A DNA stretch of 64,000 bases, taken from Anaerolineaceae bacterium (lineage in GTDB: Bacteria; Chloroflexota; Anaerolineae; Anaerolineales; Anaerolineaceae). Shown here piece by piece: positions 1 to 64,000 of this stretch (within the stretch, counting starts at the first letter, position 1; every line of letters starts with the position of its first letter). The position numbers and the translations under genes were made by a program. The notes beneath the pieces are model-generated. The model worked only from the letters and a program-made list of their open reading frames with translations, was not told where the DNA came from and searched no databases. Where the stretch lies: contig DUMZ01000008.1 in NCBI GenBank assembly GCA_012839565.1, positions 62,001 through 126,000 on the forward strand. Direction: 5' to 3'.

Positions 1-3
1 GAA

Positions 4-3000
4 TTGATGCCCCCAAAAAATTATGCGCGCATCCCAGTTGAGCAGGAACTGCCTCAACTCATCGAAGTTCAGCTTGAATCTTTTGAGCGCCTTAAGACTG
101 AAGGTTTGGCTAATTTATTAAACGAAGTATCCCCCATCGTTTCTTATGGTGGTGATTTACGCTTGCATTTTCCCAGCAACACCCCGCTGGCGAAAGAGTT
201 TGACCTGAAATTTTGGTTTGAAGAACCCAAGAACACCATTGAAGAATGTCTTGAACGCGACCTTACCTACGCGTGCCCGCTTTATGTTTCGGTGCTTTTG
301 GAAGGTGCTGATCAAACCGAAGCGGTCAGACAGGATCTCTTCCTGGGCGATTTCCCTGAAATGACCCAAAAGGGCACTTTTGTGATTAATGGCACAGAGC
401 GTGTGGTTGTATCGCAGCTAATCCGTTCGCCCGGTGTGTATTTTGAAGCGGATCAGGACCGCGCGACCGGTCGCATGATGTCGACCGCGAAGCTTATCCC
501 AGACCGTGGCGCCTGGATGGAATTTGAGACGCGTAAAAACGATTTTATTATTCTTAAATTCAACCGCAAACGCACTGTGCCCATCACTGTCTTTTTGCGC
601 GCTTTGGCGGCACTGGACGATGGCATCGCCGATTCGCCATTAAAAACTGGCAGCGATGAAGAAATCATGGCGCTTTTCGCGGATGTGGACAATAACCCGG
701 AACATCCCTATATTGAAAACTCCTTCGCGCAGGAGCCTGAATATGTAACCGGCAAGGACATCGCTAAGGAAGCTTTGCTTGAGTTTTACCGCCGTTTACG
801 CCCGGGCGAACCGCCCATCGTTGAAAACGCGGAAAACTATCTGCGCGAACAGCTTTTTGACCCGCGTCACTATGACCTTGAACTGGTCGGTCGCTACAAG
901 CTGAATCAAAAACTGGACCTGTACGATATTATCCCTGGCACGCACCGCATGATTACCAAACACGACATCGTGCGCATCATTCGCCACATGATTCAGGTCA
1001 ACAACGGTGCCATTCCCAAGGATGACATTGACCATCTTGGCAACCGCCGTGTGAAAACTGTTGGCGAGCTGATTCAAAACAAACTGCGTGTGGGTCTGCG
1101 CCGTATGGAACGCGTTATTAAGGAACGCATGTCCATTCGCGATGCGGGTACATCGGTGTTGCCTGCCAGCCTGGTGAACATTCGCCCCCTGGTAGCCTCA
1201 TTGCGCGAGTTCTTTGGTTCAAGCCAGCTATCGCAATTTATGGAAGAAACCAACCCGCTTTCAGAGCTGCGCCACAAGCGCACCATCTCTGCCTTGGGTC
1301 CCGGTGGTTTGCGCCGCGAACGCGCCGGCTTTGATGTGCGTGACGTGCACTTCTCGCACTACGGACGTATCTGCCCCATTGAAACGCCAGAAGGCCCGAA
1401 CATCGGTCTGATTGGTCGTTTGGCAGCCTTTGCCCGCGTGAACGAGTTTGGCTTTATCGAAACGCCTTACCGAAAAGTTGCCCAAAACATGCGCGGTGAT
1501 GATCCGAACCTGGAAGGTCATTTGCTGAGACAAAACATTGTTGACCCCGAAACCGGTGAGATTGTTTACGAAACCGAAACACGGGTTGATAAGAAAATGG
1601 CAAAGAAAATCAAGGAACTCGGCATCGAAGTCGTTGACGTGCGTCCTTATATTACTGACCAGGTCGTATTCCTTTCGGCTGACGCGGAAGATAAGTATGT
1701 TATCGCCCAGGCGAACGCACCTTTGAACGAATATGGCGAATTTTTGCACCGTAACTCTTGCCGCTATGCCAACCAGTTCTCGATTTATAACTATGAAGAT
1801 ATCGACTTTATTGACGTTGCCCCTAATCAGGTTGTAGGTATTTCGGCCGCGCTGATTCCTTTCCTGGAACACGACGACGCCAACCGCGCGCTGATGGGCG
1901 CCAACATGCAGACCCAGGCCGTGCCCCTTTTGCGCCCGCAGGTGCCGATCGTTTCCACTGGTATGGAAGGTGTCGCGGTGGCTGACTCGGGCCAGATCGC
2001 TGTGGCAGAAGCCGACGGCGAAGTGCTTTCGGTGACTGGCGACAATATCCTTGTAAAACAAAGCGACGGCGATTTGCGCATTTATCCTTTGCGCAAGTAC
2101 CATCGTTCAAACCAGTCCACTTGTATCGACCAGCGTCCATCGGTTGTGCAAGGTCAAAGAATCAAGAAAGGCGAAGTTATCATCGACTCTTCGTCCACCC
2201 AGGACGGAAAACTGGCGCTTGGCCAAAACGTGGTTATCGCGTTCATTCCCTGGGAAGGCTTTAACTTTGAAGACGCTATTTTGATTTCTGAAAAGCTGGT
2301 TGAGGATGACCGCTACACAAGTATTCACATCGAAAAGTATGAAGTGGAAGCCCGCGATACCAAGCTGGGACCGGAAGAAATCACCCGCGAAATCCCCAAC
2401 GTCGGCGATGACACCATCCGCGACCTTGACGAAACGGGTATCATCCGCATCGGCGCGGAAGTCGGGCCTAACGATATCCTGGTGGGTAAGATTACGCCCA
2501 AAGGTGAAAAGGAACTCACCCCAGAAGAACGCTTGCTGCGCGCCATCTTTGGTGAAAAATCGCGTGACGTTAAGGACACTTCCCTGCGCATGCCCCACGG
2601 TGAACGTGGTATCGTGGTTGATGTGAAGGTCTTTACCCGCGAAGAAAACACCGACCTGAGTGCCGGCGTGGATAAAATGGTGCGTGTGTCTGTGGCGCAG
2701 CGCCGTAAGATTACCGCTGGTGACAAGATGGCTGGCCGCCATGGTAACAAGGGTTGTGTGTCAATGGTGGTGCCTGTTGAGGATATGCCTTTCCTTGAAG
2801 ATGGTACGCCGGTGGACATTATTTTGAACCCCCTGGGTATCCCCGGCCGTATGAACATTGGTCAGGTTTTGGAAGCGGAGCTTGGCTGGGCTGCCAGTCG
2901 CTTAGGTTTCCGCGCTATTACACCTGTTTTTGACGGTGCCAACGAAGCTGAAATCGCTGCGGAACTCGCGCGGGCGTGGATGATTGACGAAGCCTGGCGT

Positions 3001-3921
3001 GCTGTTGCTGAAAAGGGTTGGGCTTGGATCCAAACTTTTGAACACGATCCAGAAATGATTTTGGACGACGAAGAAGTGCGCTTGCTTTATCTTGAAAACA
3101 TCCTGGCTGATAAAGACTATGACATCTTCGCGATTAAGGAAAACGAAGTTTTGGCACGTCGCGCCACCTTGAATGAGTGGCTGATAAGCGAAGGCTTTGA
3201 CCCCAGGACGATTACCGCTTTCCCTGAAGATGAGATACCTGTTTCTCAGCGTGACCAGCAAGACCATAACGCCCTCCGTGCTTGTTTGCAGTTGTGGGCA
3301 AAGAGCCTGGACAGGAAGATTGATTCCAAGCTTGAACTGGCTGAGATGTTCAAGGAAGCCACTCAAATCATGCTGGAAACTGGAAATCCAGTGCCAGTTT
3401 TGGGTAAGCAGCTTTTGCGCGATGGACGCACAGGCGACCTGTATGACCAGCCGGTGATGATCGGTGTGATGACCATGCTTAAGTTGCATCACCTGGTGGA
3501 AGACAAAGTCCATGCCCGTTCAACTGGTCCTTACAGTTTGGTAACCCAACAACCCCTTGGCGGTAAGGCTCAGTTTGGTGGCCAGCGCTTTGGTGAGATG
3601 GAAGTTTGGGCGCTTGAGGCATATGGTGCCGCTTACACCTTGCAGGAAATGCTGACGGTAAAATCGGACGACGTTCAGGGTCGTACCAATGTATACGAAT
3701 CCATCGTTAAGGGTACAGCCATTGAATCGCCTGGTATTCCGGCTGCTTTCCGCGTCTTGGTCAAGGAACTGCAGTCGCTCAGCCTTTCTGTTGAGGCGAT
3801 TATGGACGATGGCGAAATTGTTCGCTTTGGAAAAGACGACGATAGAAGCCAAACGCCCAAAGTTTCAACGGGTTTGCTGGATATCGGAAGCGATATTCCT
3901 GCACTAGAGAAAATTGCTTGA
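4..3921 (+). CDS. rpoB: DNA-directed RNA polymerase subunit beta
   Basis: 1305-aa ORF with RpoB motifs ([97 protein letters not shown]). Start is at the window edge, so the exact N-terminus is uncertain. Confidence 0.98.
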
Positions 3922-4071
3922 CGTTAGAGTGAATGGCGTGTTAGAATACTCTTTCGTCCATCAGGCCGGCGGATTGATTTAGCTTGCCTGCAGGTGAAAA
4001 AACAAGGCCATCCAAAAAATGACCTTTAATGATTAATTATTGAAAAGTTTAGTAGTACGGAGAAAGAAAAA

Positions 4072-4488
4072 GTGCCAACAATTAACCAATTGGTTCGACA
4101 TGGTCGAAGAACAAAGAGAAGCAAGAGCAAATCGCCCGCTCTGCAATATACACTTAACTCTGAGAAACAACGCCGCACCCGCCAACCCAAGGGCGCGCCT
4201 CAGAAACGTGGTGTGTGTACCATCGTGCGTACAATGACCCCCAAGAAGCCGAACTCGGCTTTGCGCAAGATTGCCCGTGTGCGTCTTTCCAACGGTATGG
4301 AAGTCACCGCATACATTCCCGGCGAAGGTCATCAATTGCAAGAGCACAGCGTTGTGCTGGTTCGTGGCGGCAGAGTGAAGGACTTGCCCGGTGTGCGTTA
4401 TCACGTTGTGCGTGGTACCCTGGACTCCACTGGTGTCAATAACCGAAAACGTGGCCGCTCGAAATACGGTACCAAGCGCGCAGAATAA
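4072..4488 (+). CDS. rpsL: 30S ribosomal protein S12
   Basis: [11 protein letters not shown]...[61 protein letters not shown] start. Confidence 0.98.
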
Positions 4489-4566
4489 TAGCATAGAAAG
4501 ATACAAACACAGGCACGTTTGTTTGGAACAAGTAACTAAGTGCCTTGTTTAGATTGAGGAGCATTT

Positions 4567-5037
4567 ATGTCAAGAAGGATTAAGCCCGAAAAGCGAGAAG
4601 TTAAACCAGACGACCGCTATAACAACATTCATTTGCAAATGATTATCAATCGCATCATGCTTAATGGCAAGAAAAGCCTGGCTACAACCATGGTTTATGA
4701 CGCGCTTGATATCATCAGCGAAAAAACCGGCAAAGAAGGCATCGAAGTATTCGAGACCGCGCTGAAAAACGTTAGCCCACTCATGGAAGTGCGCCCACGT
4801 CGTATTGGTGGTTCAACGTATCAGGTACCAATGGAAGTTGCCCCTGACCGCCGTGTTGTTTTGGCGATGCGCTGGATTATCACCGCGTCACGCGCGCGTT
4901 CTGGAAAATCTTATCCAGAAAAACTTGCTGCTGAGCTGATGGACGCCGCTGAAAATCAAGGCGCTTCCGTCCGCCGCAAAGAGGAAACCCACAAGATGGC
5001 CGAGGCCAACCGCGCGTTTTCTCACTTCCGTATGTAA
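4567..5037 (+). CDS. rpsG: 30S ribosomal protein S7
   Basis: 156 aa, S7 motifs (INRIMLNGKKSLA, VRPRRIGGSTYQVPMEV, HKMAEANRAFSHFRM). Confidence 0.98.
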   Translation: MSRRIKPEKREVKPDDRYNNIHLQMIINRIMLNGKKSLATTMVYDALDIISEKTGKEGIEVFETALKNVSPLMEVRPRRIGGSTYQVPMEVAPDRRVVLAMRWIITASRARSGKSYPEKLAAELMDAAENQGASVRRKEETHKMAEANRAFSHFRM

Positions 5038-5070
5038 TACGGCCGTACTTTAACACTTATAGAGTTTGAA

Positions 5071-7146
5071 ATGACAGAATTTCCGCTTGATCGATATCGC
5101 AATATTGGCGTAATTGCCCATATTGACGCTGGTAAAACAACCACGACCGAGCGGATTTTGTTTTATACCGGCAAAACTTACCGCATCGGTAACGTGGACG
5201 ATGGGACTACTGTTACCGACTGGATGCCCCAGGAACGCGAACGCGGTATTACCATCGTTTCTGCCGCGGTTACGGCTGAGTGGAAAGGCTATCGCCTGAA
5301 TCTCATCGATACCCCCGGTCATATCGACTTCACCGCTGAAGTGCAACGTTCGCTGCGTGTGCTGGATGGTGGTGTGGTGGTCTTCGATTCGGTACAAGGT
5401 GTTGAACCCCAAAGCGAAACGGTTTGGCGCCAGGCTGATAAGTACGCCGTGCCGCGCATCGCATTTGCCAATAAAATGGACCGTACCGGCGCTTCATACG
5501 AACGCACGATTGAAAGCATTCGTGAACGATTGGGGGCAAATGCGGTTCAGATGCAAATCCCGCTGGGTGTTGAAGCTGGCTTTACCGGCGTTATTAATTT
5601 GCTTGAACAAGACGCCTGGTATTTTGAAGATAAAGTGGGTTCTGAACCACGTATCACCGCAGTTCCTGAAGAATATCGGGAAGAAGTCGCCCTAAGACGC
5701 GCGGTTTTGGTGGAGCGCATCGCCGAACTGGATGATACGCTGACTGAAAAATTTTTGCTGGGCGAGCCTATTGAGCTGGAAGAGCTCAAGGCAGCATTGC
5801 GACACGGTGTTTTGGACAACAAAGTGGTGCCGGTCTTTTGTGGCAGTAGTTTGCGCAACAAAGGCGTGCAGTTGGTGCTGGACGCTGTTGTTGATTATTT
5901 ACCCTCGCCGTTGGATATCCCACCCGTACAGGGCACTTTGGTGCGTGATGGCAGCGAAGTAGAGCGTATTGCGGATAGCAGCGAACCTTTGTCTGCTCTG
6001 GTATTTAAAATCGTAACGGACCCCTACATGGGACGTTTGGCGTATATCCGCGTTTACTCTGGCAAAATAAAACAAAACGGCAGCATTCACAACGCCACCA
6101 AAGACAAAAAGGAACGTGTTGGACGTCTTTTACGCATGTACGCTGACCATCGCGAAGATATCACTGAACTTGGCGCGGGCGAAATTGGCGCGATACTGGG
6201 CCTCAAGTTTAGCTTTACCGGCGACACCTTGTGTGATCCCACTAATCCGATTCTACTGGAAACAATCAGCTTCCCAGAGCCGGTGATTTCAATCGCGATT
6301 GAACCAAAAACCAAAGCTGACCAGGACAAAATGTCCGACTCGCTTACCAAATTATCTGAAGAAGATCCTACCTTCAAGGTTCGCCAGGACGAAGATACTG
6401 GACAAACCATTATTTCCGGTATGGGCGAATTACATTTGGATGTGCTGGTAAGCCGCCTTTTGCGCGAGTTTAAGGTGCAGGCGAATGTCGGCAAACCCCG
6501 TGTGGCCTATCACGAAGCCATCACCAAGCCGGTAATGGGACATAGCCATCGCTATGTCAAGCAAACTGGCGGGCATGGTCAATACGCGCATGTGGTTATT
6601 GACGTCGAACCCCTTGAACCGGGCAGTGGCATCATCTTTGAAAACAAAATTACGGGGGGTGTCATCCCCAAACAGTTCATTCCCGCAGTGGAAGCCGGTG
6701 TTCGCGACGCTGCTGAAAGTGGTCCCCTGGCGGGTTTCCCGATGACCGACCTCAAGGTAACACTTGTGGATGGCAGCGCGCATGAAGTTGACTCCAGCGA
6801 GATGGCTTTCCGCATGGCGGGTATTATGGCGCTGCGCGAGGCGACTGAAAAAGGGTCACCAGTAATTCTTGAACCGATTATGAAAGTTGAAATTACCGTG
6901 CCTGAAGAATTTACGGGCGATGTGATTGCTCAGGTCAACGCGCGTGTTGGGAATATATTAGGTATGGACGAACGCTATGGAAACGCCAAAGCTATTCATG
7001 CTGAGGTGCCACTGTCGGAAATGTTCGGCTATGCCACCGAACTGCGCTCCGCCACACAAGGGCGTGGCGCGTTTACAATGGAATTCAAGCATTATGCTCA
7101 GGTTTCTGACGCGTACATGAAGAAAATATTAGGAAGATTAGGATAA
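5071..7146 (+). CDS. fusA: Elongation factor G
   Basis: [48 protein letters not shown]; 691 aa. Confidence 0.98.
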
Positions 7147-7186
7147 AATACAGCCTTGTAGATAAGGCGATTATATAGGAAAGAGA

Positions 7187-7495
7187 ATGGCAAAACAAAA
7201 AATTAGAATCAGACTAAAAGCATACGATCATCGCATTTTGGATCAAAGCGCAAAGCGCATCGTTGAAACTGCGGAACGCAGTGGCGCCAAAGTTGTTGGC
7301 CCCGTGCCTTTGCCTACGCGTATTGAAAAGTACACCGTGCGTCGGTCAACTTTCATTGACAAAGACTCCCACGAACACTTTGAAATCCGCACCCACAATC
7401 GCTTGATTGACGTGCTTGAACCCGATTCAAAGACCATCGACATGCTCATGCGTCTCAACCTGCCTGCTGGCGTGGATATTGAGATCAAAATCTAA
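7187..7495 (+). CDS. rpsJ: 30S ribosomal protein S10
   Basis: [44 protein letters not shown]. Confidence 0.98.
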
Positions 7496-7615
7496 GAGCG
7501 GTTGACGGTTGTTTCAGTGTCCCGTTAGGGAGGGCTGAAAGAATCGCGACAATTGATGGGGGACCAGGAAGCTGAAAACTTTCAGCTTTCATGTGTTTTG
7601 CTTAACTTAATTATT

Positions 7616-7643
7616 AAAAGACGTTCAGACGAGCGTCTTTTTT
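7616..7643 (+). terminator. Intrinsic terminator downstream of rpsJ
   Basis: AAAAGACG-10 nt loop-CGTCTTTT followed by T-run. Confidence 0.75.
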
Positions 7644-7833
7644 AATTCTTAAGACAGGACAGCTAATTAAGATAACAAACAAGAATTCAAATTTTAGTGC
7701 GAAGGAAAATTTACTGTTGAAAACGCCATTATGAATTAAAGTGAGAAACTGAGACTTTATTAATCTATTGGGTAAATTGAAGCGTAAATAGCTTATAATG
7801 AGAGATAACTTCTAAAGAGAAACAGGGCTTAGA

Positions 7834-9813
7834 ATGACCTTTTTAACTTTACTCAAACTCATTATTATCACCTTAATAATGCAACTTTTGCCAGGCTGGG
7901 CTTTGCTAAGTTTAGGTGGGTGTTGGAAACGGCTCAAGACTTTGCACCGCTGGATTTTGGCGTACTTCCTCGGCATGGCATTTTATCCGGTTCTTTTTTA
8001 CCTTACGCGCTTAGTCCTTCCCAGGTTGCAAATTGGCATCAATAAACTCATTCTCTTTTTGCTATTAACTCTCATTTTTAATCTTTGGCAGTTTCGAAAA
8101 AGCTGGAAAGAGAATATTAAGTTTGAGAAGAAAGACTTATTCCCTGCAGCTTTATTCGTATTGATACTTGTCACAAGGCTCATTCCCGCCTGGCAATATC
8201 CTTATCCTGCCTGGACGGACAGCTTGCACCATAGCATCATAACAAAACTGGTTGTGCTCAACGGTAAATTGCCAGACACAATGCTTCCTTTTGACCCCGC
8301 CAGTTTAAAGGGTTATCATCTTGGATTATACAGTTTGACCGGATCTCTTAGTTTGTTATCCAATGTTGCGCCTCATATAGCGTTACTTTATTACTCACAA
8401 ATAACGAACGCCCTGGCAGGTTTAGCGGTATTCATATTCCTGGATGAAAAAGTTGGGCGTATTGCCGCTTTGATTGGCATGGTTTTTGTCGGTCTGATTA
8501 GCTTCCAACCAGCGCTGTATTTTAACTGGGGACGCTTTACCCAATTAGCCTCCCAGACTATGCTTTTCCCCGCCGCGCTTTTGGTGTGGATGGCTATTGA
8601 GCCTGACTCTGCCCATTCATTGGCAACATCCTGCCAGAAGAAAAGACCAATCGTTGAAATTATCCTCGCAGCCCTTTTGATCAGCGGGACCGCCTTGCTT
8701 CATTTCCGTGTGGCTGTTTTCTTTTTGCCCCTTTTAGGCTTAATTGTTCTTTTGACTGCTTTCGAAAATAAACTCAGCCCAAAAGAACGCAAACGCGTCG
8801 TATTGAAAACAGTTTTGATAGCATTGGCAACTATCATCCTCACTTTGCCTGCAATCATTCCAGCTTTGCAATCTTTCCTTGCGCAGGAAGAAGTTCTCGC
8901 AGACCTTTTGGCGGAATCTTTACCGGAAAAAACGGTCATTCCTCTTTCAGAGCATCCTTATTATCAGTACGAATATTCTGTCTTTTATGACCTGGGATTA
9001 ACAAAAATTGCTGGCTTGTTTGCTGCAGCGGGTTTGCTGCTGGGGCTTTTGTTTAAGAAAACACGGACAATGGCTTTGCTAACCATTGTTTGGGTCGCGG
9101 TATTAGCCATTGAGGGTAATTTGTATAAATTAAACATTCCCAAATTGGCTTTTGTCAATATGACAGGCGTTATGATCATCGCTTATCTGCCTGGCTCTGT
9201 TGGCTTTGGATTGTTGTTTGAAAGTCTAAAAGAAATCATCTCACGTCTGGTCGGGCCCAATCAAGCCTGGAGAAATATTCAGCCTGTCTTATACTGGGTG
9301 ATTGCTTTCATTGCTATGCTTTTTGTTACAGATCGGATCAACACAATCGAACCTTATCGGCATTTTATGAGCTATGATGATGAGAAAGCTATGCTTTGGC
9401 TCAAAGAAAACACGCCTGCAAATTCCATTATTGCAGTAAACACACAGTATTGGTCTGGTGAGCTTTTTCATGGCACGGATGCAGGCTATTGGATTCCCTA
9501 TTTTGCAGAACGCGATACGACAACGCGCTCCATGATGTCGGTTGACGCGCCAGATTATGCCAAAGTCATACAACGCAACGCTTTGGTTTACGCGCTCTAC
9601 TCTGCCGGCGATGAAATTGTGGACACCCAGGCTCTTTGCGATATGGACGTGACTTACCTTTATAGTGCTAAAAATACGCCTTTCACGAACATGGATTTTA
9701 ATATTGAAGCCTTAAAAGCCAGTCCAGGTGTACAGCTTATCTATGACCAAAACGGCATTCAAATTTTTGACCTTTGCACCAAAACGACTGAACTCGATAC
9801 ATTGCAGGACTAA
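7834..9813 (+). CDS. Large multi-pass membrane protein of unknown function (glycosyltransferase/DUF6541-like architecture)
   Basis: 659 aa with many hydrophobic segments in the N-terminal two thirds and a soluble C-terminal domain. Confidence 0.7.
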   Translation: MTFLTLLKLIIITLIMQLLPGWALLSLGGCWKRLKTLHRWILAYFLGMAFYPVLFYLTRLVLPRLQIGINKLILFLLLTLIFNLWQFRKSWKENIKFEKKDLFPAALFVLILVTRLIPAWQYPYPAWTDSLHHSIITKLVVLNGKLPDTMLPFDPASLKGYHLGLYSLTGSLSLLSNVAPHIALLYYSQITNALAGLAVFIFLDEKVGRIAALIGMVFVGLISFQPALYFNWGRFTQLASQTMLFPAALLVWMAIEPDSAHSLATSCQKKRPIVEIILAALLISGTALLHFRVAVFFLPLLGLIVLLTAFENKLSPKERKRVVLKTVLIALATIILTLPAIIPALQSFLAQEEVLADLLAESLPEKTVIPLSEHPYYQYEYSVFYDLGLTKIAGLFAAAGLLLGLLFKKTRTMALLTIVWVAVLAIEGNLYKLNIPKLAFVNMTGVMIIAYLPGSVGFGLLFESLKEIISRLVGPNQAWRNIQPVLYWVIAFIAMLFVTDRINTIEPYRHFMSYDDEKAMLWLKENTPANSIIAVNTQYWSGELFHGTDAGYWIPYFAERDTTTRSMMSVDAPDYAKVIQRNALVYALYSAGDEIVDTQALCDMDVTYLYSAKNTPFTNMDFNIEALKASPGVQLIYDQNGIQIFDLCTKTTELDTLQD

Positions 9814-9942
9814 ACCACGATATTTCCCAGTTGTTGAAATATTTTCTGATTTGCAACAAACGCCATTACACTGTTTTTACTCCGCTATGAGGGATAAGAA
9901 GAATTATCATTGACCCATGACTTTAATGAGCGTCCCATAGAC

Positions 9943-9959
9943 TTTACAAGAACTTTACA
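9943..9959 (+). promoter_or_regulatory. Candidate Pho box upstream of pstS
   Basis: Direct repeat TTTACA-AGAAC-TTTACA with exactly 11-bp period, resembling Gram-positive PhoP-box spacing; about 70 bp upstream of the pstS start. Confidence 0.5.
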
Positions 9960-10029
9960 TTATCAAGATACATTGGAAATACCAGACATCTACAATATGT
10001 GGGTAAATGAAAAATAGGAGAAGAAAAAA

Positions 10030-10947
10030 ATGAAGAAACATACTACTATTATCCTTGTGCTTGTTGCTCTCATGTTGGCAGTGACCGCATGTGGCACTAA
10101 GAGCACCCCCACTACTTCCGCCCCCAAGGCAACCGAAGCCCCCAAAGTTGCAGAACCAACAACGGTTAAACCCGTTGAAATTATCGTCGTTTCCCGCGAG
10201 GAAGGCTCTGGTACCCGTGGCGCTTTTGTTGAACTGACCGGCGTTGAAGCTAAAAACGACGCTGGCGACAAAGTTGACAACACCTACATTGAAGCCATCA
10301 TCCAAAACAGCACCAATGGTGTGATGATGACCGTTGCGAATGAAGCCAATGCGATTGGTTACATCTCCCTCGGTTCGCTCAATGACACCGTCAAAGCAGT
10401 GCAGATTGACGGCGTTGAAGCTACTGCTGAAAATGTGAAGAACGGTAGCTACAAGATTGCCCGTCCTTTCAATATTGCTTATAAAGCTGGTCTTGATGAA
10501 GCTTCACAAGATTTGCTTGACTTCATCCTGAGTGAAGAAGGTCAAAAAATCGTCGAAGAACGCGGTTACATCTCCAGCGAAGCTGGTGCTCCTTTCGCGG
10601 GTGGCAAGGCTGAAGGTACCGTTGTTGTGGCTGGTTCAACTTCTGTTACCCCCGTTATGGAAAAACTGGTTGAAGCCTACAATGCTATCAATCCAAACGT
10701 CAAGGTCGAAATTCAGGCCACTGGTTCATCCGCTGGTATGCAAAGCACCATGGAAGGTGTCAGCCAACTCGGTATGGCTTCACGTGAGTTGAAAGACGAA
10801 GAAAAAGCTGAACTTGAATACAAAGTGATTGCTATCGACGGTATCGCAGTGATTGTTCACAAAACCAACCCTGTCAAGTCCATCACTATGGAACAGGTCA
10901 GACAAATTTTCGTTGGCGAACTAACGGACTGGAACCTTGTCAAATAG
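10030..10947 (+). CDS. pstS: Phosphate ABC transporter substrate-binding lipoprotein with permuted domain order
   Basis: Lipobox LAVTAC; SREEGSGTRGAF half precedes the GSTSVTPVMEKLVEAY...IAIDGIAVIVHKTNPV half; followed by pstCAB. Confidence 0.9.
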   Translation: MKKHTTIILVLVALMLAVTACGTKSTPTTSAPKATEAPKVAEPTTVKPVEIIVVSREEGSGTRGAFVELTGVEAKNDAGDKVDNTYIEAIIQNSTNGVMMTVANEANAIGYISLGSLNDTVKAVQIDGVEATAENVKNGSYKIARPFNIAYKAGLDEASQDLLDFILSEEGQKIVEERGYISSEAGAPFAGGKAEGTVVVAGSTSVTPVMEKLVEAYNAINPNVKVEIQATGSSAGMQSTMEGVSQLGMASRELKDEEKAELEYKVIAIDGIAVIVHKTNPVKSITMEQVRQIFVGELTDWNLVK

Positions 10948-10960
10948 TAAAGCTAAAATT

Positions 10961-11827
10961 ATGAGCCGACCGGAAACACGCGAAAAATTAATGAAAGTCA
11001 TTTTCCTGTTGGCAGCGCTAAGTTCAATCTTAGCGCTATTTCTTATTATGTACTTTATCTTCGGTGCCGGTATTCCTTTTGTTAAGGAATACGGCCTGAA
11101 GGAATTTTTGTTTGGGCAAGTGTGGAGTCCGGTGAATAAGCCTCAACAATATGGCATTTGGCCTATGATTGTTGGGTCTGTTATCATCACGATTGGAGCT
11201 GCTCTGGTAGGTACACCGATTGGCATACTATGCGCGGTGTACCTATCGTTTTATGCCAAAGGAAAGCTTAAATACTTTTTCCAATCAGCGGTAAGTTTGA
11301 TGGCCAGCGTGCCTTCTATCATCTATGGCTTCTTCGCGTTGCAGCTGATGGTACCCATCAGCAGGGCACTGTTTGGCGGAACGGGTATGAACATCATTAC
11401 CGCGTCAGTGCTGCTGGGTATTATGATTCTGCCGACAATTGTCAGCATTTCCGAGTCCAGTCTCAACGCTGTGCCCAATCGCTATTATCAGGGAAGTGTG
11501 GCTTTAGGAGCTACCAAAGAAATCAGCATTTTCAAGACGATGATACCCGCTGCGAAATCGGGTATATTGAGTTCGGTCATTTTGGGTATTGGGCGCGCGA
11601 TTGGCGAGACGATGGCGGTTTATATGGTTGCTGGTAACCAGCCGCGCTTGCCAAAAAGTCTGACCAGTGGCGTGCGCACGCTTACTACCAACATCGTACT
11701 TGAGATGGCATATGCGGGTGTGGAACACCGTCAGGCACTTATTGCCACCGCGATGGTGCTCTTCATCTTCATCCTGGTAATCAATTTCCTCTTTTTCCTG
11801 GTAAAACGAAGGGACCGCCATGAGTAA
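10961..11827 (+). CDS. pstC: Phosphate ABC transporter permease PstC
   Basis: PstC motifs (ASVPSIIYGFFALQ, IGRAIGETMAVYMVAGN); ATG at 10961 preferred over the TTG at 10937. Confidence 0.95.
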   Translation: MSRPETREKLMKVIFLLAALSSILALFLIMYFIFGAGIPFVKEYGLKEFLFGQVWSPVNKPQQYGIWPMIVGSVIITIGAALVGTPIGILCAVYLSFYAKGKLKYFFQSAVSLMASVPSIIYGFFALQLMVPISRALFGGTGMNIITASVLLGIMILPTIVSISESSLNAVPNRYYQGSVALGATKEISIFKTMIPAAKSGILSSVILGIGRAIGETMAVYMVAGNQPRLPKSLTSGVRTLTTNIVLEMAYAGVEHRQALIATAMVLFIFILVINFLFFLVKRRDRHE

Positions 11828-12629
11828 AGTTTTGCGTTTTTTGGTTAAATTTGCCGCAATACTCACGGTAGCTATCTTCCTGATTGTTGTGGGATATATC
11901 GCTATCCGTGGCATTCCCGGTCTTTCATGGAAAATGTTTGCCTGGAAATACACCAGCGAAAATCTTTCGCTGATGCCTGCTATGATTACAACAATCATGT
12001 TGATTATCCTGGTTTTGATAATCGCAATTCCATTTGGCGTGTTAACCGGTATTTATCTCACCGAGTATGCCAAGCAACAAAGCAAAGTGGTTATTGCCAT
12101 TCGACTGGCAACGGAGACCCTGGCGGGAATTCCCAGTATTGTATACGGTTTGTTCGGTATGCTTTTCTTTGTATTCCGCTTGCAGTGGTCTTATTCTTTG
12201 ATTGCTGGCGCGTTTACAGCAGCCATTATGGTTTTGCCCTTGATTATCCGTACAACGGAAGAAGCTCTGCTTGCCGTTGACCCCTTGCTTAAGCAAGCCA
12301 GTCTGGGACTGGGCGCTACCAAACTGCAAACAATCGTTAGGGTTTGTTTGCCAGTGGCCATGCCGGGTATTTTGGCAGGTGTCATCCTTTCCATTGGACG
12401 TATCGTTGGCGAAACCGCAGCCTTCATCTTTACTTTAGGTACCATGGCGCAATTACCCACTCGCCTGACAGAATCCGGTAGAACACTTGCCTTGCATATG
12501 TATGTGCTTTCTTCTGAAGCATTCCACGTTCGCGAAGCCTTTGCGACAGCGTTGGTTTTGCTCGTAATTGTTCTCATCATCAACAGGCTTTCAACAAGAC
12601 TTAGTAAACTGGTAAATAAAACAAAATGA
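11820..12629 (+). CDS. pstA: Phosphate ABC transporter permease PstA
   Basis: [36 protein letters not shown]; overlaps pstC end. Confidence 0.95.
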
Positions 12630-13384
12630 CAGATATAAAAATTAAGATTGAAAACATGGATCTCTTTTATGGCGACTTCCAGGCCATAAAAAACGCTAAC
12701 CTTGATATCCCTGCCAACGAGATTATGGCATTCATCGGTCCCAGCGGCTGTGGTAAATCCACATTGATAAAATCGCTCAACCGAATGAACGACCTAATCG
12801 AAAACTGCAAGATTACAGGAAAAATTCTCATTGACGGCGAAGATATTTATGCGCCTGGTGTGGATGTGAATGCCTTGCGTAAAAGAGTTGGTATGGTTTT
12901 CCAAACACCTAACCCCTTTCCGATTAGTATCTATGATAATATTGCATATGGTCCGCGCGTACATGGCTTGCGCAATCGAGCCAGACTGGACGAAATTGTT
13001 GAAGACAGTTTACGCAAAGCCGCTGTTTGGGATGAACTGAAAGACGAACTCAGAAAAAACGCACTACAAATTTCTGGTGGTCAGCAACAGCGTCTTTGTA
13101 TCGCGCGCGCATTGGCAGTAGAACCTGAAATCCTGCTGATGGACGAACCGACTTCAGCGCTTGACCCAATCTCAACAGGTAAAATTGAAGATTTGGTAAT
13201 TGAGCTCAAAGAAAAGTATACTATTGTTATAGTAACCCATAATATGCAACAAGCTGCGAGAATTTCGGATAAAACAGCGTTTTTCTTAACAGGTGAAATT
13301 ATCGAAACCGGTGAAACTGGACAGATATTCTCATATCCGAAAGATGAACGCACTGAAAATTACATTACAGGTCGTTTTGGATAG
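12626..13384 (+). CDS. pstB: Phosphate ABC transporter ATP-binding protein PstB
   Basis: Walker [10 protein letters not shown], signature [15 protein letters not shown], Walker [13 protein letters not shown]. Confidence 0.97.
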
Positions 13385-13391
13385 GTGGTAA

Positions 13392-14051
13392 ATGATGAGA
13401 GCAAAATATTTTAAAGAACTTGAAGAGCTGAAAACAGAAGTCATTCTGTACGGCTCGTATATTGAAGGAATGTGTCGTACTTTGCAAAAAGCTTTTGTTG
13501 AAGGCGACTATGAAGAAGCCAAATTGATGGTGGACGAAGAGTCGACCATTCGCTCAAAAGAGCGTCGCATTGAGAATGATTGTTTGCGAATTATGAGCAC
13601 CCAGCAACCTGTTGCCAAGGATTTACGCTTTATTTCTTCGGTGCTAAAAATCGCGAATAACTTACAACGCATTGGCGGACATGTTATTGAAATTGTGGAG
13701 CTTTTAGATTTCGTTGGTCCTATTAATAACTTGTTTGCTGTTAATCAACTTATCGATATGAATAGCAGGGTTATGGTGATGCTTAAGAAGGCTTTGGATT
13801 CCTTCGTTGAAAATGACCTTGAACTGGCAGAGGAAGTAATTGCCAGCGATAACGAAGTTGACGCACTTTTTGATAAAACCATGGACGAAATTGCAGACCG
13901 CATCAGAACCGATACTGACAGCTACAAATATCTTATTGACGCGATGCAAATTACCAAATATCTTGAGCGTATTGGCGATAATACAGAGCGCATTGCGCGC
14001 TGGGTTATCTTTGCTATCAAAGGCGACCCAGAACAGCAAGAGCAACATTAG
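13392..14051 (+). CDS. phoU: Phosphate signaling complex protein PhoU
   Basis: Two PhoU repeats (DLRFISSVLKIANNLQRIGGHVIEI; MQITKYLERIGDNTERIARWVIF). Confidence 0.95.
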   Translation: MMRAKYFKELEELKTEVILYGSYIEGMCRTLQKAFVEGDYEEAKLMVDEESTIRSKERRIENDCLRIMSTQQPVAKDLRFISSVLKIANNLQRIGGHVIEIVELLDFVGPINNLFAVNQLIDMNSRVMVMLKKALDSFVENDLELAEEVIASDNEVDALFDKTMDEIADRIRTDTDSYKYLIDAMQITKYLERIGDNTERIARWVIFAIKGDPEQQEQH

Positions 14052-14060
14052 GAGTAGCTC

Positions 14061-14732
14061 ATGATTTACTGTATTGAAGATGACCAATCCATCCGGGAAT
14101 TGCTTGCCTATGCCCTTCAAAAAGAAGGCTACGAAACAAGACTTTTTGAGGACGGATCCACATTGCTCGAGGTCATCAGCGAAAAAACGCCCGAACTCAT
14201 CATTTTGGATATTATGTTGCCCGGCGAGAGTGGTTTGGCACTTTTGAAAAAGCTCAAAGCCGATCCTGATACCAAGGAAATTCCGGTTATTTTGCTAACC
14301 GCCTTGGGCGGGGAATATGATAAAGTCATCGGGCTTGATTTAGGCGCGGATGACTATATCTCGAAACCATTTAGCGTGATGGAACTTTTAGCACGTATTC
14401 GTGCGGTGAAACGTCGCAGCAACAGCACAATTATCCAGCATCTTGAGTACAACGGCATTGAAATTAACTATCTCAATCGTACAGCGCGCGTGGATGGGGA
14501 AGAATTAGACCTGACCTTTAAAGAGTTTGAACTCTTGTTCCAGTTGTTTTCTCATCCTGGCATGGCCTATTCGCGCGAAAAACTGCTGGAAAGCGTTTGG
14601 GGCTATGACTTTGAAGGTGGCACACGCACTGTGGATGTGCATGTTGCTTCACTGCGCAAGAAACTGGGCTCAAAGGGCTCATTGATTAAAACGGTACGGA
14701 ATATAGGCTATAAGGCAGGCGCTGAGGCATGA
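14061..14732 (+). CDS. phoB: OmpR/PhoB-family response regulator
   Basis: Receiver (EDDQSIRELL, ILDIMLPGESG) plus winged helix (SREKLLESVWGYDFEGGTRTVDVHVASLRKKLG); next to pst/phoU. Confidence 0.88.
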   Translation: MIYCIEDDQSIRELLAYALQKEGYETRLFEDGSTLLEVISEKTPELIILDIMLPGESGLALLKKLKADPDTKEIPVILLTALGGEYDKVIGLDLGADDYISKPFSVMELLARIRAVKRRSNSTIIQHLEYNGIEINYLNRTARVDGEELDLTFKEFELLFQLFSHPGMAYSREKLLESVWGYDFEGGTRTVDVHVASLRKKLGSKGSLIKTVRNIGYKAGAEA

Positions 14733-16459
14733 AGCGCCGCATGAATCTGATTAACACGCTGGTTATCGTGCTTGCGGTACTTGCCGTGTCAGTTGCGGTT
14801 ACCTTTATTTATAATCGTATGTGGCTCGGCAACCAACTAACCTGGATGCGCGAGACCATACGTTTTTACAGTAGCGTAGTTGATGCAGATACTGAAAACC
14901 AAATTGAGATCCTTAAAAAGTTAAACAGCAAATATAGAAGTGTACGGGTAACCTTAATCGACCCAAACGGCGATGTTATTTATGACAGCGATATCAATGT
15001 CAACGAATTCCGCCTTGAGAACCATGCTGAACGAAAAGAATTCAGGGAGGCTTTGCTGGGTAAACTCGGTGAAGACATCCGACGCTCTGAAAGTGTTGGC
15101 GAAGATAGCTTTTACTTTGCCATGCGTGTTGAAGGGGGCAATGTGGTGCGTCTTTCGCAACAGTGGAAGAACATGGCTGGCTTGTTAGGGAAAGCCATGC
15201 CAACAACCGCGGTTGTTGCGGTGCTGGCGATTATCATAAGTGCTTTTTTCACCCATCATACGTCAAAGCGGATATTGGAACCTATTGATTATTACGCTGA
15301 AAACCTTGAGCAAATTATGCTTGCCGAAACAGAGGACATCCCGGTTTATGATGAACTTTTGCCTTTTGTGCGCGAACTCCGTGTACAAAAGAAAACTATT
15401 GACGCGCACCTGGAAGAACTCAAATATCAAAGCGAAACCATCAACCGCTTAATCCGCGACGCGCGCGAAGGCATGGTGTTGATGGATTCCGATCTCACTA
15501 TCCTTAGCATTAATACCAGCGCGGTGCGCTTGTTGGAAGGTGATGTGGGTTCAGAATATCGTGGCAAAGACTTTTTGTACTTATGCCGTTTGCCGGAAAT
15601 TTACCATAAACTTGAACAAAGCTCAGACAGTGAGCATGAAACCTTCACGGTAGAAATGAGCAGTACGCTTTTGCGTATTTATATCAACCGTGTCCTAAGA
15701 CAAGATGAATTATATGGGGTCATGATGATCATAGCTGATGACTCAGAGAATTTGCGACTCGAAAAACAACGCAAAGAATTTACTGCCAACGTTAGCCATG
15801 AATTGCGCAGTCCGCTGACGGCAATTAATGGTTACGCTGAACTTTTGAAAAACGGCATGGTGGATGCCGACGATGTGAAACGCATTGGGGGCACGATTTC
15901 TGATGAGGGACGGCGTTTGTCGGCTATCATCGATGACATCATTAAACTTTCACAGTTTGACGAAAGCAAGGTGCAACACGTTAGCACTGAAATTGACCTG
16001 GATGCCTATTTACAACAGATATTGGCAGTGTATAAAGAACCTATAAGCCAACGCGCACTCAAATTGAGCATCACCCTGGAAGGTGAAAAGACTTTGTTCT
16101 TCCCTGAAGCGATGCTGCATGATGTGTTGGATAATTTGATTTCTAACGCCATAAAGTATAATCGTGATGGGGGTAGTATTGACGTTTGGGTTAGCAATCA
16201 AGCCAATGAACTCCGTCTGCGTGTAGCTGATACTGGCATTGGTATCCCGGAAGAGCACATTGGGCGCGTTTTTGAGCGTTTCTATATGGTAGACAAAGCC
16301 AGGTCAAGAGCGATTTCTGGTTCAGGATTAGGTCTGGCGATTGTAAAGCATGTCGTGGAATTTTTAGGTGGCAAGGTCTTTTTGGAAAGCGAAGTGAACC
16401 AAGGTACGACGATTGAAGTTTTCTTGCCAAAAACAGACCTGAATTCAGATGAGGGATAA
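14729..16459 (+). CDS. phoR: PhoR-like sensor histidine kinase
   Basis: TM segments, PAS-like region, H-box FTANVSHELRSPLTAINGYAELL, HATPase_c N/G boxes; overlaps the response regulator. Confidence 0.88.
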   Translation: MKRRMNLINTLVIVLAVLAVSVAVTFIYNRMWLGNQLTWMRETIRFYSSVVDADTENQIEILKKLNSKYRSVRVTLIDPNGDVIYDSDINVNEFRLENHAERKEFREALLGKLGEDIRRSESVGEDSFYFAMRVEGGNVVRLSQQWKNMAGLLGKAMPTTAVVAVLAIIISAFFTHHTSKRILEPIDYYAENLEQIMLAETEDIPVYDELLPFVRELRVQKKTIDAHLEELKYQSETINRLIRDAREGMVLMDSDLTILSINTSAVRLLEGDVGSEYRGKDFLYLCRLPEIYHKLEQSSDSEHETFTVEMSSTLLRIYINRVLRQDELYGVMMIIADDSENLRLEKQRKEFTANVSHELRSPLTAINGYAELLKNGMVDADDVKRIGGTISDEGRRLSAIIDDIIKLSQFDESKVQHVSTEIDLDAYLQQILAVYKEPISQRALKLSITLEGEKTLFFPEAMLHDVLDNLISNAIKYNRDGGSIDVWVSNQANELRLRVADTGIGIPEEHIGRVFERFYMVDKARSRAISGSGLGLAIVKHVVEFLGGKVFLESEVNQGTTIEVFLPKTDLNSDEG

Positions 16460-16481
16460 TGACCATTATTTTATTCTCCCG

Positions 16482-16515
16482 ATTTCAAGCCCACATTTTG
16501 TGGGCTTGAAATTTT
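16482..16515 (+). terminator. Intrinsic terminator downstream of phoR
   Basis: Perfect 14-bp stem ATTTCAAGCCCACA-TTT-TGTGGGCTTGAAAT with T-tract. Confidence 0.85.
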
Positions 16516-16595
16516 CACACCATTATTAATGGAAGATAAAAGGAATTTTAAAAAATCGTTTAGCTGATTAGCGTTTTAATAACGAAGGAGAGAAA

Positions 16596-17576
16596 ATGTC
16601 AAAAAGGAACAAAATTATTGCTTTGCTGCTGATGGCAATCCTGTTGGCTGCCTGTGCAGGTGGGGCAAAGAAAAGAGAAACTGAAAAAGAAGCTATCTTT
16701 GAAGTACTTTCATCAAAGTTTATTGAAATGTTGTCTAAAAATGATTCAACCAAAGATAATGATGACGAACCAGACAACACACATGAAGAGCCAACTGTTA
16801 GAGATGGGGATGATTACGCGATTAATGAAGATGTCAATGTCCAGGAAAGCGTTATTTATGATGATGGTGGCATAAAAGTAACCGTTTTGTCGTTGGATTT
16901 CCGCGGTTGGATGGGTCCAGAACTCAGATTTCTGATCGAAAATAATTCAGAAAAAGCAATTATGTTACAAGCAAGCGACCTTGTGATCAACGGTTACATG
17001 ATAAACCCGATTATGTCTGCCGAAGTGGAAGCGGGGGAAAAGGTTAATGACGAACTGACTGTTTTGAACAGCGATCTTGAAAGCGCTGGAATTGAAACAA
17101 TCCAATATTTTTCGTTCAAACTGCGTGTCATTGACAGTGCAGACTGGGCAAAAACATTTAACACGGATACGATACGTATAGAGACCGACGCGAACCCTGC
17201 TTTCATTCAAAAAGTTGATGACAGTGGCACCGTTTTGGTTGAACAAAAAGGGGTGCGCATCATTATGAAAGAACTGCTTACTGAACAAGAGTTTTGGGGT
17301 GCAGAGCTTCTGCTGTTCATTGAAAACAATTCAGGGCAGGACATTTCTGTTACTGTAAAGGATGTAACTGCAAATGGATTGGCGGTTAATCCCCTTTTCT
17401 ATGCGGATGTTTTGTCAGGCACGAAAGCCTTTGCTGGTCTCGGCTTTTTGGAGAATGATTTAAAAGAAAACGACATTCGCGATATTAGAGAAATTGAACT
17501 CTACTTCAATGTTATTGACAAGAACAACTTTAGAGCTGTTTTTAAAACTGATAAAATCACAATTACATTTGACTAG
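16596..17576 (+). CDS. Lipoprotein with two internal repeats, paralog of 17913..18905
   Basis: Lipobox LLAAC; halves and neighbour share the LxFxIENNS...D.xxNGxxxNP motif. Confidence 0.8.
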   Translation: MSKRNKIIALLLMAILLAACAGGAKKRETEKEAIFEVLSSKFIEMLSKNDSTKDNDDEPDNTHEEPTVRDGDDYAINEDVNVQESVIYDDGGIKVTVLSLDFRGWMGPELRFLIENNSEKAIMLQASDLVINGYMINPIMSAEVEAGEKVNDELTVLNSDLESAGIETIQYFSFKLRVIDSADWAKTFNTDTIRIETDANPAFIQKVDDSGTVLVEQKGVRIIMKELLTEQEFWGAELLLFIENNSGQDISVTVKDVTANGLAVNPLFYADVLSGTKAFAGLGFLENDLKENDIRDIREIELYFNVIDKNNFRAVFKTDKITITFD

Positions 17577-17649
17577 ATGGAAATAATAACTTGCAAAGTT
17601 TACATGGTCTGCTAAGCACGTAAACTTTCTCAGTAAGGAACTAAATATC

Positions 17650-17679
17650 AGTGCGTGGCATTTTCACCACGCACTTTAT
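17650..17679 (+). terminator. Intrinsic terminator
   Basis: AGTGCGTGG-CATTTTCA-CCACGCACT followed by TTTA. Confidence 0.6.
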
Positions 17680-17912
17680 AATTCCTTAGCCAGTATCTTG
17701 TAGCGTCAGTTTACTTTGCGTTTCTTGCACTTTTGACGATTACACTTTTGTGAGTGTTTTGTCTGTGAACCGGTTTTATGAAAATTACCTTCTAAAACTT
17801 TAGATATCAGTCCGAAATAAAACCCTTGCTTGAAAAACAGACGTCAGAATGGAAATTTACTGTATAATCTGATAAACATTTATTTTTATCTATGATGCTG
17901 AAGGGCTAAGGA

Positions 17913-18905
17913 ATGAAAAGAACAAAAATCAATTTCATATCATTTTTAATGGTGCTTGTTTTATTTGCCTGCTCACCACAAACTGCCGTGCCAGTAGGGG
18001 ATCCGATTGCTGAAACGCTTGCCGCTATGGATTTGGAAGCCACCCATATCGCGCTCGAGTTACTCAAGACGCCACAGGCAGAACAGGCCGACCTTCAAAC
18101 AGCCGAAACAAATGAGAACGAAAGCTCACTCGACTTAGACATACCTGATTGCCCGGTTACAGTTGCTGAAAACCTGGTTTATGACACAGAGCAAATCAAA
18201 ATTACTGTAAAGTCTCTTGGCTGTGAATCCTTTTCGGACCCGCAACTTCTTTTCTGGGTTGAAAACAACACCCAAACCGCACTCAGTCTGCGGGCATTGG
18301 ATTTGCAAATCAACGGCTTTATGATGACAGGTGTTTTTGATGCCAGCGTTCCAGCGCAATCCCAAAGTATGGTTGCTTTAAGGCTCGCTTATGACGCGCT
18401 TGAAGCTGCGGGCGTGGAAACCATCCAATACTTTGAGTTCAATTTAGGCATTGACGAAAGCCAAAACTGGAGCCAATCTATTACCACCGAACGGATACGG
18501 GTTAATACCAATGCTGACCCTGCCAGCCCGCTTGCGATTGACAGAGAATATACCTTGCTGGCGGAACGCGAAGGAATACGCATATATCTTTATCGCCATG
18601 AAAACCCCACCCAAGATACTGACGTGCGCTTTTATATCATCGTCGAGAACAACACCGATATTGATATTGCACTGACCGCGCTTGATTTGAAAATAAACGA
18701 TTATGAATATGAATTCTCGAACGAAACACACGTGCTGGCTGGCTTGAAGTCCGTTGAAGAATTAAGCCTGCCGGAAAATCAACTAGCCATAAATGATATT
18801 GAGCGGGTTGACAGGCTGGTTTTTCGTCTTCAAGTGATGCGTAAAGACACCAGAACGCTCATTTTCAATACAGAGCTCATTGAACTGGTGTTCGAACAAC
18901 CCTAA
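17913..18905 (+). CDS. Lipoprotein with two internal repeats, paralog of 16596..17576
   Basis: Lipobox VLFAC; shares AGVETIQYFEFNL and T(E/D)RIRVNTNADPA with the upstream paralog. Confidence 0.8.
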   Translation: MKRTKINFISFLMVLVLFACSPQTAVPVGDPIAETLAAMDLEATHIALELLKTPQAEQADLQTAETNENESSLDLDIPDCPVTVAENLVYDTEQIKITVKSLGCESFSDPQLLFWVENNTQTALSLRALDLQINGFMMTGVFDASVPAQSQSMVALRLAYDALEAAGVETIQYFEFNLGIDESQNWSQSITTERIRVNTNADPASPLAIDREYTLLAEREGIRIYLYRHENPTQDTDVRFYIIVENNTDIDIALTALDLKINDYEYEFSNETHVLAGLKSVEELSLPENQLAINDIERVDRLVFRLQVMRKDTRTLIFNTELIELVFEQP

Positions 18906-18932
18906 TTTTAAATTTGCCAAAAGGAGAGTCTT

Positions 18933-19196
18933 ATGAATGTTTGTCCAAACTGCGCATTTATCATCTGGAATAAAACTGAAAATTGCCCGAAGTGTGGCTT
19001 GTCTTTTTCTGCTGCGCCAGCGATTGATTTGGAGAATGAACAGGTTTATCGCGCTGTGGTGGCGTCATCCGCGATTAAAAACACGATGGAGATGGAAAAA
19101 GTCCGTCGGTGGGTGATTGCGATAGGAATCAGCTCACTGGTGAGTGGTTTGGCCGTGTTGATTATTGTTTTGTTAGCAGTGATTAGCTTATGGTAG
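18933..19196 (+). CDS. Small zinc-ribbon protein with C-terminal TM segment
   Basis: CPNCAF...CPKCGLSF at the N-terminus, hydrophobic helix at the C-terminus, RBS AAGGAGAG. Confidence 0.75.
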   Translation: MNVCPNCAFIIWNKTENCPKCGLSFSAAPAIDLENEQVYRAVVASSAIKNTMEMEKVRRWVIAIGISSLVSGLAVLIIVLLAVISLW

Positions 19197-19530
19197 CTTC
19201 TCAAATATTTACAGCTCGCTGAAGTTGAACGTATACTATCCAAAAATGAAGGCTTGGAAACTTGTGCCGGCAAGGAGGCCTTGGCGAACGAGACAGTAAA
19301 TTTGAGTTTGCATTGCGTGCAAGCCAAGTGCTGACAGGCGGGCTTAGTATTCGTTTATTGTCATCAACATTTTGGGCTATTTTTGGCTAATTATTTTGCG
19401 GAAAAGACTCGCTTAATTTCACGCTCTACCTTATAATAGGCAAGCTTGGTGAAAAACCAGGCAAAAAGTCAAAACAAAATCAGAAATCACCCTTGCGCTG
19501 TATGACGAGGTGTGATATAAATGATAAGTT

Positions 19531-19551
19531 GCCCCTTTCGGGGCATGTTTT
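19531..19551 (+). terminator. Short hairpin GCCCC-TTTC-GGGGC followed by T-rich stretch
   Basis: 5-bp GC stem with short T-rich tail. Confidence 0.4.
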
Positions 19552-19682
19552 GACATTGGCAGTTTAAGAATGTTGCCGCGTGGGCAGAATCGCTACACAG
19601 AGCTTCATTAACTGAATTGCACGGAGATGATGCAGCCTAGCCCAGGCTGACAGTCTCGCTAAATTACAAACAGGAGAATAGT

Positions 19683-20315
19683 ATGTTAAAAGGGCTTATT
19701 GGAAGAAAGATCGGCATGACCCAGATCTTCGACGAAAGCGGACGTGCAATTCCGGTGACGCTTATCGAAGCTGGGCCTTGTTTTGTTTCTCAGATAAAGA
19801 CTCCTGAAACTGACGGGTATTCCGCGGTTCAGTTAGCCTTTGGCGCTGTGAAACCAAAACGATTGTCAAAAGCAGAGCTTGGCCATCTTAAGGTCAACAA
19901 TCTGCCACCTGTGCGCATCCTGCGCGAAATTCGCACGAAGAAAATTGGCGACGTTAAACCCGGTGACACAATCACCGCGGACGTCTTCGAAACGGGCGAT
20001 TATGTTGATGTCATTGGCACTTCAAAAGGCAAAGGTTTTGCCGGTGTCATGAAACGCCACGGTTTTGGCGGTGGTCTAAAGACCCACGGTCAATCCGACC
20101 GCTGGCGCGCGCCAGGTGCGTCTGGACAGGGTTCAACCCCGGGACGTGTCTTTAAGGGCAAAAAGTTCCCCGGACAAATGGGAAATGTGCGCGTGACATC
20201 TTCGCATATTCGTGTTGCATTGGTTGATGCTGAGCGCAACCTTATCGCTGTTCAAGGCTCCGTTCCCGGTGCCAAGGGCGATACAGTGATCATTCGCGCG
20301 GCGGCCAAGCAATAG
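19683..20315 (+). CDS. rplC: 50S ribosomal protein L3
   Basis: LIGRKIGMTQIFDESG...KGKGFAGVMKRHGFGGG...THGQSDRWRAPGASGQGSTPGRVFKGKKFPGQMG. Confidence 0.98.
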   Translation: MLKGLIGRKIGMTQIFDESGRAIPVTLIEAGPCFVSQIKTPETDGYSAVQLAFGAVKPKRLSKAELGHLKVNNLPPVRILREIRTKKIGDVKPGDTITADVFETGDYVDVIGTSKGKGFAGVMKRHGFGGGLKTHGQSDRWRAPGASGQGSTPGRVFKGKKFPGQMGNVRVTSSHIRVALVDAERNLIAVQGSVPGAKGDTVIIRAAAKQ

Positions 20316-20339
20316 GACGTCTGATTGGAGAGATAAATC

Positions 20340-20969
20340 ATGAAACTCGATGTCTATAACTTAAAAGCAGAAAAAGTAAGCGACGTTGAACTTCCCGAAG
20401 AAATCTTCGCGGCAAAAGTCAATGTCGATTTGATGCATCAGGCATATCAACGCCAAATGGCGAACGCACGCCTTGGCACGCACAACACCAAACGACGTGC
20501 CGAAGTGCGTGGCGGAGCAGGTAAGCCATTTAAGCAAAAAGGTACTGGTCGCGCCCGACGTGGTAGCATGAAGTCTGCCCAGCATGTGGGTGGTGGTCGC
20601 ATTTTCACCCCCAAACCGCGTGATTACAGCCAGGAAATGCCTCGCAAGATGCGCCGAGCCGCTTTGCGCTCCGCGCTGACGGTTGTTGCTAATGATGAGA
20701 AAATCATTATGCTCGATAATCTCAACATGCCTGAAGCAAAAACCGCTGAATTAGCAAAATCAATAAAAGCTCTTGCTGGCGATAATCGCGTGTTAGTGCT
20801 CATCCCAGGAAACAGTGAAGAAAATGAAAACTTCATCAAATCCGGGCGAAATCTGGCAAACGCCAGGCTATTGCAGGCACGCTATTTGAACATTCGCGAT
20901 TTGCTGATTTCAGATAAAGTAATCATCCCGCTTGAAGCATTAGATGTTATCAAGAGCTATTTGGGATAG
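20340..20969 (+). CDS. rplD: 50S ribosomal protein L4
   Basis: RAEVRGGAGKPFKQKGTGRARRGSMKSAQHVGGGRIFTPKPRDY. Confidence 0.97.
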   Translation: MKLDVYNLKAEKVSDVELPEEIFAAKVNVDLMHQAYQRQMANARLGTHNTKRRAEVRGGAGKPFKQKGTGRARRGSMKSAQHVGGGRIFTPKPRDYSQEMPRKMRRAALRSALTVVANDEKIIMLDNLNMPEAKTAELAKSIKALAGDNRVLVLIPGNSEENENFIKSGRNLANARLLQARYLNIRDLLISDKVIIPLEALDVIKSYLG

Positions 20970-20983
20970 GAAGGTGAAGTAAA

Positions 20984-21289
20984 ATGACTATTTCAGCATT
21001 TGATATCATCCGCCAACCAATCGTCACTGAAAAAAGCAACTATTTGGCTGGTCAGCTTCAGCAATATGTGTTTGAAGTCGCTTCGTTTGCCACCCGCGAG
21101 CAAGTAAAGACCGCCATCGAAACCGCTTTTGATGTGAAGGTTGAGCGCGTCAATATTATCAACGCTCCGGCCAAGTCAACCCGGAACTCACGTTCCCGCC
21201 GGTTGACCATTCGCAAGCGTGGCTACAAAAAAGCCATTGTTACGTTGCGCGCCGGAGACCGCATCCCATTCTTTGAGGGAGTAGAATAA
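20984..21289 (+). CDS. rplW: 50S ribosomal protein L23
   Basis: [15 protein letters not shown]...[30 protein letters not shown]. Confidence 0.97.
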
Positions 21290-22128
21290 TGGCAGTTAAA
21301 GTATACAAACCCACTAGCCCTGGTCAACGACACAAGACCAGTTATACGTTTGAAGAAATTACAAAGACCACGCCCGAGCGCAGCTTAATCTACACCAAGA
21401 AAAACCGCGCCGGCCGAAACGCCCAGGGTCGCATTACCGTGCGCCATCGTGGTGGTGGTTCCAAGCGACAAATTCGCATCGTGGACTTCAAACGCAACAA
21501 ACATGACATCCCCGCCAAAGTAGCGGCGATTGAATACGATCCCAACCGCACTGCCCGCCTGGCTTTGCTCCATTATGCTGATGGCGAAAAACGCTATATC
21601 TTGGCTCCCATCGGTGTGAAAGTTGGCGACACCTTGTTTTCTGGCACTCAGGTTGAAATCCGACCCGGCAACAACTTGCCCCTGGCAAACATTCCGGTTG
21701 GTACAACCATCCATGCCATTGAAATGCAGCCCGGCAAGGGTGCGCAAATTGCCCGTTCAGCGGGTGTTTCAGCGCAACTCCTGGCTAAAGAAGGTCGCTA
21801 CGCACATGTGCGCATGCCATCTGGTGAAGTCCGCTTAGTTTTGCAAGACTGCAGCGCCACTATCGGTCAGGTTGGTAACGTTGAGCACAACAACATCAAA
21901 TTGGGCAAAGCGGGACGCTCTCGTCATCTGGGACGTCGTCCAGCTGTTCGCGGGTCGGCAATGTCTCCGCGCGACCATCCCCATGGTGGTGGTGAAGGCA
22001 AGACCGGTATCGGTATGGCTGGTCCCAAAACCCCTTGGGGCAAGCCCACGCTTGGTTACAAAACCCGTCGCAATAAGCGCACGGATGACATGATTATTCG
22101 CCACCGCTCCAAGGCTAAACGCCGCTAG
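21289..22128 (+). CDS. rplB: 50S ribosomal protein L2
   Basis: [55 protein letters not shown]. Confidence 0.98.
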
Positions 22129-22157
22129 TGGTTGAGAGATAGAAAAGGAAATAAACT

Positions 22158-22430
22158 ATGTCGCGATCATTGAAAAAAGGGCCATTTATTGACCCGAAAC
22201 TATTGAAAAAAGTCGAAGATATGAACGCCAAGGGCGATAAGAAAGTTATTCGCACCTGGAGTCGTGCCAGTGTTATCTTCCCGCAGATGGTAGGCCACAC
22301 CATCGCCGTCCATGACGGACGCCGACATGTGCCCATCTATGTGACCGAGAACATGGTCGGCCATCGACTTGGCGAGTTTGCTCCAACCCGTTGGTTCCGT
22401 GGGCACGTGGCTGAGAAGAAAGGCAGATAA
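22158..22430 (+). CDS. rpsS: 30S ribosomal protein S19
   Basis: [19 protein letters not shown]...[25 protein letters not shown]. Confidence 0.98.
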
Positions 22431-22435
22431 AGAAA

Positions 22436-22783
22436 ATGGCACAAGATATTATTGCTAAGCTTTCAAACTTTGCGAATTCTGCACAAAAGACCCGCCTGGT
22501 TATTGACCTGGTGCGTGGCAAGCCTGCTTTGAAGGCCTTGGAAATTCTCGCAACAACCCCGAACAAAGCTGCAATGCCTGTTCGTAAACTCATCTATTCA
22601 GCGATTTCGAACGCGGAAGAGAACTTTGGTATTAGCCGAGACGATTTGGTAGTTTATCGCATTTTTGCTGATGAAGCACCAACCCGCAAATGGCGACGTT
22701 TTGGTGCCCGCGGACGTTTTAAGCCTATGTTAAAACGCCGTTCGCACATCACTGTTATCTTGCGTGAGACTGAGCAGAATTAA
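22436..22783 (+). CDS. rplV: 50S ribosomal protein L22
   Basis: QKTRLVIDLVRGKPALKALEIL...RARGRFKPMLKRRSHITVIL-type C-terminus. Confidence 0.97.
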   Translation: MAQDIIAKLSNFANSAQKTRLVIDLVRGKPALKALEILATTPNKAAMPVRKLIYSAISNAEENFGISRDDLVVYRIFADEAPTRKWRRFGARGRFKPMLKRRSHITVILRETEQN

Positions 22784-22792
22784 GGAGATATT

Positions 22793-23470
22793 ATGGGTCG
22801 AAAAGTACATCCAATAGGTTTTCGAGTAGGCGTCAACAAACCCTGGTTGGGTCGTTGGTACGCTGAAGGCAAAGAATATACTGAGCAACTGCATCAAGAT
22901 TTGGCAATCCGCGAACTCGTGCGCAAAGAAGCCGAACGTGCTGGCGTGAGCAAGATCGAAATCGAACGCTTCCCTGGCAAAGTGAAGGTCACCCTGCACA
23001 CCGCCAAGCCCGGCATTTTGATTGGCCGCAAAGGTGAAAGCGTTAAAGCGCTGCGCCAGGAACTTGAAGCGTTGACCGGTCAGAAAATTGACCTTGAAGT
23101 CAAAGAGATTAAAGATCCTGACACCGACGCTTATTTGGTAGCACTCAATATTGCCGGCCAGCTTGAACGTCGTATCAGCTATCGCCGCGCTATGAAACGC
23201 GCCATCCAACAAGCCATGCGCCAGGGCGCGGAAGGTATCAAGATTCAAGTGGGTGGTCGTTTGGCCGGTGCTGAAATGGCTCGCAGTATAACCCTGCGCG
23301 AAGGTCGTGTGCCGTTGCAAACATTGCGCGCGGATATTGATTTTTCACGCGCGAGTGCTTTAACCACTTTCGGTCAAATTGGCATCAAGGTATGGATCTA
23401 CAAAGGCATCGTTATGCATCAGGCTGAAGAAAAAGTCGAAGCCACCGAAGGTGTCTACGTAAGCGAGTAA
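22793..23470 (+). CDS. rpsC: 30S ribosomal protein S3
   Basis: MGRKVHPIGFRVGVNKPWLGRWYAEGKEY, KH domain, GRLAGAEMARSITLREGRVPLQTLRADID. Confidence 0.98.
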   Translation: MGRKVHPIGFRVGVNKPWLGRWYAEGKEYTEQLHQDLAIRELVRKEAERAGVSKIEIERFPGKVKVTLHTAKPGILIGRKGESVKALRQELEALTGQKIDLEVKEIKDPDTDAYLVALNIAGQLERRISYRRAMKRAIQQAMRQGAEGIKIQVGGRLAGAEMARSITLREGRVPLQTLRADIDFSRASALTTFGQIGIKVWIYKGIVMHQAEEKVEATEGVYVSE

Positions 23471-23497
23471 TTAAAGGAACGAGTGAGGTATTAGATT

Positions 23498-23923
23498 ATG
23501 TTGATGCCAAAAAGAGTAAAGTACCGCAAGCAGATGCGCGGTCGCATGAAGGGCAAAGCCCTGCGCGGCTCGACAGTCAGCTTTGGTGAATTTGGACTAA
23601 AAGCGCTCGAATGCGGCTATATCTCAGCCCGCAATATCGAGAGTGCCCGACGTGCTATTGTGCACATGATGAAACGCCGCGGTAAGGTGTGGGTGCGTGT
23701 CTTCCCAGACAAACCCTATACCAAACGTGCTGCTGAAACCCGCTTGGGTAAAGGTAAAGGTGCTGTGGATCACTGGGTTGCCGTTGTGCGCCCAGGAAGA
23801 ATCCTGTTTGAAATCACCACCGCTGACCCCGAAGTGGCAAAAGCTGCCCTTAACCGCGCCCGATACAAACTTGGATTTAAAACCAAGATTGTTGCCAGAG
23901 AAGTATTAGGAGAAGGTTCATAA
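23498..23923 (+). CDS. rplP: 50S ribosomal protein L16
   Basis: [36 protein letters not shown]...[22 protein letters not shown]. Confidence 0.98.
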
Positions 23924-24129
23924 TGAAAATTAAAGAAATTCGCGAACTTTCAACTGAGCAGATTAAAACAAATTTGCTAAATACACGACAGGAACTGATG
24001 AATCTGCGCTTCCAAATGGTTACTGGTCAACTGACCGATACAAGCCGTTTTAAAGCTGCCCGTCGTGATATCGCGCGATTTGAGACCATTCTCAACGAAC
24101 GCGCTCGCGCAGAACAGGAAGGTAAGTAA
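23923..24129 (+). CDS. rpmC: 50S ribosomal protein L29
   Basis: [37 protein letters not shown]. Confidence 0.96.
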   Translation: MKIKEIRELSTEQIKTNLLNTRQELMNLRFQMVTGQLTDTSRFKAARRDIARFETILNERARAEQEGK

Positions 24130-24485
24130 TGAATAATCGCCGAAGACTAAATGGTGTGGTTAAAAGCAATAAGATGGACAAAACCATCATCGTTGACGTA
24201 GACCGAACCTTTGCGCATCCACTTTATCACAAAGTTGTGACCCGAAAAAAGTCTTACAAAGCACATGATCCTTTCGGTTGCAATGTTGGCGATAAGGTGA
24301 CCATTGTCGAATCAAAACCCATTTCGCGCACCGTGCGCTGGGTTGTTGAGAAGATTCTGGTAGAAGAAATCCGCCAGGAAAACATTGAATCAGTCCAGGA
24401 AATGGAACAAGCCATTGAAGAGGCTATTGTTGAAGAAACCGAAGAGACTGTTGAAGAAGCTGAACAAGCGGAAGATGAGGAATAA
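24129..24485 (+). CDS. rpsQ: 30S ribosomal protein S17 with acidic C-terminal extension
   Basis: S17 core ([39 protein letters not shown]) then a Glu-rich tail. Confidence 0.95.
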
Positions 24486-24487
24486 CA

Positions 24488-24859
24488 ATGATCCAAAAAG
24501 AGTCCCGCTTAAAAATTGCAGATAATACTGGCGCGCGCGAAATTCTGGTTATTCAGGTTGTGGGTGGCACCCGACGTCGTTACGCTACTGTTGGCGATAT
24601 CGTCACAGCTACCGTAAAAAGCGCAACCCCACAAAGCTCCGTTAAAAAGAGCGAAATTGTGAAAGCCGTTATTGTGCGTGTTTCAAAGGCGTATCGCCGA
24701 GCTGATGGCTCAACCATTTGTTTTGACGACAATGCAGCCGTTATTTTGGACAACGATGGCGTAAACCCCCGTGGTACACGTATCTTTGGCCCAGTAGCTC
24801 GCGAACTGCGCGAAAAAGGCTACATGAAAATAGTTTCGTTAGCACCGGAAGTGTACTAG
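24488..24859 (+). CDS. rplN: 50S ribosomal protein L14
   Basis: [27 protein letters not shown]. Confidence 0.98.
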
Positions 24860-24884
24860 AGCTAATGAGTGAATGGAGCGTCTA

Positions 24885-25310
24885 ATGAAGATGAAGATAC
24901 GTAAAGGTGATCGTGTTCGCGTTATGCGTGGCGACGAAGCTGACAAAAACAAAGTCGGCGAAGTTATCCGCGTGTTACCCAAAGAGAACCGCGTTGTGGT
25001 TCAGGGCGTGAACCTGGTCAAAAAACATCAAAAACAACAGCAAACCGGCGGTGGCAAGACCATCCCCAGTGGCATTCGTGAGTTCGAAGCGCCCATCCAT
25101 GCATCTAATGTCATGGTTGTGGATAGCATCACAGAACGCGCCAGCCGCCGTGTAAGACGTGGCAAAGTCGCTGAAGAAGCCAAACCGGCTACCAAGCGCG
25201 CCACTGCTAAGAAAGAAACTGTGGCAGCTGAGCCAAAAGCGAAAGCTACTGAAGCTAAAAAGTCCGCCACTCCAAAAACTGCCAAGGCAGATGAAGGCGC
25301 AGGTAAATAA
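24885..25310 (+). CDS. rplX: 50S ribosomal protein L24 with Lys/Ala-rich extension
   Basis: KMKIRKGDRVRVMRGDEADKNKVGEVIRVLPKENRVVVQGVNLVKKH; ATG at 24885 preferred over 24873. Confidence 0.95.
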   Translation: MKMKIRKGDRVRVMRGDEADKNKVGEVIRVLPKENRVVVQGVNLVKKHQKQQQTGGGKTIPSGIREFEAPIHASNVMVVDSITERASRRVRRGKVAEEAKPATKRATAKKETVAAEPKAKATEAKKSATPKTAKADEGAGK

Positions 25311-25313
25311 TAA

Positions 25314-25859
25314 ATGAACAGACTACTTGAACAATACAAAAATGAATACGCGCCCGCCCTTTTTGAAGAACTCGGTCTTGATAACGTCATGCAGGTGCCG
25401 AAAATCAAAAAAGTTGTCATCAACATTGGCGTTGGCGAAGCCCTTGAAAACCCTAAAGCCCTCGACGCGGCAGTGAACGACCTGACCATCATTACCGGTC
25501 AGAAACCGATTATTATCGCTGCCAAAAAGGCTATTTCAAACTTCAAACTGCGCGAAGGCCGCCAAATTGGCGTAAAAGTTACCTTGCGCGGTGAGAAGAT
25601 GTGGGCATTTTTGGACCGCTTAATCAATGTTGCTTTGCCCCGTGTACGTGACTTTCGGGGTATCTCGGCTGACTCCTTTGACGGTCGCGGCAACTATACT
25701 TTAGGTCTTACTGAACAACTGATTTTCCCTGAAATTCAGTACGATAAGATTGATAAAGTGCGCGGTATGGAAATCAGTATCGTCACCAATGCAACCAATG
25801 ATGATCACGGTCGGGCATTGCTTAGCAAATTTGGCATGCCCTTTATGAAAGGAAACTAA
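25314..25859 (+). CDS. rplE: 50S ribosomal protein L5
   Basis: [21 protein letters not shown]...[23 protein letters not shown]. Confidence 0.98.
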
Positions 25860-26041
25860 TGGCTAAAAAGAGTATGATTCACCGTGAATATCGGCGAAAA
25901 TATCCCACCAGGGTTGTCAGTCGCTGTCGAGTGTGTGGCAGGCCACGCGGTTATATGCGCAAATTTGGCTTGTGCCGCATTTGTTTTCGAGAATTGGCAC
26001 TTCAGGGAAAAATCCCTGGAGTAAAGAAATCATCCTGGTAA
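25859..26041 (+). CDS. rpsN: 30S ribosomal protein S14 type Z (zinc form)
   Basis: 60 aa, [25 protein letters not shown]. Confidence 0.97.
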
Positions 26042-26064
26042 TTGAAGCTGGAGGCTAGAGAATT

Positions 26065-26478
26065 ATGACTATAACAGATCCAATTGCCGATATGTTGACC
26101 AGAATTCGCAATGGCGCGATGGCTGGTTTGTCCACCGTGGCTATGCCACATTCCAAGCTAAAAGCTGAAGTCGCCCGCATCCTTGTTGAGGAAGGCTACC
26201 TGGCTGATTACGAAGTCTTGGAAGGTAAAAACGAGACCCACAAGGTCTTGCAGGTTAAACTAAAGTACATTGGCGAGCGACGGCAACGTCGTCCACTTAT
26301 TACTGGTTTGCAACGCGTTTCAAGCCCTGGATGCCGCGTGTATACTTCGAAGAAAGATATCCCCTGGGTGCTTTCTGGTATCGGCATCGCTATTTTGTCT
26401 ACCCCTAAAGGTGTTATGACCGGCGCGCGTGCCCGCAAATTGGGTGTCGGTGGCGAGATACTCTGCAAGGTTTGGTAG
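26065..26478 (+). CDS. rpsH: 30S ribosomal protein S8
   Basis: MTITDPIADMLTRIRNGAMAG...STPKGVMTGARARKLGVGGEILCKVW. Confidence 0.98.
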   Translation: MTITDPIADMLTRIRNGAMAGLSTVAMPHSKLKAEVARILVEEGYLADYEVLEGKNETHKVLQVKLKYIGERRQRRPLITGLQRVSSPGCRVYTSKKDIPWVLSGIGIAILSTPKGVMTGARARKLGVGGEILCKVW

Positions 26479-26488
26479 GAGGTAGGAT

Positions 26489-27037
26489 ATGTCGCGTATC
26501 GGTAAATTACCAATCACCCTGCCCAAGGGTGTTGAAGTAAAAATTGACGGACAAAAAGTGAGTGTCAAAGGTCCTAAAGGACAACTTGAACGAACTTTTG
26601 CGCCGGAAATCGAATTGAAATTAGAAGATGGTACCATCACCGTTAGTCGTCCAAACGACGAGCCGCATGTGCGTGCTTTACACGGCACCACCCGCGCGCT
26701 GCTGAACAACATGATTGTTGGCTGTGGCGAAGGTTTTACCCGTGTTTTGGAATATAACGGTGTGGGTTATCGTGCTGAGTTGCAGGGCAAAGACCTGGTT
26801 TTGAACGTGGGTTATTCGCATCCTGTTAACTACCCTGCGCCCGATGGCATCGAATTTGATGTAGACGCAAGAGCACGCACCATTAAGATTATGGGCAGAG
26901 ACCGCCAGCAAGTTGGCCAGGTCGCTGCTGAAATACGCAAAGTGCGCCCACCAGAGCGCTATCATGGTACCGGTATTCGCTATCAGGGCGAAGAAGTTAA
27001 ACTCAAGGCTGGTAAGTCTGGCAGGACCGGTAAGTAG
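26489..27037 (+). CDS. rplF: 50S ribosomal protein L6
   Basis: [35 protein letters not shown]. Confidence 0.98.
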
Positions 27038-27045
27038 AGGTAAAC

Positions 27046-27411
27046 ATGGCAAAGAAATCAAGAAACCAAGCTAGATTGCATCGCGCCAAACGCGTACGCA
27101 AGAAGATATTTGGCACGCCGGAGCGACCACGCTTGAACGTTTTTAGAAGTATTAATGAAATCTACGTTCAGATCATTGATGATCATAGTGGGACTACGCT
27201 GGCTTCGGCATCGAGTGTGGACAAAAGTCTGCGCGACGCCATGGAAGGCAAAAACAAAATCGACCAGGCCCGCCTGGTTGGCGAAGAAATTGCCAAACGT
27301 GCCCTTGATAAGGGTATTAAAAAAGTGGTCATGGACCGCGCTGGTTATTTTTATACCGGTCGCATCAAGTCGATGGCCGAAGGTGCTCGTAAGGGCGGCT
27401 TAGAATTCTAA
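27046..27411 (+). CDS. rplR: 50S ribosomal protein L18
   Basis: [24 protein letters not shown]...[24 protein letters not shown]. Confidence 0.97.
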
Positions 27412-27423
27412 ATCGAGGATACT

Positions 27424-27948
27424 ATGGATGAATTTCAAGGATTAGAACAACAATACGACGAACGTGTCATCGATATCGCCCGCGTTGCGAAAGTTGTCAA
27501 AGGCGGTCGCCGCTTTTCATATCGTGTCACCTTAGTGGTTGGCGACAACAACGGTAACATCGGCTTAGGCATCGGCAAAGCTTTGGCTGTGCCTGATGCG
27601 ATGCGCAAAGCTTCTGATCGCGCGTATAAAAACATGCGTCCGGTCAGCTTGCATGGAACATCCATCGCGCATGAAGTTATCGGTGTTCAAAGTGGTGCCA
27701 AAGTGTTGCTAAAACCCGCTTCGCCCGGTACTGGTGTTATCGCCGCGGGTGGTGTGCGCGCGGTTTTGGAAGCAGCTGGCATTACTGACATTTTGACCAA
27801 ATCTCTTGGCAGCGCGAACATGCTCAACATTGTGCTCGCAACGTTTAACGCGCTTGACCAACTCAAATCGCCCGAGATTGTGGCACTGGAACGTGGCAAA
27901 GATGTGCGCGACGTGACACCTTATTGGGATCGGAGGAGACGTGGCTAA
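27424..27948 (+). CDS. rpsE: 30S ribosomal protein S5
   Basis: RVAKVVKGGRRFSYRVTLVVGDNNGNIGLGIGKA...GGVRAVLEAAGITDILTKSLGS. Confidence 0.98.
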   Translation: MDEFQGLEQQYDERVIDIARVAKVVKGGRRFSYRVTLVVGDNNGNIGLGIGKALAVPDAMRKASDRAYKNMRPVSLHGTSIAHEVIGVQSGAKVLLKPASPGTGVIAAGGVRAVLEAAGITDILTKSLGSANMLNIVLATFNALDQLKSPEIVALERGKDVRDVTPYWDRRRRG

Positions 27949-28153
27949 AAAACCAGCTAAGAAGAATATGCTTCGCATTAAACTCGTAAAGAGTGGTATC
28001 GGTTACACCGTAAAAACAAAAAGAACCCTGAGTGCGCTTGGCTTCAAGAAACTCCAGGAAGTTGTCGAACACGAAGACACGCCCATCATTCGGGGTATGC
28101 TGGATAAAGTCTCACATTTGGTCGAGATTGAATCAGCGTTAGAGGAGAAATAA
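27941..28153 (+). CDS. rpmD: 50S ribosomal protein L30
   Basis: LRIKLVKSGIGYTVKTKRTLSALGFKKLQEVVEHEDTPIIRGMLDKVSHLVEIE. Confidence 0.95.
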   Translation: MAKKPAKKNMLRIKLVKSGIGYTVKTKRTLSALGFKKLQEVVEHEDTPIIRGMLDKVSHLVEIESALEEK

Positions 28154-28154
28154 G

Positions 28155-28613
28155 ATGCAATTACATGATCTTAAACCTAACGAAGGCGCTAAAAAAGGTC
28201 GCAAACGTGTTGGGCGCGGTACTGGATCTGGCATGGGCAAAAGTGCCGGCCGTGGTACCAAAGGACAAAGTGCACGCACCAGCGGTGGTGTAAGACTTTA
28301 CCACCAGGGTGGTAACTTGCCCTTCTACCGCAAACTGCCCTTCTTGCGTGGTGAAGGCTTTACGCCTGTCAATCGCGTGCGCTATGCCGAGGTAAACCTG
28401 GACGCTCTCACCCCATACAAAAAGGGTGATGAAGTTAACCCGGAAAACCTCAAAGCAAACGGTTTGCTTAAAGGAAAAGGACTGCCTGTCAAGATAATGG
28501 GTCGTGGCGAAATAAAAGTTGCACTCAATATCAAAGCTCATAAGGTTACCGAGGGTGCCCGCCAGAAGATTGAAGCTGCTGGTGGTACGATCGAACTGAT
28601 CGAACTCGCGTAA
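28155..28613 (+). CDS. rplO: 50S ribosomal protein L15
   Basis: MQLHDLKPNEGAKKGRKRVGRGTGSGMGKSAGRGTKGQSAR. Confidence 0.98.
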   Translation: MQLHDLKPNEGAKKGRKRVGRGTGSGMGKSAGRGTKGQSARTSGGVRLYHQGGNLPFYRKLPFLRGEGFTPVNRVRYAEVNLDALTPYKKGDEVNPENLKANGLLKGKGLPVKIMGRGEIKVALNIKAHKVTEGARQKIEAAGGTIELIELA

Positions 28614-28634
28614 CGATGATAAGGAGACAATAAC

Positions 28635-30005
28635 ATGAAACGATCGTCCTGGCGCTATTTATGGAAATCTGAAAGTATACGCAACAAACTGCTCATCACG
28701 CTTTTATTGTTGGCAGTATATCGTTTTGTTGCCAATGTGCCGGTGCCTGGGTTAGATCACGCTGCTGTAAAGGAACTGAGTCAGCTTACCGGTGCCGGTG
28801 GCAACCTGGTTGGCTTGCTTGACCTGCTTTCCGGTGGCGCGGTTTCGAAATTCTCTGTGTTGGCAATGGGTGTTTACCCGTATATTACCGCGCAGATTAT
28901 TTTGCAACTGCTAACCCCAGTTATTCCGGCGCTTGAGCAAAAGATGAAAGATGACCCACGCGAAGGCCGTGTCTGGATGGAAAAATGGACTGTTATTCTT
29001 ACCATTCCGATGGCATTGCTTTCAGCTTTTGGGCAGATTAATATCTTCAACCAAATGTTGGGTGGCCAGTCGGTTATCCAACACTATGGTTTTAGTGGTG
29101 AAAACCTCTTGCCTACCCTGGCGGCGATTATTACGATGGTCGCCGGAACGATGTTTGGTATTTGGCTGGGACAGCTCATTTCTGAGTTTGGCCTGCGTAA
29201 CCAAGGCCTTAGCCTAATCATCTTCTCGGGTATTGTGTCGCGCTTCCCAGTGACTATCGCACAAATGGTGCGCCGAGCTGATCCGGCTAACCCTGGCCAG
29301 TATATATCTGACCCATGGTGGGCGTTTGTTCTCATCTTTGTGGTCTTTATATTGACCATCTTTGGCATTGTCTACATGCAACTGGGCAGACGCAACGTGC
29401 CGGTTATGTTCCCGGGTCGCCGGGTGGGTAACCGCATGTCGATGCCCGTGCGCAGTCAATTGCCCCTGATGATTAACATGGCAGGTATGATTCCGATTAT
29501 CTTCGCGCAAAGCTTTTTGACCTTCCCCGCGATTTTGTCATCGTTCTTCCTGAACAAGACAAACTGGGTTGGAAAAGCTGCCAACTGGGTTTACAGGAAC
29601 TTTGGCGGTGATACCTGGTGGTATCCTATTATGTTCTTTGTCCTGGTGGTTTTGTTCTGTTACTTCTATACAGACGTGCTCTTTGCGCAACAAGACTACG
29701 GCGAAAATCTGAAGAAACAAGGTGCTCAGATTCCTGGTGTTGTGCGTGGCAAACCCACTCAAGACTATCTCACCAGAGTGCAACGCCGCATTACCCTGCC
29801 TGGCGCAATCTTCCTGGGTATCATCGCTGTTTTGCCCTACATCATGACTGGCGTCTTCAAGCTCTTTGGTGAGACGAACATCGCAGGTTTGGGCTTGATG
29901 CAGGCTTCGGGTCTTTTGATTGTTGTGGGTACCGTGCGCGAAATTGTGCAACTGATTGAAACAGAATTGCGCATGCACGGCTACGATGACAGGCTGATTA
30001 ACTAA
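28635..30005 (+). CDS. secY: Preprotein translocase subunit SecY
   Basis: Multi-TM, PYITAQIILQLL, IGIWLGQLISEFGLRNQGLSLIIF-type motifs. Confidence 0.97.
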   Translation: MKRSSWRYLWKSESIRNKLLITLLLLAVYRFVANVPVPGLDHAAVKELSQLTGAGGNLVGLLDLLSGGAVSKFSVLAMGVYPYITAQIILQLLTPVIPALEQKMKDDPREGRVWMEKWTVILTIPMALLSAFGQINIFNQMLGGQSVIQHYGFSGENLLPTLAAIITMVAGTMFGIWLGQLISEFGLRNQGLSLIIFSGIVSRFPVTIAQMVRRADPANPGQYISDPWWAFVLIFVVFILTIFGIVYMQLGRRNVPVMFPGRRVGNRMSMPVRSQLPLMINMAGMIPIIFAQSFLTFPAILSSFFLNKTNWVGKAANWVYRNFGGDTWWYPIMFFVLVVLFCYFYTDVLFAQQDYGENLKKQGAQIPGVVRGKPTQDYLTRVQRRITLPGAIFLGIIAVLPYIMTGVFKLFGETNIAGLGLMQASGLLIVVGTVREIVQLIETELRMHGYDDRLIN

Positions 30006-30019
30006 GAGGGCTTTAATCG

Positions 30020-30673
30020 ATGAAAGAGCAAGCCACAATCGTTGTGATGTTAGGAGCCCCCGGAACGGGCAAGGGAACACAAGCCGTTCTGCTTGCTGAA
30101 CGCCTGGGGATTCCGCATATCTCAACCGGGGACCTTTTCCGCGAGCATCTTGCTGCGGAAACACCTCTGGGGATTGAGGCTGCTACTTATATGAACAAAG
30201 GCGAATTGGTACCTGATGAAATCACAATTACTATGTTGAACGCGCGTCTTGAAGAAGATGACTGCGAAAATGGTGTGGTTTTGGATGGTTACCCGCGTAC
30301 ACTTGTGCAGGCCTTGGCGCTTGAGTCCTACTTGGACAGTATCGACGAAGAGCTGACTATGGTCGCGAATCTGGCTGTTCCGGAAGCGTTGATTGTAAAG
30401 CGACTTAGCGGACGCTGGATGAGCAAAAGTGGCAATGTGTATCATGCGGAATACAATCCGCCTAAAAGAAAATGGTTTGATGACGAAGACGGCAGTCCGC
30501 TTTATCAACGTGAAGACGATAAGGCGGAAACCGTGCTGAATCGCTTGAAAATTTATGAAGCCCAAACGCTTCCGCTGATCGATCATTTTCGGGAAGAGGG
30601 CAAGTTGGTCGAGTTTAATGGCGTCGGTGAAATAAATGATATTAACGACGAAATATTTGAGGCTTTGCAATAA
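30020..30673 (+). CDS. adk: Adenylate kinase
   Basis: MLGAPGTGKGTQAVLLAERLGIPHISTGDLFREH, LDGYPRTLVQA. Confidence 0.96.
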   Translation: MKEQATIVVMLGAPGTGKGTQAVLLAERLGIPHISTGDLFREHLAAETPLGIEAATYMNKGELVPDEITITMLNARLEEDDCENGVVLDGYPRTLVQALALESYLDSIDEELTMVANLAVPEALIVKRLSGRWMSKSGNVYHAEYNPPKRKWFDDEDGSPLYQREDDKAETVLNRLKIYEAQTLPLIDHFREEGKLVEFNGVGEINDINDEIFEALQ

Positions 30674-31455
30674 TGGATAGCTACGAAATCTTCGGTGTTA
30701 ATCTCAAATCAGCCAACGAGCTGAAAATCATGCGCGAGGCTGGGCGTTTGAACGCGCTCACCCTGAAAGCCGTGATGGATGCCATCGCTCCTGGCGTGAC
30801 CACAGGCGAACTGAACGAAGTTGCCGAAAGCTTTCAGAAAGCGCATGGCGTATACTCACCGTTCAAAAACTACGACCCAGGCAATGGCGTGCCTTACCCC
30901 GGCAGCATCTGCACCAGCATCAACGAAGAAATGGTGCATGGTATTCCCGGAAACCGAAAACTGCGCGAAGGCGATATTATTTCGGTGGATTGCGGAACGG
31001 TTTACCAGGGTTATGTGGGCGACTCGGCTTTTACGGTTGGTGTTGGTGAGATTAGCAAACAAGCTCAAAGCTTGATTGATACCACCAAACAGGCTCTTGA
31101 AATTGCGATTAGCAAAATGGTCATCGGAAACCGCAGTGGCGACGTTGGCGCCGCCATTGAAGCGTACGTTGAAAGTCAAGGTTTTTATTGCACCCATACC
31201 TATACCGGACATGGGGTTGGGCGTGCCATGCACGAAGCGCCACAGTTGCCGAACTACGGCAAACCGGGCACCGGTTTTCTGTTGCGCGAAGGTATGACCA
31301 TCGCCATTGAACCCATGGTATTGGTCGGTGGGAGAAGAACGCGCGTTTTGCGTGACCGTTGGACGGTAGTCAATGCCAACGGTGGGCTTACCGCGCATCA
31401 GGAGCACACAATTGCTGTCACCAAAGACGGCCCATTGGTGCTTACGGAACTATAG
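30673..31455 (+). CDS. map: Type I methionine aminopeptidase
   Basis: SINEEMVHGIPGNRKLREGDIISVDCGTVYQGYVGDSAFT...TGHGVGRAMHEAPQLPNYG. Confidence 0.97.
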   Translation: MDSYEIFGVNLKSANELKIMREAGRLNALTLKAVMDAIAPGVTTGELNEVAESFQKAHGVYSPFKNYDPGNGVPYPGSICTSINEEMVHGIPGNRKLREGDIISVDCGTVYQGYVGDSAFTVGVGEISKQAQSLIDTTKQALEIAISKMVIGNRSGDVGAAIEAYVESQGFYCTHTYTGHGVGRAMHEAPQLPNYGKPGTGFLLREGMTIAIEPMVLVGGRRTRVLRDRWTVVNANGGLTAHQEHTIAVTKDGPLVLTEL

Positions 31456-31525
31456 GAAAGTCTTGCCATAACCGCGGTAAAAGACTATAATTGAAACTTT
31501 GCGGTAAAAATAAGGAGTATGCCAA

Positions 31526-31639
31526 ATGAAAGTATCGGCTTCAATAAAAAAACGCTGTAAAGATTGTAAGATTGTCAAACGCGACGGTCGTTTGTACGTT
31601 ATTTGCAAGAACCCAAGACACAAACAGCGACAAGGATAA
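31526..31639 (+). CDS. rpmJ: 50S ribosomal protein L36
   Basis: Read from the nucleotide sequence (missing from the ORF track): [37 protein letters not shown], 37 aa, RBS AAGGAG. Confidence 0.96.
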
Positions 31640-31650
31640 GGAAAAGAATT

Positions 31651-32037
31651 ATGGCTCGTATTGAAGGTGTTGACCTACCGCGCAACAAGCGCATTGATAT
31701 CGGATTGCGATATATCTACGGTATCGGCCCTAAAACGGCAAATGATATTCTGGCTGCCACCGGTGTGGATCCTACAATCCGTGTGAAGGATTTGCCAGAA
31801 TCTGAAGTTACAAAATTACGCGACTACATCGCCCAAAACCTTAAGGTTGAGGGTGACCTGCGCCGCGAAGTTCAAATGAACATTAAGCGCTTGGTCGAAA
31901 TCGGTTGTTATCGTGGCTTGCGCCATCGACGCAACCTCCCCCTGCGTGGACAAAACACACGCACAAACGCGCGCACACGCAAAGGCCCCAAGAAGACTGT
32001 TGCAGGTCGTGGCCGCCGCCGTGGAGCAAAGAAGTAA
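31651..32037 (+). CDS. rpsM: 30S ribosomal protein S13
   Basis: [34 protein letters not shown]; start corrected from 31603 to 31651, with RBS AAGGAAAAG. Confidence 0.97.
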
Positions 32038-32144
32038 TTATTGATATCTTATTAACTGGTCTGATCCAAAGTCGGTGGGGTTCCCTTTCTCCCTAGCGGC
32101 AACCGACGATGGGTACCAGAGTTAGATGATAGTGAGGATGATTT

Positions 32145-32549
32145 ATGGCTAAACAAGCAAGAACCGCGCGACGCGCAACCAGTTCGCGCAAAGTCAAGCG
32201 CCAGTTGTCTGCCGGACAGGTGCATGTATTCGCATCCTTCAACAACACGATTGTTACCATCACCGATATGCGCGGTAACACCGTTTGTTGGGGAAGCTCA
32301 GGCACCGCAGGCTTTAAGGGTTCCCGCAAGAGCACACCTTTTGCCGCCCGAATGGCTACCGAGCAAGCGCTGAAAACCGCCCAGCAAATGGGCATTCAAG
32401 AAGTTGAATTGTTCGTGAAGGGCCCCGGCCCTGGTCGCGAAGCAGCAATTCGTGCCGTGCAGGGCATGGGTGTTAAGGTCACCAAGATTACTGACGAAAC
32501 CCCCGTCCCACACAACGGATGTCGTCCGCCTAAAAAGCGCCGCGTTTAA
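32145..32549 (+). CDS. rpsK: 30S ribosomal protein S11
   Basis: [45 protein letters not shown]. Confidence 0.98.
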
Positions 32550-32570
32550 TATTAGAAAAAGGAAAAACTT

Positions 32571-33209
32571 ATGGCTAGATATACAGAAGCAGTTTGTCGA
32601 TTATGTCGACGCGAAGGCGAAAAGCTGTTCCTTAAAGGCGAACGCTGCTTTACGCCCAAATGCTCATTTGAACGACGCAGTTATCCCCCCGGAATGCATG
32701 GAAAATCGCTGGCATTCCGCCCGGGTCGTGAGTCTGACTATGCTAAGCAGTTACGCGCCAAACAAAAAGCGCGCCGCATCTATGGCATTTACGAACGCCA
32801 GTTCCGCCGCTTCTTTGAACAAGCGGTAAAGATGCACGGGCAACCTGGCCCTAACCTGCTTACTATTTTGGAAACCCGTCTCAGCAATGTGGTTTATCGT
32901 CTCGGTTTTGCAGCCAGCCGTCCACAGGCACGCATCATGGTTACCCACGGGCACTTTTTGCTCAACGGTCGCCGTGCAGACATTCCATCAATGGAAGTCA
33001 AAGTGGATGATGTTATCACTGTTGCCGAAACGTCAAAAAGCACACCTTTCTTCAAGAATCTTCGCGAAGAAGCTGAAGGTCGCAACGTTCCCACCTGGTT
33101 GGCGCGCGATTTGAACAGTCTCAGTGGTCGCATGTTACGCAACCCAGAGCGCGCGGAGATTGACGGCAACTTGAACGAACAGCTGATCGTTGAATACTAC
33201 TCTAGATAA
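32571..33209 (+). CDS. rpsD: 30S ribosomal protein S4
   Basis: [36 protein letters not shown] (Cys-containing zinc-type S4), S4 domain. Confidence 0.98.
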
Positions 33210-33258
33210 GAGTGATTAGTCAGTCTTTCTTACCCGATAGGCTGGTTAGGGGTAAACC

Positions 33259-34230
33259 GTGACAGGAATTATGGAAATGGTAACACCAAAAGTAGAACGC
33301 ACTGAAGAGTCGCGTAACTACGGAAAGTTTACGATAAGCCCGCTGGAGCGTGGCTACGGCGTCACCCTCGGCAACGCCCTCCGACGCGTGTTGCTGTCGT
33401 CGCTTGATGGCGCGGCAGTCACCGCGATTCGGCTTACTGATGTTATGCACGAGTTTAGCACCATTCCTGGTGTCCGCGAGGACGTTATCCAGGTGATGTT
33501 GCAGCTGAAACTCCTGCGTTTTAAACTTCACAATGTCGAGACCGCGCAGCTACATCTGGAAGTAAAAGGTAAAGGCACCATTACGGCTGCTGATATCGTC
33601 TGTCCGCCTGAGGTTGAAATCATTAATCCTGATCTTTACCTCTTTAGCATGAACGAAGATGGTCATGAAGTTGATATTGACTTGACCGTTGAAGCCGGAC
33701 GTGGCTATTTGCCCGCTGGCGACCGCGCTGAAAGATTGCCCATTGGCGTTTTGCCCGTGGATGCGATCTTCTCGCCCATCCAACGTGTTAACTGGTCAGT
33801 TTCAAGCGCCCGAGTTGGCAGAAGCACCGACTTTGACCGTCTTACTTTGGAAATTTGGACAGATGGTACCATTTCGCCCGAACGCGCTTTGATTGATGCA
33901 TCGCGCATTCTGATGCAACACCTAAGCTACATTAGCGGAACTACCGAAGATATGCTCATCAAACCCGAACCCGTTGTGGAAACTGAGCAACTTCCCCAGG
34001 TAAAAGAGATCAACGAGGCTCCGATTGAGACTTTGGATCTCTCTGTGCGTGTTTTTAACTCACTCAAACGCACAGGTGTAATGACCGTTAATGACATCTT
34101 GGAACTTCTAGAAAAAGGCGATAGCGCAATGCTCTCAATTCGCAATTTTGGCGAAAAGAGTCTGCAAGAACTAAAAGCCAAAATGGCCGAAAAAGGATAT
34201 ATTGAAAATACAGAAGTGGAGAACGACTAA
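33259..34230 (+). CDS. rpoA: DNA-directed RNA polymerase subunit alpha
   Basis: GKFTISPLERGYGVTLGNALRRVLLSSLDGAAVT; C-terminal domain LSVRVFNSLKRTGVMTVNDIL. Confidence 0.98.
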   Translation: MTGIMEMVTPKVERTEESRNYGKFTISPLERGYGVTLGNALRRVLLSSLDGAAVTAIRLTDVMHEFSTIPGVREDVIQVMLQLKLLRFKLHNVETAQLHLEVKGKGTITAADIVCPPEVEIINPDLYLFSMNEDGHEVDIDLTVEAGRGYLPAGDRAERLPIGVLPVDAIFSPIQRVNWSVSSARVGRSTDFDRLTLEIWTDGTISPERALIDASRILMQHLSYISGTTEDMLIKPEPVVETEQLPQVKEINEAPIETLDLSVRVFNSLKRTGVMTVNDILELLEKGDSAMLSIRNFGEKSLQELKAKMAEKGYIENTEVEND

Positions 34231-34613
34231 TGCGGCACCGAGTTAAAGGATCTCGTCTGAATATGCGTGTTGGTCATCGCAACTCACAGCGACGCACGCA
34301 GGTTAGACAACTATTTGAATACGAAAGAATCCAAACCACCGTGGCTAAGGCAAAATCTATTCAGCCCGACGCTGAAAGACTTATTACCATAGCCAAAAAC
34401 GCACTCAAAGGTGATGACATCGCCCAGGTTAATGGCCGACGCCGTGTAGCTGCCTATTTGGGCAACAACAGCACTGAAATCGTCAAAAAACTGTTTGATG
34501 ACATCGCACCGCGTTTTACAAATCGACCAGGTGGTTATACACGTTTGCTCAAAACCGGACCGCGCCAGGGCGATAATGCTGAAATGGCGCTCTTAGAGTT
34601 GGTTTCTGAGTAA
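34230..34613 (+). CDS. rplQ: 50S ribosomal protein L17
   Basis: MRHRVKGSRLNMRVGHRNSQRRTQVRQLFEYERIQTTVAKAK. Confidence 0.97.
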   Translation: MRHRVKGSRLNMRVGHRNSQRRTQVRQLFEYERIQTTVAKAKSIQPDAERLITIAKNALKGDDIAQVNGRRRVAAYLGNNSTEIVKKLFDDIAPRFTNRPGGYTRLLKTGPRQGDNAEMALLELVSE

Positions 34614-34651
34614 ATTGAAGAATTATTAAGCCTTTCCGAAAGTTGAAGGGC

Positions 34652-35419
34652 ATGGCACATTACAAACTTATTCTCGCATACGAAGGCACTGCATACGCGG
34701 GTTTTCAGCGCCAGGCTCACAAAGTGACCGTGCAAGGCACGGTCGAAGACGCCCTGCGCAAACTAGGCTGGCAGGGTCGGGCCATTATGGCATCGGGGCG
34801 CACTGACAGCGGTGTACACGCGTTGGGGCAGGTGATAAGCTTCAATTTTGACTGGAAGCACGGCACTACTAAGCTGGTAAAAGCTTTGAACGCCAACCTG
34901 CCATCTGATATATCTGCGCAACACGCTATGGAAGTCCCCTGGGCGTTTCATCCCCGCTACGATGCTCTGCGACGTGAATATCGCTACCGGCTCTACTTCC
35001 AGCCCGAACGCGACCCTTTGCGTGATGCTTTTGCCTGGCGTCTTAACCGAGCGCCGAATCTTTCTTTGATGAACGAGGCGGCAAGCTTAATGCTCGGAAG
35101 CCACGACTTTAGAGGCTTTGGCAGAGCATTGAAAGAAGACGGCAGCACAACGCGCGAAATCTTTGAGGTAGATTGGAAAAGCGCTGGCGATGAACAACAT
35201 TTCACAATCATCGGCAATGCTTTTCTCTACCACATGGTAAGGCGCATCGTTTACGTGCTGGTAAAGCTTGGACTGGAAGAACTTCCGGTTGAGATCGTCA
35301 AAAAGGGTCTTACAGAGGGCGAAACTGGCATTGTGAGCTTAGCTCCCGCCAGGGGCTTATGCCTTATGCAGGTTGAATACCCTGAAAGCGTCTTCAGCGA
35401 GAATTTGAAAGTAGATTAA
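34652..35419 (+). CDS. truA: tRNA pseudouridine(38-40) synthase TruA
   Basis: LAYEGTAYAGFQRQ...ASGRTDSGVHALGQVISF; ATG at 34652. Confidence 0.96.
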   Translation: MAHYKLILAYEGTAYAGFQRQAHKVTVQGTVEDALRKLGWQGRAIMASGRTDSGVHALGQVISFNFDWKHGTTKLVKALNANLPSDISAQHAMEVPWAFHPRYDALRREYRYRLYFQPERDPLRDAFAWRLNRAPNLSLMNEAASLMLGSHDFRGFGRALKEDGSTTREIFEVDWKSAGDEQHFTIIGNAFLYHMVRRIVYVLVKLGLEELPVEIVKKGLTEGETGIVSLAPARGLCLMQVEYPESVFSENLKVD

Positions 35420-35464
35420 ATCCCGGCTTAAAACCGGTGAAAGTAGAAAACGGAGAAAGAAAAA

Positions 35465-35893
35465 GTGGATAAAACTTATGTCCCTAAAGGAAAGCCTGAA
35501 GGCGAGTGGTATCTGGTAGACGCCAGTGGTCAAACGCTCGGACGCTTGGCAACCAAAATCGCTGAAATTTTGGTGGGCAAACATCGACCCGATTTCACAC
35601 CCGGTGTGGTTTTGGGTGATCACGTGGTTGTGGTTAACGCTGAAAAAATCTATGCTAATCCAACCCGTACGTCCCAAAAATTGTATCGACGACATACTGG
35701 TTATCCAAGTGGCCTCAGAGAAGTGACTTATGAACGTATGATGGAACGACATCCCGACCGCATCATCCGCTTTGCGGTGCGTGGTATGTTGCCCCAGAAT
35801 AAGCTCACTGACCGCTATCTTGCTAATCTCAAGATTTATGCTGGCCCCGAACACCCCCACGAAGCCCAGGGTCCGAAACCATTCGGAGAGTAG
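35465..35893 (+). CDS. rplM: 50S ribosomal protein L13
   Basis: VDASGQTLGRLATKIAEILVGKHRPDFTPGVVLGDHVVVVNAEKI; GTG start. Confidence 0.97.
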   Translation: MDKTYVPKGKPEGEWYLVDASGQTLGRLATKIAEILVGKHRPDFTPGVVLGDHVVVVNAEKIYANPTRTSQKLYRRHTGYPSGLREVTYERMMERHPDRIIRFAVRGMLPQNKLTDRYLANLKIYAGPEHPHEAQGPKPFGE

Positions 35894-35906
35894 ATAAAGA
35901 GGAATT

Positions 35907-36299
35907 ATGGCACAATACATCGAAGCTGTTGGACGACGCAAACAAAGTACTGCCCGCGTGCGCATTTACGAAGGCAGTGGCGTGATTACCGTCAACGATA
36001 AACCCATCGCGGACTATTTCCCCCGTGGTGGCGACATTCCCGCTATTTTAGAAGCGATTGAAGCTACCGGAAAGAATCCCAACGTCTACGACGTGACTGT
36101 AAAGGTCATGGGTGGTGGTGTGAGCGGTCAGCGGGATGCCGTGAAACTTGGTTTGGCGCGCGCTTTGCTTGCTGAAGACGAATCGGTGCGTACAGCTTTG
36201 CGCGATAAGGGTCTGCTTACACGCGACGCTCGCGTTAAGGAACGCAAGAAACCCGGTCTCAAACGCGCTCGCAAGGCTCCTACCTACACCAAGCGTTAG
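35907..36299 (+). CDS. rpsI: 30S ribosomal protein S9
   Basis: AVGRRKQSTARVRIYEGSGVITVN...LTRDARVKERKKPGLKRARKAPTYTKR. Confidence 0.98.
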   Translation: MAQYIEAVGRRKQSTARVRIYEGSGVITVNDKPIADYFPRGGDIPAILEAIEATGKNPNVYDVTVKVMGGGVSGQRDAVKLGLARALLAEDESVRTALRDKGLLTRDARVKERKKPGLKRARKAPTYTKR

Positions 36300-36363
36300 T
36301 TTGCTCGTTGTCGGGCAGGTATACTTACTGAAGTATATGCCTGTCGCAACTTATTTACATTAC

Positions 36364-36395
36364 AAAGGCTGCCACCGTTTGGGTGGACAGCCTTT
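36364..36395 (+). terminator. Intrinsic terminator after rpsI
   Basis: AAAGGCTG-CCACC-GTTT-GGGTGG-CAGCCTTT hairpin. Confidence 0.75.
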
Positions 36396-36437
36396 GCTTA
36401 ATTCAAATCGGCAATGCTTTTTGCCAGGGAGAATGCG

Positions 36438-37892
36438 ATGCAAAAACAAGGTATCGTCATTGTTGGACTAGGCCCCGCTGGCGCGAATTATCTCACGCGC
36501 GAAGCCTGGGACCATCTTTTGAGTTGTGAAGAAATTTACTTGCGCACGGCTTTTCATCCGGTTTGTTCAGAACTTCCGGAAAATCTCTCGCGTCATAGTT
36601 TTGACCATCTGTATGAAAGCCACGACGATCTTGAAGGTGTTTTGGATGCCATTGTTACCGAACTTGTCGCGCTTGCCGGGCTACCGCAGGGCGTGACTTA
36701 TGGTGTGCCAGGCAGTCCTTTTATCGGTGAAGAAACCGTGAGCCAGGTCGTTAAAATGCTGGCAGGAACGGACATCCCTGTGCGCATCATTGACGGCTTG
36801 AGCTATTTGGAACCGGTCAGCTCTGCATTGGGTCTGGACCTTTTGCCCCAAACAACGATTTTGGATGGACTTTACGTGGGAAGTCTGCTCACGCCACCTT
36901 TCCCGCCATCCGCGCCGGCAATTATCAGCCAGTTAGGCGGACAGTTTGAAGCATCAGAGCTCAAGCTAACCCTGATGCATAATTATCCGGACGAATATGA
37001 AGTTAAATTACTTCATAATCTTGGAACGTCTGAAGAAATTATTGAAACCTTACCGCTTTATGCCATCGACCAGTCCGTGCATTTGGGCATGATGAGTACG
37101 CTTTATCTGCCCGCGCGTGAAGAATCCACCGCGTTTGAAGACCTGCAAGAGGTCATCGCCCGCTTGCGCGCGCCAGGTGGTTGCCCGTGGGACCGTGAGC
37201 AAACCCATCTTAGCTTGCGCCAACATTTGCTTGAAGAAGCCTATGAAACGCTGGAAGCCCTTGATGATGAGGTCATGGACGGTTTGTGCGAAGAACTGGG
37301 CGATTTGTTGTTGCAAATTGTCTTGCATGCCCAAATCGCGACCGAAGAGGGTGACTTTAATATGACCGATGTGCTTAGTGGCATCAACAACAAGCTTAAA
37401 CGCCGCCATCCGCATGTTTTTGCGGGCTTGGATGTTGATTCGGTTGATACCGTGCTGCATAACTGGGAAAAAATAAAAGCCAGCGAACGCAAAGACCATC
37501 AGGAACGTCCGCAAGGCTTGTTGGATAGCGTTCCTAAAATCGCGCCGGCCTTGAGTCAATCGGAGCAAATTCAGCGCAAAGCTGCCCGGGTTGGCTTTGA
37601 TTGGCAGACGATTGAGCCAGTTGTTGATAAAATACATGAAGAACTCGCGGAACTCAAAGCAGCTGATAGCCCCGAAGAGCGCGAAAAAGAAGGTGGCGAC
37701 GTTTTGTTCGCCATGGTGAACCTTCTCCGCTGGCTTGAAGTTGACCCGGAAAACGCGCTTCGTGGTACAAACGCGCGCTTTAAAAACCGTTTCGCGTATA
37801 TCGAAGACGCAGCACGCAAACAGGGTAAAAGTCTCAGTGAGCTGAGTTTTGAAGAAATGGATGCTCTGTGGGACGAGGCCAAGTTGCAATAA
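36438..37892 (+). CDS. mazG: Tetrapyrrole methylase-like domain fused to MazG nucleotide pyrophosphohydrolase (YabN-type)
   Basis: N-terminal GIVIVGLGPAGANYLTREAW; C-terminal LRAPGGCPWDREQTHLSLRQHLLEEAYETLEALDD...EELGDLLLQIVLHAQIA. Confidence 0.92.
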   Translation: MQKQGIVIVGLGPAGANYLTREAWDHLLSCEEIYLRTAFHPVCSELPENLSRHSFDHLYESHDDLEGVLDAIVTELVALAGLPQGVTYGVPGSPFIGEETVSQVVKMLAGTDIPVRIIDGLSYLEPVSSALGLDLLPQTTILDGLYVGSLLTPPFPPSAPAIISQLGGQFEASELKLTLMHNYPDEYEVKLLHNLGTSEEIIETLPLYAIDQSVHLGMMSTLYLPAREESTAFEDLQEVIARLRAPGGCPWDREQTHLSLRQHLLEEAYETLEALDDEVMDGLCEELGDLLLQIVLHAQIATEEGDFNMTDVLSGINNKLKRRHPHVFAGLDVDSVDTVLHNWEKIKASERKDHQERPQGLLDSVPKIAPALSQSEQIQRKAARVGFDWQTIEPVVDKIHEELAELKAADSPEEREKEGGDVLFAMVNLLRWLEVDPENALRGTNARFKNRFAYIEDAARKQGKSLSELSFEEMDALWDEAKLQ

Positions 37893-37923
37893 AGACAGCA
37901 TTTATTATTGGTGGTGATATTTG

Positions 37924-39603
37924 ATGAAGCAAAAGAATAATCATCTCAATGACCAGGTCCACGATGACGTGACGTCTGCTCAAGCTGATTCAAGCGAACA
38001 AACGCTTGAGTTGATGGTGGAACAGTCCGAGCAAGCCAGCAAAGCCGGGCGACAAATCGCGCGCGCGGCATCTGTGGTTATGCTGGCCTATGTTTTTAGC
38101 ACGCTCATCGGTATCTTAAGGGGCATGGTCGTTTCGGGCGCGTTCGGCACATCGGCTGATCTTGATTCTTTCAATGCCGCCAACCGTGTTACCGAACTGC
38201 TTTTCAACCTTACCGCCGGGGGTGCCTTGGGCTCGGCGTTTATTCCCATGTTCACGGGAATGCTGACCAAGCGTGAAGAGAACAAAGCCTGGCGACTGGC
38301 GTCGGGTGTTATGAATACGCTCGTTATCATTTTGATTATTGTGGCGGCACTAATGTGGGTCTTCGCGCCAGCTATTGTGGAAAAAGGGCTTTTTGTGCTC
38401 ACACCTGGCACTCAAGTGACGCAAATTGAACTCACGGTGCGATTATTGCGCATTATGTTACCCACGGTGATTATTTTCGGCGTTAGTGGACTGGTGATGG
38501 GTATACTCAACGCGCATCAGGTCTTTTTGTGGCCGGCGCTGGCGCCATCGGCTTATTCTTTGGGCATCATTCTGGGCGTATTGCTCTTGCCAAAATCAAT
38601 GGGCATTGACCGCCTGGCATACGGAACGCTGATTGGCGCGGCTGGTCACTTTTTGTTGCAAGCGCCAACGCTGTTTAAGCTCCCCAAGCGCGCGTATTTT
38701 ATCGGCGAAGGGCTGAAAAACAAAGCCACCCGTCAAGTCTTCAAGCTGATGCTCCCGCGAATCCTTGGCGCGAGTGTGGTCCAGCTTAATTTCGTGGCAA
38801 ATACAATCATTGGCTTGAGTTTGGGCGAAGGCGCGGCCAGCGCGGTGACCTGGGCGTTTACATTGATGCTCATGCCCCAGGCGGCTATCGCGCAAAGCGC
38901 TGGTACGGCGTCTTTGCCAACGCTTTCCGCGCAATATGAACTCGGTCAACATGAACAATTCAAACAGACGCTCACGGGGATTATCCGCGCGGTGATGCTT
39001 TTGGCGATTCCTGCTACTGTTGGCATGATATTGTTGCGTGTGCCTTTGGTGCAGGTGATTTATGAGCGCGGTCAGTTTGACGCGACCTCAACCGCGATGG
39101 TCAGTTGGGCACTGCTTTGGTATGTGGCTGGTTTGGTAGGACATTGTTTGGTTGAGGTGCTCAGCCGTGGTTATTACGCCATGCAAGACACACGCACGCC
39201 GGTTATCGTGGGCGTTTTGGCGATGGGATTGAACATCGCGCTGTCATTCCTGTTTGTGCGCTTGTTTACGTATATGCCCCATGGCGGGCTGGCACTGGCA
39301 AATTCGGTAGCAACTGCCCTGGAAAGCATTGTGCTTATGGTTATTTTGCGTAAACGACTTGATGGCTTGGGCGGAAAGAATCTCTTTAACGCGATATGGA
39401 AGTCTTTGTTGGCGTCAGCAGTGATGGGGGGCGTTATTTGGGCCTGGATGAGCCTGATGGCTGGGCGATCAAAATACCTCGTCTTGTTGGGCGGTGGCGT
39501 TTTGGGTTTGCTGGCGTATGGTCTGATGATTTGGTTCTTAAAAGTGCCCGAGCTGCGCGCCATTTTCGCGCGGATAAAGCAAAGGTTAGCCAGGGCTGGT
39601 TGA
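37924..39603 (+). CDS. murJ: Lipid II flippase MurJ (MviN family)
   Basis: SAFGTSADLDSFNAANRVTELLFNLTAGGALGSAFIPMFT; about 14 TM segments. Confidence 0.92.
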   Translation: MKQKNNHLNDQVHDDVTSAQADSSEQTLELMVEQSEQASKAGRQIARAASVVMLAYVFSTLIGILRGMVVSGAFGTSADLDSFNAANRVTELLFNLTAGGALGSAFIPMFTGMLTKREENKAWRLASGVMNTLVIILIIVAALMWVFAPAIVEKGLFVLTPGTQVTQIELTVRLLRIMLPTVIIFGVSGLVMGILNAHQVFLWPALAPSAYSLGIILGVLLLPKSMGIDRLAYGTLIGAAGHFLLQAPTLFKLPKRAYFIGEGLKNKATRQVFKLMLPRILGASVVQLNFVANTIIGLSLGEGAASAVTWAFTLMLMPQAAIAQSAGTASLPTLSAQYELGQHEQFKQTLTGIIRAVMLLAIPATVGMILLRVPLVQVIYERGQFDATSTAMVSWALLWYVAGLVGHCLVEVLSRGYYAMQDTRTPVIVGVLAMGLNIALSFLFVRLFTYMPHGGLALANSVATALESIVLMVILRKRLDGLGGKNLFNAIWKSLLASAVMGGVIWAWMSLMAGRSKYLVLLGGGVLGLLAYGLMIWFLKVPELRAIFARIKQRLARAG

Positions 39604-39648
39604 AAATATTGCAAAATCTAAGCGTGTCTTAGAATAAAACAAAAAAGA

Positions 39649-40077
39649 CTAGGAATCTGGCGAATTAAAACGCGCGAAACCTTGCACGCCTATATCTTCA
39701 AAACGTTTAAATCCCACGTGCGTGTACCAGTTTTCAACATTACGGTTTGCTTCCCCAGCATCGGTTATCAAAACCACCTGGCGAATGTGTTTGACTTCTT
39801 CAAAAACACGTCGCATGAGTTCTTTGCCGATGCCTTTGTTTTGCCAGGCTGCTTTGACCAAAACATCTTGTATATAAGCGATTGTTTCACCATCACCAAC
39901 GACACGTATTAAGCCGATAAGCTCGTCTTGTTCCCAGGCGCTGATGACCAGGCGCGATGCTGCCACAGCGCGCTGGAGTTGGGGCAGATTGCTGGTGTAA
40001 GCCGTCCATCCCACGTCGCTATAAAGGGAAAGTAAGTTTTCGGCTTGAATGGCTTTATCGTATTTGTATTCAATCAT
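39649..40077 (-). CDS. GNAT-family N-acetyltransferase
   Basis: YIQDVLVKAAWQNKGIGKELMRRVFEEV acetyl-CoA motif. Confidence 0.88.
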   Translation of the reverse strand: MIEYKYDKAIQAENLLSLYSDVGWTAYTSNLPQLQRAVAASRLVISAWEQDELIGLIRVVGDGETIAYIQDVLVKAAWQNKGIGKELMRRVFEEVKHIRQVVLITDAGEANRNVENWYTHVGFKRFEDIGVQGFARFNSPDS

Positions 40078-40197
40078 CTTTATCGCCTTTTATGCTTTAT
40101 TAATGTGGTGTAATTATAAAACGAAAGCACGCACTCATATCTGAAAAAAGAGAGAACCCAGCAGAATCTCAAAACAGCCCTATTAGCAGCTAAAAAC

Positions 40198-40283
40198 CGA
40201 CTAAACGAAAAAGAAATTTTAGAAAAGTCGCTTTACAAATAGAAAAAGTTCGACTATACTAAAAAGCGATTTTAGAACAGTCG
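40198..40283 (+). promoter_or_regulatory. Promoter with two 33-bp inverted-repeat elements upstream of the ATPase at 40296
   Basis: CGACTAAACGAAAAAGAAATTTTAGAAAAGTCG (40198-40230) and CGACTATACTAAAAAGCGATTTTAGAACAGTCG (40251-40283), 28/33 identical, with TTTACA-N17-TATACT between and overlapping them. Confidence 0.75.
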
Positions 40284-40295
40284 AAAAGAGGCGAT

Positions 40296-41516
40296 ATGTA
40301 TATTCGAAGAGCGATTGAACCTGTCATCCAAAAGATGATAAATACTTTTAAAGTAGTACTTCTCACCGGCGCCCGCCAAGTGGGTAAATCGACAACTTTA
40401 AATCAAATGTTCACAAACCAGGATTATGAATATGTCAGTCTTGATGATTTTAATGAATTACAAATAGCTAAGAACAATCCCAAGGCTTTTTTTCTGAACC
40501 ATCCAGGAAAATTGATTATTGATGAGATACAATATGCGCCTCAATTGTTTCGTGAAATAAAGCTTAGGGTAGATAAAACCCAGGACTATGGACAATATAT
40601 ATTAACAGGCTCTCAAACCTATTCATTGATGCAAGGTGTTACCGAGAGTTTGGCAGGTCGGGTTGGAATTGCTCATTTAGATGGTTTGTCACTGCGAGAA
40701 ATATTACAAGATTCCTTCAATCAACCAATGGTTCCAAACGAAACTTTCATTCAGGCAAACCGTAAAGCTTTGCATGGCAGGGATTTATGGCAAGCAATAC
40801 ATCGGGGCAGTTTACCTGAGTTAACAAAGCTTAAAGAGCTGGATGGTGACCAGTATTATGCATCCTACCTAAGCACTTATATTGAAAGAGACGTGCGTTC
40901 GATTACGAACATACAGGATTTATCTTTGTTTAGCAATTTTATGCGTGTTATCGCGGCGCGGGTAAGCCAAGAAGTGAATTATGCTGATATGGCGAGCGTG
41001 CTGGGTGTCAGTGCGCCTACTGTGAAAGCCTGGATGTCAGTGTTGGAAGCATCCGGTTTGATTGTTTTGATTCAACCTTTCTCAAATAATCAACTATCCC
41101 GGGTTATTAAGCGTCCGAAACTCTATTTTATGGACACCGGATTAGTGGCATACCTTGGCCGATGGCTAAATCCGGAAAATTTGATGATGGGAGCAATGTC
41201 TGGCGCTGTTTTGGAGAATTTTGCGGTGAGCGAAATTATTAAATCTTTCCATAACGCTGGAAAGATTCATCCACCGGTTACTTTCTACAGGGATAAAGAC
41301 AGGCGTGAGGTGGATTTGATTATTGAAGACTCTGGTGTTCTGTATCCAATTGAAATTAAACAAACCGCATCGCCTAATCCGGGTATGGCAAGACACTTCA
41401 GCTTACTTGAAAAAGCGCAAGGATACACTGTGGGTAATCAAATAATTTTATGCCAAATTGACAAGAAGCGTTATTTAAGCGAAAACTTGATCGCCTATCC
41501 AGTTGGCGCAATTTAA
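40296..41516 (+). CDS. AAA ATPase with DUF4143-type C-terminal domain
   Basis: Walker A LTGARQVGKST, Walker B LIIDEIQYAPQLF, internal HTH-like segment, C-terminal REVDLIIEDSGVLYPIEIKQT. Confidence 0.9.
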   Translation: MYIRRAIEPVIQKMINTFKVVLLTGARQVGKSTTLNQMFTNQDYEYVSLDDFNELQIAKNNPKAFFLNHPGKLIIDEIQYAPQLFREIKLRVDKTQDYGQYILTGSQTYSLMQGVTESLAGRVGIAHLDGLSLREILQDSFNQPMVPNETFIQANRKALHGRDLWQAIHRGSLPELTKLKELDGDQYYASYLSTYIERDVRSITNIQDLSLFSNFMRVIAARVSQEVNYADMASVLGVSAPTVKAWMSVLEASGLIVLIQPFSNNQLSRVIKRPKLYFMDTGLVAYLGRWLNPENLMMGAMSGAVLENFAVSEIIKSFHNAGKIHPPVTFYRDKDRREVDLIIEDSGVLYPIEIKQTASPNPGMARHFSLLEKAQGYTVGNQIILCQIDKKRYLSENLIAYPVGAI

Positions 41517-41554
41517 AAAGCCTAATAATCAATTCTCAGAAATGCAAATAAAAA

Positions 41555-42010
41555 TTACGCCGGGAAGATTAGCCAGATTAGAATCGCAAACACAATACCA
41601 AAGAGCAAGCCGATAAGGGCTTCGGCTGGCGAGTGACCGATAACTTCGCGCAGGAATTTGACTTCATCCTCGGGCAGGTTGCGGTGGGCCAAAGCCTCGC
41701 GAATGATGGTGTTAATGCGTTCGGCGTGCAAGCCGGCTTGTCTGCGCACACCGGTGGCGTCGTAAACCACAATCATGGTTGCTGCCACACCCAGGAAGAA
41801 GGTCGGATGGTCCCAGCCATGATAAAGTCCAATTGAGGTCGTTACCGCGCTCATCAGAGCAGAGTGCGACGAAGGCATACTGCCGGAACTGATGATTAGC
41901 GACCAGTCCCATTTCTTGTGGCGCAAGTAGTGGATGGGTGTTTTTATAAGCTGCGCCAAAATCAGCGCGCCGAAAGCGGATAAAGCGATAGGGCTTCTGA
42001 AAAAACTCAT
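41555..42010 (-). CDS. Divergent PAP2 family protein (YuiD-like)
   Basis: SSGSMPSSHSALMSAVTTSIGL, VVYDATGVRRQAGLHAERIN, IGHSPAEALIGLLFGI. Confidence 0.9.
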   Translation of the reverse strand: MSFFRSPIALSAFGALILAQLIKTPIHYLRHKKWDWSLIISSGSMPSSHSALMSAVTTSIGLYHGWDHPTFFLGVAATMIVVYDATGVRRQAGLHAERINTIIREALAHRNLPEDEVKFLREVIGHSPAEALIGLLFGIVFAILIWLIFPA

Positions 42011-42013
42011 GGT

Positions 42014-42235
42014 TTAGTCAGCGGGGCTTTCGTTGAGTTCAGTTTCGCTTAAAGTGCTCACGCGCAGTCGGGCGCTTTCCAAAATCTGCGCGCAGAGTTT
42101 GCTAAGGCGTTTGCCTTCTTCGTAAAGCTTGATGGCTTCTTCAAGGGGCAAATCGGCGTTTTCAAGCTTGCTGATTACGTCCTGGAGTTGTGCAAAACTG
42201 CTTTCAAAGCTTTGGGTGGGGTCAGTTTTCGTCAT
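42014..42235 (-). CDS. xseB: Exodeoxyribonuclease VII small subunit
   Basis: SFESSFAQLQDVISKLENADLPLEEAIKLYEEGKRLSKLCAQIL. Confidence 0.94.
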   Translation of the reverse strand: MTKTDPTQSFESSFAQLQDVISKLENADLPLEEAIKLYEEGKRLSKLCAQILESARLRVSTLSETELNESPAD

Positions 42236-43484
42236 AATTATTCTCTCTTTTGATGTCAGTCACTTCGGCGTAAAAAGTGCCGTCAAGAATTTGTACTCTA
42301 ATAGGCAGGGTTGGTTCGATTTGGGCGATATGTTTGACCACTTTGCCGGTAGATGGATCGCTGATAATGGCGTAACCGCGTGCCAGGACTGCCATGGGGC
42401 TCAAGGCTTTAAGGTGGGCGCTTTCTTTTTCAAGGCGCAGTTCAAGGTTTTGCAGTTGGGCTGTCATGGCGCGGTCAAGACGGGCAAAAAGCTCATCCTG
42501 GCGTTGCAGGGTGTTGTAGATGCGTTGGCGGGGTGATACTCTTTCGAGCGCGCTTTGGACGAGTTGAAACTTTTGTTGGTGCATCGTAAAAATCGCTGAC
42601 AGGGATTGCTCAAGGCGGGCGCTTCTATCAGCAAGGTTTTGGAGCAAATCATCAACAGTTACCGGGCTGGCAAGTTCTGCCGCTGCGGTTGGCGTGGGCG
42701 CGCGCAGGTCGGCTACAAAGTCAGCGATGGTAAAGTCGGTTTCGTGGCCAACGCCGGAAATGACAGGTACGCGTGAATTGAAAATAGCGTATGCCAGTGC
42801 TTCATCGTTAAAACACCATAAATCTTCAATTGAGCCACCGCCACGACCAAGTAAAATGACATCCAGGTCTTTAATGCGGTTTAGCGCGTTGAGCGCGCGA
42901 ATGATTGACGCGGGCGCGTCCGCACCCTGAACAGTGCTAGGCGCGATGGTAACGCGGGCGGTGGGCAGACGCCGGTCAAGCGCGTGAAGCATGTCTTGCA
43001 GGGCAGCGCCGGTGGCGGAGCTGACGATGCCGATATGGTGCGGGAAACGCGGGAGGGGCTTTTTCTTGTCAAAAAGTCCGGCTGCCTGAAGCTTGGCTTT
43101 TAGCTTTAAAAACTCCGCGTAGAGTTGTCCCTGACCAGCCTGGCGCATTTCGCTGACGTAAAGCTGAACCTGCCCGGTAGCGGAATAGATGCTCATTGAG
43201 CCATGCACTTCAACCGCCATGCCTTCGCGCGGGTCAAAACGCAGGCCAAAGGTTGAGCCTTTCCACATGACGCATTTCACTTGCGCGTCGGCATCTTTGA
43301 GTGTGAAATAAAGATGTCCGGAACTGGCGCGGGTGAAATTCGAAATTTCGCCCTTGACCCAAATATCGCGCAAAACCTCGTCTGTTTCGAGTAATTCGCG
43401 CAGATAACTGTTGAGCGCTTTCACAGTCATGATGGCAGGTTGAAGGTCTTCGAAGTCAAACATGATGATAGTAGTATAATTCAA
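42222..43484 (-). CDS. xseA: Exodeoxyribonuclease VII large subunit
   Basis: KGEISNFTRASSGHLYFTLKDADAQVKCVMW; RGGGSIEDLWCFNDEALAYAI. Confidence 0.96.
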   Translation of the reverse strand: MNYTTIIMFDFEDLQPAIMTVKALNSYLRELLETDEVLRDIWVKGEISNFTRASSGHLYFTLKDADAQVKCVMWKGSTFGLRFDPREGMAVEVHGSMSIYSATGQVQLYVSEMRQAGQGQLYAEFLKLKAKLQAAGLFDKKKPLPRFPHHIGIVSSATGAALQDMLHALDRRLPTARVTIAPSTVQGADAPASIIRALNALNRIKDLDVILLGRGGGSIEDLWCFNDEALAYAIFNSRVPVISGVGHETDFTIADFVADLRAPTPTAAAELASPVTVDDLLQNLADRSARLEQSLSAIFTMHQQKFQLVQSALERVSPRQRIYNTLQRQDELFARLDRAMTAQLQNLELRLEKESAHLKALSPMAVLARGYAIISDPSTGKVVKHIAQIEPTLPIRVQILDGTFYAEVTDIKRENNYDEN

Positions 43485-43529
43485 AAAGCGATGAAAGATA
43501 ACAATAAGTTCTGAAAGAAAGTGAGGTGC

Positions 43530-44198
43530 ATGATGAAAAACATTACAAAACTGGTCCTTCTAACTTTGACTTTATCCTTGCTTTTGGCTGGGTGTAATTT
43601 GGGAGGGAATCAAACGCAATCAGATGAACTTATCCAAGCGATTGCGGATTATGCTGTAAAACTTACTGTTCAGGCCAGTGAAATTGACTTGCTCAAACAG
43701 GCACTGACCGAAAGCCCGGACGCTTGCCCCACGTGTGTGGTTTGCCCAACAACAACGCCTTGCCCGGTCAACACACCGTGTCCGGTTTGTCCCACTGTGG
43801 CACCTGAACCTACGCCGACCGCGACTAAAGGGATTCCTGTTGGCACAGCGAGTATTTCAGGTAAATTAATTTATCCATCGGATCATATCCCTCCACAACG
43901 GGTTATTGCCTTCGAAGTCAAAACAGGCTATTACTATTGGGTGCGTACAGCTACAGGAAATGCCAGTTACACCATTTCAAACTTGCCAGCGGGTACTTAT
44001 AAGGTTGTTAGCTATAAAATAAGCGAGAGTCCAACTGGGCTTAAGGCCGGTTATACACCTTTCGCGGCATGTAATTTTACTTGCGCGGAGGACCATAGCT
44101 TAATCGAGTTTGAACTAAAAGAAGGTGAACACAAAACGGGCATTGATCCGATTGACTGGTATGCGCCAGAAGATGTAGATTGGCCTGATGAACCATAA
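43530..44198 (+). CDS. Lipoprotein with Cys-Pro-rich linker
   Basis: Lipobox LLAGC; DACPTCVVCPTTTPCPVNTPCPVCPTVAPEPTPTA; C-terminal beta-rich region. Confidence 0.8.
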   Translation: MMKNITKLVLLTLTLSLLLAGCNLGGNQTQSDELIQAIADYAVKLTVQASEIDLLKQALTESPDACPTCVVCPTTTPCPVNTPCPVCPTVAPEPTPTATKGIPVGTASISGKLIYPSDHIPPQRVIAFEVKTGYYYWVRTATGNASYTISNLPAGTYKVVSYKISESPTGLKAGYTPFAACNFTCAEDHSLIEFELKEGEHKTGIDPIDWYAPEDVDWPDEP

Positions 44199-44220
44199 AA
44201 CTAAAATGATTTAAAAAGAA

Positions 44221-46059
44221 ATGAGTTCTAAAAAAACGCTTTTTCTTCAAATTACGCTGATTCTTTTGCTTCTGCTACCGACGCTGACTGCTTGCGAAAA
44301 CGGACAAAGCAAAGCTGAGGACTTTATTGTGTCGGTTCAAATGCCTCAGCGCGGTCTTTCGCAGGGGCAAAACTTTGTGCTGACCCTGACCCTGCAGAAC
44401 AACAGTATAAAGAATAAGGATGTCGAATCGATTATCTTGCCTGCTACGTTTATCAAAGGGGTGAACGCGTTCAACACGCAGCCAGCTATGCCACGTGGCA
44501 TTAATAGCAACGGCGATTGGGTCTTTGAATATGAGCGAACTATCGCGCCCCAAGGCCTTGAACAGGTCGCTTTTTACTTTGAAACCGCGCCAACGGGTCA
44601 TTTTGAAGCGACAGGCGTGGTGAATACGTCCGAGCGTTCCTATGAATTTGCGCTTGGTTTAACAGTGCTCGGCGTTAATCCTGCAGACTGGTCACCAGCC
44701 GCGGCAAAACCCATTTTCGACGATGCTGTTTATGAGCCACCGTACCTAAGTGTCGTCAAAATTGACGCTTTTGCTGAACAAGACGGACAACGAACGCAGG
44801 TCTGGAGCGGTAACGGAGCGATTATCAGTTCAGATGGGCTCATTTTAACCAGCGCTGATGTGGTGCTTTCGGACCGTTATTTTCAGCTCACCGACTTGCT
44901 TGTTTCTTTGACCGTTGATGCCGAAGCCCCACCTGTTCCCAGCTATCGTGCCAGCATCGTGCAGGCTGATGCCAAGCTGGGACTGGCAATCATCAAGCCA
45001 CGCGAAACTCTGGATGGAAAAGCTATCGACTACAGCTTGCTTGACTTGCCCGTCTTAGCGCTGGGCGATTCGCGAGTCCTGGAGCAAGACGCTGAATTAC
45101 GGGTAACAGGTTACCCACAGGCTCCCAACACATCAGAGCTGATGAGCGAAAGAAATTTACGACTCAATGACTTCGGCGCGGAACTTCCCTTTGGCGAAGG
45201 ATCACTCTGGCATGCTGATAGAGCGATTGAAGCCGGCTATCTTGGCGCGCCTGTGCTAAACGAAGCCGGCGAACTGGTGGCTGTGCCGATCCATAAATCG
45301 CCGATCACTTTTGACCCGCGCACAGTAACGTGTGAGCCTGTTGTGGATGACAATCGCGATGGACGGATTGACGCGCTTGACCCCTGCCCGAGAACGAGTC
45401 TGCCGATTGACACCCTGCGACCCATTCACCTGGCTCAGGAAATGATTGACGCTGCCAGGCGGGGCGAGATAAGTATTACGATGGCTAGAATCGCGCAACC
45501 TTTAAGCCATACGCCAGTAAAACTGCTTGACACGGATGATTTTTCAAACAATCGCAATCAATGGAAAATCACCGGGAATGACTTTGGCAAGCAAAAGATT
45601 GAAGATGGTGCCTATCTGATTAAGGTACATAAGCCGATGACACAGCTTTGGTCATCAGTGGGCTATGGCTATGATCAGCCCATGCAAATTGACGTGGAGG
45701 CGCGCGTGACTGCGCCGGTGTATAATAGCGAATTTGGCGTGATTTGTGGCCTGACTGAGACCGAGCGCACCGTTTTCGCGGTGAGTGAGAATGGTTATTT
45801 CGCGATTTGGAAAGTGCAAAATGACGCCATGCATTATTTGCAGGACTGGCGCTACGGAGGTTTTGACGCTGAGCAAACGCTAAATCTTTCAGTGCAATGT
45901 GGGCAGGGCTGGTATCAGTTTGCCGTTAATCAGCGTGTGTTGGCGCAGGGCACGGACCCCGATTTTACGTCTGGACTAACGGGTTTATATGTAGCCAGTT
46001 ATGACAAGGGTGGTTTGACGGTTCATTTCGATAATTTCAGCGTTTCTATCATCGAGTAA
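44221..46059 (+). CDS. Lipoprotein with trypsin-like (apparently inactive) domain and C-terminal LamG/DUF1080-like domain
   Basis: Lipobox TAC; GNGAIISSDGLILTSADVV resembles the HtrA-type core; C-terminal DDFSNNRNQWKITGNDFGKQKIEDGAYLI. Confidence 0.75.
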   Translation: MSSKKTLFLQITLILLLLLPTLTACENGQSKAEDFIVSVQMPQRGLSQGQNFVLTLTLQNNSIKNKDVESIILPATFIKGVNAFNTQPAMPRGINSNGDWVFEYERTIAPQGLEQVAFYFETAPTGHFEATGVVNTSERSYEFALGLTVLGVNPADWSPAAAKPIFDDAVYEPPYLSVVKIDAFAEQDGQRTQVWSGNGAIISSDGLILTSADVVLSDRYFQLTDLLVSLTVDAEAPPVPSYRASIVQADAKLGLAIIKPRETLDGKAIDYSLLDLPVLALGDSRVLEQDAELRVTGYPQAPNTSELMSERNLRLNDFGAELPFGEGSLWHADRAIEAGYLGAPVLNEAGELVAVPIHKSPITFDPRTVTCEPVVDDNRDGRIDALDPCPRTSLPIDTLRPIHLAQEMIDAARRGEISITMARIAQPLSHTPVKLLDTDDFSNNRNQWKITGNDFGKQKIEDGAYLIKVHKPMTQLWSSVGYGYDQPMQIDVEARVTAPVYNSEFGVICGLTETERTVFAVSENGYFAIWKVQNDAMHYLQDWRYGGFDAEQTLNLSVQCGQGWYQFAVNQRVLAQGTDPDFTSGLTGLYVASYDKGGLTVHFDNFSVSIIE

Positions 46060-46064
46060 AAGAA

Positions 46065-46089
46065 AAACCCCCGCTTATCACGGGGGTTT
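46065..46089. terminator. Bidirectional terminator between convergent genes
   Basis: AAACCCCCG-CTTATCA-CGGGGGTTT. Confidence 0.8.
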
Positions 46090-46106
46090 AAGGAGAAAGG
46101 TAATGT

Positions 46107-47906
46107 CTAAAGCGCGATGTAGCGTTCAATCATCGGCTTTAGCGTATCCAGTGAACTCTTCCAGAAGGCTTTATCGCGGATATTGATGCCAAAGCGGGCA
46201 GCCAGGTCGGCAGCGTTGGCTTCGCCGGTGCTTGCCAGGAGCGCTTTGTAATCTTCCAGGAAAGCATCGCCTTTTTCGAGATAAATCGCGTACAAACCTT
46301 TACCAAACAGCGTGCCAAAGGCGTAGGGGAAGTTGTAGAAGGAAAGGTGAGCGCTGTAGTAATGTGGTTTCCAGGTCCAGGCGTATTTGTTCATCACTTC
46401 AGGGTCAATGCCGTCACCGTAAGTATCGCGTTGCGCTTGCAGCATGATTTCTGAGATATCATCAGCTGGGATGGTGCCTTTTTCGCGTCGGATAAAGACT
46501 TCCATCTCAAACAGATAGCGCGACATGATATCCACGATGGTTTGCGCGTCGCTGGCGATTGCGGTTTCAAGCAGTATCAATTCTTCTTCCGGTGATGAAG
46601 GATTTTTTAGCAGGGCGGTGAGAACAATCGTTTCGCACATGATGGATGCGGTTTCGGCGAGCGTCATGGGCGTTCTGGACTGGAAAGGTGTTTTGCCAGC
46701 TTGATAGATGCAATAGTTATGGAAAGCGTGTCCAAGTTCGTGGGCAAGGGTCATGACCTGGTCAAACGAGCCGTCAAAGTTGCTCATGATGCGACTTTCT
46801 TTCACCACGGGTATGCCCATACAGAAAGCGCCACCGCGTTTTCCAGCGCGTTGTTCAGCGTCAATCCAGTTGCTTTCAAAAGCGGTTTGGGCCAGTTTTG
46901 CCAGTTCGGGTGAAAACTTTGCAAAGTTTTCCAAAATGAGTTCTTTGGCTTCAGTAAATGAATAAGTCTTGTTGGCTGAACCAACCGGCGCGAAAAGACT
47001 CCACCAGGGCAGCTTGTCGTGGCCCAGCTTTTTGGCTTTGGCGCGGAAGTAGTCGCGGAACATGGGCAGGGAGTCTTGCATGGCACCCATCATGGCATCC
47101 AGCGTTTCGCGGTCGATACGTGCCATGTCCAGCGCGCTGTGTAGGGCGTCCTGGCGTCCACGTCGGCGGTTGAGCACGTTCACTTCGCCCTTGATGCCGT
47201 TCATACAAGCGGCAAGGGGCTCTTTCATCTCTTCAAAGACTTGCATTTCCAGCTTGTAAGCGCGTTCGCGGGTGTCGGCGTCGGGGTGACTGCGCAGGTT
47301 GATGAGTGCGGGCAAAGGCAGGGTCTGCATTTTGCCATCCAGTTCAAATTCAACACTCTTTTGTGAGGTCAACACGCCTTGCAAATTGTCCCAGGCACTG
47401 CTGGCAGAAAGGCTGAGTTCGTTGGCCAGTTCTTCTTCGGCTTCGCTCATCATATAGCGGCTTTGTTCAGCTTCTTCAAGCAAGGCAAAGCTGTGTTCAT
47501 GCGCCGAGCCAGGATATTGCAAGGCTTTGGGCAGACGGTCGCCCAGTTTGCCCAGCCAGGCGGAGATGCGGTTGCTCAGATTGCCGAGTGGCAGCATCTC
47601 GATTTGGACCTTGGAGTATAACTGCTCGGCTGTTTTGTTGAACGAGTCAACGCTAAGCGTCGCGCCCAAAAAAGCGCCTATTTTATTGCCAACAAGGCTA
47701 ACTGTGTTGCGGGTATCAACAATTTGGTTAAGCAACTGGCTTAGGGCTTCATCGCTGATATCAGAACTTAAAGCGGGTTCAAGCTTGGTTTCGTAAATTG
47801 CGGTGAGCTCCGCAGCAATAGTTTTGATGTAATTAATGTCTTCAACGAGTTGTGGGTCGTCAAGACCAGTATAAATGTTAGAAAGATCCCATCGGGTTGG
47901 TGTCAT
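46107..47906 (-). CDS. pepF: Oligoendopeptidase F (M3 family)
   Basis: TLAHELGHAFHNYCIYQAGKTPFQSRTPMTLAETASIMCE; 599 aa. Confidence 0.94.
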   Translation of the reverse strand: MTPTRWDLSNIYTGLDDPQLVEDINYIKTIAAELTAIYETKLEPALSSDISDEALSQLLNQIVDTRNTVSLVGNKIGAFLGATLSVDSFNKTAEQLYSKVQIEMLPLGNLSNRISAWLGKLGDRLPKALQYPGSAHEHSFALLEEAEQSRYMMSEAEEELANELSLSASSAWDNLQGVLTSQKSVEFELDGKMQTLPLPALINLRSHPDADTRERAYKLEMQVFEEMKEPLAACMNGIKGEVNVLNRRRGRQDALHSALDMARIDRETLDAMMGAMQDSLPMFRDYFRAKAKKLGHDKLPWWSLFAPVGSANKTYSFTEAKELILENFAKFSPELAKLAQTAFESNWIDAEQRAGKRGGAFCMGIPVVKESRIMSNFDGSFDQVMTLAHELGHAFHNYCIYQAGKTPFQSRTPMTLAETASIMCETIVLTALLKNPSSPEEELILLETAIASDAQTIVDIMSRYLFEMEVFIRREKGTIPADDISEIMLQAQRDTYGDGIDPEVMNKYAWTWKPHYYSAHLSFYNFPYAFGTLFGKGLYAIYLEKGDAFLEDYKALLASTGEANAADLAARFGINIRDKAFWKSSLDTLKPMIERYIAL

Positions 47907-48005
47907 AGTCTGCTCCTGTTCGTGTTAGATAATTGTATTATACCGTGTTCTTTAGAGATAACTTGCCTGCTGTGCAAAATCAGCTTAAAAACGGTGGGTA
48001 AAAAA

Positions 48006-48037
48006 CACCGCTCCTGTCTCTAAAGACAGGAGCGGTG
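48006..48037 (-). terminator. Intrinsic terminator for the 48070..48759 gene
   Basis: CACCGCTCCTGTCT-CTAA-AGACAGGAGCGGTG with a T-run on the minus strand. Confidence 0.85.
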
Positions 48038-48069
48038 GATCTTGCATCAAGTTTTGTTCAAGGCAAATC

Positions 48070-48759
48070 TTATCTGCGGCGTCTGCCACTGATCAAAGAC
48101 ACATAATAGAGCAATTGCAGAACTGAGGTCACCAAGCCAGCCACGTAAGTCCAGGCCGCGGCATTGAGCACCTTATTGACGCCTTTGCGTTCTTCATCGC
48201 TGGTCATCAGCTGGCTTTCTTCAAGCATGACTTTGGCGCGTTTTGACGCGTCCAGTTCAATGGGCAAAGTAACCAGTGAGAATACGGTCGTGCTGGCAAA
48301 CAAGATAATACCGATAGTCGCCAGTCCGAGCAAGTTCAGCACCAGTCCGATGATAACCAAAATCATGCCAACGTTGGAGCCGATATTGACAACGGGCACG
48401 AGTACACGGCGTAGTTTCATCGGACCATAATTGTCGCGGTCTTGCGCGGCGTGTCCGAGTTCATGCGCGGTAATTGCCATGGCTGCCACAGAGGGCACAG
48501 CACCAACGTTTTGTGAGAGTGCCAGGGTTTTACTCCTGGGATCGTAATGGTCGCTGAGTGTGCCTTGCGTTTGCGTAAAGCTTATTTCATCAAGATTGTA
48601 ACGGGATTTGAGATAGTCGGCGACCTGGAGACCGGTCAGGTTACGTGTGTTGCGCACCTGGCTCCATTTCTTGTAGGCTGAATTTACCGCGATACTGGCA
48701 ATTATCGACAGTACCAGGCCTGGCAAAATAAAGATAAAGTAAGTTGGACTAAAAGGCAT
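48070..48759 (-). CDS. Zinc metallopeptidase, YugP family
   Basis: AAMAITAHELGHAAQDRDNYGPMKLR; TM segments. Confidence 0.92.
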   Translation of the reverse strand: MPFSPTYFIFILPGLVLSIIASIAVNSAYKKWSQVRNTRNLTGLQVADYLKSRYNLDEISFTQTQGTLSDHYDPRSKTLALSQNVGAVPSVAAMAITAHELGHAAQDRDNYGPMKLRRVLVPVVNIGSNVGMILVIIGLVLNLLGLATIGIILFASTTVFSLVTLPIELDASKRAKVMLEESQLMTSDEERKGVNKVLNAAAWTYVAGLVTSVLQLLYYVSLISGRRRR

Positions 48760-48785
48760 CTTGGTTTATCCTTTCAAAGCGGGCT

Positions 48786-50153
48786 TTATTTATTGAAGTA
48801 TTCAATGGCAGCATCGCGTTGCGGGTCAATGCCGGCTTCAAAGTCAGCTTCGGTGTAGGGCACTTCAATATCAGGAGTGAGACCTATTTCAGCAATCTGA
48901 TTTCCATCAGGGGTCAACCAACGCGCGATGGTAATGCGCACGCCACCCTGGTTATCAGAAAGGTCTATCCAGCTTTGTACCGAGCCTTTACCATAGCTCA
49001 CTTCGCCGATGAGTTTCGCGCGGCCGTGGTCTTGCAGCGCGCCGGCAACGATTTCGGAAGCGGAAGCAGAGCCACCGTTAATTAAAACCACCATGGGAAT
49101 GTTGGGGGCAATAGCGTCACCTTCAGCCCGGTAGGTATCGCGGGTGCCATCGCCATATTCTTCGTAAAGGATAACGCCATCCTCGATAAACATGGCGGAA
49201 ATATCAATGGCAGCATAAAGATAACCACCGCCGTTATCGCGCAGGTCAAAGATGAGTCCCTTGGGATTTTGTGCCATGAGCTCATTCAACGCGTTTGAAA
49301 CTTGCTCTACGGCTTTATCGTTGAAGGTGTATAGCGCGATGTAGGCAATATCGTTTTCAAGCATTTCGTAATCAACGACTGGTATTTCTATTACCCGGCG
49401 TGTAATACTAACATCAAAGATTTCATCACCACGGCGAATGGTTAATACAACCACTTCACCCGCGGGGCCAAGAATCGATTGCAGAACGATATCGCCGGCG
49501 GTTCCGGTTACATCTTCGCCATTTACAGCGATGATGATATCTTTGGGCTTGAGTCCGGCTTCTTCAGCGGGGGAGCCTTTCATGGGGGAAACGATTTCAA
49601 CATACTCTCCGGAAGTGTTCACCCAGGCGCCGATGCCTGTGTAAGAGCCTTCCATTTCGGCGTTGGCTTGTTCATAAGTGTGGGGGTCCATGTAGGATGT
49701 GTGTTTGTCGCCGGTTGCAGCTAACATACCCTGAATGGCACCACGCATCAGTTCAACATCGTCCAGGGGCTGATCCACGTAGTATCTGTGCAGATAATTC
49801 CAGCTTTCCCAGAAAGGCTTAAAGAGCGTTTGTAACTCGCGTGGGGTTGACGAGCTGACGTACTCAGAACACTTGCCAGCATCCGCGCCAAATTGAATGG
49901 CGGGGCAGGGGTCGCATTCGAGTCCTTCAGTTACACCATCACCATCAGGACAAAGGCAGGCAGGACACGGGTCAGAAACACCAACAGTATTGCCAAGTTT
50001 GTCGTAACCCAAGGCGATGCGGATGGGATTGAATTTCACAAGGCTGGCCGTGGCTACGCCAGCACCATAGGATGTGACAACGATGAGCACAATTAAGATT
50101 ACTGTTAATATTGTGCGATTTGATTTGTTTTGCATGCATACCTCCAAAGTCAA
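48786..50153 (-). CDS. S41 family C-terminal processing peptidase (CtpA/Prc-like) with PDZ domain
   Basis: KPKDIIIAVNGEDVTG (PDZ); DLRDNGGG; NGGSASASEIVAGALQDHGRAKLIGEVSYGKGSVQ. Confidence 0.95.
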   Translation of the reverse strand: MTLEVCMQNKSNRTILTVILIVLIVVTSYGAGVATASLVKFNPIRIALGYDKLGNTVGVSDPCPACLCPDGDGVTEGLECDPCPAIQFGADAGKCSEYVSSSTPRELQTLFKPFWESWNYLHRYYVDQPLDDVELMRGAIQGMLAATGDKHTSYMDPHTYEQANAEMEGSYTGIGAWVNTSGEYVEIVSPMKGSPAEEAGLKPKDIIIAVNGEDVTGTAGDIVLQSILGPAGEVVVLTIRRGDEIFDVSITRRVIEIPVVDYEMLENDIAYIALYTFNDKAVEQVSNALNELMAQNPKGLIFDLRDNGGGYLYAAIDISAMFIEDGVILYEEYGDGTRDTYRAEGDAIAPNIPMVVLINGGSASASEIVAGALQDHGRAKLIGEVSYGKGSVQSWIDLSDNQGGVRITIARWLTPDGNQIAEIGLTPDIEVPYTEADFEAGIDPQRDAAIEYFNK

Positions 50154-50285
50154 CTTGCCTGAGCAAGTCGCTCATATACAGACCTTAAGAATACCATACT
50201 CGGACTGTTTTCACCGCTGGCTTTAGCGGATTAAACGGAAATTATACAAAAATTAAACACATCAGGTGTAACAAAAGAGATGAAT

Positions 50286-50942
50286 TTAATAAGGTGTTTT
50301 GTTCAAATATTCGGGCAAGTGGATGAGATGACTGATGTACGGATGGTCGCCATCGGGTTCGGGCTTAACCTGGAGGGTATGAATACCTAACTGACGGGCG
50401 GTGTCCAAATTGATGCTGCGGTCATCGAGAAACAGGCAATGTTCCGGCTTGGGGTTACCGATCAGATTTAGCGCGATTTGGTAGCTTTCCTTTTCTGGCT
50501 TACAATAAGGCGCGGTGGCAACGACGTCGATAATGTCCACAAACAAGTCGCGCAGGTTCATCAGTCCCAAAACATTTTCCGCGTGGGCGACACTGGCATT
50601 GGTGTAAATCCATTTGGGCTGGGGCAGACTTTCGAGCGCTTTGCGCAGGGCGGGATCTGGTGCCATATAATCCGAAAGGTCCACGGAATGTACCCAGTTG
50701 AGATAGTCGTGCATATCAACACCCCGTTCAACCTGCAAGCCTCGCAAGGTCGTGCCGTATTGCACAAAAAGGCGGTGTTGCAGTTCAGCCGTTTCTTCAA
50801 GGGGAACCCCTAAAACTTCGTGTATATAGCTTTGAATGCGTTCCATAAACAGGGGCCAAATGTTGAGCGAACTGGGATAAACGGTGTCGTCAAGGTCAAT
50901 AAGCAGGATAGAAATTTGGTTCATCATGTGCGGTCTAACCAC
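50286..50942 (-). CDS. HAD-superfamily pyrimidine 5'-nucleotidase-like hydrolase
   Basis: LLIDLDDTVYPSSLNIW...WIYTNASVAHAENVL...FLDDRSINLDTARQLGI. Confidence 0.9.
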   Translation of the reverse strand: MVRPHMMNQISILLIDLDDTVYPSSLNIWPLFMERIQSYIHEVLGVPLEETAELQHRLFVQYGTTLRGLQVERGVDMHDYLNWVHSVDLSDYMAPDPALRKALESLPQPKWIYTNASVAHAENVLGLMNLRDLFVDIIDVVATAPYCKPEKESYQIALNLIGNPKPEHCLFLDDRSINLDTARQLGIHTLQVKPEPDGDHPYISHLIHLPEYLNKTPY

Positions 50943-51517
50943 CTGTTCATATTTTGGGGCGGGGTGAATTCATCCAGTTTTTGCAGAAGGTCGATGGGCG
51001 TATCGGCGACGATAAAAAGCCCGCGGTGTTCCGGATAGATGTAACCCAGGGCGATGCTGTGTTCGACCATGCGCACGAAGGGATCAAAATAGCCTTCAAT
51101 ATTGAGCAGACCAACTGGTTTGGTGTGCAATCCGATTTGTGCCCAGGTGAGCGCTTCAACGGTTTCGTAATAGGTTCCGTATCCGCCCGGCAAGGCGATG
51201 ATGCCATCAGCCAGTTCGAGCATACGCTTTTGGCGGGTTTGGATATCCCTGACCGTTTCAAGTTTGGTCAAAGTGGCATGGATGAGATGTTCAAGGTTGA
51301 GCGCGTCGTTTACCACTCCTATGACCTCACCGTAGTTTTCGAGTACGCCATTGGCCACCGCGCCCATCAGTCCGGTTGAACCAGCGCCATAGATTAAAGT
51401 GCGGTTTTGCCTGGCGAGAGCTTCGCCAAGTTGCCAGGCGATTTGCATGTGGGTTTCGGGTAAACCATCTGCTGAGCCGGCAAAGACAGTGATGTTTTTA
51501 CGAAAGGTGGTTTTCAT
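50924..51517 (-). CDS. LOG-family TIGR00730 Rossmann fold protein
   Basis: IYGAGSTGLMGAVANGVLENYGEVIGV, RKRMLELADGIIALPGGYGTYYETVEALTWAQIG variant. Confidence 0.93.
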   Translation of the reverse strand: MKTTFRKNITVFAGSADGLPETHMQIAWQLGEALARQNRTLIYGAGSTGLMGAVANGVLENYGEVIGVVNDALNLEHLIHATLTKLETVRDIQTRQKRMLELADGIIALPGGYGTYYETVEALTWAQIGLHTKPVGLLNIEGYFDPFVRMVEHSIALGYIYPEHRGLFIVADTPIDLLQKLDEFTPPQNMNRWLDRT

Positions 51518-51533
51518 ACTGTTCTATTGTAGC

Positions 51534-52748
51534 CTATAAACTCTCTGTCTCCAGCAAGAATGTCAAAATGTGCATATGTTTTATGCCTTGTGTGCTGCGA
51601 TTGATCGGATCCATTGAGATGATATATTTCGGGTAGTTGTCTTTTATGTCCAGCAGGGGCGATATCTCGCGATTGAAGGTAGCTTCATCGTTCATGATAT
51701 AGCTAACTTGAACATAAAACTTTTTATCAGCTTTTTCCGCGACGAAATCAACTTCCTTTTCGCCAATTCTACCAACAGTTACATCAAAACCCCGTCTTAA
51801 TAGTTCCATAAAAACAATGTTTTCTAGAATGAGATGGATATCCCTAAAGTTTTCGCCATAAACCGCCTGACGTATGCCATGATCAGCAAGGTAATATTTT
51901 TCATCTATTTGCAGAATGCGCTTACCGCGTAAATCCTGTCGTTTTGCAGGATAAAACAAGCAAGCGTCCACAGTGGCTTTAATGTAGTTAATGACCGTTT
52001 CGGGCGCGACCGCGCGATATTCATTTTTTAAGTAGGCTGAAATGCTGCGGGCTGAAAATGGATTGCCGATGTTTGACATCAAAAACAGAATAACCCGTTG
52101 TAACAGGTCAACATCGCGGATATTGTGTCGGCTAACAATGTCCTTAACCACAACTGACGCGTAAAGATCTTTTAAATATTGTTTTGAAGGTTCCACGTCA
52201 AAGTCGAGATGATGCAAAAACGGCATTCCGCCAAGATTGATGTACAAATTAAAGGCGGCGTCTTTATCCAGCTTTAATGGTGTCAGTTCAAGTAATTGTT
52301 TGAACTCTAGAAATGAGAAGGGATAAATTTGAAATTCCACATATCGGCCAGCCAGGTAAGTTGCCAGTTCTCCGGATAGGAGCGAACTGTTGGAGCCGGT
52401 GATGTAAATATCGGAATCAAAGTCAACACGCAAGCTGTTAACGGCCCGTTCCCAATTTTGGACTTCCTGAATTTCATCCAGGAAAATGTAAACTTTTTTA
52501 TTGCGATCAAACGGTTGATTTTGAAGTTCGTGGATTAAGTCCTGATCGTCGCGGATATGCATGGCTTTTGCGGATTCAAAGTTGAGCGTGAAGATTTGAG
52601 AGGGCACAATACCTTGCATGATAAGGCGGTCCTGGATTTGTTCAAGCAAAACAGACTTTCCGCTTCTGCGCAATCCAGTAAGCACTTTTATAATCAGTTT
52701 GTCAATAAATGGGTCGATTTTTTTTAGATAGTTTTCTCGGATAATCAT
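51534..52748 (-). CDS. AAA ATPase with DUF4143-type C-terminal domain
   Basis: Walker A LTGLRRSGKSV, Walker B YIFLDEIQEVQNW, wHTH-like NPFSARSISAYLKNEYRAVAPETVINYIKA, C-terminal EKEVDFVAEKADKKFYVQVSY. Confidence 0.9.
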   Translation of the reverse strand: MIIRENYLKKIDPFIDKLIIKVLTGLRRSGKSVLLEQIQDRLIMQGIVPSQIFTLNFESAKAMHIRDDQDLIHELQNQPFDRNKKVYIFLDEIQEVQNWERAVNSLRVDFDSDIYITGSNSSLLSGELATYLAGRYVEFQIYPFSFLEFKQLLELTPLKLDKDAAFNLYINLGGMPFLHHLDFDVEPSKQYLKDLYASVVVKDIVSRHNIRDVDLLQRVILFLMSNIGNPFSARSISAYLKNEYRAVAPETVINYIKATVDACLFYPAKRQDLRGKRILQIDEKYYLADHGIRQAVYGENFRDIHLILENIVFMELLRRGFDVTVGRIGEKEVDFVAEKADKKFYVQVSYIMNDEATFNREISPLLDIKDNYPKYIISMDPINRSTQGIKHMHILTFLLETESL

Positions 52749-52763
52749 GACACACCTCGCTTG

Positions 52764-52859
52764 TGTCAGTTATAACTGACAAAATGAAAAAAATCAAGAA
52801 AGTGTCAGATATAACTGACAAAAAGCAGGAAATAAGAAATCTGTCAGTTATATCTGACA
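52764..52859. promoter_or_regulatory. Three palindromic operators at exact 39-bp spacing, upstream of the ATPase at 51534..52748
   Basis: TGTCAGTTATAACTGACA (52764), TGTCAGATATAACTGACA (52803), TGTCAGTTATATCTGACA (52842); minus-strand promoter TTGATT-N17-TATAAC with its -10 in the proximal palindrome. Confidence 0.85.
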
Positions 52860-52918
52860 GATTTCGCATGTTTGCACTCTAACAAGGCTGGTTTTAAACT
52901 TTAAATGCCCCACTGACC

Positions 52919-53911
52919 TTAGCTGTGATACTCATCGCGCAGGGCCTGGAGCTTGCTTTTCTCTGCCTGGCTAAGTGGTTTGGGCAAGTGTATTTGCACT
53001 TTGGCCAGGATATCGCCTTTTTGATCTGACTTGCGCAAGGAAGGCATGCCTAAGCCTTTGAGCCGAAAAGTTTTCCCGCTATCGGTTCCCGCTGGAATGT
53101 TGAGTTTAACGGGTTTCTCCATGGTGGGTACCGTCACCTCACCGCCCAGCGCGGCAGTATAAAAATCTACCGGAATTGTCAGCAGCAAGTTATTCCCTTT
53201 GCGGGTAAAAACTTTGTGCGGGAGCATTTTGATGAGCAAATACAGGTCCGCGCCATCGGCTTGACCACTCAGGCGTACTTTTGAACCGGTATCTACCCCA
53301 GCAGGGATGCTGGCATTAATCGTGCGTCCATCAGAGAACCTAAGGCTGCGTTGCGTGCCACGGTAGGCTTCTTCAAGGGTGATTTCAGTCTCATGTTCAA
53401 CATCACGTCGGGCGGGTGCCTGGGTACGGTAGCTGCGACCACCTTGTGAATAGCTGGTCTCTGTGCCCGGACTAAACCCACCACTAAAACCTCCGCCGAA
53501 CAGCGAGGTGAAAAAGTCAGAAAAGCCACCCATTCCACTAAAACTGCCCATACCACCGGGCATACCCATGCCGCCAAAAATTTCCTGAAACTCTTCGGGT
53601 GTCATCGTGCGGTAACCGCCGCCTTGTCCGGGTTGTTGTTGCCAGCGTCCCCAGTCAAAGCCACCCGGCTGGCCGCCCGCGCGTTGGTATTGTTGCCATT
53701 CCGAGCCTAAATTGTCGTATTTCTGGCGTTTTTCGCTGTCTGAAAGCACCTGGTAGGCTTCGTTGACTTCTTTAAACATCTCTTCGGCTTTTAGGTCTTT
53801 ATTCACGTCGGGGTGATATTTGCGCGCCAAATCGCGATAAGCTTTTTTTATCTCATCGTCAGTCGCGGTTTTAGAAACACCTAAAGTTTTGTAGTAATCT
53901 TTATATTCCAT
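52919..53911 (-). CDS. DnaJ/CbpA-type co-chaperone
   Basis: J domain [36 protein letters not shown] region; DnaJ C-terminal domain; no zinc-finger repeats. Confidence 0.95.
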
Positions 53912-54004
53912 ATTAATTCCATTGCTAATTCAAGCTATTATCATATTCATAATAGCAAATCAATGTATAAAGCGCGTTAATATCAAGCCAGCAAATGAGA
54001 GATC

Positions 54005-54706
54005 TTAGCCAAATTCTCCGCGCACTTCCGGCGGTAATAGAGCGGCGATTTGGCTCATGATTTCGTGCCGGGCGCGGTTGACATCATCTCTGGAGGGACG
54101 GTTGCCACCGTCAGCGATTTTCAGCGGGCCAAAAACTTTGCCGATTTTGGAAATGACGCGCGCTTTACGTTTTTTGTTGCGTATGGTGCCAAATATGTCC
54201 CAGTTATCTTCGCTATAGGTGCCGATGGCTAAAATGGGCACGCCCAGGCGAAGTGCTAAAAAGGCCGCGCCGGGCAAGGCTTCACGCAGGGGCGGTTTGT
54301 GCACATGACCTTCGGGCATAATCGCCAAAATGCCATCCTGTGCCAAAATGGCCTCCGCGGCACGAATAGCTTCCAGGTTGGCGGTGCCTTGCTGAATTTC
54401 AAGCGTTCGCCACAACCTTGGCAAAATCCTTAAGGCGACTGGCGCGTTTGGCATAACATGGTCCCCGATGAACTCCAAAGGATATTTGGTGCTGTGAATG
54501 GGGCTGATGGTGTCTAAAAAGTGGAAATGGTTGTTAACAATGAGCAATGGACCCTTTTCGGGCAGGTTTTCCTGGCCTTCAACTTTATAATTCAGCAAAA
54601 TTGAAGCCAGAAATGCGATCCCGTTTCGCAAGATGGCACGGCGGGTGCGAAATCGTGGATAGGGGTGTTTCTTTTGGTTTTCTTTGCGAAATTCTTTTCT
54701 TTTCAT
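54005..54706 (-). CDS. 1-acyl-sn-glycerol-3-phosphate acyltransferase (PlsC) family protein
   Basis: LLIVNNHFHFLDTISPIHS (NHxxxxD-like), IMPEGHVHKPPLREALPGAAFLALRLGVPILAIG; ATG at 54706 preferred over 54853. Confidence 0.87.
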   Translation of the reverse strand: MKRKEFRKENQKKHPYPRFRTRRAILRNGIAFLASILLNYKVEGQENLPEKGPLLIVNNHFHFLDTISPIHSTKYPLEFIGDHVMPNAPVALRILPRLWRTLEIQQGTANLEAIRAAEAILAQDGILAIMPEGHVHKPPLREALPGAAFLALRLGVPILAIGTYSEDNWDIFGTIRNKKRKARVISKIGKVFGPLKIADGGNRPSRDDVNRARHEIMSQIAALLPPEVRGEFG

Positions 54707-54806
54707 AGCAACCGTCCAGATGGGATGATACCTTATTTTACAATGATTAATGATTTTATGTGGAATTGTAAAAATGAATGTTCTGAAAGCAAATAACAGA
54801 AAAAGT

Positions 54807-54938
54807 TGAAGAAATGCACTTTTAGGGCACTTAAAATATTGAACAAATGACAATAATGTGCTAATATAATATTGAAAACATGACAGTTTATGGTATTAAA
54901 AACAATGAACAAATGCAGTGGTGTGGACTAAGCAAGGT
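54807..54938 (+). repeat. Four iteron-like repeats, 33-bp period, upstream of the ATPase at 54963
   Basis: Motif TGAAnAAATGnCA-like at 54807, 54840, 54873 and 54906 (TGAAGAAATGCA, TGAACAAATGACA, TGAAAACATGACA, TGAACAAATGCA); TTGAAC-N17-TAATAT promoter overlaps. Confidence 0.7.
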
Positions 54939-54962
54939 GGTGTTTACTGGAAAAGAGGCAAT

Positions 54963-56303
54963 ATGATGTACTTCAAAAGAAAAGCATATGATAGCTTACT
55001 AAAGTGGAAAAAAGAAGATGCAGATTCCTACAGCATTTTACTGGAAGGGCCAAGACGTGTCGGTAAATCCACTATTGTAGAAAGATTCGCGCGGAATGAA
55101 TATGCCGCGTCGATTATCATCGACTTTGCCAGTACCTCTGATGCGATAAAAGCCTGCTTTGATGATATCCATGATTTAGATATGTTCTTTTTAAGACTTC
55201 AGGCAGCTTCGGGGCAAACACTTGTAAAAGGTGATTCAGTTATTGTCTTCGATGAAATCCAATTGTTTCCTAAGGCACGACAAGCGATAAAGTATCTGGT
55301 TAAAGATGGTCGATATCACTATATTGAAACCGGGTCTTTGATATCAATAAAAAAGAATGTAAAAGACATTCTAATTCCGTCTGAGGAATTAAAGTTAAAA
55401 ATATATCCGATGGATTTCGAGGAGTTTTGCTGGGCGATTGACAGTAACGTTTTTGACCTAAGCAAAAAAGTCTTTGAAACTGGTAAACAAGTCGGACAGG
55501 AAATTAATCGGAAGTGGATGAGAGATTTTAGGATATATATGTCCGTGGGAGGAATGCCACAAGCTGTAGAAGCCTATTTGGCGGGGAAAAACATGGCGGA
55601 AATCGATAAGGTCAAAAGAACCATCATCGATCTTTACGAGGATGATTTTAAGAAAATAGATTCAAGTGGGAGATTGTCAGCTTTATATAGGTCTATACCA
55701 GCTCAGTTATCCAAAGATTACAAAAGATTTATCATATCTGAAGCAACTGGCAAGAGGAAAGGACCTGGGGACGATGAGTTGCTTTTCGATTTGGTTGATT
55801 CGAGAACAGTGCAAATTGCATACAACACGACTGATCCCGTTGTTAGCCTGGCGTTAACCAAATCGCTGGACAGCTACAAGTTATATCTGGCAGATACGGG
55901 CTTGTTTATCACGCTCATGTTTATTGACAGACCAGAAGTTGCCAATGAAATATACACGAAGTTGCTTTCGGATAAATTGCCAGCTAATTTAGGCTACCTT
56001 TATGAGAACGCAGTCGCACAGATGATAGCATCTACCGGACAGGAATTGTATTATCACACCTGGAATAAGGAAGGAAGCTCACATTACTATGAAATTGATT
56101 TTCTTGTTCCTGCCGGTTCTAAAATTAACGCGATAGAGGTAAAGTCATCGGGTACAGGCAAGCATGAATCGATGAAAAAATTTATCGCAAAGTACCGTCA
56201 AGTAGTGTCTAAAGCTTATATACTTTCTCAAAAGGACATAATGAAGAAGGACAATATCTCATTTCTGCCAATATATATGCTTAATTTTGTGCTCAATGAA
56301 TGA
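54963..56303 (+). CDS. AAA ATPase with DUF4143-type C-terminal domain
   Basis: Walker A LEGPRRVGKST, Walker B VIVFDEIQLFPKARQ, C-terminal HYYEIDFLVPAGSKINAIEVKSS; start moved from 54918 to 54963 (RBS AAAAGAGG). Confidence 0.9.
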   Translation: MMYFKRKAYDSLLKWKKEDADSYSILLEGPRRVGKSTIVERFARNEYAASIIIDFASTSDAIKACFDDIHDLDMFFLRLQAASGQTLVKGDSVIVFDEIQLFPKARQAIKYLVKDGRYHYIETGSLISIKKNVKDILIPSEELKLKIYPMDFEEFCWAIDSNVFDLSKKVFETGKQVGQEINRKWMRDFRIYMSVGGMPQAVEAYLAGKNMAEIDKVKRTIIDLYEDDFKKIDSSGRLSALYRSIPAQLSKDYKRFIISEATGKRKGPGDDELLFDLVDSRTVQIAYNTTDPVVSLALTKSLDSYKLYLADTGLFITLMFIDRPEVANEIYTKLLSDKLPANLGYLYENAVAQMIASTGQELYYHTWNKEGSSHYYEIDFLVPAGSKINAIEVKSSGTGKHESMKKFIAKYRQVVSKAYILSQKDIMKKDNISFLPIYMLNFVLNE

Positions 56304-56364
56304 CATTTTTTCGATTTGCGGATGAACTTGCTTTATAATAGCCTTCGCTAAGAAACGAGGGCTT

Positions 56365-57711
56365 ATGAACCAGGATTTAAACACCGCTTTAGAGCAGCCA
56401 TCCGTGGCTACTGAACCAATTATCACGCCAAATACCCAACCCGAACTGCCAGACAAATGGCTTAAAAACTACCTGCCGATGGGGGTGGGGCAGATCCTTT
56501 CCATGCTCGGCTCAGGCTTGGTGCATTTCGCGCTGATTTGGTTCATTACCAAAGAAACCGGTTCGGCGATTACGCTTCTCATGGCGACTATCACGGGTGT
56601 CTTGCCCCGTGTTATCCTGGGCCCGTTCGCTGGCGCGTTGGTAGACCGCTGGAACAGAAAACTAACCATGATTATCTCCGATGGTGTCATCGCTTTGGCA
56701 ACGCTCTTGTTGGCCATATTGTTTGCTATCGGAAAAATCCAAATCTGGCATGTTTACGCTATACTCTTCATTCGTTCCGTGGGGGCAATCTTCCAGGGAC
56801 CCGCGATGAGCGCTTCGATTACGCTGATGGTTCCCAGAGAACATTACACCCGATTGGCGGGTGTTTCGCATGCTGTGGACGGCATTATCACCATTGTGTC
56901 ACCACCTTTGGGCGCATTGTTGATGTCTTTGTTACCTATTCAGGCGGTGATAGCAGTTGATATTGTCACCGCAGCGATGGCTATTCTTTTATTGTTTACA
57001 GTTAAAATCCCGCAACCTCCCCAGCAGAAATCGGAAAAGGTAGCCACGAGCATCAAAACAGTCTTGACCGATGTCAAAGACGGCTTCGCCTATGTTATCA
57101 GCTGGAGGGGCATTTTTGCCGCCATGATTGGTGGGACGCTGATTAACATGGCCGCCACGCCATCCTTCAGCCTTTTGCCGCTGCATGTTGATCAGTTTTT
57201 TCAGAAGGGCTCAGACGGACTGGCATTTCTCTATTCCGCTTTGGGCGTGGGCTCGATTTTAGGTGGACTGGCTCTAAGCGTATGGGGTGGCTTTAAACGC
57301 AAGATATTGACCATAGCAATGGGCATTTTTTCGATGGGTCTTTGCATGCTTGCATTTGGCTTCCTTCCTGCCCAGGGATATACCGTAGCTATTTTTCTCA
57401 TAGCGTTTTTTGGTATCGCCAACGTGTTTGCCAACGGGCCACTTAGCGCGCTTTTTCAAGACAAAATCCCGTCAGAATTGCAAGGGCGCGTGTTTACGGT
57501 GATGGGTTCGCTTGTTCAAGCCACAGTGCCGATCGGCTTGCTGATTGCCGCGCCAATCGCCGAATGGCTGGGCATTTCCGCCTGGTTCATTATCGGTGGT
57601 ATAGCTTGTGTTGTGCTTGCCATTGTCATGCTCTTGTATAAACCAATGGTAACACTTGACTGGCAAGGTCCTGGCGGGGAAATAATGCCAGAATATCAGG
57701 ACAGGGTTTAG
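56365..57711 (+). CDS. MFS transporter
   Basis: 12-TM-like pattern; LGPFAGALVDRWNRK signature. Confidence 0.93.
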   Translation: MNQDLNTALEQPSVATEPIITPNTQPELPDKWLKNYLPMGVGQILSMLGSGLVHFALIWFITKETGSAITLLMATITGVLPRVILGPFAGALVDRWNRKLTMIISDGVIALATLLLAILFAIGKIQIWHVYAILFIRSVGAIFQGPAMSASITLMVPREHYTRLAGVSHAVDGIITIVSPPLGALLMSLLPIQAVIAVDIVTAAMAILLLFTVKIPQPPQQKSEKVATSIKTVLTDVKDGFAYVISWRGIFAAMIGGTLINMAATPSFSLLPLHVDQFFQKGSDGLAFLYSALGVGSILGGLALSVWGGFKRKILTIAMGIFSMGLCMLAFGFLPAQGYTVAIFLIAFFGIANVFANGPLSALFQDKIPSELQGRVFTVMGSLVQATVPIGLLIAAPIAEWLGISAWFIIGGIACVVLAIVMLLYKPMVTLDWQGPGGEIMPEYQDRV

Positions 57712-57768
57712 TCTGTTCTCTCTTCCCCGTTATTCGTTTAATTTCCCGGGAAAACCTCGGGAAAACAT

Positions 57769-58497
57769 CTACTCGCTAATATTTTGTTCGTTGAGCAAGT
57801 CTGCCAGTTCGCTCGTACTATGCAGAATATGATGCGTGCCGCTTTTGCGCAACTCTTTTTCGGTGCCAAAGCCACACAGAACAGAAAGCGACTGCGCTCC
57901 GGCAGCCAAAGCAGCGCGGACATCGGTTAGCGTGTCGCCGATCATCAGGCAGTTTTCGATGGGCACACCCAGTTCCGACGCGGCGAATAGCAGCGGCTCC
58001 GGGAAAGGCTTGGTTTTCTCGCAGGTCTGCGAACTGATAACAATGTCGAAATAGCTGTGCAAATCGTTAACGCGCAAAAACTTCTCCACAGTTACACTGT
58101 TCCGCGCGGAAACAACCGCAAAGGGATAGCGTTTGTGCAGGGCATCCAGCATGGGGCGCACGCCAGGAATAACCGGGAAATCTTCAGGAACAGCTTTCTT
58201 TTTTCGCGCGCGGTGGTCTAAAAACCGTGCCAGGTGGCTGTCGATGCCGATATGGTCCAGAAACGCCAAAAAGCGGTTGGCGGGCGCCTGAAAAAAACGC
58301 ACCAGCTGGCGGGCGAATTTGTGCAGGCGTATCTCTTGGAAGGGCGGACTGAGCCATGCCATGCGCGCGTAAATAGAAGCCACCATTTCGTCATCGCTGT
58401 CTGAAAGCGTGCCGTCGATATCAAAGAGCAAAGCCTTTATTTTTTTGCGGTCAAGGCTGGATTTGAAAGCTGGTTTATTGGGCATGTTTTTACTCAC
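57769..58497 (-). CDS. HAD-superfamily phosphatase (phosphoglycolate phosphatase-like)
   Basis: ALLFDIDGTLSDSDDEM...VVSARNSVTVEKFL...CLMIGDTLTDVRAALAAGA. Confidence 0.9.
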   Translation of the reverse strand: MSKNMPNKPAFKSSLDRKKIKALLFDIDGTLSDSDDEMVASIYARMAWLSPPFQEIRLHKFARQLVRFFQAPANRFLAFLDHIGIDSHLARFLDHRARKKKAVPEDFPVIPGVRPMLDALHKRYPFAVVSARNSVTVEKFLRVNDLHSYFDIVISSQTCEKTKPFPEPLLFAASELGVPIENCLMIGDTLTDVRAALAAGAQSLSVLCGFGTEKELRKSGTHHILHSTSELADLLNEQNISE

Positions 58498-59968
58498 TCA
58501 GGAAATCATAAAGCGACTCGAGACCATCGAGCGTTTCAGACAGGATGAGCACAAAACCCTTTTCATCGGTTTTGAAAAGGCGCGCGAAGGTGCCATCTTT
58601 GCTGAATAAACCGTCATGACCTGGACTGCCAAACCGGAGCTTGAGCATCGCTGAAAAAGCGTTCCAGGCTTCCTGTTGGTCTTCTTCTGTATCCCAGGTT
58701 GTGTTCATGATAAAGAGAAATTCGTCCTGGCTTTCGTTTTTCAAAAGGGCGTAGGCGTCACCGCCCCAGCCCTCAACGGCGACCAGGGCGACATCTTCGT
58801 CGATTTGAAAGCGCTCATCGAAGCCTTTGCTGAGCATCAAATAACTGTCCCAGGCGCCCACAACGCCATCGTGGTCGATTTCCCAGTCCTCGCCCAGTGC
58901 GGCCAAAACGTCGGGCAAGTCAACTTTTATGGGCAGGTCATCGGGATAGCGCTCGGGGAACATGATTTGCTCCGCGCTGACGGGTGGTGTGGTGGTGAAT
59001 GCTTCGTTGATGGTGTCAAAGCCGTTTATGCTATAAAGGTACTGAACAAAAGCGGTGCCTTGTTCATAAGGGAACATCATGGATGTGGTCAGATAAGCCG
59101 GCGCGGAGTCCAAAACATGGCTTTCGTTCTCTTCGAAACTGAGAATGAGTTCCATGATATCCGCGCGTGTGGCATGGTTTTCAAACCACAGGAACTGGCT
59201 TAAGTTGGCGTCACCTTCAATCAAGGCTTGAATGGCCAGACAACGCTCGGAGTCTTCCTGGCAATCGTCTTCGTTGTAGCCAAGACCGTTTTCGATGTCA
59301 AAATTAGCATATTGCAAAGCGTGAACGTATTCGTGGGCGTAGGTAAGGCGTTCGCTGATGCCAAATTCATCGCCTGCTACAACGACCATTTCGCGATCTT
59401 CAATTGTGTAAAAGCCCGCGATTTGCTCTGAATAAAGATCCTCAAGCAAGGTCTTCATTTCAAGCCCCTCGGGCAGAAGCCCCAAAAGGTTATAAAAGCG
59501 CACGTTATTTGATTCGGCCTCTTCATCAAGGTCTTCAAGCATTTCTTCGCGCACGAATTCTCTCAGTTCGTCTCGGCTATAGACCTTGCGCGGGATTCTT
59601 TCGCTCATCTCCAAAAGGCGCACTTCGCTAATTTGTTCTTCAATTTGGTCCATCATTTGCGCTATTTCGGGTTCGAGTGTGACCGATGGCGTTGGCTCGG
59701 GTGTTGGTTCAGGCGTGGGGGTAACGATGGCTTCGGGTGTTGGCTCGCTTTCCTCGGGTTCAGCGCTTGCTGGTACAGGGCTTGGGCTGGCTTGCGGGGA
59801 CTGGGCTGGCAGGTTTTCCGCAAGTCCTGGTGGCTCCTGGCTTAGAAACTGGCCCGAGTTAATCCCACGCAGCAAAATACATTCCATCAGTACAATGATG
59901 GAGAAAAAGACGACTGCCAAAACGAGCACAATGGCGAGATATTTGTTGTTATTCTTAGCTTTGGGCAT
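58490..59968 (-). CDS. Membrane-anchored protein with HExxH putative metallopeptidase domain
   Basis: N-terminal TM, Pro/Glu/Thr-rich linker PTPEPTPEPTP, LTYAHEYVHALQ then AIQALIEGDANLS (gluzincin-like spacing). Confidence 0.7.
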   Translation of the reverse strand: MPKAKNNNKYLAIVLVLAVVFFSIIVLMECILLRGINSGQFLSQEPPGLAENLPAQSPQASPSPVPASAEPEESEPTPEAIVTPTPEPTPEPTPSVTLEPEIAQMMDQIEEQISEVRLLEMSERIPRKVYSRDELREFVREEMLEDLDEEAESNNVRFYNLLGLLPEGLEMKTLLEDLYSEQIAGFYTIEDREMVVVAGDEFGISERLTYAHEYVHALQYANFDIENGLGYNEDDCQEDSERCLAIQALIEGDANLSQFLWFENHATRADIMELILSFEENESHVLDSAPAYLTTSMMFPYEQGTAFVQYLYSINGFDTINEAFTTTPPVSAEQIMFPERYPDDLPIKVDLPDVLAALGEDWEIDHDGVVGAWDSYLMLSKGFDERFQIDEDVALVAVEGWGGDAYALLKNESQDEFLFIMNTTWDTEEDQQEAWNAFSAMLKLRFGSPGHDGLFSKDGTFARLFKTDEKGFVLILSETLDGLESLYDFLSE

Positions 59969-59973
59969 AAAGA

Positions 59974-61740
59974 TTAGTCTTTCTTCAGTGGTTTGGTTTT
60001 GAGCGGGGCGTCGTCATCAAAAGTGTCGTCAAAAGTGTCGTCAAAAGCATCGTCAAAGCTGACATCCAGGTCCGTATCCGTGTCGTCATCAACGGGTTCA
60101 GGTTCCGCAGGTTCAAAAACAGCAGTGGCGGGGGGTGTCTGGCGCATCGGACGCGTGGGCAAGGCTTCGTTCATCTCCCGAATAGCTTTCTGTTCAAAAG
60201 TCTCCTCCAGCACATCATCAGGGGCGCTATATGCCAGTTCTTCTTCGGCGCTCAAAGCGCTCATGTTTTGGATAAGCAACTGGAAGAACGCCACCATTCG
60301 GCCGGCATTTTCGAACGAAAGGCGCTCGTCAACGCCATGTGTGCGGTTGGATTCTTCCGGGCCAACCATGATTGGCGTAAAGCGGAAAGTGCGCTTGCAC
60401 ACGTTGCGATAATGCCGCGCGTCGGTCGCGCCAGGCATGAGAATAGGCGTGGCTTGCGCGCCGGGGAAAGCGGCGCGGATGAGCTGATACAGGATATGAA
60501 AATGTGGCGAATCAATGTCCGAAACTTCCACAGGGTCCCAGCTGTGGTCGCCCATAAGCTGATCGCCATAGGCGGGCAACACGCTAACCACATCGTCGGC
60601 AACCAAATCGCGCACATATTCATAGGTGCTTGCCAGCGTTTCGCCGGGCATAATGCGAATGTTGATGATAGCTTCCGCCACCGATGGCAGGACGTTCTCG
60701 GCGTCGCCGGCGTGAATAATAGTCGGCGAGAGTGTCGTGCGGGTGATCGCGTTCAGATGGCGGTTGGTGCTGGCTTTTCGCTTTATCGCGTTGCCAAAGA
60801 GCCAGGGATTGGCGAGTGCCAAGCGCAGACCAAAGGGCAGTTGCTTGCCCACGAAACTCATCATAAATTCAACCATGTCCAGGCTTTGCGGGAAGGGGTT
60901 AGCTTCAAGCGCGGCGATGGCCAGGCTCAGCGCGCCGATGGCGGTGTCTTTGGGCGGGTAGGCGCTGTGGCCACCTTTCACTTCCGCGCGCAGTTTGAGC
61001 GTTACATGCCCTTTTTCAGCCACACCGATCAGTCCAACGGGCACATTGACGCCCGGCAGGAAACCCGTGCTGATATAACCACCTTCGTCGAGTAAAAAGG
61101 CGAGTTGAATGCCACGCTCTTCCAAAAGTTTCGCGATAACTTTGGCTCCATAAGTGCCCGAAACTTCTTCGTCGTGCCCAAAGGCGAGATAAACCGTGCG
61201 TTCCGGTTTAAATCCTTCGCGCAGAAGATTGTTTACCGCTTCCAAAATGCCGATCACGGTGCATTTGGTGTCCAGCGCGCCTCGTCCCCACACGTAGCCC
61301 TCGGCGAGCGCGCCACTAAAGGCCGGGTAGGTCCAGGGCGAGTCCTCGCCTTCTTCGGCGGGCACAACGTCCAAATGCGCGGCGAACAGGATGGGGTCCA
61401 GCGTGGGGTCATTGCCTTTCCAGGTCAGCAGGATAGAATGCTGGTTGACAAGTTCCTCATGGAGCTGCTCAAACACGGCTGGATAAAGCGTGTGCAACAG
61501 ATTATGCAATCCGATAAAGGGTTGCGGGTCAGTTTTGCTGGGGTCTGGGTCGCTGATGGTCTTGTGCTGGATGGCAAGCCCCAAATGTTTGGCAACCTGC
61601 TCGCCATCAACTTTAGGCAGCGCCATTTCGGCGGGCTCTTCGATGTTGATGGGAAACTGCGCGGCGCGCATCAGGGCGATAGCCACGATAATCAACAGCA
61701 CCAACACGATTGCAATAGCGATTAAGAGTAATGGGTCCAT
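59974..61740 (-). CDS. M20 family metallopeptidase (carboxypeptidase S-like) with acidic C-terminal extension
   Basis: LFAAHLDVVPAEEG, GRGALDTKC, FGHDEEVSGTYGAKVIA; N-terminal TM. Confidence 0.93.
   Translation of the reverse strand: MDPLLLIAIAIVLVLLIIVAIALMRAAQFPINIEEPAEMALPKVDGEQVAKHLGLAIQHKTISDPDPSKTDPQPFIGLHNLLHTLYPAVFEQLHEELVNQHSILLTWKGNDPTLDPILFAAHLDVVPAEEGEDSPWTYPAFSGALAEGYVWGRGALDTKCTVIGILEAVNNLLREGFKPERTVYLAFGHDEEVSGTYGAKVIAKLLEERGIQLAFLLDEGGYISTGFLPGVNVPVGLIGVAEKGHVTLKLRAEVKGGHSAYPPKDTAIGALSLAIAALEANPFPQSLDMVEFMMSFVGKQLPFGLRLALANPWLFGNAIKRKASTNRHLNAITRTTLSPTIIHAGDAENVLPSVAEAIINIRIMPGETLASTYEYVRDLVADDVVSVLPAYGDQLMGDHSWDPVEVSDIDSPHFHILYQLIRAAFPGAQATPILMPGATDARHYRNVCKRTFRFTPIMVGPEESNRTHGVDERLSFENAGRMVAFFQLLIQNMSALSAEEELAYSAPDDVLEETFEQKAIREMNEALPTRPMRQTPPATAVFEPAEPEPVDDDTDTDLDVSFDDAFDDTFDDTFDDDAPLKTKPLKKD
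60011..60060. repeat. Short tandem repeat (about 12 bp, TCGTCAAAAGTG) in the 3' end of the M20 CDS
   Basis: Three to four consecutive copies encoding FDDT/FDDA repeats. Confidence 0.8.
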
Positions 61741-61910
61741 AACAACCTCCGATAAGTAAATATCTTAACGATACTATTGTAACGTTAAATTCATCTAAGG
61801 CGAAACCTCTGGGCAAATCGGGAGGTGATGGGAGCTGGCAAGCTTTTTAAATAGCAAATACTACCGCGAAAACTGACAAAAGCGGCAAATTTTGAAACAA
61901 TTTACTTGTT

Positions 61911-63992
61911 ATTTCAATCCACGCCTCCACGCGGGAGGCGACTCGATATTCATCTGCTTTTTTACTCATCAACACATAGTTTCAATCCACGCCTCCACGC
62001 GGGAGGCGACGAAGCAAACAATGGCGTAATCCCTAACACGCTTGTTTCAATCCACGCCTCCACGCGGGAGGCGACGAAACCGCTTGGCATTGGTTTTGGT
62101 GGTGTATTAGTTTCAATCCACGCCTCCACGCGGGAGGCGACCTGACAGGTCTAAAATCAGTCGCGCTTATTACACGTTTCAATCCACGCCTCCACGCGGG
62201 AGGCGACGGATATAGACACACCGATAGCCACGCCTGACGGATGGTTTCAATCCACGCCTCCACGCGGGAGGCGACATAGACAGGGTGTTGAGCGATGAAT
62301 AACATCATTGTTTCAATCCACGCCTCCACGCGGGAGGCGACAAACCTGCGTGGTAATATCATCTTGTTTCTTTACTGGTTTCAATCCACGCCTCCACGCG
62401 GGAGGCGACTAACAACGATTTTAATCATATTGACGTGGCAACTGTTTCAATCCACGCCTCCACGCGGGAGGCGACCGTTACCGTGCCACCTACAACAAAT
62501 TGCGCTAATCCGTTTCAATCCACGCCTCCACGCGGGAGGCGACGCGATAAGATGCCCGTCTACTACCCGCAAATTTTTGTTTCAATCCACGCCTCCACGC
62601 GGGAGGCGACGCGCGTCATCGCCACCAGTTCATCAATCGTTGGCGCGTTTCAATCCACGCCTCCACGCGGGAGGCGACTTATCCATTTTACGAACTACAA
62701 TACAAGTTAACCGTTTCAATCCACGCCTCCACGCGGGAGGCGACATTAGTAGCACAGGAGTTATTTTGATGGATTGGTTGTTTCAATCCACGCCTCCACG
62801 CGGGAGGCGACTCGCGCTGGATCCAAACAACGGTTACAGTGGCGGTGTTTCAATCCACGCCTCCACGCGGGAGGCGACATTGACGTGGCAACTGAATATA
62901 GCATCAGTGCTGTTTCAATCCACGCCTCCACGCGGGAGGCGACTGGTGATATTCAGCTTTATGCTGAATTGTTACAAGTTTCAATCCACGCCTCCACGCG
63001 GGAGGCGACGGACCCGGTATCACCCTTGACATGGTGGACGTAACGGTTTCAATCCACGCCTCCACGCGGGAGGCGACGCGGAGATGAGGTAGCACATGGC
63101 GACAATAGCTGTTTCAATCCACGCCTCCACGCGGGAGGCGACATGACCAACGCGCTTATCCAGGGTGCTAACGACCAGGTTTCAATCCACGCCTCCACGC
63201 GGGAGGCGACGCCATGCAACAGAATTGCAAATGATTCACCACGTGTTTCAATCCACGCCTCCACGCGGGAGGCGACTGCCCCCGTACACCGTGTCACCCT
63301 CGCGCGTGATGTTTCAATCCACGCCTCCACGCGGGAGGCGACTGAGCGTGAGTTCATCGGCTCACCTTCCCAGCGGTTTCAATCCACGCCTCCACGCGGG
63401 AGGCGACAAATTGCCGTAAAGATAAGGGTCGGGCATGATGTTTCAATCCACGCCTCCACGCGGGAGGCGACATATCAAGAAGATATGCGAGTGGATTATT
63501 AGCTGTTTCAATCCACGCCTCCACGCGGGAGGCGACACGCTCTCGAACTCGTAGCTTGAGCCGTCTGCTGTTTCAATCCACGCCTCCACGCGGGAGGCGA
63601 CTCATCGGTCACATTATTTGACATATGCACGTTGTTTCAATCCACGCCTCCACGCGGGAGGCGACAATTCGGGTGACTTTCAAGCGGCACGGATAGCGGT
63701 TTCAATCCACGCCTCCACGCGGGAGGCGACCCAGTCATCTAAATCACCTTCACATCGTGGAAGTTTCAATCCACGCCTCCACGCGGGAGGCGACTGCAAT
63801 TCGGGTGACTTTCAAGCGGCACGGATAGCGGTTTCAATCCACGCCTCCACGCGGGAGGCGACGAGCGCGCGATATTTTTACGCTTGCTGATGCACCCGTT
63901 TCAATCCACGCCTCCACGCGGGAGGCGACTTGTGCGAGCTGCCACAGTCGGAAGACGATTGTTTCAATCCACGCCTCCACGCGGGAGGCGAC
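61911..63992 (-). CRISPR. Type I-C-like CRISPR array: 32 repeats of 32 bp, 31 complete spacers (31-36 nt), continuing past the window end
   Basis: Repeat GTTTCAATCCACGCCTCCACGCGGGAGGCGAC (reverse complement GTCGCCTCCCGCGTGGAGGCGTGGATTGAAAC, I-C consensus-like). First repeat starts with A instead of G. Orientation from repeat type and reconstructed PAM. Confidence 0.98.
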
Positions 63993-64000
63993 ATGGCGTT

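Follow-up and report, generated by a model that had tools for sequence, protein, structure and literature searches.

How three related ATPase genes dispersed over one stretch of DNA come to be preceded by three different sets of evenly spaced repeats is the question raised by the window analysed here, a stretch of 64,000 nucleotides from contig DUMZ01000008.1 (positions 62,001 to 126,000) of an Anaerolineaceae bacterium. The genes, designated A, B and C, and their protein features are located as follows.

40296..41516, + strand: gene A, ATPase with AAA_14, wHTH and PD-(D/E)xK (DUF4143), PDC-S01 (Pfam, PADLOC, AlphaFold2 pLDDT 93.7)
41013..41051, + strand: predicted recognition helix of gene A, residues 240-252 (AlphaFold2 model; alignment against operator types)
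41307..41360, + strand: intact nuclease motif of gene A, E338xD340...E353xK355 (E338 and K355 invariant; D340 and E353 at least 90%)
51534..52748, - strand: gene B, ATPase with AAA_14, wHTH and DUF4143, PDC-S01, nuclease lysine lost (Pfam, PADLOC, AlphaFold2 pLDDT 94.2)
51966..52007, - strand: predicted recognition helix region of gene B, residues 248-261 (covariation and AlphaFold2 model)
54963..56303, + strand: gene C, ATPase with AAA_14 and DUF4143, PDC-S01, nuclease motif EID...EVK (Pfam, PADLOC, alignment)

Both AAA_14 and DUF4143 score above the Pfam cut-offs in A, B and C, in agreement with the initial annotation, which had described three DUF4143-type AAA ATPase genes. Moreover, PDC-S01 models of PADLOC match all three proteins over nearly their full length (E 1e-92 to 1e-157), in line with the defence-like class proposed for them, at the level of an unvalidated candidate. 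According to the available text of PMC12988326, PDC-S01 is an ATPase fused to a PD-(D/E)xK domain, ranks as the fourth commonest prokaryotic defence system and counts about 29,500 members in bacteria and 10,000 in archaea; validation is pending for most PDCs. Despite the abundance of the family, no established PDC-S01 mechanism was found in the literature searched, nor any functional study of DUF4143 or COG1373, nor anything relevant on DUF234/COG1672. A PDB sequence search gave zero matches, NCBIfam just two weak matches below the cut-off, and PHROGs none.

The PD-(D/E)xK-like C-terminus assigned earlier to all three proteins has an intact motif in A and, judged by eye, in C, and is altered in B (E332xD334...Q347, without the lysine), where E332, D334, Y345 and Q347 are invariant among 75 sequences. 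The HTH-like middle expected for at least two of them corresponds to a wHTH in A and B, and a candidate HTH-like segment aligns at the matching place in the domain order of C. In the AlphaFold model of B, helix 249-261 is part of a three-helix-plus-wing unit (pLDDT 94). The closest fold to B is the archaeal AAA+ ATPase SSO1545 (2FNA, E 1.7e-8), yet with a TM-score of ~0.5 and 17% identity, and the next matches are Orc1/Cdc6 in complex with origin DNA. The protein is predicted to consist of an Orc/STAND-like AAA+ core, a wHTH opening DUF4143 and a C-terminal PD-(D/E)xK nuclease fold.

Directly upstream of these genes lie the following repeats.

40198..40230, + strand: putative operator of gene A, copy 1, 33-bp imperfect palindrome CGACTAAACGAAAAAGAAATTTTAGAAAAGTCG
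40232..40260, + strand: promoter-like site of gene A, TTTACA-17-TATACT, overlapping repeat 2 (consensus match only)
40251..40283, + strand: putative operator of gene A, copy 2, 53 bp after copy 1, overlapping the -10 box
52764..52781, - strand: putative operator of gene B, gene-proximal copy, perfect palindrome TGTCAGTTATAACTGACA
52803..52820, - strand: putative operator of gene B, middle copy, TGTCAGTTATATCTGACA on the - strand
52842..52859, - strand: putative operator of gene B, far copy, TGTCAGATATAACTGACA on the - strand
54806..54816, + strand: gene C repeat 1, TTGAAGAAATG
54839..54849, + strand: gene C repeat 2, TTGAACAAATG, 33 bp on
54872..54882, + strand: gene C repeat 3, TTGAAAACATG, 33 bp on
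54905..54915, + strand: gene C repeat 4, ATGAACAAATG, 33 bp on

The phased repeats first noticed in the sequence are statistically sound: when each upstream region (170 bp) was compared with 300 Markov shuffles, the two 33-mers of A (85% identical, 53 bp apart), the three 18-bp palindromes of B (step 39 bp) and the four TTGAAnAAATG-like direct repeats of C (step 33 bp) reach z values of 6.1, 15.3 and 5.9, respectively, and the observed score was reached by 0 shuffles. The further claim that a sigma70 promoter overlaps the repeats in every case holds for A (TTTACA-17-TATACT) and weakly for B; by consensus scan, no promoter was found upstream of C. In whole-genome searches, the arrays of A, B and one Levilactobacillus relative occur upstream of their own gene only, that of A as just two copies at up to three mismatches, and the array of C has two weak matches elsewhere in the genome. 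The palindromes of B are nearly unchanged across three species, with differing spacers. The far palindrome of B has a 12-bp stem followed by a T-rich run and may double as the dnaJ terminator.

The same layout extends across the family. Among 93 ATPase relatives of the same order, 51 have significant upstream repeats (z>3), compared with 9 of 101 other genes, and direct or palindromic repeats are present in 70/93 upstream regions versus 21/91 downstream controls; neither kind is found in about a quarter of the ATPase upstream regions. In 50 strong cases, the spacings fall into classes of 22/23 bp (15), 32-34 bp (15), 39-42 bp (13) and 53-70 bp (7), which group by clade on the tree, and the array sequence differs between paralogs of one genome in most testable cases. 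Equally spaced repeats were also found upstream of homologs in other phyla, showing that the upstream arrays are a family trait. The one seeming counter-example from the genus that was looked into, gene L092 of genome G010, was rejected: its three palindromes are retained and the operator is intact, moved from the gene by an insertion, so that neither missing repeats nor repeats conserved apart from the gene could be made out in this case.

In the gene-B subfamily (196 genes, spread over many phyla and including archaea), the spacing is fixed, a second operator copy being found at 39-42 bp in 66 instances and at any other spacing between 15 and 79 bp in at most 3 (the 3 at 78 bp being twice the unit). 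Promoters of this subfamily score far above shuffles; in 54 of 108 cases the -10 box is found 0-4 or 35-44 bp away from the centre of the operator, often one array step from the palindromes, and the outer copies sit upstream of the predicted promoter. The TCAGTTATAACTGA word is retained in Firmicutes relatives of gene B at 50-56% identity. The covariation of the repeat with the middle HTH, proposed as a check in the initial annotation, was seen: of 393 protein columns, residue 250 ranked first, 253 second and 248 fifth for covariation with the operator core. The operator sites were picked with a scoring scheme that favours palindromes, A-tracts and second copies, which makes the site calls noisy, and phylogeny was only partly controlled. 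A pairwise test corrected for overall identity again placed 250 first and 248 fifth. The ranking failed in one of five settings (50% identity clustering, Neff 22), where residue 250 fell to rank 18, and columns 393 and 192, outside the HTH, also ranked high. Mutual information from plain even-centre palindromes, without A-tract or second-copy scoring, was noisy and dominated by centre positions, and was replaced by better site calling. The pairings are E250 with CTGA/CTTA, D250 with TCGA, and N250 with AGAA/TGAC/CCAT, and residues 250, 253 and 248 mark where the predicted recognition helix begins (pLDDT 94 in the AlphaFold model), suggesting that in the gene-B subfamily the DNA-reading helix is matched to its own operator.

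Since the DNA-reading helix and the sequence of the sites vary in step, each gene probably controls itself through a private lock and key. We therefore favour, as a likely reading, that gene and upstream array form a self-contained autoregulatory unit with a private operator; the earlier suggestion of individually regulated, probably autoregulated units that share a layout and differ in sequence agrees with both the homolog arrays and the repeat-HTH covariation. The N-terminal end of the recognition helix would read a DNA word private to the unit, of which two to six copies lie over the gene's own promoter at a subfamily-fixed spacing. Binding of the ATPase to its own array is inferred with strong computational support, and, bound as oligomers, the ATPase would probably block the promoter and hold expression at a low level. 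The complex would be released or re-armed by the AAA+ nucleotide state or by a signal of infection, and its effector would be the nuclease-fold domain. The arrays could instead activate rather than repress. DnaA and the archaeal Orc1/Cdc6 proteins with their ORB boxes likewise combine an AAA+ core with a helix-turn-helix acting on repeated boxes, which frequently lie at or close to the protein's own gene, and one or few such origin proteins exist per cell. The present units, for which binding is predicted, share the core, the helix-turn-helix and repeated boxes near the own gene, but differ in the many mutually distinct units per genome, the nuclease fold and the ordinary chromosomal sites.

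A more speculative extension, which we consider doubtful, is that the array provides self-recognition within a one-gene unit, either immune or selfish: the ATPase would be kept inactive while bound to its own array, and lost or titrated occupancy, for example through altered DNA copy number or chromosome degradation upon infection, would free the action of the nuclease fold. If so, diverging recognition words would insulate up to 20 units per cell. In Parabacteroides, two near-identical tandem copies (L273) share one array, which disfavours a strict exclusion of equal copies.

It is also unlikely that the genes are selfish mobile cassettes in which the arrays are recognition ends or iterons, the ATPase/nuclease moves the element and the promoter overlap is secondary. 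Their presence is indeed patchy: the genes are present or absent at fixed sites, in most genus members dnaJ adjoins LOG and DUF212 adjoins GNAT/MurJ, with the ATPase absent, and G010 carries A and B but not C. In addition, a genome holds up to 20 copies, relatives turn up on plasmids (238) and in phage records (19), and the predicted fold is related to initiators. However, the arrays are one-sided, downstream direct repeats being near background (8/91), and they lie on the promoter with the -10 box in phase. No base-level borders or target-site duplication were resolved at the empty gene-C site of G010 because such empty sites are too diverged. The toxin-antitoxin-like alternative also raised initially finds no pair of adjacent co-transcribed genes, as operon-like neighbours occur upstream in 0/60 and downstream in 1/59 cases.

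Binding of the arrays by another regulator, whether a factor of the host or one from a defence island, with the ATPase merely regulated, appears improbable. A precedent is RptR, which represses a defence-island promoter via three direct repeats in the promoter (PMC12255303), and on Acinetobacter plasmids an ATPase gene adjoins a BREX locus that includes a gene for a WYL regulator. RptR, however, is a separate small protein acting on neighbouring genes, whereas the ATPase is the proposed self-regulator here; the genes are solitary, the arrays are private per paralog in most testable cases and covary with the ATPase's own recognition helix, and the Firmicutes relatives of gene B keep its word. 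That the repeats act in RNA, as a leader structure, attenuator or terminator, is highly improbable: some palindromes fold terminator-like, the far copy of B among them, but many arrays consist of direct repeats that lack hairpins, the outer copies precede the predicted promoter, and an Rfam search gave zero family matches. Over-reading of chance patterns has a negligible likelihood, since, despite AT-rich intergenic DNA and several short repeats, it is ruled out by the shuffles, the family-wide excess with fixed spacing, and the phylogenetic footprint of the gene B palindromes.

In summary, PDC-S01 was known as a defence candidate, and private, evenly spaced operator arrays at the own promoter are proposed for it here. 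The available text of the PDC-S01 paper (PMC12988326) gives counts and trees, without operators or autoregulation, and no earlier description of such self-operator arrays was found in the literature searched. PDC-S01 thereby gains a handle: a DNA target can be predicted for many of its members, and in the gene-B subfamily an apparently readable recognition code involves residues 248, 250 and 253. Private operators would explain how many paralogs coexist without cross-talk, and the family amounts to a large natural collection of protein-operator pairs that appear distinct.

Three AAA_14 + DUF4143 ATPase genes in the window are each preceded by their own repeat array:

40296-41516, + strand, gene A, AAA_14 and DUF4143 domains
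51534-52748, - strand, gene B, AAA_14 and DUF4143 domains
54963-56303, + strand, gene C, AAA_14 and DUF4143 domains

The initial annotation had described a distinct phased repeat set before each gene, which was borne out by comparison with shuffled sequence for the two 33-mers of gene A (spacing 53 bp; z = 6.1), the three 18-bp palindromes of gene B (39 bp; z = 15.3) and the four TTGAAnAAATG-like repeats of gene C (33 bp; z = 5.9). The promoter said to overlap the repeats in every case is clear for gene A and a weak site for gene B, and the promoter scan found no site upstream of gene C. The far gene B palindrome is part of a longer, 12-bp stem (52836-52865) with a T-rich stretch after it, and may double as the terminator of the neighbouring dnaJ.

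Five DUF4143 genes are present in the window's genome, and at least one in 43 of 101 genomes searched (own genome counted). Among 93 usable ATPase upstream regions at loci from nearly all positive genomes, 51 contain direct repeats at z > 3, compared with 9/101 upstreams of other genes from the same loci. When palindromes were also counted, repeats were found in 70/93 ATPase upstreams versus 21/91 downstream regions, about a quarter of the ATPase upstreams in the order having no detectable direct or palindromic repeat. The spacing is quantised into classes of 22/23, 32-34, 39-42 and 53-70 bp, which track the ATPase protein tree. The evenly spaced repeats sought upstream of homologues do exist, and the arrays are a trait of the ATPase family. 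The spacings are close to whole helical turns, from two up to six, so the copies would be expected to lie on almost one face of the DNA.

A scan of one genome per species recovered 80 gene-B relatives from Firmicutes, Bacteroidota, Actinobacteria, Spirochaetes, Verrucomicrobia, archaea and others, most with upstream palindromes, typically centred on TA|TA. The nearest Firmicutes relatives (50-56% identity) retain the gene B word TCAGTTATAACTGA. With a further 30 loci and 60 stretches, yielding 196 nonredundant genes, second palindrome copies were found 39 bp away in 19 instances, 40 bp away in 36, 41 bp away in 5 and 42 bp away in 6; no other spacing up to 79 bp exceeds 3 instances (3 being reached at 78 bp, twice the unit). 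In 54/108 cases from this subfamily the -10 box coincides with an array step, its distance to the operator centre being 0-4 or 35-44 bp. In the gene B nuclease motif (51705-51755) the lysine is lost; because none of E332, D334, Y345 and Q347 varies among 75 sequences drawn from several phyla, the site is altered, not decayed.

The arrays are largely private. Allowing three mismatches, all genomic copies of the gene B palindrome (3), the gene A 33-mer (2) and a Levilactobacillus palindrome (3) lie upstream of their own ATPase genes; the gene C unit has two extra weak matches elsewhere. Other subfamilies also carry arrays, examples being an Oribacterium (18 family matches) and an archaeon (20); in these two genomes self-repeat scores exceed the 95th percentile of between-paralog scores in 10/18 and 7/13 upstreams, respectively.

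Covariation of repeat sequence with the middle HTH, proposed as a check, was detected. Half-sites and proteins of 120 gene-B relatives (effective number 61) were scored by mutual-information z summed over the variable operator core, positions 3-7 from the centre; residues 250, 253 and 248 ranked 1, 2 and 5 of 393 columns, with operator calling using palindromy and phylogeny partly controlled. With overall identity removed in a pairwise test, residues 250 and 248 ranked 1 and 5. Residue 250 is top in 4/5 mutual-information settings, losing that rank when clustered at 50% identity (effective number 22). In the gene B AlphaFold2 model (pLDDT 94.2), these residues lie where helix 249-261 begins, and this is helix three of a winged HTH whose strands span 265-287; the gene A model (pLDDT 93.7) has the same domain order. 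By eye, E250 pairs with CTGA/CTTA, D250 with TCGA and N250 with AGAA/TGAC/CCAT, and the smaller gene A subfamily shows a like trend. Computation strongly supports that the gene-B-type protein reads its own array, binding being predicted.

Gene-B relatives stand alone, with operon-like arrangements in 0/60 upstream and 1/59 downstream comparisons. Gene A or B is missing from matching neighbourhoods in most genus members; one related genome has A and B and lacks C. Across three species compared, the gene B palindromes hardly change, unlike the spacers. In that related genome, the three palindromes still adjoin dnaJ and are parted from gene B by an insertion with CRISPR-repeat sequence, debris related to GTTTCAATCCACGCCTCCACGCGGGAGGCGAC, the repeat of a CRISPR array at 61979-63862.

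The ATPases structurally resemble archaeal AAA+ SSO1545, Orc1/Cdc6 and STAND proteins. DnaA and Orc proteins bind boxes, and DnaA/Orc boxes have a like regulatory layout. So does RptR on defence promoters (PMC12255303). By their model matches, genes A, B and C belong to PDC-S01, a candidate defence system awaiting validation (PMC12988326). On Acinetobacter plasmids, a gene-B relative adjoins the BREX genes for a WYL regulator, DUF1819, DUF1788 and brxC (L418:2986-7203), and 112 plasmid records cover 80% or more of the stretch spanning both; the neighbourhood fits a defence setting, short of proof. Repression, a trigger and an effector role are inferred for the ATPase units. A Parabacteroides locus (G301:C76:42700-47200) carries a tandem pair of near-identical DUF4143 ATPase genes, each apparently with the same array of AGTCCCTTGAAAAAGTG units, a case relevant to the idea that equal copies exclude one another.
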